Assembly (NCBI GenBank): GCA_030272155.1
Contig: CP126194.1
Span: 310,001-374,000 of the forward strand
Length of the DNA stretch: 64,000 bases
Source: Tetradesmus obliquus
Taxonomy: Eukaryota > Chlorophyta > Chlorophyceae > Sphaeropleales > Scenedesmaceae
Direction of reading: 5' to 3'
The notes below the pieces were generated by a model, which saw nothing but the letters and a program-made list of their open reading frames with translations, was not told the origin of the DNA and searched no databases. The position numbers and the translations under genes were made by a program. Below, one piece after another: positions 1 through 64,000 of this stretch (positions within the stretch are counted from its first letter, which is position 1; the number at the start of each line of letters is the position of its first letter).

Positions 1-748
1 GAAATAGAGTATGTATACTTGCCCAGAGGGGCCCAACGCCTCCTGCGCTGCTAGGGTGGCAGCCACATCTTGAAACCGCCTGTGCGTCAGCATGACGGCC
101 GACAGCTGTGCTGCTGGTGCTGATGCCTGCATTGGAGACCCAGCTCTGGCTGCAACGTTGCTGCTGCTAAAAGCAGGCATCACTGGCGCAGCAGCAGCCA
201 GTGATGCCACAAGCCAGCCAATGAGTCGTGTAGCGCTGGATATGTGAGGAGCAGCACAGCGCGCCAGCTGCGAGGCGGTCGGCACATGTGCAATGTGCAG
301 AGAGGCAGGCAGCACACAACAAACAGCGGGGGTGTCAGCATCAGCAGCACCGCTGGATGCTGCGACAGCGCAAGTATTACAGCATGCAGGCATGTGCCGT
401 GGTATCAGCGCTGCCTTCTGTAGGATGCAGGCATGAAGTAAACAAGCAGCTGGTGTGCTGCTGCAAGAGCCTCTTATGCTGGCTGGCTGCAGCAACGCAG
501 GCCGTCGCATCTGCAAGCAACGCACAGCAGCACGACAGGGTGCAAGCAGCATGCTGCGCCTCGCAGACTGAGCACCGAACAAGCTGGAGCATGCGCTTTC
601 ACCCTGCACCGCTGGACGCCTTCGCTACCAATCAGCACAGCTCTGCTTCAGCCCAGCATCAACTTGCGCCACTCACCAGGCAACAGCCGTATTGGCACCT
701 GCAGCACCAGGTGAAACATGGATGCTTGCACTATTGCATTGCAGCTGC
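1..748. other. 3' flank of the polymerase eta gene
   Basis: No gene is supported here. The stretch is rich in GCA/CAG triplets and lies downstream of the polymerase eta stop codon. On the minus strand a TGTAA, the usual green-algal polyadenylation signal, occurs at 377-381, about 370 bases past the stop. It is a reasonable but unproven 3' end for that transcript. Confidence 0.4.
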
Positions 749-1358
749 TCATTTCTTCTGCGCCCCAAACAAGTCTGATATGCTCCTCTGCTTGCTTGCA
801 CCCTGCTGCTGCTGCCTGCCTGCCTGCTTCTTGGCAGGCTGGGAGCCCTTGCTGCTGCCGGGTGGTGCCCGCTTCCTGCTGCTGCTGCCGGCTGTGTTGG
901 ATGGCCTGCCCTGCTGCTGCTGGTTGCGCTGCAGCATGCCTTGTATTTCAATGTCTCTCAGAATGCGGGCCTGCTCTGCAACATCCACGTCACAGAGAAG
1001 GTCTTGCTGCTGCTGCTGCTGCTGCTGCGACGCTGATGGACACAGGCCTGCTGTTGTTGGCTCTGCAGCGGCTGCATTGCCCTGCCCGCGTGCTGCTGGC
1101 ACAGCTGCCATTGGGGAGGCTGGTGCAGCCGCGGCTGACACTGCAGTGTGAGGTGCAATGGAATGTGTCGCTGGCACAGCAGCAGCAGCAGCAGCAGCAG
1201 CTGCAGTTGCTGCTAGCAATGGTGCTGGGGGGTGGCCAGCAAGCGCCACAGCCGGTGCGGCGGCGGCTGGCAGCCTGTTGGCGTGAGCCAGCTGCACACT
1301 CATGCTGGGGCATGCTGCGCTTGCTGGTGCAGTCTGCAGCTCTGTGCCATGCTCCGCT

Positions 1359-1409
<51 letters not shown>

Positions 1410-3307
1410 ATGAACTGCTCAAGGTGCGACTGCTGCTGCTGCTGCTGCTGCTTGCCATGCTTGATGCGCGGAGCGCTGCCAGTCTGGTGCTGCCCGGTGC
1501 GCTTGTTGTTCTGCGGCGCCCCATGCTGCTCCCGGCCTGCCGGCTGCTGCTCAGGCTGCTGAGTGTGCTGCTGCTGCTGCTCCTGCTGCTGTGCCTTGCT
1601 GTGCGAGCCAGCCCCGCCAGCCAGGAACCTCGCCATGGCAGCGCCGCTGCCGCCGCCACCGCCCTGCTCCACAAACTCAGTGGCCACCAGCGCCAGCCGC
1701 ACCACAGGCCAGGGGGCTGGCGTGATGCGCCTGAACAGCTGCAGCGCTGCTGCCGCAATGACATCAGTGCTCACGCCGTCCTTGCTGGCTGCAGGGGGCA
1801 TGGCGCCACGTATGCTGCGGTCTGGGGTGCCACGGCTGCCACCAGACAGGCCAGGCGCAGCGCTGCGGTACTGCAGCACTGTAGTGGCCATGGCAGGGAT
1901 AGCAGAGGGCAGCAAGCACGATGAAGGCAGGGCAGCAGTGTGTCAGCTCAAGTGCATCTTGTTCGACAATATTGTGCAGCAGTATGTCTGGTGTAGACTC
2001 GTCACTGGTCAAGCGCATGCAGGCCAGTGCTCACAGCCCTTCTGCAAGCTGTACAGACAGCAGCACCAGCGGCCCCTCCATGCCTCACCACGCGCACTGC
2101 TGCAGCTACACAGGCCCGGCTTGACAAGATACATTGAATAACCCTGTACAAACCCCAACCGCCTCCCCCAGATTCACAACATCAGAACTGGACTGCAAGG
2201 CAGCCCGCAGCAGACAGTGCAACTGAGCCGCAACACGCTGCAGCCGACACGGACGAGACAACACGCAGCAGGCACATCCACCACAACATCATCATCAGCA
2301 GCAGCAGCAGCAGTGGGCTCACCCAGGCTGCGTGGCCGCCGTGCGTGCTCGTCCTCGTCCTCCGCCATGCGCTCCGCCAGCTCAGCCGCCAACACGCCCA
2401 GCCACTGCTGCAGGGGCGGCAGGCTGCTCAGCGGCTCAAAGCTCTTGCAGGAGTTGATGGACTTGACCTGGACCAGCAGCAGCAGCAGCAGCAGCAGCAG
2501 GCAGAGCAGGTATTGACACATGACCAGTAGCAGAGCAACTGACACATGCTATAGGTCAGGCAACAGAGATGCACAGGTTGTTTTGCCCTGCTAGCGCCAG
2601 CATTTCCCAATGCCCGAGGCTGCCTGCTGTCTGCCTGTGTTGGCCATGCGGTTAATCAGCAGGGTGTGTTGCAGCCTGCTGTGCCTGCCGCCCCACCTTG
2701 TCTTTTGGCGTGACTGGCTCCTCATCGATGCCCCGCACAGTGTTGAACACCCACCTGCGCCAGCAGCACAGCACCCGCAGCACATCAGCACGCCTTGCAG
2801 GAGCCCAAGCAGCTGTACTGGACAGGCAGCAGCGCAGCAAGCCCTGCATATCAGCGCGCCTTGCAGGAAAGCAGGTGCTGACCAGGCAGCGAGGCAGCCA
2901 GCTGCCCTGCAAGGCCTGAGGCGGCCTGCAGCAGCGCAGCACGCTCAGCAAAACAGCTGCACGATCATGCAGCTGGTAGCGCGCCCAGACTCTCGTCTGC
3001 TTCCTGCACATGGCAGCGCACCTGCGCTGTCAGCTGCAGCTGCTCACCAGCACCCTGCACCCTGCATTCTGCAGCCACCACCACCACCATCACCACTACC
3101 TCCCCCACCAGTACCTCCACCACTACCACTACCTCCACCGCCCTGCCCTACCCCCCCCCCTCTCACCGCGCCTTGGGCCCAAAGTGAGCCAGCAGCGCCT
3201 CATACCTCAGCCCAGCTGCCGCCCCTGCTGTCGCTGCGCCCATGGCCTCCAGCGCCGCCCCCAGCTTGCCGCCCAGGCCCTTCACCTTGCCCAGCGGCAA
3301 GTCCTGT

Positions 3308-3400
<93 letters not shown>

Positions 3401-4215
3401 CGGCGGCAGCACAGTTGAAGCCTTTTACACAAGGAGGTGCAGCAGCAGTGGCAGCACCTTGCTGCTGATCAAACGCAGTGCAGAGGTTTGAGCAGGCGTC
3501 GGCAGCACGAGCTTGGCGGCTGCCAGGCCCGACAGCTGGTGCTGAAGTGCGGCCTGTTGAGGGCGCAGTGCAGTGGCCCCGCTGCCGGCCATGCCTCCTA
3601 CACCTGGCTGAAAGGTGCCTCAAGACATGCCTCCTACACCTGGCTGAAAGGTGCCTCAAGACATGCCTCCTACACCTGGCTGAAAGGTGCCTCAAGACAT
3701 GCCTCCTACACCTGGCTGAAAGGTGCCTCAAGACATGCCTCCTACACCTGGCTGAAAGGTGCCTCAAGACATGCCTCCTACACCTGGCTGAAAGGTGCCT
3801 CAAGACATGCCTCCTACACCTGGCTGAAAGGTGCCTCAAGACATGCCTCCTACACCTGGCTGAAAGGTGCCTCAAGACATGCGCAGCTGGCCACGCCAGG
3901 CCGCCTGCATGGCAGCTGATGCCGAACACACGTGCTGCTGCAGTGCAGCAGCTGCCACACAAGTGCATCGCATGCTGCCGCAGCATGCACACCCCAGCAG
4001 CAGAGCAGTGGCTAGCTGCTCTGCTGCAGCAGCGCTAGCCCCAGCCCACCTGCATCAGCTCCTCCACTGCGCGCGGCAGCAGCAGCGTCTGCTGGTTGGG
4101 CTTGTTCTTTGCGCTGCCGATCTTGGCCAGCAGCTTGTTGGGCCCGATGCCTGCAGAGGCAGTGAAGCCCAGCTGGGCCAGCAGCTGCCCACGCAGCCGC
4201 GCAGCAATGACAGCG

Positions 4216-4255
<40 letters not shown>

Positions 4256-5092
4256 GCGGCAGCAGCAGCATAGGGCTCAGCAGCATGGAGCCAGTGAGCA
4301 GAGGCAGTATTGCGCGCACTGCAGCAACAGCTGGGTTAGGCCAAGGCTGCCTGACGACATGCACTGCTGGTGCTGTGCATGTGCTGCATCAGACGATACA
4401 CACTATGCAGCATTCCACAGCACTGCTGAGAAGGCAACTCTGCGGCACCCAAAACTCCAGCTGCACCTCAGCAGCAAGCGCTGCTGCACAAGAACAACAC
4501 TCGACTGCTGCTGCCGCCCCCAAGCATCGCCTCACCTGCTGCTGCAAGCCTGTCGTATGCATTGTCTGGCCGCAGCCCTCCCTCGCCCAGCACCACGCTG
4601 GCATCAGCAGCAGCAGACAGCAGCGCAGCAACGCCAGGCCCGCCACTGCCAGCAGCAGCACCCCCAGCGTCATGCTCCTGCTCGTGTCCAGCAGGCCCAT
4701 CCGCTGCTGCTGCTGGTGCTGTAATGCCGCCCTCTGCCGCAGCCAGCTCCGCCACCTGCTCATGCAGCGACCAGCCATGCACGCGCAGAGGCAGTGAGCA
4801 GCATGATGCAGGGTGCAAGCCAGCCAGGACAGCCGGCAGCTGCAGCGTGGGATAAGCCAGGCGGCAACAGGGTTTGTGCATCCACATGCGTGGAGCAGCA
4901 TGGCAGCCGCGCTGCATGTGTGTTGACTAGCAGGCTGGGACGAGCAGCAGCGGCAGTGCTGGGCTGGGGTGCTGTGCTCACCGCTGCTGGCGTGGCGTCT
5001 ATGTACACCTCATCAATGGAGGCTTTCTCCAGCAGGCAGCCGGGGCTGAGCTGGCCCAGCAGCCGCATGATCTGCGCAGACGCCTGCAGCAC

Positions 5093-5126
<34 letters not shown>

Positions 5127-6046
5127 TTATGCTGGCAGCTGTTGTGCTGGCAGTGACGCCGAAAACTCCTTGCATAGCTGGCTTGATCAGACAGCACTGC
5201 TGCTTGTATGTAGGTATGTATGTATGTATGTATGCACAAGCCAACCAGACATGGCAACAAGGAACCAGCTGCAAGTGTTGCCTGCGGATGTATCGGCTCA
5301 GACCTGCAGCGCGGCACAGCAGGCTCACCTTCCTGTAGCGCTGCAGGCACGCCTTGCTGCTGCCCCTGTCTAGGGCTGACCCCTCCACATCACCGCTTGC
5401 TGCTGCTGCTGCTGCTGCTTCGCCATCTCCTCCAACAGCAGCACCACCAGCAGCAGCAGCATCTGGTCCTGCTGGCTTGGCCGGGCTGCGTGCTGCTGCA
5501 GCAGCAGCGGTGCTTCCTGCAGCAGTGGCCGCGCTGGCTCCGTCTGCAACTGCGGCGCTAGCAGTGCCAGGGGCAGCTGCTGGCTGCTGCACGCAGCCTA
5601 TGGTCTGCACGTGCACCAGCCGCAGCTCGGGGCAGTGCTGCTTGGCCTGCGCCACACGCATGTGGCGCGTGACGCCCGCAGCCCTGGCTGCATAGTTGAC
5701 AGCAATGAGGCCTGCAGGTGCAGGAGGCAGGTGCAGTGCGGCCAGGCCAATCAGGGCAGCAACGTCCAGTGCATGCGGTGCTTGAATGCAGGACTGTGGT
5801 TCATAAGTGAGGACCCTGAACTAGGAGCAATGTCTGTACGGCAGCAGGACGGTTGCACACCACAAAGTGCATGGGAGCAAATGCTGCCTCACCATTCCAC
5901 TGCTGCACAGCGCAAGGCACATCTCGGGGGATCCCCAGCCGCTTCTGCTCTACTTGAGCGTAAAAGCAATCCAGGTCTATGTGCAAGATCACTCTGTTGG
6001 CAAGCTGCAAGCCCCCTTGGGGCACAGTAGGTGTTGCGAGAGCCAT
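749..6046 (-). CDS. POLH: DNA polymerase eta (Y-family translesion polymerase), 9 exons, 859 aa
   Basis: Translesion polymerase expected to copy past UV dimers in the nucleus. Exons on the minus strand: 6046-5893, 5711-5329, 5083-4982, 4839-4536, 4216-4050, 3303-3167, 2754-2697, 2467-2323, 1878-749; all phases close. Seen directly: HIDLDCFYAQVE (about residues 21-33, first metal-binding Asp), GVTRHMRVAQAKQHCPEL, KASIDEVYID (catalytic Asp-Glu), ASAGIGPNKLLAKIGS, LPLGKVKGLGGKLG and ARWVFNTVRGIDEEPV. These are in the order known for eta rather than kappa or iota. The little-finger part ends in LFRRITPAPWP. The C-terminal third is Gln/Ala-rich and ends in QRSISDLFGAQKK, a PIP-like PCNA-binding box. 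I see no UBZ zinc finger. An Ala-rich insert of about 80 residues lies between HVQTIG and YRKV. The start is the first ATG ahead of the catalytic motif. Identity is secure; exact junctions are inferred. Confidence 0.92.
3308..3397. repeat. (CAG)30 microsatellite abutting a 3' splice site
   Basis: Uninterrupted CAG on the plus strand, so CTG in the polymerase eta transcript. It ends five bases before the acceptor that opens the exon beginning DLPLGKVKG, so it occupies the place of the polypyrimidine tract. Confidence 0.95.
3590..3877. repeat. 36-bp minisatellite, 8 copies
   Basis: Eight head-to-tail 36-bp units starting CATGCCTCCTACACCTGGCT, apparently identical, lie in intron 5 of the polymerase eta gene. 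The unit is a multiple of three, so several frames stay open across it, but none belongs to the gene model. The near-perfect identity implies recent expansion or gene conversion. Confidence 0.95.
5206..5234. repeat. (GTAT)n microsatellite
   Basis: A short GTAT tetranucleotide run inside polymerase eta intron 2. It lies upstream, in transcript order, of a CTG tract that precedes the acceptor of exon 3. Confidence 0.9.
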
Positions 6047-7608
6047 AACCTTGTCAGCGACGCCTCCTGCATCTCATGCATCACAGTGGCGCGCGGATGA
6101 GCCTTCTATACACGAGATTGCATCGACGCTATTAGCTTTAAACGGCAGCAAGATGTTGAACAGGGTTCCAAGACTGACATGTCGTGTCAGCCTGTCACTT
6201 TTCAAATATGCAGGGCAAAAGCAAGTCCAACTCTACAGCACTGCTTCTTGGGCCGCAGCTGTGTGCCTGCTTTTCAACTCCGTGCAATCAGGTACTGGAA
6301 TACCTCTGCTGTCTTGTATTTAGGGCCGGCTGCACCAAGCAATGCTCTGCATGATCGGGCAGCTGAGGATTGAGGATATCCACTGGCGGACGAGCTGTGC
6401 CCTGCGGCGTGTGCTACAGTGTGAAAGAGTGAGACGCGCAAGTTAAGGGCAGTTACATCAATCATCTCTAGATTTCTGCTCAGCATACTTGCTCCTCCTT
6501 GCTAGGTCCTTGTGTCGTGAGTATGTGGTTACCACAGCCACGGTGGCTGTGAAGCAAACATACATCAACATGCCTCCATTGTGTATATCATAGGTCCCTG
6601 CGCAGCTGCAGCTGCGTGCTTGCAATGCTTCAACTTGATGTTGTCAGCTGCCTTTTGTGTCGTATAGAGAGGGCCTCAGTACATGTGGCTCCAAGCAGCA
6701 TCTGCTGCAAGCCTTGCAGCGGCCCGCAAGCGGGCTTCAGATCAATGTGTTACACTCGCTGAATAGTGCTGATACACCAGCTTGCTGGCAACACCTACAC
6801 CAAAGCCCTTTACGGCGTTAGCAATCCACTGAATGGTATGAACATGAGTAAGACAGGCAGCCAACAGCTGGAATATTCAAATCCAAGGTTGACTGGCCCA
6901 AAGTGGAGGCGTGCATGGGAATAATCAATGATAATCAGGCTCTGCTACAGCCAAACACATTGCAAACCAAGGGTGGAATGAGCGAGCTCTCAAGAAGATG
7001 GAAGAAATGCAGTGCATTGCCACGTAGGCAATCGCCTGGCAGGTGCCAAAATATGCTCCAGCTCGATTGAAGCATTCTGACTAGAGAGCCGGAGCGCTGT
7101 GGAAACACATGACAAATACAGCACACACCACTGCCCAACAAACCCTATATGCTGACTCCTGGACAAGCATGCAAAAGGACTCATGACCACAGCATCAGCG
7201 ATACGGGCCATGCACTCTCGCAGGGTGCTGCAGTCAAACAAGCACATGCATAGAGCACAGCAGCCGAGGCATGCTGTGCACAGTGCCTGCCATGAGGTTG
7301 CGCATATAACCAACATTCAGCAGCAAATATCGCTGCATCAGACAAGAGCCAGGCTCGAAGAAAAAGACAGCCTGCTGCCTCTGTGCTCCTCACTGCCAAC
7401 AACATCCTACCACAACATTCCAAGCAAATGATCCTGAAGCAAGGAATCATACAGACTACACAGCAGCACACTCAGCTGCTTGCTGCGTTAGCACGACACG
7501 CGAGTGTTGCTTGGTTACTGTCACGGGCTTTGCACAACATGGCACGGCAGCGCCTGCCAGGTGCCATGGGGCAGGCACCGCAACGCAACTCTAGCAACGC
7601 TGACACGC
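6047..7608. other. Intergenic, polymerase eta promoter side
   Basis: This lies between the start of the polymerase eta gene and the end of the cysteine-rich gene, both on the minus strand. It is less GC-rich than the genes and holds only short unrelated open frames. I see no TATA box, tRNA or repeat I can defend. Confidence 0.5.
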
Positions 7609-10600
7609 TTAGGGTGAGATGCAGTCGTCCTCCTTGGTGCAGTCGGTGCCAGGCGCGCTCACATCGCAGAAGGTGCGGGTGCCAAAGGCGCACACAGTCC
7701 TGCCAGTGTCAACCTTCGCGTCTATGACAGCCACGTTGCCGGGGCAGAAGGCGTCCGAGCCGAGAGCATCGCACACCTTGTAAGTGCAGACGGTGCCGGA
7801 GGCCTGGATGCCATTGGTGCAGGTGGCATCGCCGTCAAAGAAGTAGCCAGCGTACACCTTGGTGCAGTCGGCGATAGCGTCAGAGCTGGCTACAGAGCCA
7901 GAGCCCTCAGGGCAGGCGGTGCGGCCCTGGTCAACCTTGTCTGTCTTGACTTCGATGGCTGCCACCTTGGGGGTGCCGTTGTCAAAGCCAGGGCAGAAGG
8001 AGTCGGCAGGGCAGGCCAGCACAGTGTCTGCGGAGATGGCTCCGTTTGCGATGTAGTAATAGCCTGCCAGCAGGTTGGCGCAGTCGGCGGAGGCGGAGCT
8101 GCCGGTGCCGGCGGTGGTGGCGCCAGCGGGGCAGGCCACGTCTCCAACGCTGGCAGAGCGGTCGACGATGCTGCCGCCAGGGCTGCAGGCACGCGCCAGG
8201 ATGCAGCAGCAGGGAGGGACAGGCACGTCAGCAAGGATTGCAGACTGCAGAGCAGGACCATGGTGGCTGACAGCCGCAGCTAATGCATTGTTTCAGGCGG
8301 AGCAGCTGCGCGTGGCAGACGGAAATTGGCATGGCACCAGACTAGGATGCTGGCAGCAGCACACACACACCGAGCCACGAGCTAGCAGTAGCAGCAGCAG
8401 CGCCACCTGCCACCAATCTGCGCGCAGCAGCACTCACCAGTAGAACTTGATGGGGCAGGCGTCCACACTTGTTTCGGAGATGGCCGCGTTGGCAGGTCCC
8501 TTGTAGTGGTAGCCGGGCCTCAGCTCCTTGCAGTCGTTCACAGTGCTGGAGCCCTCGGCGGACTTGACGCCGGCAGGGCAGGCATTGTAGCCGGCAGCAC
8601 CCGCTGTGCCAGCAGCAGTAGCAGTGGCGGGCACCAGCACGATGGCAAGACCGTCAGTGTTGCAGTAGTAGTTGGGCGTGCAGCGCATGACTGTGGCGGT
8701 GGTGATGTCAGCGCTGGAACCGTCGAAGAAGTAGCCAGCTTTGAGCTTGGCACACTCGTTGGTGACGCGGGCGCCGTTTCCAGCGCTGTTGGGGATAGTG
8801 TCCTGGAGTGCAGCGGCGTTAGCAGTGAAGAAGTCGGCGTCGGTGCCAACGGACACGCCTGCCGCAACCTGCGTGCCAGCAGGGCAAGCGGTGGGCAGCA
8901 GCGGCACGCCGCGCACGATGTTCTTGGCGTTGGTGGGGTAGCCGTGGCAGAAGCTATCAGCCTTGCAGGGCAGCACGCTGGTGCGGCTGATGTCCGTGCC
9001 CACGCCGGTGTAGTAGTAGCCAGCGTAGAGCTTGGTGCACTCGTTGGCAGAGGAAGCGCCCTTCACGCCGGCAGCCTTTGCTGCAACACCCGTGCCCTCA
9101 ATGCAGGGTGTGCCGAGGATGGCAGCGGTACCAACGATGTTCCTCTCGCCAGCGCAGAAGGTGTCTGCAGCGCAGGTCTTGATGGTGGTTGCGCTGATGG
9201 GGTCGGTGCCGGCATACTCGTAGCCAGCCAGCAGGCGTGTGCACTCGGTGATAAGCTTGGGCCCGGCAGCAGGGTACACGCCGGCAGTGCTCAAAGAGCC
9301 GACGGGGCAGGGGTTCCTGCCCTTGTCAGCTGCTGTGGCGCCAGCAGGGGTGGGGTCGGCTGTAGTGACGACGGTGATGGCCAGGTCTTCGGTCTGGCAG
9401 TAGAAGCCCTCGTCGCAGGACTTGATGGTGGTGGCGGAAATGGCGCCTGGGCCCTGGTAGTAGAAGCCAGCAACCAGCTTGTTGCAGTCGGCCATGGAGA
9501 TGGACTTGACAGCAGACTTGGTGCCGACGGGGCACTCGTACCTGCCCACCACACCAGTGGCACCAACCTTGTTCTCGCCGCCTGGGCAGTAGAACTTGGC
9601 AGTGCACTCCGTTACAGCAGCGCCATCATAGTAGTAGCCGGCCGACAGCCATGCGCCGCAATCATTGGCAGTCTCAGAGCCAGCAAACATCTGGGTGCCA
9701 GTGGGGTTGGGGTCAGCGCACTTCTGCCTGGGCGCAGCACCAGGGGCGGCGCCGCCTGGGCAGAAGTAGCCGGTGTCAGGTGCAACAGAAGCCGGGCACT
9801 CCAGCACCTCGGTGGAGCCAGGCTGCGAGTAGTAGCCAGCAGAGACCTTGAGGCTTGTGGCCAGGCCCATGAAGTTGGCCTTAATGAGGGTGCGGAGGCT
9901 GGAGCCGGGCTTGGACTGGCCCATGATCAGCTTGCAGGAGCTTGCAGGAATGGTGTCCTCGCCGCTGAACATGCCGAAGACCACGCCGGCGCACAGGTTG
10001 GCGTTGCTGCATTCCTTGAGGCAGGCCTTGAGGGAGGCGGTGGCAAAGGGGGTGAGGGAGGCGGGGTTGATGCGGGCCGGGGTGTTGACGCCGTCAGGGA
10101 TGAAGTTGTACTCTCCTGAGCCCATCTCTGCTGCCTTGACATCTCCCTTCACGGAGGCAGCAAGGTTGGTGGAGGACACCAGCTTGAAGGCGACACTGCA
10201 GCAGCAACGAGGTTGGTGCGAGAGCAGCAGTACAGGCAGGCAGTCAGGATGAAGTTGCAGTGATGTATATTACTGCATCTGTATCACTACCGGTGCAGCA
10301 TCTTGTCAGCAACAGTGGCTAGTTGCTACGCATTGCAGACACACATCCAAGGCACCAACAGCAGAGGCGGGTACCATTTACCAGGCTGTTGCACATACAG
10401 TTGACAGCACCCTACCGGCTGGCACCAGCAGCAGCACTCACCCTCCGTTGGCCACGAAGCTCTCCTTGGTGTCAGGCACCCAGTTAGAGCACTGGAGGTC
10501 CGAGTAGTCAAAGGTGGCGGCAACGCACTTGGCGTTCTCGCGGCACTCCTGCACGCAGCTCTGCAGGTTCTCCCTCGCGGCAACAGCCACGAGGCCAGCG

Positions 10601-13600
10601 CCGGCTGTCAGGTCCAGGGAGAAGGCACCCTCCACGGTCTGGGAGAAGTCAGCAACGCAGTCGGCCTGGCTGGCGGAGTAGGGCTTGCTGGTGACCTCAG
10701 GGGTCAACACATCATCCACGCCGTTGTAGTCATATGAGAAGCTGCGGCCGCCGGGGCACTTGGTGCACTTGTTGTCCTTGCGGTCGGAGGTACCGTAGTA
10801 GCCGTCCTGGCAGGAGCCGCAGGTGGTGTTCTGGGCGATGTTTCCGTAGCCGGCAGCGCACAGGTTGCAGGCATCCAGGGAGGCGCCACCAACAGCTGAG
10901 GTGGTGAGGGAGGCAGGGCAAGCTGAGCAGGCTTTGCCGACATCCTGCTGCGGCTCCTGGTACTGGCCAATAGCGCACAGCTGGGGGATGCTGTTGAGTT
11001 CACCATAGCCTGCAATGTACTTGGTGCAGTTAGCGGAGTCGGCGTTGATGGGGTTGGCGAAGTTGGTGGTCTTGCCGAAGGGGCACTGCGTGCAGGGCAG
11101 CTTGTGCATGCCTGCGCTCCAGAAGCCCTCAGCGCACAGCTGGGAGGCTCCCTGGTAGTAACCTGCAGGGCAGCAGCAGCAGCAGCAGCAGCAGGGCCAG
11201 GGATGAGAGGCAGCAGCATGACACAGCCAAACAGCCCAGCAGTACATGCTGCCCAGTCTTTGCGCCCAAAGTTGGCACTGCAGGCATCTGCAGTTTATGC
11301 CCAGTCTTTGCGCCCAATTCCCCGCGTGCTAAAGTACCAGGTGTTCATATGCTGATGTGGCAGCAGACTGGTCCTTACAGCATGCATCATTCACCATAGC
11401 TTGGGCCAATAGTATTGCTATGAGCTGAATGGTGACTTGATGCTGATGATGAGCAGGCGAAACTCACCATAGCCTGGCTGGTTGAAGCAGGCCTCCACGG
11501 TCCAGTAGCCCTCAGTGGCGTCCACTGGCGTACTGACCGTGACCTGGCTGTCTGTGGTGCTGCGGGTGTTGACGGTGGTGACCTTGCCGTCAGCGCCGGC
11601 TGTGATCATGTTGGTGGGGCACTGCGTGCAGGGCGTGGCCACCTTGCCGTACTTCTTGAACACGCCGTCCACAGCCACACCCACAACGCCGTAGTAGTTG
11701 GCAGGGCAGGCGATGGCGCGCAGCACGATCTCGCTGCTGGTGGAGTTGGTGGCCTTCTCCTGGACGGCACCCATGCCGCGCTGGATGTCTGCGCATGAGA
11801 ACAGGTCATCAAGAGGTCAGCTTTTGGGTTATCGGACGAGGCAGGATCAAATCAGGCTCAGTGCAAGGGCAGCTGATGACCACAATAGGGGACATTGACA
11901 TCGCACATTAGGGATGGTTTGGAACGGCGCTGACATTAGGTAGGTGCACAGAAGCTGCACAAAAAGAGCACACTGCATTGCTGTCATGGCACAGAAGCAG
12001 TTGGAAGAACACGGTCGCCTGCTGCATGGCCAGGGCCACTCACAGCAGGATGGTACATGTGGCGACCCAGGGAGGCGTGCAGTGCTTGCAGAAACAGTGC
12101 AAAGTTGTCAAGACATATGCCAACCAAACGACGACGCAGCACTTGCTGCACAGCCAGGGCCACTCACAGCAGGAGTCTGTGCTGCCGCGCACGCCCAACT
12201 GCTGCCTGACCAGGCCGGTGTTCGGGTCCAGGTCGTTCAGGAAGATGGTCTTGTCGGACAGCCAGGCGCCAGTGCCGCATGCCAGGCAGCCGGCCTTGCC
12301 CACGCGCTGCCAGGTCTCCTTGTAGGTGCCCTGGGGGCAGTGCTGCACAAGCTTGTCGTTGGCAGTCAGATCACCGTCTGGCAGGTACATGCCAGGTGGG
12401 GCCACGCACTCATCCTCGGATGCTGCACCCTCGTCCTCAGTCCACAGGTTGTATGGGCAGCGCTTCGGCCTGCCGGCGCCGTTGGGATCACCGCCAGGGC
12501 TGCAAGGCAGCAGCAAGCAGTAGCACATAAGGCAGGTGAGTCAGGGGCTGGCCCTCGATACAAGGACAGGGCTGTAACCAGCGAGGCAGGTCCCAAGACA
12601 TCACGACAAGCAAGCTGTTGGCTTGCTGGTAATATTGGTATGTTGTTGAGCATTCGGTTGTGTTGCGAGCATTGATCTGCAGACAAACAAGAAACAAACA
12701 GCAGCACGACTGTTGCCTAGTGGCAGCGTAGCAGCGCCAGCCAGCCAGCCAGAGCGAAGGGTGCCAGCTCACCAGTAGTAGTTCTGTGGGCACTTCTTGG
12801 CGCCTGCCAGGGGCATGTTGATGGGGTCGAATGTTCCCAGGATGGTGCGCTTCTTGTCGTCCATGAGCGCGTAGCCGGGCTCCAGCCAGGTGCAGTTGTT
12901 GGCGCTGGTGGAACCCTCGCGGGCGGTGGTGATGCCTGGGCCGTTGAACAGGTCGTCGCAGGTCTTGCAGGATGTGGCGAGGGAGTAGTCGTCGCTGTAC
13001 TCGCCCTTGGGGCACAGCGTGACGGTGCTGCCGGTGACAAAGGAGCCAGCGGGGGCCTCTGCAGCAGGAGGGGCAGGCAGCAGCAGTAGGCAGCAGGTCA
13101 GTTTGATGTGGCTGTTCAAGGCTTGAGGCTGTAGACAGACCACGGCAGGGACTGCTGTTGCTGATAAGGTGCAGCTGTCACCCAGAAGGTTTGCTGCAAC
13201 AACAGCTGCCACTGCATCATTGTGGTGCTGCCAGCAACGCTAACATAGACTGCACACAAGCAAACTACTTCTGCTTGCATCAGTGTACTTGGGTTGCATA
13301 GACAGCAGAGGCAGGGCCAGCCAGAACAGATGCAGAACAAGCACGTGTCACACAACGCAACTGCCATTGTTTGAAAAGCAGTCACTCACGGCACACGTCG
13401 GAATTGGTGTGTGAGCCTGGCACGGTCTCTGGGTCGGTCTTGAAGCCGGTCAGGCAGGCTGTGCAGGTGGTCTGCTTCTTCAGGCCGGTGGTCCAGCTGT
13501 TCACGCCGCAGGCTTCGGCCTTGATGCCGTCGGAGGTCTTGCGGAAGGAGTAGCCGGGCGCGTTGAAGCAGTCGTTGATGCTCTTGGCGCCGCGCCTCAG

Positions 13601-14713
13601 CGTCACCATGTTGGCGGGGCAGGCCTTGGCGGTGGAGCGCAGCGCGAGCTGGCCCTGGGGGCAGTACATGTTGTCCTTGCACTGCGAGCAGCCGCCGTCA
13701 GAGGTGGGGAAGGTGCCGGCGGGGCACTGCAGGACAGGCAAGCAGGCAGGCAGGCAGGAGCAGTTTCCCAGTCAGCATTAGAGAAAGATGGGTGGACGAG
13801 GCGAATGTTTGAGCTTAGCAGAATGCAGGTCATAGCATGCGGGGCTGCCATGCCGTGCCGTAAAGTGCAGAAATCCACTAGAGGGCACTCCAGTTTGTTA
13901 TGCAGTGCACAGTGCTCCGACAGAGCAGCCTGTAGCATATGCGATCGCATCGAGCGGCAGCTGCAAGTGATAACAAACAATACAATGCTGGTGCAGACGC
14001 TGCCACTGCAGGTGCTGCTGCTGCTGCCAGGCTGCAGCTGCCACTCACCACACACTCAGTCTTGGCGGAGTTGGGGATCCTGACGCCTGTGCAGGCGGTG
14101 CACCTCCACTTCTTGGTGCGGCTGCTGTAGATGCAGTTGCGGCCGGTGTTGCAAAACTGGATGGGGCACTCTGCTGCCAGCATGGTGCGCTTGAGTGACA
14201 TGTCCTCAAGGGTGAAGCTGCCTGACGCCGCTGTGGGGGCAAGTCAGGCACAGCAGCAGCAGCAGCAGCAGTCGCATGCAATAGGTCAGCGCAGGTCGAG
14301 CAATAGTGCATTTTAGCTAGCTATCATGTGCAATCGGCCTGCATGATCCAGTACACGCCCAGCGTGGGCGCCTCTGCAGGTTACCGCCCAACGTGATGAG
14401 GTGACACCGGCTGCGTCAAAAAAGGGATGCGATTGAATGCCGTGTACAATCAATGACCAAAGATCGCAGACATGACTCGAGCGGGGAGCTGTCTGCTGCT
14501 TATGCGAGGATGAGCAAGTGCTCGAAGCTTCTCGTAAGGCTGCTGGCAGTCCTGAGCGGAGCTGTTTGTTGAGCCTATGCACATAGATATATTTAAGGCA
14601 AGGTTTGAAGGCTTGCGCTGCTGAGGTGCGGTGACAGGCAGCCGGCTACAGCACGCACCTTCAGCGGCCAGGCATGCTGCTGTAAGCAGCAGCAGCGTGA
14701 GCTGCACGCGCAT
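7609..14713 (-). CDS. Secreted cysteine-rich repeat protein (ephrin-receptor-like/GCC2-GCC3 type), 9 exons, 1521 aa
   Basis: Exons: 14713-14659, 14230-14049, 13726-13390, 13058-12773, 12499-12168, 11788-11468, 11162-10442, 10195-8438, 8182-7609; every phase closes. The first exon encodes a signal peptide (MRVQLTLLLLTAACLAA), so the product enters the secretory pathway. The rest is a chain of Cys-rich modules. The clearest, about nine in the two last exons, follow AGYYY-G-IS-T-V-C-A-FC-G with CPAG between. This resembles the ephrin-receptor-like/GCC2-GCC3 repeats common in volvocine and sphaeroplealean algae. Two segments, NLQSCVQECRENAKCVAATF and SLKACLKECSNANLCAGVVF, look like the core of PAN/apple modules. 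There is no obvious transmembrane helix or GPI signal at the C-terminus (DDCISP), so the protein is probably soluble or in the wall. Function unknown; adhesion or wall structure is a guess. Confidence 0.85.
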
Positions 14714-15422
14714 AATGAAGCTCAATACAACTTGAATGCTGCTGGTTGAAACTGAAGTCTATGACGGAACAGGGAAGCGTAGGCGATCGCGTTCAAAGTA
14801 TTACTCCTGACTACACGTAGCGTATTTCACCCAAACTTGACCTGATGGGGCGCGGTGCAAGGTGCTCTTATAGGCGAAGGTGCTCTCAATGTTCTTGCTG
14901 GGCGTTCGCCCCCCGTGTTCCTGTGAATGACGTGGGTGTTGAGAAGCTTCGGTCCGAAGCTCGCAGGGAGCAGATGAACTTCACCTCGAGTTCCACCAGC
15001 ACTTCACCGTGTCTCAGTGTTTGGTTAATGTTTTGTGCTAATGCACGCAGCGCTCGCGGTGATGTTCATCCTTAGCTTCCTGCCGCGCTGACAAGTTCAT
15101 GTTCACGCAGCAGTGAGCTCGTCAGTGTCAGTGATCGACAGCGCTGAGAAAACCACTGAGACACAGCGCTGGACGAAATTCGCAGAGCTTATCCTCACGA
15201 GATCATAATGAAAATCGTCTGTTGTGATGGCGCGATGTTGGTCACGCCTTCCCTGCTCCACAGCAGCGGACCAGAACAGCTAGCGACTGCACTGCTGCAG
15301 CTGGGCTGCTCCACTATCTGAGCAGTTGCACACTTCAGGCAGACTTCAACATTATACTTTGCATTCTCTCTCTGATGATGTGCGTGGGCAGCCATTTTTT
15401 TGGCGCTGACTCGCAGGTGCGA

Positions 15423-15455
15423 GCCTTACACGTGTAAGGCGACGTGCACGTCGCC
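15423..15455. promoter_or_regulatory. Two overlapping perfect 18-bp palindromes with G-box cores
   Basis: GCCTTACACGTGTAAGGC (15423-15440) and GGCGACGTGCACGTCGCC (15438-15455) are both perfect palindromes sharing three bases. The first is centred on CACGTG, the classic G-box/E-box; the second contains GACGTG and CACGTC, bZIP-type half sites. They lie about 0.7 kb upstream of the cysteine-rich gene's ATG. A paired bHLH/bZIP site is an inference from the motifs alone. Confidence 0.45.
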
Positions 15456-17941
15456 TCGTAATCTACCTGAACTTGGCGTTTCGGGGACGCAAGAAACCGT
15501 TTCAACACAGTTGTTGTAGCATAGTTTTGTGGATTTGATATCACCCCGGGATCGCTGCTGCAAGGCCTCCAGCTCGCCCTGCCAGCTGGCATCTTCTGCA
15601 GTAGATTGCGCAACGCACTTTTGGGCCACCGCGACAAAGCAGCTGTCATAGAAACACCTTCAACACTTATACTAGCTACTGGCAGTATTTGACCGCTGTA
15701 TCTCAGCGTCGTTGACCACTTTGTGGGTCTTCAATGTTGCGACGCAGCCCCCCACTCACAAGCCCATAAACGTGCATGTAGCAGCAGTAACTGAACTTCA
15801 GCCAGCACACCACATGAGCAGAGATCCTGGTGGTGCCTGTGGACCACACTTACGCTGCACCTGGCAAGGTGCTCATCCATATGCATGCATGCATCAGGCG
15901 ATTTTGTGAAAGGAACTTCCTTTGGCAACGGCTTTTTTGAGTCCCGGTTCAGTTTGCCCTGCAAAACCTCGCGTTCTGCGAACGCTTACTCGCGTCCAGC
16001 TATGCAAACCTTGCCGACGCTTCGTCTCTTTACCAGGACTTGCAGAGTCGGACCGGGGCAGGGGTACTAGCCGGACAAAGTTACAACAAGGTCGCCTCAA
16101 CCCTCTCGCCCAACGTTGGCAGCTAGTAGAGTGGGTGCTTGCGCACTCGAAAGCAACATTGATGCGGTATCAAAACTAAATTATATGCAGGTGGACTTAG
16201 GGTGTGTGTGGCCTCCTGATGGATGCTGCAAGGGCAGTGTAACTAGTTACTGACAGTGAGTGGGGGTCTCTTGACAGGCCCACTTCATGTCTGCCTCATG
16301 CTGACATAAATCCAGCATGCAATCATTGGCTTATGCACATATGTTGCACCGAGCACTTGCAAAAGCGGTTTGCATGGCTTCCACGTCATGTGTAAGTTGC
16401 TGTGTCTGGAGGCATCCTGAAGCTGCAGCTCCGCTCATGTTCCCCCTGAAAAACTAAATGTAAGATGGTAAGAATAGATATTTTTGCAGTGAGAGGGGGG
16501 CTAATGGCTTCCTTGCATTGTTCCACAAGCCAGGGCAAGTACCATCCACAGCATGGTCCTGTGGATGCAGGATGGGGTGCATGTGGACGATTTGAGGACA
16601 TCCTGTGGATGCTTTTTGCCATAGTGAACCCCCCCCAAAATCTCCGACAGAGACTCACATTTTGGAAGTTACAAGAGTAACCTCGCCCGTTGGGGAGCCA
16701 ATGACAGGCTCATTGGGCAGAGAAAAAACGGCAAACTCAACCAGTCCTTTTTTGAGAGGAAAGACACTACCAAATCTCATCCTGAAAATCGTCGCACATA
16801 AGATCACATAACGGTTCCTGGTGACGTTCATCAATCAAGTGCACCAAGTGTGCAACTGCACTTTGCTTACTCATGTGATGATCAGCTAAACGCATGGCTG
16901 CCCAACCTCAAGCACAGCTGCACTGCTGTGCCTGTATGACAGCCCACTCGGACAGTGGCAGGAGACTTTGGGCGGGGCTTTCCTGGTCCCAAAGCACACG
17001 GCATCAAGCAATTGACACCTGTAGTACATGTGTGCCGCAGGGTGTGCTTCATGCTCTTGCGCACTGCAAACAGACTCTGCTTGAGGCTTGCTTACCAAAG
17101 TGCAACCACACTTTCAGTTTTACGCACAGGCGGCTAGCGGCACTGAAGCGGCCATGCCCTGATACGCCAACACCTACGCCACAGTACCTGGCCAGGTGCT
17201 ACTGCGCAGTGTGCAGTGCACACAGCCTTCCATGGACTGCCGCATGTTGCAGCATGCATGCATGCTGCATGCATATGCAGCCGCACATCTCAGCACAGCA
17301 TGTTGTGTGCAGCTGCCCGGCACAGTTGGATGCTTTTCGGAGCCCGGGCTCCGGGATCCCCATTCCGAGGCATACGCACACAATTGCAAACATCACATGT
17401 AACATTTCCAACATCAGTCAGAGGTTGCATGCACATAGGGTACGTCAAAAAAACCCTCTGCACTGATACGCAACAGTCATCCACTGCCGGCAGCTGCGCA
17501 GTTGCATGACAAGGCCCATGACTTGCATACTCCGTTGGAACGCAACAACATGGCGTGGATGCTGTGGCTTCGTTGGTAAATGCTTATGATCTGCATGCAC
17601 CAGCGGCCAAGTCACCAAGGCACAACAGGATTGTGTAGCTGCGCACCACAGGCCTGTACCACAAGCTGTGTGCAAGGCCATCCCCCGCATGCAGGGCTGC
17701 CAGCATTGCAGCAACGTTGGCATGCACGGCTGCCGCTGACACCCGACACACGCGCTGCACAAGCGTCAATGCTCAGCTGCACCCTTTCTGCGGGATCAAC
17801 ACACTGCAGTGCAGGCTGTGCAGCAAGAGCTGCACTGCTCGTGCCAAGCAGCCGACAGCTGTCACCGCAGGCAGCTGCTGCACCACCAGCCACAAGGCTG
17901 ACACCCGCTGCTAGCAGGCGCCCCACACATACACCCACCCC

Positions 17942-17946
17942 TTACA
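17942..17946 (-). terminator. TGTAA polyadenylation signal for TFIP11
   Basis: TGTAA on the minus strand about 70 bases past the TFIP11 stop, at a plausible distance for the canonical green-algal polyadenylation signal. Confidence 0.5.
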
Positions 17947-18016
17947 CTACTGCTACTCACGACCTGCTGACACACTGCACCTGCATCTCAATGAAAGGCA
18001 GCAAACTCTCTGCCAG

Positions 18017-21000
18017 CTAGCTGCCGCGCCGCGCTGCTGCCTCCTGCCGCAGCTTGTCCAGCGACACCGGCGCCCAGCCCCGCCCCTGCAGCTGCGCGCG
18101 CACCAGGCTGTGCGCGGCATCCACCACGCAGCTCACGCCGCCAAAGGAATACACCTGCAGCCCATCATGCAGCCGCCCCGCACGCGGCACAAAGTCCAGC
18201 CCCTGCTCCTCTGCATAACGCGCCACCAGGTCCTTAAAGCTCGGCTCACCCACTGCAGCTGCCCCCGCACCACGCGGTGCCTTCGCTGCTGCTGCCGGCT
18301 GGTCCATCCCTGCCCCGTTGAGTTCGGCCCTCCACGACGGCACAGGCCCTGCTGCTGAGGCTGCTGCTGCTGCTGCAGGCAGCGGCTGGCCGTCTGCGGC
18401 GCTGTTCATCATGTTCAGGGCGGTGCTGAAGCCTGCTCTTACCCGCGGGTGGTCCAGCAGCTCCTGCGGGAACAGGCCCTTCCATTCCAGGTACCAGCGC
18501 GTGACCTCATCAAAGTTGGGCGTGTGGCTCAGCCAGTGGTGCAGCAGCGCGTGCCAGGCAGGGAAGAAGGCGGCTTCTAGTAGTGCTGCCAGCTGGGCTG
18601 TGGGCAGCAGGCCCTGCCAGGCCAGCGCCCAGTGGAAGGGCTCCAGCTGGGGTGTGAGCGGGTTCAGCACCAGCTCCTGGTGTAGCAGCAGCAGCAGCAG
18701 CAACAGCAGGGGAGGTTGCAGCAGCAGCAGCAGTGAAGCAGTGAGGGAGGTTACAGCAAGGCATAGAGAAGCATGTGATCCCGGGTGGCATGCAACAGAG
18801 TCGGAGCATGGGTCGTGGAGTGCAGGCTGCAGCAGGTGTGGCTGGGCCACCTACAGCGTGCACTACCACAACAGCACTAAAAAGCACTTGGGGCACAACA
18901 CGCTGCTGAGGGCAGCCACACCATTCTGTGGCTACACCTGCCACCATGCTGCTACTGGCCGATGCTCTTTCATACACAGCAACCATGCCGCACATACCAT
19001 GGCCGCCATACTCCACAAAACACAGCCGTGCGCTGCTTCTGCGCTCCAACATGCTGCCAAGCACAATGCATGCACAGCACACGTGCAGCCAATTTACATG
19101 CGCACAGCAAGCACGCAGCCACCTGCGCACTGAGCAGCAGTACACAGCAGTCATCTCAAGCAGCCGCCTCACCGTCTGCAGCGACTGCGCCAGCTTGGGC
19201 AGGATGCTGCGCGCCAGCAGCGCCTCCCAATCAGCCGGCTCAAACACGCCAGCCCAGGGAGCCAGCAGCAGCCGCGCACTGCCGTCGCTGGCGTGCCACG
19301 CAGTCAGCGCGCGGCTCAGTCGGTGCCTGCAGGCGCATGGCGGCAGCAGTTGTGTCAGTAGTGTCAGCAGTGACAGCAATCAGACAAGGTTTGAATATGA
19401 GGCCGGGTGTCAGCAGGGCGCTCAGCAGCAATTCACCACATCGTGTCTGCTGTTGAAACCAGAGCACACTCTCTCGCTATGCAACCAAGAACCTCGCAGC
19501 TCAACACAGGAAGCACCCTGTGCAATAACACCACTGCACACATCACCCCTGACCTCTGCTGCAATTGCATGCAGTGGTCAGCCCTGCCACAACGCCCACT
19601 ACACACACGCATGCAGCCAAAACGCCAGCCAACGCCGCACGCTCAACACTTCCGCTCACCGTATGGTCGGGTACACGCCCGCCAGCTCAGCCGCCAGGTG
19701 TGGCAGCCAGGGGTGCAGCCAGGCATGGATCGGCTGCGTCTCACGCGTGGGGTCCCACGACTCCACAGAAGCAGCAATGCGCGGCAGCACCAGCCCAGTG
19801 AGCAGCTGCCGCAGCGCGCCGCGCGGCAGCAGCGGCTGCCAGGCGTCCAGCCAGGCCAGCAGCGGCTCGGGGCAGCGCGGCTCCCACGTGGTGATGGCAG
19901 AGCTGCGGCGGCAGCAGCAGCAGCAGCAGCTGGTGAGTCACAAGTGGATCCCGAACTAGCCAAACTAGCCGCGTGTACCAGCTGCCCTTAAAGTCATAAC
20001 AACTACCCACACCATACAGTGCATGGCACGGAGCTTCCTAGCACAAACACGCACGTGTCTGCAAACCTACAACACCATTGTCAGCCCTATCACCACTCAC
20101 CGCACCCTTCCTCTGTCTGCCCCGCCCCTCGCCCCCTCCCCCCAACAACTGCTGACCCACATTGCCAGAACCCTGCAACAAATAAGCCCCCTCACCGTAT
20201 GGGCGGCATCACCAGCTCCCCCACCAGCACCCCGTACGGGTCCTCACTGTCCTCCCAGCTGCCCAGCACAGCCTGCCGCACCCCCTCGCCCTCAAGCAGC
20301 CCACGCCACGCCTTGAACTGCTCAGCACCCAGCGCCGGCTGCAGCAGCGGCTGCCAGCCCGCCAGCAGCGCCCGCAGCAGCGGCAGCACCTGCGCCAGCG
20401 CTGCAGCAGGCAGGCTGTACAGCACATACTCCTCTGGATACCCCGCTGCCATCGCCGCATACTGCACGTGCAGCTGCTCCAGCGACAGACGGCTGCCGCC
20501 GTCCTGCACAGCCTGCAGCTGCGCGGCTAGGCCCTGGATGCGCCGCGCTGCTGCTGCTGCTGCCGCCACCTCCTGCTGCAGCCGCGACTGCTCCTGTGCC
20601 AGTAGTGCGGCGGTGTCCTGCTGGTTCTGTAAAGCAGCATCAAGCCGCCGCAGCTGCGCCTCAGTGAGGGACACTAGCAGGCCCATGTTGTGTGCCAGCT
20701 CAGGCATGGGCTCAGCAGTGCCGGTGTCTGGCGCGGAGCCGTCACCTGACAGCAGCAGCAGCAGCAGCAGCAGCAGCAAAGGCAGGGGCAGCAAATGCGT
20801 GCAGCTGTTAGCTGTGTGCTCAGGCGAGCCGCCCAGAAGTGTGGAAGTGGGATGGAGCGTACGCATGTGTGGTAACAAACCAGATGAGGCCGTTGCAGCA
20901 AGAGCAATGGCAGCACTGCAGGACACGGCGGCATGCCGAAGAAGCAACCTGCGCATGTTTGCCCTTCCCACATGTTGCCTGACCAACACGTATGTCGACA

Positions 21001-23147
21001 CACACCTTTAACTGATTGCAATCTCTCTGTCAACATCACTGCCGGCCACCCCCCTGCCGCACCTGCGCCCGCGTTGAGCTGCTCCAGGTCCGTCACCAGC
21101 CGCCTTAGCACACGACTGTGGAGCAGCCGCTGCTACTCCACACAGACACACGTGGTGCCAGCACTGATAGGGTGTTCCTCACACTTTAACAAGTCCCATC
21201 CTTACGCAATTATCAACCCCGCCAGCCCAGACACAGCTGCTGCCACACTTTAAATTTCAGCCAGAGACACACAAAACAAGCCACTCCCGCCGCACCTGCG
21301 CCCGCGTTGAGCTGCTCCAGGTCTGTCACCAGCCGCGCCTGTGGCCCCCGCAGGTCAAGGATGGGCTGCGCAGCAGGCGGCCGCGCCCCGGGGGCACCCC
21401 CCGCCTCCTCCAGCACCTCCGCTGCAGTCTTGTAGGTGCGCTTCTCACGCGCAGGCGCGGCCTTCTTCTTCCACAGCGGCGGCTGCAGCAGCAGCGGCAG
21501 CGGCAGCAGGGAGTCACATCAGCAACACGTCGACGGGGCTGCAGGAGTGGTGCAGGAAGGTAGGCAGCAGCTGGTGAAAGCTGCAGCTGGAGGCTTCACG
21601 GCCTAGCACTGAGTATGCCCTGCACACCCTGCTTGCAGCGCCGCATCGGGACAACATGGCTCGCATTGAGTTTGTGCTGCTGGTTCGGTAGCAGCTTGCA
21701 TTGCTGCCTGGGCCGCTGGCGACAACCTGCGTGTTTACACCTGTGCTGCTGGTGCAGCAGCAGCAGCAGCGCACCTGCGTCTTGGCAGTTGCCGCCGCCA
21801 GCTCCTGCTCCAGCTCAGCAGCAGCAGCAGCGTCCGCTGCACTGCCTGCTGCTGCTGCTGCCCCCAGGCCCGCCCCTGCCTTGCCAGGCACCACCATCTT
21901 GGCCTCCTTGTAATCACCAAAGCCCATGCCCATACCCTTAGGCCTTAGCTTGGCTTCAATGGGTGCTGCAATACCCTGCTTGGATTTGCCCAAACCCTTG
22001 CCAGGCTGGAAGCCCATCTTCTCCAGCAGCTTCTGCCCGATGCCTTTCGTGTGCGCCTCAAAGGCGGCAAAGCGCGGGTCGGCCTGCTTGGCTGCGATGC
22101 GGTCCGAGGCGCGCGCCTGCTCCGCCTGCTTGCGCTGCATCTTCTGCTGCGCGGCTGCCTTGATGCTGCGGTTGGGAAAGTTTGCGGCAGGGTGGGCGAG
22201 CAGGGCAGGGATAGGATGGAGTCGGCGGCAGGGAGAAGCGGAGATGAGTGTTGCGAGGAAGACAATCGTTGCAGCTGCTGCATCTAGACATGCTGCATCC
22301 TGCAAGCTATTCAGCGCCTTTGGAAGCGCAGGATGTGTGTACATACCACTGCGGCCAACGGTGCGTCACACGGGCCCAAAGCAAGCTGCTGCTCCGGATG
22401 TGCTGCTGCATGCTCATGTGCATGAATGATCTGAAACTGTGACGACTCTCAGCAAGGCAGCTGGCACCAGCTGCTGCAGCCAGCCCCTGCCACTCACCGC
22501 CTGCCAAAGGCAGTAGGCAGCACTGCCTCCTCGTCTGCTCCATCATCATCATCCTGCTGCTGCTGCTGGTGGCGCGCCATGCCAGCGTCTGCTGCGCCTG
22601 CTGCCTTGAACCCTAGGCCGCCGCCGCTGCTGCCACCAGCTGTAAACCCTAAACCAGCAGCGCTGCCGCTGCCAGCCCCCAGCCCTGCTCTGGCAGAGCC
22701 GAGGCCTGCTGTGCCCTCGCCCGCTGGTGCAGAGAACCCTAGCCCGCCACCAGTGGCGCCGCCGCTGCTGAACCCTAAACCAGCACCCCCAAACCCTAGG
22801 CCAGCGCCGCTGCTGCCATTCTCTCCGGCACTGCCCGGCCGCTGCTGCGGCTGCGGCTGCTGCTGCTGCTGCTGCTCCTCGGGCGGTTGCTGCACAAACA
22901 CGCCCGAGGACACAAACCCTACAGGCTTGGTGTAGTCTGCCTTGCTGCGCTTGCTGCCGCGCTTGTTGTAGCCCTCATCTTCTTCGTCGCTGCTCTGGTA
23001 GCCGTAGAGCTGCTCCTCGCGCGTCTGCTGCCGCTTCTTCCGCTTCTCCCTGTATAAAAACTCGCCGTCCACCTCGACCAGGCCCTCGTAGTCATTGTCC
23101 ATGTTGAAGGACTCCAGGTGCTGCTCCTCGTCAACCACAGGCGCCAT
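18017..23147 (-). CDS. TFIP11: Spliceosome disassembly factor TFIP11/Ntr1 (G-patch, GCFC), 7 exons, 944 aa
   Basis: Partner of the Prp43/DHX15 helicase in releasing the intron lariat. Exons: 23147-22498, 22165-21775, 21482-21296, 20745-20196, 19902-19660, 19326-19173, 18676-18017; all phases close. The N-terminus carries the TIP domain ([19 protein letters not shown], then [11 protein letters not shown], then [12 protein letters not shown]), very like plant STIPL1. A G-patch follows at about residues 250-296 ([20 protein letters not shown]). The long C-terminal GCFC region shows [42 protein letters not shown] and a final [19 protein letters not shown], matching the animal protein segment by segment. 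Between TIP and G-patch is a low-complexity stretch of GLGF repeats. It terminates in TAG, evidence that TAG is a real stop in this genome. Divergent with the ankyrin-DHHC gene. Confidence 0.94.
21055..21106 (-). repeat. Duplicate of the 3' end of TFIP11 exon 3 inside the next intron
   Basis: About 52 bases repeat the stretch at 21288-21339 with one mismatch that I can see. The copy includes the exon end encoding [13 protein letters not shown] and its donor AG|GTGCGG. It sits in the intron before the next exon. The spliced model uses the 21296 copy and closes without this one, so it is a decoy donor or an exon relic. Confidence 0.8.
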
Positions 23148-23947
23148 GGCTGCTGCTGCTGCTGCTGCTTGTGAGGCTGGTGAGGCTGCTGTTGCCCAGT
23201 GCTGTGCAGGAGTGACGGTGATGTAGTGCGGTGGGATTGCTGCTGCTGCTCACAGCAGTGAATTGGCCAGAGTCATGGCTGGTGACAGAAATATACTGCT
23301 GCCGTGTGCATCATGCAGCTCGCAGCTACAACTGACACCAAGCGCTCATGGGCGCTGCTCCTGCTGCTGCTGCTACTGCTATGCTTCTGTTGCAGTGCTG
23401 CTAGTGTTGCTGGCTGCTGCACGGACTTCAAAAGTTATATCACTTGAAAGGCCACAAAATGAGTTTCACGTGGCAGACAAACGTGGCGGGGTGGAGATGA
23501 AGTGCAGCAGCTTGGCGTTCAGCAGAGCAAACGCCTGGCTGTGTCGCGATTTGAACGGCTTGCACGTGCTAAAAAGCTCCGTTCAGCAGCTGCAGACGCG
23601 TCGAACTTCCTGTGATTGATCCTGCTGTGCAAGGTGTGCCAGCAGTAGACCTGGTGTTGTTACTTGTGCAACCATCAACCCAGGCTTGCTTGCCAACCCG
23701 CAGAAGTCACAGCTTCGGTCTTGTACCCGACGCTCCTTAAGGTATCCAACGCTAAAAGCTGCTGTAATCGTGGATCGACACCTCGAAAGCAAAGGTCTCG
23801 CGCGACATTTAGTCCAACTGTACCTGCTGTGGACGTTTTCCTTTGTATCACAACAAGAAGTAATTAAACTGTCGTCAATGATGCGTTGATTGGGTTCAAA
23901 GCTGCTGATCATCGCTGCTGGGCGGGCGGGGCCCAAGGTCAGACAGC
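23148..23947. promoter_or_regulatory. Divergent promoter region, TFIP11 / ankyrin-DHHC
   Basis: About 800 bases between the two ATGs of head-to-head genes, so it must hold both promoters or one bidirectional promoter. CTG runs lie close to the TFIP11 side. No TATA box is evident. Confidence 0.5.
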
Positions 23948-26567
23948 ATGGCAAACAAACAGCAGCAGGAGGTCATAGGTGAGCAGACATGCCTGCATGT
24001 TGGCATCAACGTGTAATTTCACTACGTGCAGGACAGTTGAAGAGCTGCTGCAGGTGGTGCTGTAGCAGTTTACTGCTGCATGCTGCAACTGCTTGCCTGC
24101 TGCCCAGCCATGCGCTGGGACTGGACACCACAGCAGCCATTGTCCTGCAGTCATCACCAAGCACAAGCCTGTTATGCAATAGCATTAAATTCTTTTTGTG
24201 CCGTGTCAGCGAGCAGCTGACCAAATCCTGCAAGCCTGGCATGCAGCTCACCTCCACACAGTTGCACCGACAGCCCACACACACCTCCCACACACCCACT
24301 GCTGCATGCCGCTCCTCACGCTATCTTGCATCCCTCCTGTCGTGCTCCCCTGCTGCAACGCAGACACCATCTCCAAGGCGTGTGCCTATGGTGACTTTGA
24401 CAAGCTCAAGTCATTCCTGGAGGCAGACCCAGCCTGCGTGAACGCAGCAGACGAGCAGGGCTACTTCCCGCTGCAGTGGGCCGCGCTCAACAACCGCGTC
24501 GTAGAAACCAACTACCTGCTCGCGCAGGGCGCCGCAGTCAACGCAGCAGACGGCACCGGCCAGACCGCCCTGCACTGGGCCTCAGTGCGCGGCAGCTTAG
24601 CATGCATTGAGACGCTGCTGCGCGGCGGTGCAGACCCAGGCCTGCCTGACAACCGCGGCTACACGCCCTGCCATGTGGCCGCACAGTACGGCCAGACTGC
24701 TGTGCTGTACCACCTGGCGTTGAAGTGGGGCGTGGATTGCGACACAGCAGATCATGACGGCCGCACCGCGCTGCACTGGGCAGCATACAAGGGCTTTGCG
24801 GACAGTGTGCGGCTGCTGCTGGTGCTGGATGCACGCCACGCGCTGCCAGACAAGGAGGGCTGCACGCCGCTGCACTGGGCCGCCATCAAGGGCAACGGCG
24901 AGGCCTGCACCGTGCTGGTGCAGGGCGGCGTGCTGCCCAGCTTATCAGCCTGTGATGTGACCGGCTCCACGCCGCCGCAGCTGGCAGTTGAGAAAGGGCA
25001 TCGGTATCTTGGGATGCACCTGGCGGAGGTCAAGGCAAGGGCAGAAGACGCGTGGTTTGGCAAGCACGGCAGCCTCGCCTGGATGAACAAGACGCAGCTG
25101 TGCCCTGTTATCTGGGGCCTCATCCTAGGCCTGCTGCTGGTGTTTGTCACAAAGGTGATTGGGCCGGGGCCCGTGGCGCTGCCGCAGCAGCCCAGCGCAG
25201 CGGGCGCAGCGGCAGCAGCAGCAGCAGCAGCAGCGGCAGCAGGCGACGCAGCAGTCGCGCTGATTAACAGCACGGCTGCAGCAGCAGCTGCAGCAGCTGG
25301 CGCGGCGGTGCAGCTGTCTGCGGCAGCAGCGATGGTTGCCGGGCAGAAACCTGGTGTACACAGCAGCAGTAGCGGCGCCAGCAGCCATCGCAGGCCAGCA
25401 GTAGCAGCAGCTCACCCTCACTCAGCAGTACCAGGGGAAGGAGGCACACGTGCCATCACTACCGCACCTGGCACAGGCAGCAGCAGTCGTCAGTTAGGCA
25501 GTGCTGCTGGCGGCAGCAGCAGTAGCAGAAGCGGCAGCAGCCTGTTCCTGTTCAACGTTGCCGCCTGGTCGGTGGTTGTCGCAGCTGGTGTGGGGCTGTT
25601 TTTCCTGCACAAGACCACCACCAGCGACCCGGGCTTTGTGCCTACCGGGCGGGACGGCGGCAGGACTGGCGAGAAGCGACTCAAGGCAGCACATGCAGCT
25701 GCTGCTGCTGCAGCTGGCAGCAGCGGGCCGCACAGCCATGGCGCGGGCGGATTGAATGGCAGCGGCGGCAGCAGCGGGGCGGTGGCGGGGGGCGGTGGCG
25801 CAGGCGCAGGCGGCGGCGCAGCGGGCAAGGGGCCGCTGCTGCGCAGCGGCAGCGGGGGCAGCGGCTGCAGCGGCAGCCAGGCCAGCCTGCTGGACTGCCC
25901 CGCGCTGTGGTGTGGCAACTGGCAGCAGCTGTGTGTGACGTGCAAGATCGTGCGGCCGCTGCGCGCGAAGCACTGCTCGGTCACGGACCGCTGCGTGGAG
26001 GTGTTTGACCACTACTGCCCCTGGGTGGGCAACACCATCGGCAAGGGCAACAGGCACACCTTCCTGGTGTTCCTGTGGCTGGAGCTCTACGCGCTGGCAG
26101 CCAGCTGCGGTGTGGCTGTGAGCCAGCTGCGTGGTGCAGTGCTTGCAGGAGCCTGGGGCGAACGACTGGTGTGGGTGCTGGCGTTCCTAGTCGTCAGCGG
26201 CTTTGTGTCTATCAGCGTGGCAGTGCTGGCGATCGCGCAGGCGAGTCAGGTGGCGCGCAACGTGACCACGAACGAGCTGGCCAACTGGCACCGCTACAAG
26301 TACTTGCAGGACGGCGCGGGCGGCTTCAGCAACCCCTTCAACCGCGGCATTCGCACTAACTGCTGGGAGGCGTTCCACCCGGCTGCCACGCCTGTGGCTC
26401 CCATGATGCTGCCCCGCGAGGCTGATGCGCTTGGCGGGCTGGGTGGGCTGGCTCAGGGTGTGGCGGGGCAGCAGCAAGGCCAGGCTGACGAGCTGCTGCT
26501 GCCGCAGCAGGCGCAGGGCGGGCATGGGGCTGGGCACCGCTGCCATGGGCAGGAGTGCAGGCACTGA
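23948..26567 (+). CDS. Ankyrin-repeat DHHC-family palmitoyltransferase (Akr1/TIP1/ZDHHC17-like), 2 exons, 744 aa
   Basis: Protein S-acyltransferase expected in Golgi or endomembranes. Exon 1 is 23948-23978 (MANKQQQEVI), exon 2 is 24364-26567; the junction restores an Asp codon. Residues 11-240 hold about six ankyrin repeats (GQTALHWASVRGS, GRTALHWAAYKGF, GCTPLHWAAIKGN). One hydrophobic segment follows at about 255-276 and another near 402-428, separated by a long Ala/Ser/Gly linker. The zinc-binding CRD starts LCVTCKIVRPLRAKHCSVTD and the active site reads DHYCPWVGN (about 559), not DHHC. Two more membrane segments follow, then TTNE (about 644), the TTxE motif. DHYC is known from yeast Akr1 and is catalytically competent there. 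Only four membrane segments are evident against six in Akr1 and ZDHHC17. Confidence 0.9.
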
Positions 26568-29500
26568 GCAGCAGCAGCAGCAGCGGTGGGAGCACTGGGC
26601 ATGCAGGTGGCGGGTTGGGCTGCGGAGTAGGCAGAGATGTGTGCTGCTGCTGTGACGGTTTGCTGCGTAGTAGTGGCTTGCAGGAAGAACTGTGTTTGTG
26701 AATGCTGCGCATCGCCATATGCAGGTGGTGTGAGTTGCTTGCTGGCATCCGGTCTGCTACATTGCATGCTTGAGTGCATGGAGCATGTCCCCTAAGCCGT
26801 GCTCACAGCAGCTGCTTGCTGATGGTATGCTGATGGGCAGCAGTACACTGCGGCGCATGGCGGCGTACATGAGCTGTGCCAGCGGCTTGTTTAGGAGCAA
26901 GCACTGACAGCAGCCGCTACTGGCGGCGCCACTCAGTTTTGGAACGCGGGCTGACAGCATTGCTGGCAGGTGTATGGGATTTGTCTCTGGCTTCCATGAA
27001 TGAACACGTAACGCCATGTGATATCATCATGCACACTGCTGTTGAAAGGGCCGAGCGAGTGAAAGGGCCACAAGTGCGTGCCTGCTTGCTGCTAGTGCGC
27101 CTTTTGTGCTTTGGCATGTCAAAAAACCTGCTTCTCTGCAGCGTGCATACTACTAGCTAGCATGCCTATAATGGGCAGTTGCCAGGGGCAGGGCATGCAG
27201 CAGTGCGCGTGTTCACACACGGTATGTGTATCAGGGCATGCAGCTGTTGGGCAAGCACAGTGCAGGCAACTCTCGCCTGCTGTGCCCATTAGCGCTGTCT
27301 TGCCAGAGCTGCCGTGCTGTTGAGGTTTACCAGGCTCTGGTCTAGCACTGCACGGCTTTCAGTGTCAATGTAATTTCTTATGTGGCCCTCCCTCAGCGCA
27401 GCTTTGACTGCTTCAAACACGTCTGCTATACTATAGCTAGCTATGAGTACTAGTAGTCGCTGCTCTATCCTGCACCGCCGGTAACAGGAAGTGGCCGGAG
27501 AGCAATAGCTGCTCACTTTTGGATGGCCCGCCATGCACCGCGCGGTGGCACCTGCAATGGCCTCCAATGCAGTGGCGTGTTGCTGGCTTGACAATGCAAG
27601 CAGCACCTCTTCTCCTGCGCTCTAATGGTTCCTTGACTACGCTGCGGGTGGTGTGAGGCATTGCAGCAGCATGCAAGGAATTTCAACGGGTGCAGCCAGG
27701 CCGGCATGCAGCTACCACAGCGCTGTACCACTGCAAGCTAGTAATTGTAAGGTGTAAACTCTGCAGGCATGCAGCTCATCCGTATCCTGATAGAGACACA
27801 GTATAACATCTTGATGCTGTTCTCTTGACAGCTGACGTGCTAATACACATCATGCCAGGTTGCCTCAGAGTAGCACACGCTATTGAGTTTGTACCAGTGA
27901 AGAGACATCCAGAAAGGATATAAGCACAGAGTGTCCGAGTCTGTACTGATGAGCATGACGACACTGAGGCACCAGCCACATGCATGAGTGCTGCTGCTCA
28001 GCTGCTCAGCAGCAATGCTGCTCATAGACTCTGTCAGAGTCTGTCAGTCACCGACTGTCAGCGGCAGGAGAAGCAGTAGAAGTGGTTTGTTACACAGTGG
28101 TGCCGCTGGGCGCCTGCCTGAGCTCAATTAAGTAACACCAACGCTGGGCTGCAAACCACACCCCAAGCCCTCATAGCAGTTGGCGGTTGCTACCGCTCCA
28201 TCCATGCGGGCATGTAACTTGTGCATCCACAGGCGTGACCGTGCATTGCACAACACGGCATGCTGCCACTGGCAGCAAGACATGCGCAATACACACGACG
28301 AACCATAACCAACGCTGGGCTGCAAACCACACCCCAAGCCCTCATAGCAGTTGGCGGTTGCTACCGCTCCATCCATGCGGGCATGTAACTTGTGCATCCA
28401 CAGGCGTGACCGTGCATTGCACAACACGGCATGCTGCCACTGGCAGCAAGACATGCGCAATACACACGACGAACCATAACCAAGTTGCTAATAGCCAAAT
28501 CAAGGTAGTTGGCAGCTTGCTGCATGTGTAAATGTCATGACATGCAAGACTGCTTTGAGGCATCAACACCATACAGAACACTTTGTTTCTCTTCAACCCA
28601 AGTACAGCAGCTGTGCATCACATGCAGCACGTAGAGGACATGCAACGCTCTGGACACAATATGTGGGCTTTGCCAACATGCTGCTGTTGTCACGACTAGC
28701 AGTGCATGCAGCATGCCATGCAGGCAAATCGTGCACTCCATCATGCACTGCAGTGCACTCCATCATGCACGCTCACAAGCATGTGTGCTATCATTGCACA
28801 GCAAGCAGCACTGCTCATACATGCTTCTGTTGGTTTCAAGCATCATTCAGCGCAGTCCCTCCAAAACCTGCTCACCATAAACCAGGCAAACACTCCACGT
28901 AAGCAGCTAAAAGTTCAGTCGACATGCTGGACATGGCATGGCGTACGTATGTGCAACTGGCCTGTCTTGCAAACAAGCACAGAAAGCCATGCGACATTCC
29001 ACCAAGAAGCACCAGCAACTCCCTCCGCTGGCAAAACACCGCCAAGCAGCCCCACAAGAGGCTACGCGCTCAGCCGCGACTATCTGTCAAAACAATCACT
29101 GGCTGGTATCATAGGTGTTGAGACGCCCACGGATACACAGCAAGCCCGCGGCACCGCCCAGCATCAACAAAAGAACATTCACTATGTGCAGACAGTCAAA
29201 CCTACGAAGGGTTTGCAATGCCCATGCTGCTGCACACTGCTGCAGCAGCAAGAAGACCCAGACAGATGTGCCTGTTAGACCCAGGGCACGCATTGTACAG
29301 CGCTACTGCACCCCAATCAAAGAACCAGCCGCCAGCAGACCAGACCATGGACATGCAGTTGTGTGACACGTGGATGACCTTGACCTGCTGACAGGCTGAC
29401 AAAACAGGAGTGCGGCGCCGACACGTTGAGCTACAGGAGTGCATGCTAGCCAGCACTTAGCTGAAGAAGGAGTGCTGGGGCCTAATGCAACACACCTGGA

Positions 29501-30054
29501 AGTGTGAGCGAAATAAAACCATGAAATGAGTATTCACAGCTGCCAGACTCTTCGGAAGCGAAGATGCAACAGCGGGGTTGCATTTGGCTGCAGCTGCTGT
29601 GGATTGCTGTTCACTGCTGCAGGCTTGCAAACCACAATGCACAGTCAAAATGCACGAAAGCCTGTGCCACAGAAGCAACACAGTCAGCAGCAAACACAGC
29701 ACTGCACAGTGCACACAACGCAGGCCAAAGCACATGCTAATACCCGACGGCCTGCACATGCAGCGCAGCACTTCACAGGCCCAGGTGGAAAAGGCAAAAC
29801 TCAGTCAAGCGCTGTATTCCTGCTGCTGCACATTGCTGTGCATCTGCCAGCTCACTCCGCTGATTTATCGATACTGCTGCTGATCAAGCACATGGCCCAG
29901 CTGACAGGACAGCAATGCATTGCAAACTGAGGGCACACACACATGCCAGGCCAAGCTATCATGCAGCAGCTGTGCATGCTGAAAGCACTCAAAAACACTA
30001 TATGCCTGTGCAGACATGCAGAAGACAAGCCCAAAAACGTCAGCAAGGCATCTC
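26568..30054. other. Intergenic, no gene seen, one perfect tandem duplication
   Basis: About 3.5 kb between convergent genes. Only short open frames in incompatible phases; I can support no gene, tRNA or transposon end. The one clear structure is the 171-bp tandem repeat at 28137-28478. Confidence 0.5.
28137..28478. repeat. Perfect tandem duplication, 2 x 171 bp
   Basis: The unit beginning ACCAACGCTGGGCTGCAAAC occurs twice head to tail with a period of 171 bases and no mismatch I can find. 171 is divisible by three, which explains the doubled 57-residue open frame across it on either strand; that frame has no other sign of coding. Confidence 0.92.
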
Positions 30055-31320
30055 TCACTTAGCACCAGTAAAGTCGGAAGCGCGCACGCTGTTGCTAGTT
30101 GCCAGCTTGGAATACTGCAGGCCAGCCTTGGTTGCTGCTTTGGTGGATTTGGAGCTCAGAGCGGACTGGATTAAATCAGCAGTGGCCTGGATGGAGATGC
30201 TGTTGCGGTCGGCGCGGTCGGTCCTGTCAGTAAGCAGGTGGCGGGCGCCAGTGAAGTCGGAAGCGCGCACGCTGTTGCTGGTTGCCAGCTTGGAGTACTG
30301 CAGGCCAGCCTTGGTTGCTGCCTTGGTGGACTTGGAGCTCAGGGCGGACTGGATGAGGTCAGCAGTAGCCTGGATGGAGATACTGTTGCGATCGGCGCGG
30401 TCAGTCCTGTCAGTAAGCAGGTGGCGGGCGCCGTTGGCAGCATTGAAGTCGGAGTTCTTGGCTGAGCGCAGGGTGGTGGCCTTGGATGCCTTGGAGCCGA
30501 AAGCAGCAGCAAAGTAAGCCTTGCCGTTGGCAGCGGCGGCGGCGATGGCATCAGATGTGCCCAGGGAGGCATACATGTTGCGGGAGCCCTCAACTGCCCA
30601 AACACGCTGGGCGCCATTGGCGTTGTTGTTGCCGGATGCCTTCTGCAGCAGGTGGCGGGCGCCGTTTGCAGCATTGAAGTCGGAGTTCTTGGCTGAGCGC
30701 AGGGTGGTGGCCTTGGATGCCTTGGAGCCAAAAGCAGCAGCAAAGTAAGCCTTGCCGTTGGCAGCAGCGGCGGCAATGGCATCAGATGTGCCCAGGGAGG
30801 CGTACATGTTGCGTGAGCCCTCCACTGCCCACACCCTCTGCGCGCCGTTGGCGTTGTTGTTGCCGGATGCTCTTTGAAGCAGATGGCGGGCATCTGCAGG
30901 ACAGCAGCAACGCAGAAGAAGATATAAGCGTGATGTGCCAAGGCAGGATTGGCTGCTGCAGCCGGGGTCAAACACAGTGACACTGCAAGTGACGATCATT
31001 CCAAGCCTGGCAGTGAACAGAGACAGCATGCACGCTTCAAACACTCTGAATGTTCAGGGTATGTCGACATGGGAGAGTGTAGCGTATGGGAAGGCCGAGG
31101 CTGCTTCAATCCAGAGCGTAACCCGTAACCAGTGCCGTGAGTACCACCATGAACTGCATAGCTGCCCAGTAATAGTAGCTGGAATGAACCAGTATCAAAT
31201 GCATGCTTGTATGCAAACAAAACTTCCTGCTCTGCTTGGCTGGGGGTCGCAGCTGGTCCACTTGCCTGCAAAAGCCGAGCATGCCACCAAGGCCACGATC
31301 ATGACGGCAAAGCGGGCCAT
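30055..31320 (-). CDS. Secreted four-module RHLL repeat precursor, 2 exons, 297 aa
   Basis: Not a family I recognise. Exon 1 (31320-31266) is an 18-residue signal peptide, MARFAVMIVALVACSAFA. Exon 2 (30893-30055) continues DARHLL. They are joined by a GC-AG intron (donor CAG|GCAAGT). The mature part is two copies of a 77-residue module (QxASGNNNANGAQRVWAVEG..., ending SDFNAANGARHLL) and then two of a 61-residue module (TDRTDRADRNSISIQ..., ending SDFTGA). Each module is preceded by RHLL, and the last ends GAK at the stop. There are no cysteines after the signal peptide. RHLL fits the R-X-hydrophobic-L motif of site-1-type subtilases, so a processed polyprotein is my inference. The DNA copies are almost identical, indicating recent duplication. 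A TATA box lies upstream. Confidence 0.85.
30058..30430 (-). repeat. Tandem coding repeat B, 2 x about 183 bp
   Basis: Two consecutive units of 183 bases encode the 61-residue second module type. The final copy is truncated before RHLL and ends the protein with GAK. The protein copies are identical over their shared length, while the DNA differs at some third positions. Confidence 0.85.
30431..30892 (-). repeat. Tandem coding repeat A, 2 x 231 bp
   Basis: Two consecutive 231-base units inside the RHLL precursor gene, each encoding a 77-residue module. The copies differ at few positions, mostly silent, plus QR versus QK after RHLL. Confidence 0.85.
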
Positions 31321-33057
31321 CGCAGATTGGCTGTTTGCTTTGAAGGTAGCTCTTCTCGATGACGGCCTTATGTCTCGTGTGCAATGGAAAGCAGGGGTAA
31401 TGGCTGGCTGTGGAGGATCAAAGAACACTATAGCTTGTCACGGTAGAAGAGCAAAGCGTTGATACAGTGAGGGGTGCTTCAGCTAGTATATATATCCGAC
31501 GGTCAGAGTTGCCCGGGAGTTGAACAGTCGGTGGCACGCAGAGTGCTACACGTCGTAAAGCTACACCTCATGCGATGAAACAGCGTCGATGCCTTCGTTT
31601 GGCACGGACATGTCATCATCCAACTGTTCTTAATATTTGTTCCGGCGCTTGGCGACTAGACAGCGGTGTTCGAGCCCACGACGCACGGGTTGACGAAACG
31701 GTAACCACTATCGGCGATATCAGACACGGAATCGGATTGCTACCCAAACGCTACCTTAACTCTCACTGAGCAGACTATCGTCGTCCCAATAAGCAATAGT
31801 ATGTTTTGCGGTTGGGGTGCTTGTGTCTGCGATGCAGCCAGCTGGCTCGCTGATCTTCCTAAGGACAATAGGACGGGTGACTTTGTGTCTGCCGTGGATT
31901 TTGTGCAAACACCAACCTACAATACGCAAACAACACGTGTGCAACCTGAGTAAGGCAACATCTGGTGATTTGCTCAAGTGTCACTGCAGTGGTCAAAGAG
32001 TGGACCAAGAGGCCCCTCTCCAGCAGGCTGCCAACCCTGCTACCAGCCTGACACTGCTGGCGAGATGTTACCGTGTCACTGGTTGCCTGGTTGACAGCAA
32101 TCACACAACTTAAGGTTCATTTTCAAACTGTTATGGCTGTTACGATATAACAAGGATATGCTGTACAGTAATACTGTGCATGCTTTCGACATGCTCTCAG
32201 ACCCACTGCGCCCATGGTTGGCGCCAGGCCTGGGCCTAGGCCCACCTTCAGATACGGTGCACCACACACAGCAACTCAATAGCCTTTCACTATGTGCGCC
32301 CCTCAAGCAGCCCATGGCTGCTGCCCATCCCCGCGCCCTCAGGCTGGCAGCAGCTGGGAATGACATGCCGTGCAAACCTAGTGCTATGCCACTGCTGCTG
32401 CACCCAGTGACTGGCACAGCCACTTCAAGTCAGCGGGTGTGGCTACATCCACATCAGGAACAACACATTACCTTTATGAAGCAGATTCGCGCATGTTGAC
32501 GCGTAGCCAAGTCACATGCAGCCCAACATGTGGCCGCCACATTAATCCAAGCGGGGTTGAAACCACAGTGACTGCTGCAGCAGCTCCCTGACTTACTAGC
32601 AGCAGAAACCAATCAGTGCTTACTAGCAGCAGGAACCAACCACTGACTTACTAGCAGCAGGAAACAAGAACATCTGCTGCAGAACAGCACAGCAGCAGAG
32701 GAAGGCCCAACGCAGCGGCTGCCTGATCGCCGACATTGCATATGAGAATACCGCAACACCGTCGGTGCTTCACCAACCCCATCCTGCCTCCATTCCCAAA
32801 CAGGCAAAGTGCACATGCGCGCTCAGTGCTGATATTTCAAACTGGAATTAAAACCAGTGGTCAAGCCTCTGCTCAAGACTACCCCTGGCCTGGCATGCAT
32901 GCAGCCCAATCAACATGCATCAACAAATGCTGGCATTGAGCAAATGCTCGACATGCTGACGCTTGCGTGTTGCAAACTATCAGTCGCCTAGCAATGCCTG
33001 CCGTGCCAGGCAACATGCACCATCACAGGCGGTAGCAGCCGTCCCTGACTGCTGCCA
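31321..33057. other. Intergenic between RHLL precursor and SpoVS-like gene
   Basis: Apart from the TATA element this holds no gene I can support. Near 32590-32660 a short motif, CTTACTAGCAGCAG(A/G)AACCAA, recurs three times at about 30-base spacing. The GC content is lower than in the coding regions. Confidence 0.45.
31487..31495 (-). promoter_or_regulatory. TATA box of the RHLL precursor gene
   Basis: ATATATATA on the minus strand 167 bases upstream of the ATG. It is the clearest TATA element next to any gene start in the window and would give a 5' UTR of roughly 135 bases. A TATA promoter would suit a highly or inducibly expressed secreted protein; that part is inference. Confidence 0.5.
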
Positions 33058-34923
33058 TCAGCTCGACTGCTGCTGCTGCTGCTCCTCTGCAGGTGTGCGC
33101 CGGCCCCGCTGCCGCCAAAACTCTCTGCGCTTGCTGCTGCGCTGCGAGGGCGGCAGCAGCAGCACGCGCGGCGGGAAACTGCCAGCCTCGCACCGGAACA
33201 CAGCCAGCAGCAGGCCGGCCTCGCGGCTGGGCCGAAACGTGGTGCGCTGCTGCTGCTCGTTCCACAGCACCACAGCCGCAAGGTCCTGCCCGTGCCTCGC
33301 CTGCATCAGCGGCCGCGCGAGTGCCAGCGCTAGCACCGCAGTCTCTGTTGCAAACGGACCCATGGCTCGCAACACTGTCTGACCGCGTGCCGGCATGTTC
33401 TGCACCAGGCTGCGCGCAGCTGCAAGCTCGTTGCTGCTGCTGGTGATGTGCACCACCTTGGCATCAGCCCACGGCACCTCCTGCTGCTGCTGCTGCTCTT
33501 CCTGCTCGCCGCCAGCGCTTGCATCACCGCTGCTGCCGCTGCCGCTGCCCTCAGGCAGCGTCACCGCCTGGCGGCCAGCCACGCCAGGCTGCATCGGCAG
33601 CGTCCCGACACGCGTCACATCCAACGCATACAACTGGCTGCGCATCGGCGTGCGGCCGCCTCGCAGCGTGGGCTGCATCAGGATGTTGACAGGCTCGCCA
33701 CCATTGCCCTCCCCCAGCATACGTCGCGCTGTGGCCAGCGCCTTGATTGCCACGCCCAGGGGGTGCGGCCCTACTGCAAACAGCAGCTGGTGCTGGTGCA
33801 GCGCGAATGCGGCGCTGATGCTGCCCGCCAGGCGGCGCGTGAGCGTGTCGGCTGCCACAAAGGACACCGGGGAGGTGAGGTAGGCGCGGCCATGCACAAT
33901 AGACGGTTCCAGCGGCGGAGCATGCAGCAGCTGCTGCTGCTGCTGCTGTGGCTGCTGTGGCTGCCCTATGTCACCTGTACCAGCGGCAGTTGATGCTTGC
34001 TGGCGCTCCTGCTGCTTCTGCTGCTGGGCAGCCTCCTGCATGGCAGCAGCAGGTGCAGCGGCTGCTGCAGAGCCTGCCTTGCCACGGGAGCGCCAGGTAA
34101 GCAGTCGCTGCTGTCTAGGCGGGCCCTGCTGCTGCTGTGCCTCCTGCGCAGCAGCAGCTGCAGCTGGGTCCAGTGCAGGCCGCTGCGGCTGCAACAGCTG
34201 CTGCCCAGCCCTGCCAAGGCCTCTGCTGCTGCTGCCGCCGCCGCCGCCGCTGCTGCTGCTACTGCTACCACCACCATTGGTGATGCCGTTGTTTCTCGAC
34301 ATTGTGCTCTCTGTGTGCTGCCGGTTAGCCTGAACGCCCTCGCTGCTTGTGACCTGTAGCTGCGCTGGCTGCCGCTGCATCGCTTGCTGCAACTTGGCAA
34401 GAGCAGCTGCAGCAGCCGCAGCACCTGTCAAGCCTGCAGATGCTGCATGCCGCTCTGCTTCTGCTGCTGTCGGTGTGTCAGTTGCACTGCCTGCCGTGCT
34501 TGATGAAGCAGAGTCTGCACTGCCTGCTGCCTCGATTGAGGCTGGGGAAGACTCTGCAGCACAACAGACTGACCTGGCAGGGCCTCGCTGCACATGCTGC
34601 CGCCGCTGCTGCTGCTGCTGCTGCAGCACAAGCAGCTGCTGTGTCAGCTCACTTCTGCTGCATGCGCCCTGCCAGTGTGACTGCTGGCCCAGCTGCTGCA
34701 GCTGCACATAGCCGGCATGGCTGACCCTGCTGCAGAGCGCTGCGGGTGCTGCTGCCAGTTGCGGCTGGTGATGCAGCAGCTGTGATGCAGCGGCAAGGGC
34801 AGGCACTAGGCCTGAAGAGCTGCACAGCAGCAACGGCAGCAGCAAGCGATGAAAGGTGTGATGGGTGGGTGCCGTCGCACAGCAATCCTTGACTGAAGAC
34901 AACCGCAGCGTGATGCGAGCCAT
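33058..34923 (-). CDS. Protein with two SpoVS/Alba-like domains, probably plastid-targeted, 621 aa
   Basis: A single uninterrupted exon. The N-terminal 120 residues are rich in Ser, Ala, Leu and His with few acidic residues, and run into SVCCAAES, which looks like a chloroplast transit peptide. A long Gln/Gly/Ser linker follows. Two related globular parts are visible. About residues 347-440 read AGSISAAF...LLFAVGPHPLGVAIKALATARRML. About residues 484-560 read VVHITSSSNELAAARSLVQN, then AMGPFATETAVLALALARPL. The pattern of a small strand, an AxSxNxxA-type helix, then a G-x-AVKA-A-AR helix is that of bacterial stage V sporulation protein S, an Alba-fold nucleic-acid-binding family. The C-terminus is basic (SSKRREFWRQRGRR). 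Assignment is by pattern only; an RNA or nucleoid role in the plastid is inference. Confidence 0.6.
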   Translation of the reverse strand: MARITLRLSSVKDCCATAPTHHTFHRLLLPLLLCSSSGLVPALAAASQLLHHQPQLAAAPAALCSRVSHAGYVQLQQLGQQSHWQGACSRSELTQQLLVLQQQQQQRRQHVQRGPARSVCCAAESSPASIEAAGSADSASSSTAGSATDTPTAAEAERHAASAGLTGAAAAAAALAKLQQAMQRQPAQLQVTSSEGVQANRQHTESTMSRNNGITNGGGSSSSSSGGGGGSSSRGLGRAGQQLLQPQRPALDPAAAAAAQEAQQQQGPPRQQRLLTWRSRGKAGSAAAAAPAAAMQEAAQQQKQQERQQASTAAGTGDIGQPQQPQQQQQQLLHAPPLEPSIVHGRAYLTSPVSFVAADTLTRRLAGSISAAFALHQHQLLFAVGPHPLGVAIKALATARRMLGEGNGGEPVNILMQPTLRGGRTPMRSQLYALDVTRVGTLPMQPGVAGRQAVTLPEGSGSGSSGDASAGGEQEEQQQQQEVPWADAKVVHITSSSNELAAARSLVQNMPARGQTVLRAMGPFATETAVLALALARPLMQARHGQDLAAVVLWNEQQQRTTFRPSREAGLLLAVFRCEAGSFPPRVLLLPPSQRSSKRREFWRQRGRRTPAEEQQQQQSS

Positions 34924-35335
34924 ATGTCATTGTACAAGGTGCTTGACAACGCTGTTGAAAGACAATACTGGCCATCCAGGCAGCTGCAAGGCAATACTAC
35001 TGTGGAGCAGTAGTGCAGTCAGCAGTGGTGGTGGCAGCAGCAGCAGCAACGACAGCAATGACACAAGCAGACGAGCACTCAGAAGTATCAACATCTCACC
35101 TCCACCCCAAACCTCCTCTGTTGACGTGGCCGAATACTTCCTGGCAGCGGCCGCGTGGACATGCAGCCGTGGATTGCATCGGAGCAGCTCGCCGCTGCTG
35201 TTCACAAGCGTACAGTGCTCCACTACGCGCCTTCACAGCCTACTGCGGTTTTATTGATCTGAAGGTAAAGTTTTCAAGACATCTGCCAACTTGTGAACCT
35301 CCACGTGGATGGTGTGCGATGTTTGTGTCAGGCTG
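34924..35335. other. Flank of the transposon insertion site
   Basis: About 400 bases between the SpoVS-like gene's ATG and the left target duplication. It should hold that gene's promoter. A short CAG run occurs near 35030. No other element is seen. Confidence 0.4.
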
Positions 35336-35343
35336 TCTGTGCC
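35336..35343. repeat. Left target-site duplication TCTGTGCC
   Basis: The eight bases directly outside the left inverted repeat. The right flank at 53374-53381 reads TCTGTGCT, matching seven of eight in the same orientation, as expected for an 8-bp duplication with one later change. Confidence 0.75.
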
Positions 35344-35403
35344 GAGATATGGTGTGATAGAACGCACCTCCTCAGGAGGGGGTGTTCTACCGTAGAACGC
35401 CCC
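35344..35403 (+). repeat. Left terminal inverted repeat of the KDZ element
   Basis: About 60 bases starting GAGATATGGTGTGATAGAAC. They match the reverse complement of 53314-53373 at all but two positions that I can see. Inside are a CCTCCTCAGGAGG palindrome and inverted TAGAAC/GTTCTA copies, plausible transposase binding sites. Confidence 0.9.
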
Positions 35404-36024
35404 CTTGAAACTGATGCTGTGTTCTACTTTACGCCAACGACCATGACTGCGGCTTTTAGCGACTTCAGTGACATCGTAACTCTCTCATTTGGAGTTCTTG
35501 AGGATGAAAAGCCCCCCCTATTACGCACTGATATTAGTGATAGGTCTGGGTGGTTGACTGCAGTGAAACAGGTTCACCGATTGATCTAAACTGCATCCTA
35601 GTATTCCATATATAGTATATTTGCTATTCTCAAGCTGCGAGAGAGAGAAAGCTGCAGGGGTATGACAGGCTTTTGGTTTGAAGGTGTTTGGTGTCACCCA
35701 ACCTGCATCCCATCACGGCCTACGATCCTTTGGCATGCACGCTTAACCTTAGTGGGAGATGCGGCTACTGCTTTGCATGTATGGATGCACGAACAGCTGA
35801 CAGCTGCTCCGTTTCCCCCAATCAACCCACCGTGGCTGTGATCTCGCGGTCAGCAGTATGCTCAGCGATCCCGCTTTCCATTAAAAGTTATCTTTTCTAG
35901 TTGGTTGATGTGCCGCCAGGTTCTGTAGTCATGGAGGTCAGCCAGCATAGGTCAACAGGAACAGTCTTTGCCCCCGGTTACACAAGGACAGGCAACTGCA
36001 GTGCAGCACCACCTTCAGCAGCAG
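35404..36024. other. Left subterminal region of the transposon, ORF2 promoter side
   Basis: About 600 bases between the left inverted repeat and the first in-frame ATG of ORF2. Another GTTCTAC occurs at about 35421. An ATG at 35931 opens a short separate frame ending near 36060. No splice donor makes it a convincing first exon. Confidence 0.4.
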
Positions 36025-36549
36025 ATGCTGCAGCCGCTCCAGCACCCACCAGGTTCACTTGATGCTGCACAGCTTAGCACTGCCCCTGCCATGGGTAGTG
36101 GCGCTTGCAGTGCCTCAGGGCAGCAGCTGCAGTCTGAAACAGGCTGTACACGATTTGCAGCCGGCGCTGGCATACACCATATGCAGCAGCAGCAGCAGCA
36201 GCGGCAGCAGCAGCAGCACCTACAGCAAGCACCATTGCATGCTGAGGCAGCTGCTGCCTTCACTGCCTTACAAGCAGGACAGGCTGTGGCTGCTGCTGCA
36301 GATGCATGTGTTGCTCAGTACATGGCAGGCCTGCAGCACCAAGAGGCATCAGCTGCAGATGGCCCTGCTGCAAGCAACCCTCCAGAAGCTTCTGCGGGTG
36401 GTTGGGTTGCATGCAACACCATGCCACAGCAGCAGCAGCAGCAGCAGCACCAAGAAGTCACGCAGCAGTGTGGCAATTGGACTGGTCAACACAGGACTGC
36501 GCAACTGCAGCAGCAGCAGCAGCCACAGCAGCAGCAGCACCAACAGCAG

Positions 36550-36581
<32 letters not shown>

Positions 36582-39570
36582 ATAGGAACACCACGTGCAA
36601 CAGCAGCAGCAGCAGCATCCCTTGCAACAGCAACAACAGGGGCAGCAACCACAGCAACAACCACAACAGCAGGAGCAGCAGCAGCAGCAGCAGCAGCCTC
36701 TGCACCAGCCGCCGCCGCAGCAGCAGCAGCAACAGCAGGAGCAGCCACAGCAACAACAGCAGCAGAGGCGGCAACAGCAGCAACAGCAGCAGCATGAACC
36801 TGAAGCTGAAGTGAAGACACGTGACACCAAGTCCTACCTTAACTCTAGGGACGAAAAAGAGTTTACACTCGGCAAGCTCATGGCAGAGCATGCGTGTGAC
36901 ACCACAATTGATTTCCGTCAGGCATACGGTGCAGACTCCGAACTCTGGCCAGTAGAGGGGTGCATCAACAGCGGCTTTGTCGCCACCGCCAACATGACCA
37001 GGAAGGGTGGTCAGCTGCTGAGCCGGGTGTCGTACCACTGTAGCGGCCTCTTCGACCACGATGCAGCGCTTGTACAGGCAGGAAACAAGTTCCTGGCAGC
37101 GTTGCAGGCGGCTGCAGTCAGGATGATTACAGCGGCGGCAGCAGGTGCTGTGCTGCCGGTGCCCCCAAGGACAGTGCGCCGCCAGATTCATGGCTGGGGC
37201 AGTGCTCCTGAGCCGCCGATTGTTGACGTGCTGGGCACTGGCAAGCGCGCAATCCGTGCGGCCAATGCAGTGGCTGCCTTAGTGAACTACGTCAAGGCCG
37301 TGGCAGCACATGAAGGTGTGCACTACTCAGCAGGCTATGTACTGCAAAGCAGTGTTGCCATCGTGGCCATGACTACACAGCCAAACGTAGTAACTGATCA
37401 TGCATACAGGCGCTGCTGTTTACATGTTAGGTACTAAGCATGTGTGCTTCATCAGCGCAACGTATTCACCCCTACAAAATACTCAGAGTAACCATCACCT
37501 GTCTGTATGCTCGTATGGTGCAGGCGAGATCCAAAGGACCGACTACCGCGTGCACAGCGCGAATGAGACCTGCACCTTCAAGGACACCGGCGCCTGCAGC
37601 TGTGCAGGGGCCAGGCAGCTGCTGCTGTGGCCCAAGGAGGTGGTCCTGAGCCAGCCCAAGAAGCTGACTCTGAAGGATGCACTGCTGGTGCTGCAGCACT
37701 TTTCAAGGAAGCTGCAGCTGCTCAGCAGCCAGGCAGCAGCAGCTGACCCCGGCGACCAGCTGGGTGCTTATGTAAAGCTGCAGCCCTGTGCAGCCTTCAT
37801 AACAGCAGCACTGTCAAATCTAGCAGAGGCCGCAGCGGGTCAGAAGCGGAAAGCAGGTGCAGCTGCAGAGGCTGTCAGCACGCCTCGCTCAGCAGCAGTT
37901 GGCGGTAAGTCATCCCAGGGTCTCGTGGCTGCATGTTTGTTGATGTTGCGTTTGATTGGTTCAGATGAGCACTGTATGTTTAATTCTGTGGCGTTCAATG
38001 GACGCAGATGAGCATTTCATGTTTGTTTATGGGGCGTTGATTGGTTGCATAGGAGCACTGCATGGTTGTTCATGTTGCGGTTAATGGCCGCAGAATGCAT
38101 GCACAACATTCTAGCAAAAGCAGCTTTCACCAGTTGTCTGCATGACCTGGTGCACTAAAACCAACATCATGTTTCTGTTCTCCACCTGCTGCATGTTGTA
38201 TTGGTCCATGTCATGCAGATGATGCGTTTGACGGTTTCGACTGGGCAGCAGCTGCTGCAGATGGCGCCACACCTTCAGCAACGCATGCACCAGCCCCTGC
38301 AGCAGATGGCGCACATGACAGCGCCACCGCCGCCGCAGCAGCGGCAACACCAGCACCAGCAGCAGCAGCGGTACCAGCAGCAGCAGCAATACCAGCAGCA
38401 GCCGAGCCAACTGCGGGCGATGAAGCAGCACCCGGGGCGGCACCGCCAGCAGCGGCAAGTGGCTTCGCAGCAGTAGCACCGGCAGGTCTCGCCGCAGCTG
38501 GAGCTGTGCGCGGCGCTGCTCGCGGCAAGCGCCGCAAGATTGCAGCTGTAGCTAGCAGTGTCGCACCACGCCTGCAGCTGCCAGCTGATGTGATGTCAAG
38601 CCTGAAGCAGCGCTGTGAGGCCATGCGGGACCAGCTGCCAGCTGCAGCCACCGCTGACCCGCACTCAATCAGCCACCCTGACCTTGGTGCCCTGATCAGC
38701 GCTGCTGTGGTGGAGCGCGGCAGGCTTGGGGCAAGCTTCCAGATGGCAGATGTTATGGTGAGTATGCTTGTGAAGAGTGCGCTGTCAGGTCCTGTTAATA
38801 TGCCATGGCTCTGTAAATTTTGAACCAACATGTATTGCAGGGCAGCGTCATGTACATGGGATGCTTGCCCAGCAGAGTGCTACTGAACCTGCCTGCGCCG
38901 CATCAGGTGGACCTGGCCATGGCGGGCTGCCCCTGCCCCGACCAAGGCTACCTCCCTGTGCTGCAGTGGCTGCTGCCACGAGCACATGGGCTGTCGCTGG
39001 CGGTGCAAGTGGCGACTGCAGCAGAGTCATCTACCGGCTTGCTCCAGGTGTCATTCAAGGCGCAGCAGGCTACTGTCCCTTCCCTCACACCAGGTGCGTC
39101 ACACCCACACATGGGCGCTGACACTGCTGGTGCGGTGGTTGTTGACTGACTGTGCAATGAAGATTGCTTCTGATCGCGCCCGTACTTTGTAAGCAGTATG
39201 GTCTGAGGAATGATATGCCGGCAGTACTCACCATGACAGACTTGCTTGGCGCATGCTTTAGCTGCTGTTTGATTGTTGATGTTGCCCCACCAACAGATTG
39301 TGTTGCCCCGTGAGCCAACAGCTCATGCCATTTCTGCCCCATCTGTTGCTTGTTTCAGATGCTCAAGCTCAGCTGCTGGTAGTGTGTGAGAGCGACTGTG
39401 CAATTGGCAGTTGGCGAGCAGTCAGCAGGCCAGCGCTCAACAAGCAGCCGCCTGGTGGCATCATGCTGCACGCGATGGTTGCTGACCCTGCTTTCAAGGG
39501 GTTTGTGCAGCGCTGCATGGTGCACCTTCTGGCTGGGAAGGAGCTGGCCGTCGCACTGCAGCCAGCCCCT

Positions 39571-39609
<39 letters not shown>

Positions 39610-41033
39610 TCTGATGCGCCAACTTACGCCGCTCGGGTGACTGTCTACGAGCTAGAGGTTCGTTGTTTCTCATGCAGCCTGCAGCATTTGCAACCGCACT
39701 ATGTGTACTATTGACATGTTGCTTAGTAGCGTTCCGTACGCTGGCAACAAGTCATGGACGACAAGACATGCACGCATGGGATGTGTGTGGGTGCCTGGCC
39801 AGCCTTGTGCACCGGTCATGCTTAGTAGTGTGGTTGTGCCTTTCGAGTGCGCTTGCGCCATGGTTTCCCTGCAACACCGTGCTGCTGCAGGCGTTTGTGC
39901 TCAAGAAGCTGCAGATCCAGACTGCGATAAAGTCTGTCCAGTACGACCAGGCTGGCGTTCTTCAGGCATACGTGATCTGCAACACCTTTGAGGGCATCCG
40001 CTTTGGCAGCACCCTGGAGCAAACAGCAGGCAGCCGCCCAACCATGAGTGTCTACTTTATGCGCGGTACGCAGCAATCAGTTAGAGTCATGATGTTTAAG
40101 CATTGTATGCCAACATTGTTGTGTTACAGCTTTGGGGGTGAATAACTTAGAACCATGCACCCTGCGACTGTCCATCTTGGTGTGAATGCTGATGTTGCTG
40201 CTGTGCATTGCAGGCCTTGGCACTCCTGAGGAGCCTTTTTGGGCAGGTGTTGACCCCTTCCAGCACTTCCAGCACTGCGATGCGGGCATCCTGTGCTTTG
40301 ACTGCCTGAAGGATGAGGTGAACAGGCTGCGGGTGCTGGAAGTGGTGAAGTACGCATCGCGGAAGAACAGCACGCCAAAGAAGCTTGCTGAGGTAGTATG
40401 GGAGGGCTGGCAGAAGCAGCAGGTGGAGTTGCTAGGTGGGTGACAGGCAGCTGCTGAGAAGGCCCAAGCTGACTGCTGCTCTTGTCATGTATGCCTGTAA
40501 CTACACACTGTGTGCCCTACAGGCTAGTGCCAGCTTGTACAGCAGCACTGCCATGCTAGTTGCCAGGGTGATTTATTTTGTGTGTGGAATGACATGTAGA
40601 TGACTGGAGCCGGCGGTCGGGCTGCATTGTCATGCCAGCTGCCATTGCAATGTAGTTTGTGCTTCTTGATCAACATACGTCTTGCTCACTGTGGCGCCAG
40701 TTGATGAGCGCTGTGTGTGTTGCACATGCAGGAGCAATCAAATGGGCGTTTGTAGATGAGGCGGAGGACATGCTGCAGCAGGCGGAGGACATGCTGCAGC
40801 AGGCAACAGTTGAGCGGCTTGCACACGACGCAGCCGCTACAGAGCAGTGGCTGCAGCAGCACCTGGACATGGCGGCAGCGTCACAGGCAGCAGCAGAGAG
40901 CTCCGTACCTTTGCAGCAGCAGTCCATGGCCGCTGTGCCAGAGGCAGCAGTGCATGGTGAGTTTGTGCAGCAGCAACAGCAGCAGCTCAATGATGCGATA
41001 CTGCATGCAGCCGGCTTACATTGCCCAATGCCT

Positions 41034-41067
<34 letters not shown>

Positions 41068-41165
41068 GACAGCAGCAGCACGAGCAGCACCAGCCTCAGC
41101 AGCAGCCTGATGTCGTACTGCTGCAGGCAGCAGCAGCAACAGCAGCAGCACTCGGTTCATACGCC

Positions 41166-41196
<31 letters not shown>

Positions 41197-42088
41197 CTCT
41201 GACAGCAAAACTAGCAGCAGGAACACGTTGTGACCCTGCAGGCCAGGCAACACTGGTGCATGGTGACGCTGCAGCGCTGCAGTGGCACTTGTGGCAGCAG
41301 CAGATGCTGGCAAGTAGCTCTGTTGCTGGGATGGGTGCGGGCGCTGCGACATGCCAAGCTCCGGTTTTGAGCCAAAGCCATTTGGCAAGCGCAGCGTTCA
41401 CCCCGGCACTGTCAGGTAAGATGCTGTACATCCCTCAGGCCTGGTAGCTTGGTCTGCTTTTGTGGACAGAAGGTTGCTAATTTTGCTGCAGGAAAAGTGG
41501 CTACGGCATGGAGTTTTGTTCAGTATCGTCATATTGTGTGTTACACTCTGCAGCTGACACACACAGGGCATGTCATGTTGTGAACCTTGCCATTGTCCAA
41601 GGTTGCATAGCATCATGCAGACGCATGTCCCGGTCACCTTGCTTCACATAATACGAGACAATCAAGCTCTTCCAAACCAGCTTTCATGTCTTCCGCTTCA
41701 TCTGTACATGCTGGTTGCAGGTTCTGTGTGCGCTCCTGGCAGCACGGACCAAGCAGCTGCCGTTGCAGTGGAGCCGCAGGTGCATGCAGGAGCAGCAACA
41801 CGTGCGGTGGGTTTGCAGGCAGCAAGCCTATGCGAGGAGGGCGCTGCAGTCGATAGCGCAGGGCTGGCAGCAGCAGCTGCTGTCGCCAAACATACCCAGG
41901 TCGCTGCTAGCCCAGCCTGCCCATCAGCCACTGCCGCAATGGATGCAGGGCGTGTGATGTCACCATCGGAAATTTGGTGGGGGGGCCAGCCAACTCCTGT
42001 ACCATCTGATACACCCTGTGTCAGCCATGCCGACAGTCCAGTGCCCGCCCTGGCCGGCCTTGTGCGCTCGCCTGGCCGTGCGAATTGA
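36025..42088 (+). CDS. KDZ transposon companion protein (ORF2), Gln-rich, unknown function, 9 exons
   Basis: Not recognised. Exons: 36025-37386, 37487-37904, 38219-38757, 38841-39093, 39359-39657, 39891-40065, 40214-40435, 40732-41415, 41721-42088; phases close over 1440 codons. One TAG interrupts the frame at 36583-36585, inside the N-terminal poly-Gln (CAG/CAA) tract. The first conserved-looking part begins after this tract (VKTRDTKSYLNSRDEKEFTL) and has scattered Cys and His (ETCTFKDTGACSCAGA). The middle contains a basic RGKRRK, a possible nuclear signal, and IKSVQYDQAGVLQAYVICN. Exon 8 is again Gln-rich. The exact start is uncertain; if TAG stops translation the product must start downstream. 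Its position beside the transposase suggests an accessory DNA-binding or targeting role, which is inference. No TET/JBP dioxygenase motif was found. Confidence 0.6.
36583..36585 (+). other. In-frame TAG within the ORF2 poly-Gln tract
   Basis: The codons run CAG CAG CAA TAG GAA CAC CAC, with the same frame open for about 186 codons before and 267 after it in this exon. TFIP11 ends in TAG, so this is probably a C-to-T nonsense change of a CAG codon rather than a reassigned codon. An unseen intron is the alternative. Confidence 0.75.
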
Positions 42089-42099
42089 CCACCTGCTGC

Positions 42100-42700
42100 T
42101 GCAGTGGCAGTGCGAGGGGCGGCGGGCGCTGGCGCACACACGCAGCAGGTTGGCAGCGCAGGCCCGGCAACGATAGCAGCAGCAGCAGCAGCTGGTGCTG
42201 CTGCAATGGCAGCGCAAGCGCAGGCGTGCGCTGCTGCGCACACACTGCAGGTACTGCAGCAAGGCGGGGCAAAGAGGCCACTTGAGTTGGCTGCGCAGGT
42301 CAGGCAGCAGCAGCAGCAGCAGCTGGTGCTACTGCAATGGCAGCGCAAGCGCAGGCGTGCGCTGGTGCGCACACACTGCAGGTGCTGCAGCAAGGCGGGC
42401 AAAGAGGCCACTTGAGTTGGCATCGCAGGTCAGGCAGTAACAGCAGCAGCAGCAACTGGTGCTGTTGCAATGGCAGCGCAAGCGCAGGCGGGCGCTGCTG
42501 AGGGCACAAAGCAGATGCCGCAGCCAGACGGGGCGATGAGAGCACTGCAGTTAACATCTATGGCAGCAGCGCCAGGCAATGGCAGCAGCGCCAGGCAGCT
42601 GGTGCTTGCTGCTGTGACGGCGCACGCACGCAGCAGGTGCTGCAGCAAGGCCGGTCGAGGAGGGGACTTCAGTTGGCAGCGCAGGCCAGGCGGTAGCGGA
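42100..42700 (+). repeat. ~131-bp satellite array, plus orientation, about 4-5 units
   Basis: Anchor motif CAGGCG recurs at 42221, 42352 and 42485 with degenerate units on either side. Unit landmarks are GCTGGTGCTxCTGCAATGGC, CACTGCAGGTGCTGCAGCAA and AGTTGGC...GCAGGTCAGGCAG. The array starts directly after the ORF2 stop, so it lies in the predicted 3' UTR. Confidence 0.85.
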
Positions 42701-42787
42701 CGTTGCTGAGCCTATAGCGGATATTAACAGCTATCGCATGTGGCCATGGCCTATGGCTTTGTTCTGTTGTATAGTTTTGTATGCCTG

Positions 42788-42792
42788 TGTAA
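42788..42792 (+). terminator. TGTAA polyadenylation signal for ORF2
   Basis: First TGTAA on the plus strand that I can find after the ORF2 stop, just beyond the plus-oriented satellite array. It implies a ~0.7 kb 3' UTR containing the array. Confidence 0.45.
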
Positions 42793-44866
42793 CGAGGACA
42801 CAAGGCGGGAGGTGTTCTGGCCCAGCTTTTGCTTGAAGGTGCGCATCTTTGCTTTTTTCATGCTAGACTGTCCATCTTTACAAGGAAGTCTTGATGCAAT
42901 GAAGTAGAGTCAGCAAAATGTGTGGTTTTGACAGTTTTGCACATCACTTAGGCAACGATATTTGTTACAAGGCACCTAAATACCAAAACACCAGCAAACG
43001 ACAAGCTGCTAAATGGGACATCCAGTAACTCAAGTGTTCACTGCAGTTGATGTTGTATTTGCTGAGCTGGGTGTAAGAGAGGTCGACACCGAACGCCACC
43101 TGCCAGCCAGCTGAACACCAACTGAGCAGGCATCAACTGCGCAGCTGAACCAGCTGATGACTCGTCTTGTAGCTGCCCGCAGCTGCTGTACAGTGAGATG
43201 CAGTGCTGGTGTACAACAAGTGTGGCATTCGACGATAAACATAGCTGCAAATCTAGTACTCACCTGCATGCGCATGACTGACTGATGATCATGCCCGGCA
43301 TCAAAGGGCCTTTGATATACATATAATTACCCGGCACTGCAAGTTCTGACTTGCAACAACAGCTTTCATACCTTGCCACCCACGATGCAACAAGTCCACG
43401 AGGGGGTGGCTGCCGGCGTTGTGTGTAGCAGTCAAGGCGCAACTAGTACTCAAGCATCCTGCCAGGCGGCACAGCTCTTGCGCTGCGTTTGGCATGCTGC
43501 ACACTATGCTGCACGGTACACTACATCAGGTACAAAGGCTGGTTGTGTGCTGCATGCAGTAGGTTTGCGCATGTTTCCCTGCTGAGTGTGTCATGGTCCT
43601 ACAGCATCCAGCTACAGTGGTTTGTGTTGCCCTGCAGCACAACCATGAGCATCACAGAAGCACCTAACTCTTTTGCGCGTTGCCTGAACATCAGAAGGTT
43701 GCCCTCATTCGTCTTTGCTGTTTCACAGCCTAAGCACATGGTTTGATTCCACTGTGTGGTGCTAGCAGTAATCTGACGCAGCACTGTCGTCATGCCGCAC
43801 TGCCAGTCCGGAACTGCACAAAGTGTGCATGTGCAAGAAGCATATCTGCAGCCTGCAAAGGCCCATGTACATGCCAGCGGGTGTGGCAGCAGTACAGGCA
43901 GCGTCTGAATTGTGTATACGACGGCGTCTGTGGCGATACACATTCATTGTAGATGTACATTGAGCAAGGTGCATGTGATTGCCTATGCAGCTGAAACAGG
44001 CTCTCACCTGGATGAAAGGCTTCAAGCACAGATAGAAACAGTTGCAGGTATGTCAATGTGCTAGCTTCGCTTGAGGCAGGCTGAGCAGAGCAACAAAATT
44101 ATACTACACAGCGGTTCACGGAGTGGGCCACTTGCTACACATTCAACTTGCACTGGGCACACGGCTTTACTTCAAAGTAAGTCCGCAATTGGTACACCAC
44201 ATGCTGTGATTGGCAGGTGTGGAACTAACAGCGGTTGTTGACCGGCATTACTTGAAAACCAACGCAGGGTTGTCTGACAATCACCAGTATTGACAAACAA
44301 CGCAGTGAGTTGACAGCACCTGCAGGTGCTATGCAGCTGCCCATGCAAGTACATTGCATTATGACAGAATATTACACCCTACAAGTGCACATGAGCACTG
44401 TAATGCAACCTGCACGCAGTGTGCAGCAATCGTGTGCTGCACAAGCCTTGTGAACTATGAACATATACGCCTTGCCAAGGCATACGGTATGCCACGGGCA
44501 TGTGGCTGTACACTAAGTTGTTTTCATGCCCTGAGTGCAACGTATTCAGATTCCAAGTTGCGTGCTGTAATAGTCCAGTGCCTGAGTACTGCATCATACT
44601 TGGGTAATGCCAGTCCTGCCTTCAAACCAAGAACGGCTCTGTAGCCTACAGTTGCTGCCTAGGCAGGCCTTATTTGTTGAGACACTGCTTATACTTTAGA
44701 ATTCATACTTCAACATTGACAGGCAGGCCACGGCCGCATCAATGGACCATCATTGTTGCACTGCAAAAAGTACTACACCGTGGTAGGTGCGCTGCTTGAG
44801 CAAGGCCGCTCATAGTGCCCCCGACTGATCGTGTCACAGCCACTGCAACACACTTGACGTCCTTTG

Positions 44867-44871
44867 TTACA
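44867..44871 (-). terminator. TGTAA polyadenylation signal for the transposase gene
   Basis: TGTAA on the minus strand just beyond the minus-oriented satellite array, mirroring the arrangement of ORF2. No earlier copy was noticed between it and the transposase stop, giving a predicted 3' UTR of about 1.6 kb. Confidence 0.4.
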
Positions 44872-44989
44872 AGGTGATTACGGAACAATGCCAATACCTA
44901 TGTGGTAAGCTGGCGCCACGTAGAATGCAGCAAATGGTCCATCACGCCACAACATACACACAAATCGCACTGTCCATGTGACGGTTCGC

Positions 44990-45945
44990 CACACCGCCCG
45001 CCTGCACTTGCGCTGCCACTGTAGCAGCACCAGCTGCTGCTGCTGCTACTGCACGACCTGCACTGCCAACTCAAGTGCCCTCCTTGCCCCGCCCTGCTGC
45101 GGCACCTGCAGTGTGCGCGCAGCAGCGCCCGCCTGCACTCGCGCTGCCACTGTAGCAGCACCAGCCGCTGCTGCTACTACTGCTTGACCTGCGCTGCCAA
45201 CTGAAGTGCCCTCCTTGCCCCGCCCTGCTGCGGCACCTGCAGTGCGCGCGCAGCAGCGCCCGCCTGCACTCGCGCTGTCGCTGCAGCAGCACCAGCCGCT
45301 GCTGCTACTACTGCTTGACCTGCGCTGCCAACTGAAGTGCCCTCCTTGCCCCGCCCTGCTGCGGCACCTGCAGTGCGCGCGCAGCAGCGCCCGCCTGCAC
45401 TCGCGCTGTCGCTGCAGCAACACCAGCGCTGCTGCTGCTACTGCACGACCTGCACTGCCAACTCAAGTGCCCTCCTTGCCCCGCCCTGCTGCGGCACCTG
45501 CAGTGTGCGCGCAGCAGCGCCCGCCTGCACTCGCGCTGCCACTGTAGCAGCACCAGCCGCTGCTGCTACTACTGCTTGACCTGCGCTGCCAACTGAAGTG
45601 CCCTCCTTGCCCCGCCCTGCTGCGGCACCTGCAGTGCGCGCGCAGCAGCGCCCGCCTGCACTCGCGCTGTCGCTGCAGCAACACCAGCGCTGCTGCTGCT
45701 ACTGCACGACCTGCACTGCCAACTGAAGTGCCCTCCTTGCCCCGCCCTGCTGCGGCACCTGCAGTGCGCGCGCAGCAGCGCCCGCCTGCACTCGCGCTGT
45801 CGCTGCAGCAGCACCAGCCGCTGCTGCTGCTACTGCCCGACCTGCGCTGCCAACTCAAGTGCCCTGTTTGCCCCGCCTTGCTGCAGCACCTGCAGTGTGT
45901 GCGCAACAGCGCACGCCTGCACTTGCGCTGCCGCTGACTGGCCTG
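44990..45945 (-). repeat. ~131-bp satellite array, minus orientation, about 7 units
   Basis: The motif CCTGCACT recurs at 45001, 45132, 45263, 45394, 45524, 45655, 45785 and, weakly, 45916, a period of 130-131. The reverse complement of the unit matches the array at 42100-42700. The unit is not a multiple of three, so the open frames through it change from unit to unit and are not coding. Confidence 0.9.
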
Positions 45946-46455
45946 CACAGCCAAATAACATCACAGTTGTGTCGGCAAAACAGCGGCGTGAGTTGGTGCA
46001 ATGCACAACGAACAACGGATGTACAGCATGCTACCGACGAGACAGTTTCACGCTTAAGCTCATGCTCACGGCCGTGTCTGCACAACACGCATGCTCAAAA
46101 CCCCGGTGCAATCTGGAAACAATCAGAGCCTCTCTTACGACTGAAACGCACACACTCAAAGCACTGCGGTGACAAGCATAAGTACATGGCGCCGCGCCAT
46201 GGAACGGCTGCTGAGCTGCATTTGTCATGCCACATACCATGGCTGCAGTTCTGTGCTTCCAGGCAACAAGCACTGAGGACATTATTCTCAACAAAAGACA
46301 TATGCTTCAGTCAGTTGTACAAACGTAGCTGGTACTCGCCTGTGCTGTGAACCTGCATGCCGTGGGCGGTTGTGTGCTGGCTAGCCGGCAAAGCGAGTGA
46401 CACCTGCACGCCATGGAGCGAATGTCAGCACATGCGGAACAGCAGATGATCTGTG

Positions 46456-49400
46456 TCAACACAGCAACCCACACACTGCGTGAAGGGGCCAGACAACTAT
46501 ACCTTCGCATAGGTTGTCCAGCAAGCGCGCCCTCACAGCAACTGCATCAGCGCCTGCCATGCGGCAGTGCTGCAGGGGCACACCAGCGCCTATGCAGTCC
46601 GCCAGCACAACAGCATACAAGCCGCAGCTGTGACCATCGGTCTGCCGCGGGATGTCCCTGCCAGGTTGCAGGTACACCCTGGGCCAGCTGCTGGTGTCCC
46701 ACCACTGACCCAGCTTGTCATGTGCCTCTGCCTGCACCCAAGCTGCCATGGCGTCAGCGACATCGGCACGACATTCCTGCAAGCAACAAACCACAATTTG
46801 CATCACTACAACCACAAAAGACTGGTGCCGTGGCCGCTAGTGACGGCGCCGCAATACTGCTCACAAGTGAACGTGGGGGCCGCATGCAGCAAGGTGGAGG
46901 ACTGACGCTGCTACATCATGACATGCCACTGGTGTTACTGCATGTTTGTTTGAGGCATCTTTGGCTGATAGATGTCAACCCAAAGGACGCCAGGCACTCA
47001 CCCCCATAGGGTCCAGGTAGAGGATCCTGCACCTGTCGATGTCAGCAACCACCAGTGTCCAGTGGGTATCGTTCAGGTTGCAGGGAGCCACGATGAGGGA
47101 GCAGGACAGCACCTCCCTGCGCGGTGATGTCCACTTGCGCACTGCATTGTAACTGACTGTGCCTGCAAACAGGTACAGGTTGCCCATGAAGAAGCTGTTG
47201 AAGAAGTGGCAGCTGACGCCCTGCATGCCGCCCCACACCCCATCCAGCTGCGGCACAGGCGAGCCTGCAATGTGCGCGTCCCGCTGCTGCAGCCACCACA
47301 TGGCGTCGTTGACCAGCTCATCATCCAGCCACACCCCAGGCCTCAGGCGCAGAAGGCTGTCCTCCAGCTTCACTGGCGCGGAGTTGGGCAGGTGAAGCAG
47401 CCCATCACTGGCAACATGCCCAGCAACTGCAGCCGGCCATGCTCCAGAGTCAACCAGCTGCTGGTGGGCTGCAAGTTGGGTGGGCGATGCCTCCCAGGGT
47501 GGCAACTGCATAGCACCACACACAGCATGCAAAAAAAAAACAATTACGTGAGTGTGACGACCTGTGTTTACCAGATCAATTCCCCGAACACAGAGAGAAT
47601 CATCCCTGAAGCTCTGCACGCTACAGCAGATATGTCACAACGCCCTGCCCATCGAACAAAACATGACGCATGCACCATGTCATCACGCAACACGAGCACC
47701 CCGCTTTGTCATAGTCGAATTTACCTGGTTGCCCCAGGCGTTCTGCCTGAGAACTCCAGAAACCACCAGGTCGGGGCCCTGCCGCTGCTCGAAGCGCCTG
47801 ACCTGCAGCGGAATGTGAGCCCGTGCATGGTGCTGTTCATTGCCTTGACCACCACTGCCACCAACGCCAGCCGACGTTGCGGGGTGATCAGCAGCTGCTG
47901 CTGGCCTGCCACCTGGCGCTGCCTCGGCAGACACTGCTGGTGGTGGAGCTGCTGCTGCTGCTGCTGGTGGTGGCATTACCGGCTCTGCAAACAGCTCGTC
48001 ATCATCACTGCAGCCGCCATCGTCACCAGCTTCGCTGTCATCCTCCGCATGCATGGCCTCCGCCGCAAACTCTTCTGCCACGGCCGCTGCAGCGCCCCTT
48101 GCCACCGCTGCCATGCTGCCAGTGCTGCTGATGCTGCCCTTGTACTTGTCAAAGGCGGCATGTGCTGCTGACTGCAGGCGCAGTACAGAGTCCAGCTTCT
48201 GCTGCAGCAGGAGCATGCGCGTGCGAACAGTGCAAGCCGCCTGCTCTGCCTCCCTAATCAAGCAATGCAGCTGATATTGCTGTGGCTGGGCAGCATGATC
48301 CAGCTCTTCCTCCAGCTGCTCCAGCTTAGCGCTCGCGCGGCTGCGCTGTGCAGCCTGCGCATTTAGGGCAGCAACGAGCTCCTCAACCTCCTGCTGAATG
48401 CTGAGTCTGTAGCTGTTGGTCTCAAAGCTGACCAGCCGCACCTCCTGCTCAGCAGCTCGCAGGTCATAAGCCACCAGCGCCATCTGCTGCTTGATCCTGC
48501 TGGGCTCAGGGTGCAGGTCCGGGTCTGCGCGAGCGGTGCTGCCCCATGGCAGCTTGCCAGCATACATCTGCTTCCGCAGCTCTGCCGGCTGCAGCGTGTG
48601 CCATGCAGGCGTGCCGCTGCTCGCAGCACCAGTCTCAGTCGCTGCGGCAGGATACACACAGCGCAGCAGCAGATAACCAAAGTTGAGCAATACAATTCCA
48701 GACATACAGTTGCAGCAACAGTGCAGCTTGCAAGGCGCCAAAAGGCCGGCGTAGCATCGGCAACAGTATGTCAAGGTCAGTACACCGCAACGAGAACAAC
48801 CTGCAACTGCAGGGGCATATGCATGGGAGACTTCTGGACAGCGAGCGCAAGCATGTGCACATCAGCGGATCTGTGTCCTGCCTTATACAGATGTGCACAA
48901 GTTCCCCCCCCCCCCCCCCCTGAAAGTGATAGAGGGTGCCTCCGCACCTGTAGCTGCGTTGACCAGGTGCTGCTTGGAACGCTGCCGCTGTGCCTCCCAC
49001 TCGACGAGCGTCTGCAGTGACTCCAGCAGCTGACTCCCCAGCTTCTGCATCTCCTTGGTGAGCTTCTGGTGCTCCTTTCTGGCAACGTCACCAATCTTCT
49101 GCTGCAGCCACTGGATCTCAAAATGCTGCCGCTGCATGCGCTCCAGGTCCAGCTGGAAGGCTGCAACCTGGGCGCTGCACAGCATGGCGACTGCCTGCTC
49201 GAGCTCCAGTGACCCCTCAACCCAGGAGACGGTCTCTGGGTGGGCAGCCCGCAGCCGCTGCAGGCGCTTCTGGCTGCACACACGCCAGGCGGAGGACACA
49301 AAGGTATGAGCACGTCAACATACAGAAGCATGTCGCGGACGCTACAACGCTTGGCCAATGTTTACTCAGCACATACCCAACCAGTTAGACAAAGCGGGTG

Positions 49401-52400
49401 GTGCAGAGAGGTCACTAGCACTGCAGTAGTGCATAGCAACAGCGCGCCATGGACTGCTATGTGCATAGCTGCAACACACCTGTGCAAAATAGCAGCAAGC
49501 GACAGCCCCCAGACTCGCTGCACGAGACTGCCGGGCAGCAGCTTTGAGCCATGCCAGGTGATGGATTCCAGCTGCACGATGAGCTCCGCAACCTCAGCTT
49601 GCCAGGGCAGCGCTGTGTGGCCGCCAAGCGCCTCCACCTCGGTGGGGCATGTGCCCCAACTCGCCACCTGCATCAAGAACAGTCACATGCACTTCACGTA
49701 CTGCACTCGTTTGGCAGGGCATCATGACATGACGCTGTGGCTGTGACGTCATATAAGCCAACGCATCAGCCAATGCACTGCCCAGCAGGCTTGTTGGAGA
49801 GGCACACACTGCTGATGCTGAGGCAGGTGAAGGTGTGATTGCCATGTCAAGACAGGCATCATGTGGCATTTATCACACGGATCGCTGCAGCAATATAACG
49901 TAACTGAACTCACCTCCTCCTTGAATGCGGTGTCTACTGCCAGCTGCAGTCTGATTGCAACTGCCATGGCCCGCGCAGCATGGCCAGCCTGCTGCTCGCT
50001 CAGCCGCGCCCTGCGCGCAACAGCCCTACAGCCGCTGGAGACCAGCAGGCGCGGCAGATCACGCAGCTTGCGTATGTTCCACCTGCGGAACAGCACCTCC
50101 AGCCACAGTGCCCTGGAGGCCAGTGTGGCATACTGCAGCACCACGCCCGCCAGCCCCAGGAAGCGGTTCATCTGCTCCGTGGGCTCGCCGATGCCTGTGC
50201 CGCCGGCTGGCACGCGGCTGAGGGCGTTCATGGCCTGGCATGCTGCCATGTGCATGTGTATGTGGAACGGAGGCACCGGCATCTGCATGTGCCTCAGCGC
50301 GAAGGCTTTCTCGTCTGGCGACCAGTCGCTGTGCTGCTCTACCCACTTCTTGAAGTGAGCCTGGAACCTGCGAGGCAGGACAGCCATCAGGTTGCAAACT
50401 TGTAGGCGGAGGCACACAGTGTGATTGTGATGACACGTGGATTGTGTGAGACACAAGAACAACACACATGAAGATGGCCTAGCCGTCAGTTAACACAACA
50501 GTCGCCAAACACAAAGCTGCTACGCACCTGCAGTTGATGTCGTAAATCATGATGTACGGCAGGATGCTGTGCTCGTGCATCAGGACATGCAGCAGGTAGG
50601 TGGCGTATGCCCAGCGCTCCCCTGTGGGCATGTTCAGGGCTGCCAAGACAAACCCGTGCCTGCATGAGCAGCACAATCAGAAGTATAAGTCAAGCAGGAT
50701 AGGCACCGCGATGGAATCGTATACGCAACACAAAATGCAGGAGCTGCCATGAAGCAGTGGCTGTGTTGCAAGCGCTGTCTCTGTTATGGCGAGGTTGGTT
50801 GCAATACGCGCTCTGGTGTGGCTGCATCACACACATCTCACCTGCACAGCAGGGTGACGATGCCGCTCTGATCAAATAGGTCGGATGACCTGCCCAACAC
50901 CTTGTCCGCCTTGAAGGTGTTGCATGGGTCGGACCCAGCGCTGTCATCTTCGGCACCCGCAGCACTGTCCCAGGGCATGAAGTCAGTGTCAGGCAGCAGG
51001 CGCTCACGCAGCAATGGCACCCGCCCTGATGCCCGGCCTGCAGGCACAGGAAGTGAAAGTGGCAGGCACGAACAGTTGAACAAAGTGTGCAGGTGTGGAA
51101 CGCAAGGGGGTCAGCTGAACATGCAGACTGCGCAGGCCAGCACAGGGACTGAACGAGAATGCATGACATGTGAGCGTGGACATGCAAGTCACCGCGGCAG
51201 CATTGACTCACCAGCTTTCGAAAGTGCCGCATCTTTTGGAGCCCATCCACCAGGACTGAATGCAGAATCAAACCTGCTCCCAGCGTCTGGAACACAGCTG
51301 ACCGGCTTGGTCTGCCTTCACCAGCCGCTGCTGGCGTTGCTGCCTTGCCTGCTGCTGCTTCAGGGCTGCTGCCTGCGGCAGCATCCATGCTGTGCTGATC
51401 AGCTGATCCACTGTCACCACTGCCAGCAGGTGCTCCTCCCGGCTGCCCTATGTCTGCTGCTGCTGCTGCTGCTGCACTCGCAGCAGCACCGTCGCCTGGA
51501 GCTACAGAGCCAGGACCTCCTGCCGTTGCTGCGGCTAGGTTGCTGCAGTCACTGCAGACGCCAGCGCTGCTGCTGCCAGCAAATGAGTGCTCACCCAACA
51601 CCCCTTCCTGCTGCAGAAACTCCAAGTGCCCGCGGCGGCAGACAGTGCAGCACCCCGCAAGGCTCTCAGGCGGCAGCTCCAGCCACTGCCGGCTTCCCAC
51701 CTCCAGCGACATGGCAGCGTAGTTATCTAATGCTGCAGCAAAGTACTTCCGGAACACGTCGCTGTTGATGCTGCGCAGCAGCGAGCTGTACAGCTGCTCC
51801 TCCAGCAGTTCGCGCTGGGCTTCTGCTAGCTTGCTGACAGCCAGGCGCTGCACATGCTGGCGCAGACCAAACGCGTGCCGCAGCAGGCGCAGAGTGAACC
51901 ACACTAGGCTGCACTCCTTCTGGGCAAACTGCAGGTGCTCGCCATGAACAGGTGTAGCTGGGAAGCACCCAGCAAGCAGGGCTTTGGCGTTCCAAGCCCT
52001 CTGACCCCGATCCTGCTGCTGTTGCTGTTGCTGCTGCTGCAGCGGCTGCTCCTGACCTCCTGCACCGGCAGCACATCCAGCCCCGGCAGCACCGACAGCT
52101 GGTTGTGCTGCACCCACAGCCGCAGCTGGGCGCACCCCTGCGTTGTCCTGACACCTGTTTGCATGTGCGCAATCCAGGTAAAATGAGGTTAGCCACCAGT
52201 AACATCTCTGAAGCGTTGCTGACTACCATAAACTGCAACCAAGTGCTGCAACCACGAGTTGCACTGCCTGAGTTATGCATACATAAGCACCGATAGAGAC
52301 ATACGGGCGCTTACAGGCGAAATCACTCTGTAGCCTTATCACTGCACTAACATGCTGTTGCCGCTCGCACCTACTGCAGCGCACCACAGGCACCTTCACT

Positions 52401-52746
52401 GTGAACCAAGCAGCGATGTCAATCACAGTGACCTCCACGAGGCGCACTACCTGGCAGTGTGCAACCCCAAGCCCACACACTCCGCATGTGGCACTGCTGA
52501 CAGCATTTGTGACCTGCTGCTGCAGGAACATGCTGTACTGCTGATCAAACTCTGCCTGCTTTGCCTGTGTGTTGAGGAACAGCTCCAAGTTGTCCTGCCT
52601 ATACTGCTGCCAGTTTTCCTCTATCGCAGCTTGAGTGCTGGTGCGTTCTGGTTTGGATTGGGCAGCTGCAGCTGCACCAGCTGTAGTGAAGGTAGCGGAG
52701 ACGCCCCCAACACCTTCTGACGCTGCTGCCCCCATAGACGCTGCTG

Positions 52747-52780
<34 letters not shown>

Positions 52781-53062
52781 AGCAGCTTCTGCCTGTGCTT
52801 GCTCTGCATCGCAAAAGCCGTAATCGTCCCACTGTTGTTCCTCTGAACTCTGCTGCGCTGGGAAGGCGCTGTCTGCTGGGTTTGGCAAGGGGCCAGGTGC
52901 TGAAGAACTGCTGCCAGGTTGCAGTCCACTCCTTCTGCTGCGACCAACAACCCGCTGTGGTTCAGCAAGGGGTCTAAGAATAGTTCCATCAGTTCTGGAT
53001 GGCTTGGTCAAAGGTTTGAGGATCGGCACCCCTGGAGTGTTGAACGTATTACGCGAAGACAT
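46456..53062 (-). CDS. KDZ-superfamily transposase fused to an Ulp1-type cysteine protease, 10 exons, 1563 aa
   Basis: Exons: 53062-52371, 52154-51193, 51037-50842, 50659-50528, 50367-49914, 49667-49480, 49273-48948, 48641-47725, 47505-47002, 46776-46456; all phases close. Order: Gln/Ala-rich N-terminus; a CxC cysteine cluster (CGVCG ... VPVVRCSRCQDNAGVRP, about 188-235); a second Cys/His cluster (GCCTVCRRGH, about 385). The catalytic core has CNTFKAD (first Asp, about 592), GIVTLLCRHGFVLAALN, PYIMIYDINC (second Asp, about 657) and GTGIGEPTEQ (Glu, about 720). A coiled-coil region follows (about 875-1250). Last is a C48/Ulp1 domain with WLDDELVNDAMWWL, NDTHW (His), ILYLDP (Asp) and PRQTDGHSCGLYA (Gln and Cys nucleophile, about 1507). 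It should excise and integrate the element; the protease may act on SUMO. The exon 2 donor needed to keep frame (CGCG|GTGACT) is weaker than a GTGAGT 19 bases upstream. Confidence 0.88.
48905..48920. repeat. Poly-C homopolymer
   Basis: A run of about 16 C on the plus strand (G in the transcript) within intron 7 of the transposase gene. It is a likely site of sequencing or length variation. Confidence 0.9.
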
Positions 53063-53313
53063 ACTAAGAACGCGGCGTTCTCATCACGATTGTTTTACTT
53101 TGTCACCTATATCTGCATTAATGATGTTCAAAAGTAAGAGTAATGGCCTGCCTCGTCACATAGTGGGCCCAACAACTGTCAGTCAATTTGAAGGAGTGTG
53201 TTTTGCGGCTGAAGCTCACATACCAACTCAGATACGTCGATTGTCAGTATTACGGGAGGCAGCAGTGCCCAAAAATGAACCTTTGAATAGATAGAAAGGA
53301 CACCCGCAAGAAC
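53063..53313 (-). promoter_or_regulatory. Right subterminal region, transposase promoter side
   Basis: About 250 bases between the transposase ATG and the right inverted repeat. Its promoter and 5' UTR must fit here or start in the inverted repeat. No TATA box is seen. Confidence 0.45.
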
Positions 53314-53373
53314 GGGGCGTTCTACAGTAGAACACCCCCTCCTGAGGAGGTGCGTTCTACCACACCATATCTC
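53314..53373 (-). repeat. Right terminal inverted repeat of the KDZ element
   Basis: Reverse complement of the left end with two substitutions and one C fewer at the inner edge. It ends in CCATATCTC next to the right target duplication. Confidence 0.9.
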
Positions 53374-53381
53374 TCTGTGCT
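53374..53381. repeat. Right target-site duplication TCTGTGCT
   Basis: Directly abuts the right inverted repeat and matches the left duplication in seven of eight bases, in direct orientation. Confidence 0.75.
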
Positions 53382-55556
53382 GCATGCCCCACCAACACAA
53401 CATGCCTGCACTTCGTGTGTCATACACCTGGAAAACCGGCTGTGGAATATGAAGCTTTTGACTTGTTTGCCGATGGTATGCGGTACACATCACTGTAGCC
53501 TGTGACATGCCAACAACAGCATGTCTGACGTTGGCCCTGTTGGCACTAAAGCTAAAAGCCCCGGGACATCTTTCTCCATGGTATGAAGGTCGACACTTTC
53601 TTTCACTGAACTTACCGAGCCACACACATTTGATTAGGAAGCTGGCAAGCTCAAGGCCAGCAGGCGTGAATCTCGCACCGTGAACATCATGCTGAGCCGG
53701 CGTATCACTGCACTGACCCTTGCGCCACTTGCAGCATGCTATGATGGTAAACCACAGAATGGATTCAAGCCCTGCAGAGCAAGCATTAGTGACCATATGC
53801 AAGCAGAAAGGAGTCATAGGCACACATGCCATAGGCACACATGGCATGGCGCGCGGCGTTGCGCTCTTGCCCAGTCTGGCAGCCAGGCTCAGCATCACCA
53901 GCATGCTGCCAGGTGAGCTATGTCACTGAAGCCATCAACACTGCGTGTGGCAGGGCAGAATGAGCATCGCATGCGGCGAGACTGGAGGACTGCGGCACCT
54001 AGACCAGCATCACAGCCGCTGAGCAGCTCAAACACAGAGGCACTAGTGCAGTACTGCATGTCCAACAAGCAAGTTGCGCCACTGGGCCTGCATGTTGCTT
54101 CATCGTGGCATTCCAGGTGCTGGTCAGCTTCAGCAGCACGCCTCAGCCTTCGCGCCATTGTGATGTCCACAAGACAGGTGGTGTGCTCGTACACCTGCTG
54201 CGGCGGTGGCCACAGCACAGCCAGGCATCGGGATCCTGGCTTTGTCTAGAATCCGTCAGTTTACAAGTACAGCCAGGCACACACACTGTGTGGCACCCTG
54301 CTGCCACTCGACCTGAGTGTGACAGCTCTGAGCTCCGAGCTCAGCAGTGCTGGGCTTCCTGCAGGTGAGTAGTAGGAGCAGGAGAGTGAGTAGGAGTCCG
54401 GATGACGTTGCCAGCGGCAGTGCTGCCAGCAATGCTGGCTGGGGTGGCAGCTGCCGGCCAGTGTGCTGGTGCGTGCCCCAGGTGCAGCACTACAACACTG
54501 TTGGCAAGGGCTCATTCAATGAGCAGTGCCGGTGTGGCCGCTTCAGTCACGCTGCAGACATTTGCATGCTGCGGAGCGCCGCAGATGGCCGTCCGCAGGC
54601 GCCTCCTGCAAGCCCAGCTGGGCGCTGGTGCTGGGGTCACAGCTGGCCAGCCTGTGGGGCCCTGGTTGGGAGTCACTCTTACAGTGTAAAGGCTTTCAAA
54701 ACAGCGGAACTGCATTGCAATTTGCAGGTATTGGACGGTGGTTCCACAGCATACTTACAAGCCTCATCGCGTCAGCTGTCCTTGTTCACTGTGCCCCACA
54801 GAAGCGTGGCAAGCGCAGCTGTGGGCTACACAGTTGCCTGGCGTACAGCTTGAGGCTCAGGCTGTACATGTGCTCAATACAGTAGTGCCAGGAATGGTAC
54901 AGGTTGCCACAGTCAAGCACGCCCCGATGCTGCAACAGCGCTCAACATACACCAGTCCAGGCTTGCAGGCGACTACGCTGGGTCGCGATCGCGAGTGCAG
55001 GACCCAACGCCCACTGGCTGCAGCATCACAGTTTGCATGGGCGTACTGCCACCTCCTGAAGGGAGGGTAGCGCGGAATCACATATGTTGACTTTCGGAAT
55101 CTATGGCATGAAAATGCAAGCTTTTAGTCGATTCTATTCAACACGCTTCTATGACTCATCTCCTGTGCAGCGCACAAGCCTGAGCAGGAGCATCAACAGC
55201 CCCTTACGGGTGTGACATGCACATTCTTTGCTCAAATATCAACTTCTTACTCCGCGCAGCTGCTTCCTGCACGAGCTTCGCCGCAAAAACCCTATACACC
55301 CGTTATCACATGGCTCTCACCTGCGAGCATGTGACCCAATTCTGCGGCACTGCCGAAGTGTGATGTACGCGTTTCTCTGCATCTTCCAGCAAACTGCACG
55401 CTTCTTCAAGGTCGTTGGGTGTCTCTGTGCAGGCTTTGGCTGCGACGTGTTTGGGATTGCCTTGTTGCGAGCACTGCAGGTTCAATCCCGGTCTCATGGA
55501 ATAGCTGAGCCATTGTTTGCAGTTGTTGATGCAATCAGCTTGCTGGACACGGCCTG
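53382..55556. other. Region between the transposon and the NIT2-like gene, unresolved
   Basis: Should include the NIT2-like promoter. Moderately long minus-strand frames occur (for example about 53895-54218, rich in Cys, containing CLVDITMARRLRRAAEADQH). I could not connect them by splice sites or recognise them, so no gene is called. They may be a decayed gene. Confidence 0.4.
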
Positions 55557-56397
55557 ATGGCTGACATCGCTCCAGCATTACTAGGGGAGACCCCAGATGG
55601 TCTTAAGGCGCGATTAAGCAGAGCTTTGTTTGAACTGAACCTTAAACTTGCCAGCTGCAAGTCTGGAGCGCTGGTACAGGTGAGTTTAGCGATGCGAGGG
55701 AAGGGTGACCCTAGCTGACAAAGACGAGTGGGAACGTTTCTCAAAAACTTCGCATGGTTGTAGGTATGGATGCCGGAGGTTACCGCGGACGGCGGCATGG
55801 TCCTGAGCGCCCAGGTGAGGCGAGCAGCAGTAGCAGCAGCAGCAGCAGTGCCACCAGGGCATGCAGCTACGGTGGCCCACCGACAACAGCACACAGGGTG
55901 AAATGTAACAGCGATGATAGATTAATTCCGTGGTGTGATGCATTCAGCAGTAGCATGTGCTTGTGCTAGCAGCAGTCCATGTGTGTGTCTCGCTGCAGGC
56001 TGGCTGGCCAGCAATGAAACAGGATGGTGCTGGCAGGCAGCACACCAGCAACAAGTTTCACGGGTGGCTGATACAGAGGCACAGTATGCAGTTTGTAGGC
56101 AACTGTGGCTCGCCAGTGAGTCATGCACTGCCACTAGAGATAGAGGTAGCCACGTTGCTACCTTCTATCTACCAGCCTGGTCCTCAACAACTCAGTTGCA
56201 ACTTGCTGCCCCTGCTGCTGCTGCTGCCGCTGTGTCAACCCGGCAGGGCCTGCCGTTTGCCATTGCTGGCGTGGGCGACCTGCTGGCGCTGTTCCGCTGC
56301 GTGTCGTGCCGCTACCGCTTCTCCACCGACGTCACGCGGCCCGCGCTCATGGGCGCCATCGGGCGCGTGTACTCCTCCTGCGAGGTGCGCGCCGCCC

Positions 56398-56442
<45 letters not shown>

Positions 56443-56543
56443 GCAGCAGCAGCGATTGTGGGAGCAGCAATTGGCAAGGGTGCATGCGCGGCAGGCAGAT
56501 GCTGCAGCGCAAGGCCGCATGCAACAGCAGCACATGCGAGGTG

Positions 56544-56574
<31 letters not shown>

Positions 56575-57716
56575 TGTTGGCATCATTATGTGTACTTGCT
56601 CCAACAAGCCTAGTCATGCCGTCAACGCCCGTCATTGTGCCGCCCACCACCACTGACGCCAACCTGCTGTGCGCCATATTGTCGCCGCCCCGCTGCCTGC
56701 CGCGTCTCTGCTGCCTCGCCGTGCTCTCATCTCTGCACCACACCAGCCGGAGATGTCGCACAACGTGCAGAAGTACGACCGCCAGGTGTACCTGCGCGTG
56801 AGCGAGGCGCAGCGCTGCCGCGTGCACAGCACGCTGGTGATGCCGCTGTTTGGCGCTGCTGCCGCGGGCCCTGAGGCGCGGCCGGTGGCTGTGTTTGAGC
56901 TGGTGCAGGCTGACAGGGACGTGGCCTTCCCCAGCGTCATCGCGGAGCTGCGCAAGTGCCTCAAGGTGGGCGCGGGGGGTGGGTGTTGACTGGCGGCACA
57001 GTGGTATGGCCGGGTGTCAGTGGCAGTGGTGTGTCGCTGATGTATTGGATGTATATGTGTGACCGCTTGTGCCCAGCGTCATCGCGGAGCTGCGCAAGTG
57101 CCTCAAGGTGGGCGGGCGGGTTGACAGTGACGTTGTGTGAGGGTGTGTGGGGGCGCAAGTGCCTCAAGGTGGGGGCAGTGGGGGAGGGGAAGGGGGCCCT
57201 GTGCATGTTAGTGGTGCATGTTGGTGCGCAAGTGCCTCAAGGTGGGGGTTGGGTTGTGGGTGGGTGGGTGGGGGCTGGCAGTGGGGCCTCATGGTGGCGT
57301 GCCACAAGTGTCACAGGGATGGTGCCTCAGGGGGCGCGTTGACAATGAGATTGGTGTGTGTGCCGGGGGGGGGGGCATACTGGTGGCCGAGTGTCACAGC
57401 AAGATGTTGCGGTGTTGGTGATGTTGTTGCTTTGCTGCTGTCATGCAAGTCTATGCAGTGCTGGTGGCGGGACAAGAAGATGCAGGGCGCATGCAAACAT
57501 GCCACGCACGCCCAGCCTTGACCGCTGCCGCAAGTGCCTCAGCGTGGGGCCAGGGAGTCAGGCTGTGATGACAGCACAGTGTCATGTCAGGGCGTCACTG
57601 GCAGTGCTGTGTTGCTGATATTTTAGTTGTAGTTTAGTTGTATTTGGCCGCTGCTGTTTGCAGGGCCAACGCCGCATGCAGGACACATGCGTGACATGCA
57701 CCTGAACATAGCCGCA

Positions 57717-57749
<33 letters not shown>

Positions 57750-57831
57750 TTTGCAGGAGGTGGCCATCTCCCAAGTGACTTGGAACTGGTCACCAGCAGC
57801 GCGGGCCTGCGCAACACACCTACATACTCAG

Positions 57832-57891
<60 letters not shown>

Positions 57892-60800
57892 GTGCAGGAG
57901 GTGGCCATGTCCACGAGTGACCCTGAGCTGGTCACCAGCAGCGTCGGCCTGCGCAACTGGCCGCTGCACATCGGCTGCCCCAACGACCTGCTGCGGGAGC
58001 TTGTGGGGGATGACATGATGGGCCTGGCACCCGGCAGCACGCTTGTGGGGGGGCCGCGGCCAGCAGCCAGCGGCAGCAACAGCGCTGGCAGACTACTGCT
58101 GGAGAATGATGCACCAGAGTATGACGACGATGCAGCAGCAGCAGCAGCAGGTGCGGCAGCTGGGGCGGGGGCGGCAGGGCTGATGGCAGCTGCGGCGGGG
58201 CTGCCGGCGGGCGGCAGCAGGGGCGCTGCGCAGATGCATGGGACGCTGGCAGCAGCAGCAGCAGCGCGGCCTGCCAGCAGCTTTGTGTCTGTGTGGGCGC
58301 AGCCTAGCTCTGGGGGTGCAGGCTCCTCCCGCGCTGCAGCAGCGGCAGCAGCAGCCGGCGGCGCTGCTGCGTTCCCGCTGCCTGGCAGTGCTGCTGGCAG
58401 CGGCCGGCCTGCAGCAGCAGCAGTGAAGGTGGAGGAGCAGGAGGCTGCTGCTGCTGCTGCTGCTGGTCAGGGCAGCAGCGGGCAGGGCAGTGCAGCAGTG
58501 GGTGAGGAGGGCACTGGCAGTGGGCCAGGCAGTACTGCTGCCGCTGCTGTGGATGCAGCAGCTGCTGCTGCTAGTGCTGGGGATGACAAGATGGCAGTTG
58601 ATGTTGTGCTGCAGCCAGCAGCAGCAGCGGCAGCAGCAGCAGCAGCAGCAGCAGCAGGGCAGGAGGCTGCGGATGAGACAGATGAGGCGCAGTCGAAGCA
58701 GCAGTCTGTGCCGTCACAGGGGCAGCAGCTGAGCCGGCAGAACTCTCTACAGCAGCAGCAGCAGCAGGGTGGCGCGCAGCAGAAGACGAGCGGCAGCCCT
58801 GTGCTGACTACGCAGATGCTGACTGCGCTCACCACCGCAGCCAACAACATCCAGCAGCAGGCGCAGCAGGTGCAGCCGCAGCAGCCGCAACAGCAGCAGC
58901 AGCAGGCGGCGCAGCAGGCGCAGCAGCAGGTGCTGGACCTGAGCTCTCTGCTGGTCAACAGCATGCAGGCGCTGCTCAACCAGCACTCCCAGACCATGCA
59001 GGCGATGGCGCAGCAACAGCAGCAGCAGGGCGTGCCAGGTATTCCAGACCCCTCTGCGCTGTCTTCCGCCATCAACACCCTCGTTGCTGCAGCGAATGCG
59101 CAGGCCACAGCAGCAGGCAGCACAGCCGGCGGCGCTGCTGCAAGCCAGCCGCTGCTGTCGGCTGTGCAGCAGCTGCAGATGCTGCAGCAGCAGCTGGGCG
59201 GCAGCGGCCAGCAGCTGTCCATGCCGCAGGGCCAGCAGCAGGCGCTGATGGCAGCGCCGGGCGTGCCCCAGCAAGCATCAGCGCAGCAGCAGCAGCAGCA
59301 GCAGCAGGCGAGTGACGCCGGGCAGCAGCAGCAGCAGCAGCAGGGTGTCGGTGGCGTCATTCGGCGCGTCGCCTCCAGCGTGAGCAGCATGCAGCGCCAC
59401 AACTCCGGCGCTGCTGCTGCCGCTGTTGCTGCTGCTGCCGCTGCTGCTGCTGCTGCTGCAGCCGCCGCAGACGCCGATGACGGCGAGGCGGTTGGTGCTG
59501 ACGAGGATGAGCTGCTGGGCTCTGATGATGACGGAAATGACGATGACGCCGGCGGCAGGGCCTGCAGCCGGCTGGGCAGCGGCGGCGGCGGCCAACGGCA
59601 GCTCGGCGCAGGGCGGCGGCTGACCTTTGAAGATCTGCAGGCGCAGTTTGGCCTAGGGCTTAAGGAGGCTGCTGCGAACTTAGGTATCTGTGCGACGACG
59701 CTGAAGCGCGCGTGCCGGCGTAACGGTATCACGCGCTGGCCGCGGCGGCAGATCCAGAAGCTGAACCGCACGCTGACGCAGCTGCAGCCGGGGCAGGCGC
59801 AGCAGGCGCCGCTGGGTGAGCTGGTGCACAGCGCGGTGCGCAAAAACCTGAAGCCAGGCGCGCTGACGCCGCAAGTAACAGCCAGCCTGCTGCAGCAGGC
59901 GGGGGCAGGCCCCTGGGGCCCCGGCCAGCATCCGCATACTCAGCAGCAGCAGCGCATGATGATGCCAGGGGATGGCAGCTCTGCGGTTGCGATCCCGATG
60001 CCGCGCGGCGGCGGAGGATCTGGCATGCTGCGGCATGGCAGCGGCAACAGCGGGAGCTTTACTGGGGGGGTGGGCATGCTGGCAGGCAGCCTGGGGGATG
60101 GTGCGGGTGGTGGGCTGGGCATGGGGTATGGCGGCGCAGTGGTGGGCTCTGCAGGGGCGGGCAACTCCATGCTGCCAGGGTTTGGAGGGTTTAGTTTTCC
60201 TGGGGCCGATGGTACGGGTGGCGGCGGCATGGGTTTGGCTGGCAGCCTGGGGTGCGATGTTGGTACTGTGCAGCAGCTGCAGGCGCTGCAGCAGCAGCAG
60301 GTGATGCTGCAGCAGCAAATGGCTGAGCAGCAGCGGGCGGTGCTGATGTCTGGGGGTGGCGTGGGCAGCGCTGGCATGCAGCAGGGGCTGCTAGCTGGCA
60401 TGCTGCCGCAGCATGACATGCAGCAGCAGCATCTGGCGATCATGCAGACGCAAGCCATGCTGCAGCACAACATGCAGATGCAGCAGCTGGCAGTGCAGCC
60501 GTACCAGCAGCAGATGGCCATGAGTGATGGCATGGCGGGCCCATTGGGCATGCATCAGCAGCAGCAGCAGCAGCAGCAGCAGCTGATGGGTAGCATGCCG
60601 CAGCTGGGTTCAAACAGCATGGAGCAGCAGATGCAGCAGCAGCAGCACATGCAGCAAGGGTTTGTGGGGATGCCCAACTTCTCAGCTGCGGTGGCGTTCC
60701 GCAGCGTTGCCAGCTTCAGCGCACCAGGCAGCAGCACTGTGACACAGCAGCAGCAGGAGCAGCAGCAGCAGCAGCAGCAGCACGGCGGATCCCTTTCTGG

Positions 60801-61221
60801 CAGCCCTGAAGCCGCTGCAGTAGCAATCGCCAGCCCCAACATGCCCTCCAGCAGTGGCGCACTGACCATGAGCAGCATGCCTCCACCCCTGAACAGCCAG
60901 CACGCAGCAGCACCAGCAGGCGACCAGCAGCAGCAGCACCATCGACACCAGCAGCAGCAGCAGCAACAGCAGCAGATGCCTAATGCCGGCCTGCTTGCTG
61001 AGCTGGATGCGCCTGGCGGTGACAACTTCTTTGACCTGCTGGGTGACGACATGCTGCTGGATGAGGCGGCACTGGACCTCAGCCTGGCAGGCCTGGAGGG
61101 ATCAGGGCCAGGCCCGGCAGCAGCAGCAGCAGCAGCGCCGGCAGGCTCGGCCGGCAATGCGCGGCAGGCGCTGAGCGCTGGCGGGTGCGTGTCTGGCGCT
61201 GACTTCAAGGGCTTCTTCTGA
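55557..61221 (+). CDS. NIT2-like RWP-RK transcription factor (NLP type), 6 exons, 1323 aa
   Basis: Exons: 55557-55679, 55764-55814, 55999-56115, 56247-56384, 56747-56965, 57898-61221; all in phase. The N-terminal 260 residues resemble the GAF-like sensor region of NIN-like proteins: VWMPEVTADGGMVLSAQ, then GVGDLLALFRCVSC, SHNVQKYDRQVYLRVSEAQ and STLVMPLFG. The RWP-RK domain (nt 59620-59770, about residue 790) reads LTFEDLQAQFGLGLKEAA, then LGICATTLKRACRRNGI and TRWPRRQIQKL; the signature is RWPRR. The surrounding sequence is Gln-, Ala- and Gly-rich. The C-terminus is acidic and hydrophobic (NFFDLLGDDMLLDEAALDLS), a likely activation domain. No PB1 domain is seen. The family includes Chlamydomonas NIT2, activator of nitrate assimilation, so a nitrogen-response role is likely but not shown by the sequence. 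Confidence 0.88.
56930..57548 (+). repeat. Repeated copies of an exon end plus donor (exon 5 of NIT2-like)
   Basis: The true exon end, GCGCAAGTGCCTCAAG followed by GTGGG, recurs in the following intron. A 43-base copy (with CCCAGCGTCATCGCGGAGCT) is at 57072-57114. Shorter copies are at about 57153-57174 and 57225-57246, and a diverged one at 57527-57548. Each retains a potential GT donor. Confidence 0.88.
57718..57748 (+). repeat. CTG tract of the decoy acceptor
   Basis: About ten CTG units followed by TTTTTGCAG|GAGGTGGCCATC. The acceptor and the next ~60 bases are a diverged copy of the real exon 6 start. Confidence 0.85.
57832..57890 (+). repeat. (CTG)~20 tract before the exon 6 acceptor
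   Basis: About twenty CTG units followed by TGTGCAG|GAGGTGGCCATG, the 3' splice site of the large RWP-RK exon. No other pyrimidine tract is present. Confidence 0.9.
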
Positions 61222-64000
61222 GGCCCGCTGCTGCTGCTGCTGCTGCTGTGTGGCCACAGCCACTGGGGATGTATTAGAATCAGTGCTTTGGTGGCATGGT
61301 GGGGATGTAGGTGACAGCGGCGGGGCAGAAGATGGGTTGTGGGGAAAGCTGCGGAGCGGAATGTGATTGCTGTGGGGCCTTGCTGCTGTTGTGCAGCAGG
61401 CACAGCTGGCTGGCAGGCATGTTGGGGACGCCTGCTGCCAGCGCCGCCCGCGCTGCTGGTGCTGGTGCGGTTTATCTGATGTATGGTGCAGCATCGATTG
61501 TATATTGTGTGCCTTGGGATGTGAAGTGGAGCTAGGGTGGGGTGTGTGCATGCAGTGCTGTGGCCATGATTCAGCGCGGGGTGCGCTTGCTGCAGTTACA
61601 CTGGGGTGGTGACGGGGCAGCTTGCTGAGGGCAGGTTAATACGGGTTATGCATGCTGCTTGAAAAACAACAGCCGGTTGGTCAAGTGCCCAGCTGCTGCA
61701 CTGGAGCTGCGGCAGCTGACTCGTGTTACGCTGCGTTACGTGTGTGTGTTAGTAACACCGGGGAGTGGAAGGGGCGGGGTCTCTATGAAATGCTCTGTTA
61801 CATTAGTAATGCTCGTTGTTGCCAGCGCAAGCAGGCAGCAGCACTGTGTGGAGCAGCGCCTGCCCTGGCGCGGCAGCCTGCTACTCAGTGTGTGTGAGAG
61901 GTGCTGCAATGAGGTCGCTAGCTGGGCGTTGTTCCATTGATTGTTGGGTATGCATACTCGCAGTTTGCTTGCAGGCGCGGCGCGTGTGGGACTATCAGTG
62001 TCAAAAGGTTTCCCGTCTTGGCTGGTGGGCTCATCTGGTCTGGTCCGGTGCGCTCTATCCGTTTTGCGATGCCATCAACCTCTGCTGGGTGCGGTACATG
62101 ACGTTGCTGCAGCTGCTGCTGTTGCGGCGTAGGGCCGATTGCCAGTGCACCACCTGCCGCCTGTGTGCACACATGCCCACATGTACCTCCCTGAGGCGTG
62201 CCGGTGCAACAAAGCCATGCGCAGCTGCTGCCTGTCAATGGCTGCTCTGTGGCTTGCTTGGTTTTGTTGGGGTGCATCGAGGGTGGGGAATGGCTGCTGT
62301 GTGGGTGATACTGCAGCATGGCGGGTACGCGTGTGCGCTCTTGTGCACAACTGCGGCGCCTTGTCAGTGGAGCTTTTGGTATAGCTAGTAGTCTATGCTG
62401 TGCTTTCTACCAGGCATGTATGCGCAGCGATGTTTGGCAGCAATGCTGGCTCTGAAAAGGTTGGTGGTTGGTGTGTGGGGATAATTTGGGGCTGGCCTCA
62501 AAGGCTGAGAAGCGGCAGCGTGGCTGCACAGGTGCAGTGCGTATTGCATTGCGCGCCTCACATGCTGCAGGCTGGCTTGCGGCTGCGGGGCGCAGGGCGG
62601 GGGCTGCAAGGGGGCGGGGAGCGTGGATGGTGCAGTGTCATGCGGCTATGTGTGTTTTGATTAGGGTTGCGGCAATTAAGTACTGATACGGGGGTGTGCT
62701 GCGTGTCAATGCATTTGGATGCATGCAAGCAGGCTGGCGCCGTGCATCGGGATTGCGCAAGGGGGCAGCAGCATTGTGTACGCATTTGTGCATGCGTATG
62801 TGTGCGTGTCTGCAAGTGTGCTTGAGCGTGTGGGTATTCTGGTTGGCTGGGGACACGATACTGCTGCTGCGCCGGCGCAAGCTCAGGTGCTGCCCATTGA
62901 ACCTGAATCAGCTGCAGCGGGGTGAGTGGCGAGTGGCCCTGCCCTGCCAGCTGCAGTGCAGGCTGCGGGCTGCTGTGTGCGGCACCCCTGTGTCACCTCA
63001 CTGGCCCTGCAGTGCGGCTTGTGGCTTGATTGCTGACTGACAGGATTTGCTCACAGGATGGATGATGATGACCCTGCAGGCACCAAGGCAGCAGCGCATG
63101 GCAGCTTGCTTTGTGTGCACTGTTATATTACACACTGTCTGGACAACAGCCGCTTGCGTCAACAATCTGGATCTCTGCTGGGGCCAGCAGGCTGCAGCAT
63201 TGCCCAGCGCGCTGCTGCAGCACTTGCCCATGCATGCGCTGGTGCCATCTCAGATGCAGTAGTACTGCGCGTGTGGGGCTGTGTTTGTGCTGGCTAGCCA
63301 TGTGGGCTGTGCTACCGTATGATTTGCGCAGCACGTCGTCCTGTGCATGTACCTAAACTGTCAACCGTTCAGCCCGTCAGTGACAGCGCAAGCACTCGCA
63401 GACCGCTACGCACTAGTTTGCATCCGGCTACAACTGCATTATGCATGTGAGCGCTCTGGCTGCAAGGCGCTGCACTGTACCAACAGCCTGATGCGAGCTT
63501 GTGAGGGGTTTCAAGGAGCCGGCGCACACTGTGCGGCCTGGCAGCAGCAGCGCTCATTGTGGACTGCTTGAGCAGCGCTGATTGGTTTGCCTTTGTTGCA
63601 GTGTTGCCGGCACACTGGCTGCGCTTTGTTGCCGGCACAGCGCACAGGCAGGCAGGCTGCCCGCAGCCGTGCAGCTCTGCGCAGCGTGCATGCATGAGTG
63701 ATGCCTGGTTGCTGTGCTGGGGTGTGCTGTACCTTACCTTAGTGCCATGTACCTCGCCAAAACACTGTTGATCTGCTTGCTGCAAGCAGCTGTGCGGCTA
63801 TTGTGCTGTTTTGTGCAAGCCCAGCACTGATGCTGGATGGCGATGACTGCTGCATGGCAGCATGCCCGGCTGTGGATCGGACCTGGTATTGACTGACAGC
63901 TGTGTGCCTGGAGCGCACCATGCTGCGTCGCCGCACAACTTGGATTCACAGCAGCAACGCCTCCTGCCGCTGCGGGGCAGCGCTGCTGTTGCTAGCAAGA
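61222..64000. other. 3' flank of the NIT2-like gene, no further gene seen
   Basis: After a short CTG run, 2.8 kb of GT- and TG-rich sequence with short overlapping frames on both strands. No conserved motif, splice pair, tRNA or repeat I can support. The NIT2-like 3' UTR end was not located. Confidence 0.45.

Follow-up and report, generated by a model that had tools for sequence, protein, structure and literature searches.

Fish Zisupton transposases are said to carry an Ulp1-like cysteine protease at the C-terminus, a feature reportedly described by Bohne et al. in 2012. According to the available passages of PMC12730594, Zisupton elements have terminal inverted repeats (TIRs) and 8-bp duplications, Dileera elements have an 8-bp duplication too, and the fungal Kyakuja elements with TET/JBP genes have 7-bp duplications and CA..TG termini and no TIRs. 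The accessible part of PMC10828217 describes Kyakuja-3_cRei, a KDZ element of Chlamydomonas reinhardtii whose inverted repeats are imperfect and whose duplication is 8 bp long. A 2013 paper (PMC3706591, in the part available) counts Zisupton, under the Repbase scheme, with those superfamilies that lack a DDE transposase. Giant KDZ elements in algae, and the movement of one of them, have already been published, as far as the available text of PMC12477816 goes: the brown alga Ectocarpus has 6,403 KDZ copies in 8 families; its giant transposons exceed 10 kb, with KDZ elements of up to 30.3 kb; and for its giant families taken together (KDZ, EnSpm, and Sola-1) extra genes are reported, together with a transposase that is often a pseudogene. 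The same text cites the observed movement of a 31.7-kb KDZ element of C. reinhardtii.

The window, namely the whole stretch of 64,000 nucleotides of Tetradesmus obliquus DNA analysed here (contig C4), carries at 35344..53373 an element of ~18 kb, which is very probably a giant KDZ-superfamily DNA transposon, fairly recently mobile and, in this copy, starting to decay. It is a new family within the known KDZ superfamily and leaves the classification of transposons unchanged; within the superfamily it may belong on the Zisupton side. The Zisupton features found in it are the 8-bp target duplication, the long TIRs, and the C-terminal Ulp1-like protease, and the fungal-type Kyakuja features (7-bp duplications, CA..TG ends, and no TIRs) are absent. 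However, the 8-bp duplication and the inverted repeats do not single out Zisupton, because the 8-bp duplication is also reported for Dileera and both features for an algal Kyakuja.

Like Zisupton, as described in the available passages, the element combines a KDZ domain, long inverted repeats, 8-bp duplications, and a large multi-exon transposase; unlike Zisupton, it is 18 kb long and contains a convergent second gene of ~1,470 codons and an inverted array of 131-bp repeats. It resembles Kyakuja-3_cRei, within the accessible account of the latter, in being a green-algal KDZ element and in its imperfect inverted repeats and 8-bp duplication. The likeness to the 31.7-kb element is one of description, and movement was observed there, according to the available text, whereas we infer it here. 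The giant KDZ elements of Ectocarpus, as far as their description is available, are likewise longer than 10 kb, and extra genes and pseudogene transposases are common in the giant families; they differ from the present element in the host, a brown alga, and in abundance, which contrasts with the two full copies found here. A KDZ transposase accompanied by a second gene is also known from the available account of the fungal Kyakuja elements, whereas no TET/JBP domain was found in the scanned pieces of the second gene here. Because the family is well bounded and low in copy number, with clear ends at its two insertions, it offers a system in which the roles of a fused SUMO-type protease and a convergent accessory gene could be tested.

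The window copy is bounded by TIRs of 63 bp at 35344..35406 (plus strand) and 53311..53373 (minus strand), which are identical at 60 of the 63 positions, in agreement with the near-identical repeats of ~60 bp noted in a sequence-only reading of this DNA. The flanking direct repeats of that reading were also recovered: the left target-site duplication TCTGTGCC (35336..35343) and the right one TCTGTGCT (53374..53381), neither of them assigned to a strand, agree at 7 of 8 positions. The imperfect duplication at the window copy is a point against our best explanation.

A search of the genome with the element ends, which had been set beforehand as the test of the reading, found a second full-length copy at C11:5193886-5211117, with TGCTGCCC on each side (an 8/8 target duplication), and a ~1-kb end fragment of the same element on C13, one end of which also carries the left-end repeat. 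A lack of further copies of the ends, which would have refuted the reading, was thus not what the search showed. Across its first 60 bases, the left end of the window copy shows zero mismatches to both ends of the C11 copy. With gaps excluded, the C4 and C11 copies are 98.8% identical, in that 16,972 of 17,177 aligned positions are equal and 205 differ. The presence of the same ends and the same 17–18 kb interior on another contig establishes the element beyond chance, and it has moved, because a second full copy sits elsewhere; the genome holds two independent insertions of it. Two full copies and one end fragment were found in this genome, and the family very probably moved fairly recently.

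The second copy could instead have been made by segmental duplication, an origin with which the finding of just two full copies would agree. It is, nevertheless, extremely improbable: among the matches listed for a 23-kb query (at least 150 bits), the likeness of the two copies ends at the element boundaries and the C11 match is confined to the element, and the two copies are flanked by separate 8-bp duplications. The flanks of both copies are single-copy, without another match in the genome, and are unrelated to each other; segmental duplication is contradicted because the boundaries lack homologous flanks. Flank searches of the genome found no paralogous empty site for either copy. In the transposition that we prefer, the KDZ transposase would recognise the 63-bp ends and place the 17–18 kb element into a staggered cut, so that the 8-bp target duplications arise. 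The reaction may be of the cut-and-paste kind; on its chemistry, the Repbase listing of Zisupton given above is a point against our explanation.

When a 23-base end pattern was searched genome-wide with up to 3 mismatches, six places were found, five of which are the known ends and one of which is a site on C6 with 3 mismatches; the reversed control gave 0 places. At the C6 locus, BLAST with the element as query gave short matches alone among the matches listed, as CAG-type repeats would give. With the low-complexity filter on, BLAST of the element against 30 KDZ loci gave no match. Nor did any relative turn up in viral contigs, which were scanned three times, with the KDZ exon, the protease exon, and the latter half of exon 1 of the second gene as queries. 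The contrast that the sequence-only reading drew with KDZ copies as usually decayed is unsafe, since other KDZ groups of the same genome include loci, some of them inside a tandem array, that are ~98–99.9% alike in sequence over ~3 kb.

The transposase gene occupies 46456..53062 on the minus strand. Its model encodes 1,580 amino acids in ten exons (53062-52305, 52154-51208, 51037-50842, 50659-50528, 50367-49914, 49667-49480, 49273-48948, 48641-47725, 47505-47002, and 46776-46456), and, in line with the ten exons proposed earlier, GT-AG was found at every intron, with the phase kept through a weak GTCAAT donor. The KDZ transposase domain (PF18758, E 1e-23; 84.6 bits against a curated cut-off of 26.6) lies at 50076..50999 in exons 3–5, introns included, and the C-terminal Peptidase_C48 domain (Ulp1/SENP; PF02902, E 8.6e-17) lies at 46525..47214 in exons 9–10, both on the minus strand and with coordinates computed from residues 582–775 and 1404–1558, respectively. 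The two domains are found in one spliced gene model, as expected from the transposase-Ulp1 fusion that had been proposed. The protease domain aligns with SENP1 (PDB 2iyc, E 5.3e-20), and the His, Asp, Gln, and Cys that the reading had seen in place, which we take to be the catalytic residues, are all matched. The available passages of the KDZ/Zisupton literature, subscription journals aside, contain no description of a transposase-protease fusion. The fused protease would presumably strip SUMO, or a similar modifier, off the transposase or off the chromatin of donor or target sites. Exon 1 has a CGVC and a CSRC pair, but the matches to CxC4 (E 0.12) and CxC3 (E 0.23) are both below the cut-off, and the Pfam listing for the whole model includes no CxC family.

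In the 1,570 transposase codons compared between the two copies, zero stops were created by substitution. The differences there (39 nonsynonymous and 13 synonymous; ratio 0.96) carry no sign of purifying selection. Of the earlier proposal that the element is currently or recently mobile, fairly recent mobility stands, with its two insertions; the case for current mobility is weakened by the coding damage described below, by the 205 differences, and by the lack of a sign of selection on the transposase.

At the exon 2/3 junction (51208..51216, minus strand), the window copy is short of one base relative to the C11 copy, and its ordinary donor does not keep the phase; therefore, ordinary splicing breaks the frame of the window copy. 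With the ordinary GTGAGT donor, exons 2–10 contain 18 stops in the window copy and are open for 1,353 codons in the C11 copy. Thus spliced, the window copy lacks the uninterrupted transposase frame of an autonomous element, and its model is open only via the GTCAAT donor. If this donor, located four bases downstream, were used, a whole transposase would be made and the window copy would still be autonomous, and all ten exons are indeed then in phase with one terminal stop. However, the C11 copy has the in-phase GTGAGT with its long open frame at the same place, and the other eight donors of the model start with GTG (six) or GTA (two), none with GTC; we consider such autonomy unlikely. The window copy, decaying as we prefer to see it, would therefore move now only with the help of another copy, if at all. 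Where exon 1 joins exon 2 is not firmly placed, the possible open GT-AG joins within the limits of the scan numbering 48 in the window copy and 40 in the C11 copy. The frame of the C11 copy is also doubtful there, because the copies differ by 2 bases close to the end of exon 1.

The second gene, which is convergent with the transposase gene and was not described in the sequence-only reading, lies at 35931..42088 on the plus strand and has nine exons (~35929-37417, 37524-37904, 38219-38757, 38841-39093, 39359-39657, 39891-40065, 40214-40435, 40732-41415, and 41721-42088), with ~1,470 codons counted from 35929. Its junctions are consistent in phase, although neither the end of exon 1 (a GTTTAC donor) nor the start codon is certain, and its product is rich in glutamine and alanine. 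In the window copy, the glutamine tract is interrupted by an in-frame TAG at 36583..36585 (plus strand), which is not present in the C11 copy, where zero stops were found across 1,452 compared codons. Compared with the C13 fragment, both full copies contain an additional base just past the first ATG. The description of the element as intact is weakened because of this TAG and the frame-shifting difference at exon 2/3, while the ends and the duplication of that description are real. Fresh-looking ends thus coexist with early coding decay, which corrects the intact picture.

In the scanned pieces of the second gene, which lie between the second half of exon 1 and exon 8, no Pfam family exceeded its cut-off (the best match was HTH_23, E 0.005, with 16.9 bits against 24.6), and two pieces gave no match against PDB. 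The gene may be a captured host gene, that is, cargo rather than a transposon factor; many giant transposon families of Ectocarpus carry extra genes, mostly of unknown function, according to the available text of PMC12477816. Against this, a search of the genome with the second half of exon 1 led to nothing but the two element copies, and exon 5 adds to these copies only two weak matches (E 5.6e-4 and 9.8e-4), which fall in stretches that include its glutamine tract; with these two queries, no clear host homologue was found in the genome. A captured gene is a possibility that we hold to be somewhat doubtful, and we favour a gene, of the structure given above, whose product may act as an accessory protein of the element. 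It is a much more speculative idea, and an improbable one, that the element is a two-protein giant KDZ system, in which a SUMO-protease transposase would work with a glutamine-rich orphan partner of ~1,470 residues and the removal of SUMO would aid movement or escape from silencing.

Two repeat arrays, to which no strand is assigned, were also found inside the element. Three tandem repeats of ~131 bp each are located between the two genes at 42174..42552, and about eight more copies of the 131-bp repeat (the number being estimated from the length) are located at 44905..45949 in inverted orientation relative to the first array. In this second stretch, the C11 copy falls short of the window copy by 653 bp.

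The KDZ transposon in the window (35344–53373) is bounded to the base as the sequence-only reading had placed it, with the inverted repeats and flanking duplication claimed there. Its left arm (35344–35406) pairs with the right arm (53311–53373) at 60 of 63 positions, and since TCTGTGCC and TCTGTGCT are the 8 bases just outside the arms, the target duplication is 7/8. That reading had also suggested searching for further copies of the ends. In the genome of the host (17 contigs totalling 104.66 Mb), the end sequence was found at at least five places (the search rates best candidates only, and such counts are lower bounds): both ends of the window copy, both ends of a second full-length copy on contig C11, and one end on C13. 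The C11 copy (C11:5193886–5211117; 17,232 bp) lies in the opposite orientation, with TGCTGCCC on both flanks. When a 23-kb stretch around the window copy was compared with the C11 region, similarity began and ended exactly at the element boundaries among the matches listed (≥ 150 bits). Excluding gaps, 16,972 of 17,177 aligned positions are identical (205 differences; 1.2%), while the long BLAST pieces, with gaps counted, give 96.9–98.3%. Because the similarity stops at the element ends, the C11 copy has its own 8-bp duplication, and the flanks are unique, the two copies are independent insertions. A search of the host genome with the joined flanks of either copy recovered just those flanks, and no paralogous empty site was found. 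The C13 place holds a fragment of ~1 kb, 93% alike, with no right end in the 27 kb examined there. A pattern scan allowing up to three mismatches, likewise a lower bound, gave only one weak extra site, on C6 (352462–352484), which agrees with the element's first 23 bases at all but three positions. This site is possibly a diverged element end; BLAST of the element against the locus gave just short repeat-like stretches among the matches listed.

The transposase gene was modeled on the minus strand from 53062 to 46456 with 10 exons, GT-AG at all introns, and 1,580 residues. The proposed transposase-Ulp1 fusion is borne out, as both KDZ (PF18758; 84.6 bits, cut-off 26.6) and Peptidase_C48 (PF02902; 62.1 bits, cut-off 20.7) score in this one model, and the YDINC and GEPTE motifs named earlier are present in the predicted sequence. 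The protease part matches human SENP1 (E 5.3e-20) with His, Asp, Gln, and Cys aligned, which we take to be the catalytic residues. The fusion itself is presumably an already known arrangement; Bohne et al. are said to have described an Ulp1-like domain in fish Zisupton in 2012. At least 38 PF18758 matches occur in the genome, three of them in the element's own family. An exon-by-exon genome search, which weak domains can escape, found no C48 match near any KDZ match outside this family: among the four C48 matches at E 0.001 or better, two belong to the family, one is on C5, and one is on C10, far from the KDZ match there.

The element had been called intact, a description that suits its ends but not the transposase frame of the window copy. 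Exons 3 to 10 have ordinary donors in phase, and the ordinary donor at exon 2/3 is out of phase; at this junction, the window copy lacks one base relative to the C11 copy. If the ordinary donor, GTGAGT, is used, 1,353 codons of the C11 copy are open from exon 2 to the stop, versus 18 stops in the window copy, which is open solely via the weak donor GTCAAT. Nor can the C11 copy be described as fully intact, because the exon 1/2 junction allows many joins (48 in the window copy, 40 in C11) and a 2-base difference between the copies falls in this zone. Over 1,570 comparable codons, 39 nonsynonymous and 13 synonymous differences were counted; the ratio of 0.96 is as expected for copies drifting after insertion. 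By its sequence, the window copy is in early decay.

A second gene, absent from the earlier account, runs on the plus strand from ~35929 to 42088, with nine exons in phase and one internal stop (TAG, 36583–36585) within a glutamine tract; the end of exon 1 requires an unusual donor, GTTTAC. The C11 counterpart has no stops in 1,452 compared codons, and its first frame is open for 502 codons. The copies differ by 28 nonsynonymous and 13 synonymous changes (ratio 0.68), four of the differences sitting in two adjacent codons and resembling an alignment shuffle. The first part of the gene differs from the C13 fragment at 9/417 positions, against 27/523 in the preceding stretch (Fisher p 0.017), which hints weakly at constraint. 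The start is uncertain because both full copies carry one base more than C13 directly after the first ATG. No Pfam family exceeded its cut-off in the pieces scanned (from midway through exon 1 to exon 8), and two pieces searched gave no PDB match. In the genome, only the two element copies contain the latter half of exon 1, and exon 5 is found in both copies plus two weak matches in stretches including its glutamine tract. Between the ends of the two genes lie two inverted arrays of 131-bp tandem repeats, whose copy number differs between the copies.

KDZ elements of this size, with such ends and such a duplication, and with extra genes, are all already known. According to passages of PMC12730594, Zisupton has TIRs and duplications of 8 bp, a Dileera lineage likewise duplicates 8 bp, and fungal Kyakuja has no TIRs and duplicates 7 bp; in a passage of PMC3706591, Zisupton is among the superfamilies without a DDE transposase. 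From similar excerpts, Chlamydomonas and relatives contain Zisupton and Kyakuja (PMC8226300), a Kyakuja-3_cRei insertion in a laboratory line has inverted repeats that match imperfectly and a duplication of 8 bp (PMC10828217), and nematode Zisupton has inverted repeats with no duplication detected (PMC9297572). Portions of PMC12477816 describe giant KDZ elements in Ectocarpus, extra genes and frequent pseudogene transposases across the giant families of that alga, and, citing another paper, a 31.7-kb KDZ of C. reinhardtii that moved. The duplication and inverted repeats of our element fit Zisupton, but they fit an algal Kyakuja too. Of the suggestion of a currently or recently mobile KDZ/Zisupton element, the KDZ assignment and movement, probably fairly recent, stand (a second full copy, 98.8% identical), and the element is perhaps Zisupton-like. 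Its anatomy would imply cut-and-paste transposition. The orphan second gene makes it a new family of KDZ, not a new kind of element.

Compared as 3-kb loci, 30 of the 38 KDZ matches form groups of 11 (9 places, as two locus pairs overlap), 2, 15, and 2. Near-identical loci occur within other groups (e.g., one pair on two contigs, 99.2% over 3,567 bases), and by that measure the element is one of several recent KDZ groups, not the youngest. Five matches on C3 (7390909, 7415140, 7439356, 7463267, and 7489727) are 23.9–26.5 kb apart, the four others being 99.6–99.9% identical to the first over the 3-kb loci. Since the first two fall within a repeated unit of > 11 kb at 99.8%, these look less like separate insertions than like a tandem array whose unit includes a KDZ gene. 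A C16 pair of the same group (1368946–1375651 and 1389153–1395847; same direction, ~20 kb apart) is 98.75% identical over 6.7 kb.

To the left of the element stands a minus-strand frame (33058–34926) with a domain of SpoVS, a bacterial sporulation family (PF04232, E 2.4e-10); the element lies ~0.4 kb away, upstream of this frame. On the plus strand at 57712–61221, a very long frame (1,169 aa) is rich in alanine and glutamine, and its FGLGLKEAAANLGICATTLKRACRRNGITRWPRRQIQKLNR stretch presumably resembles an RWP-RK domain.
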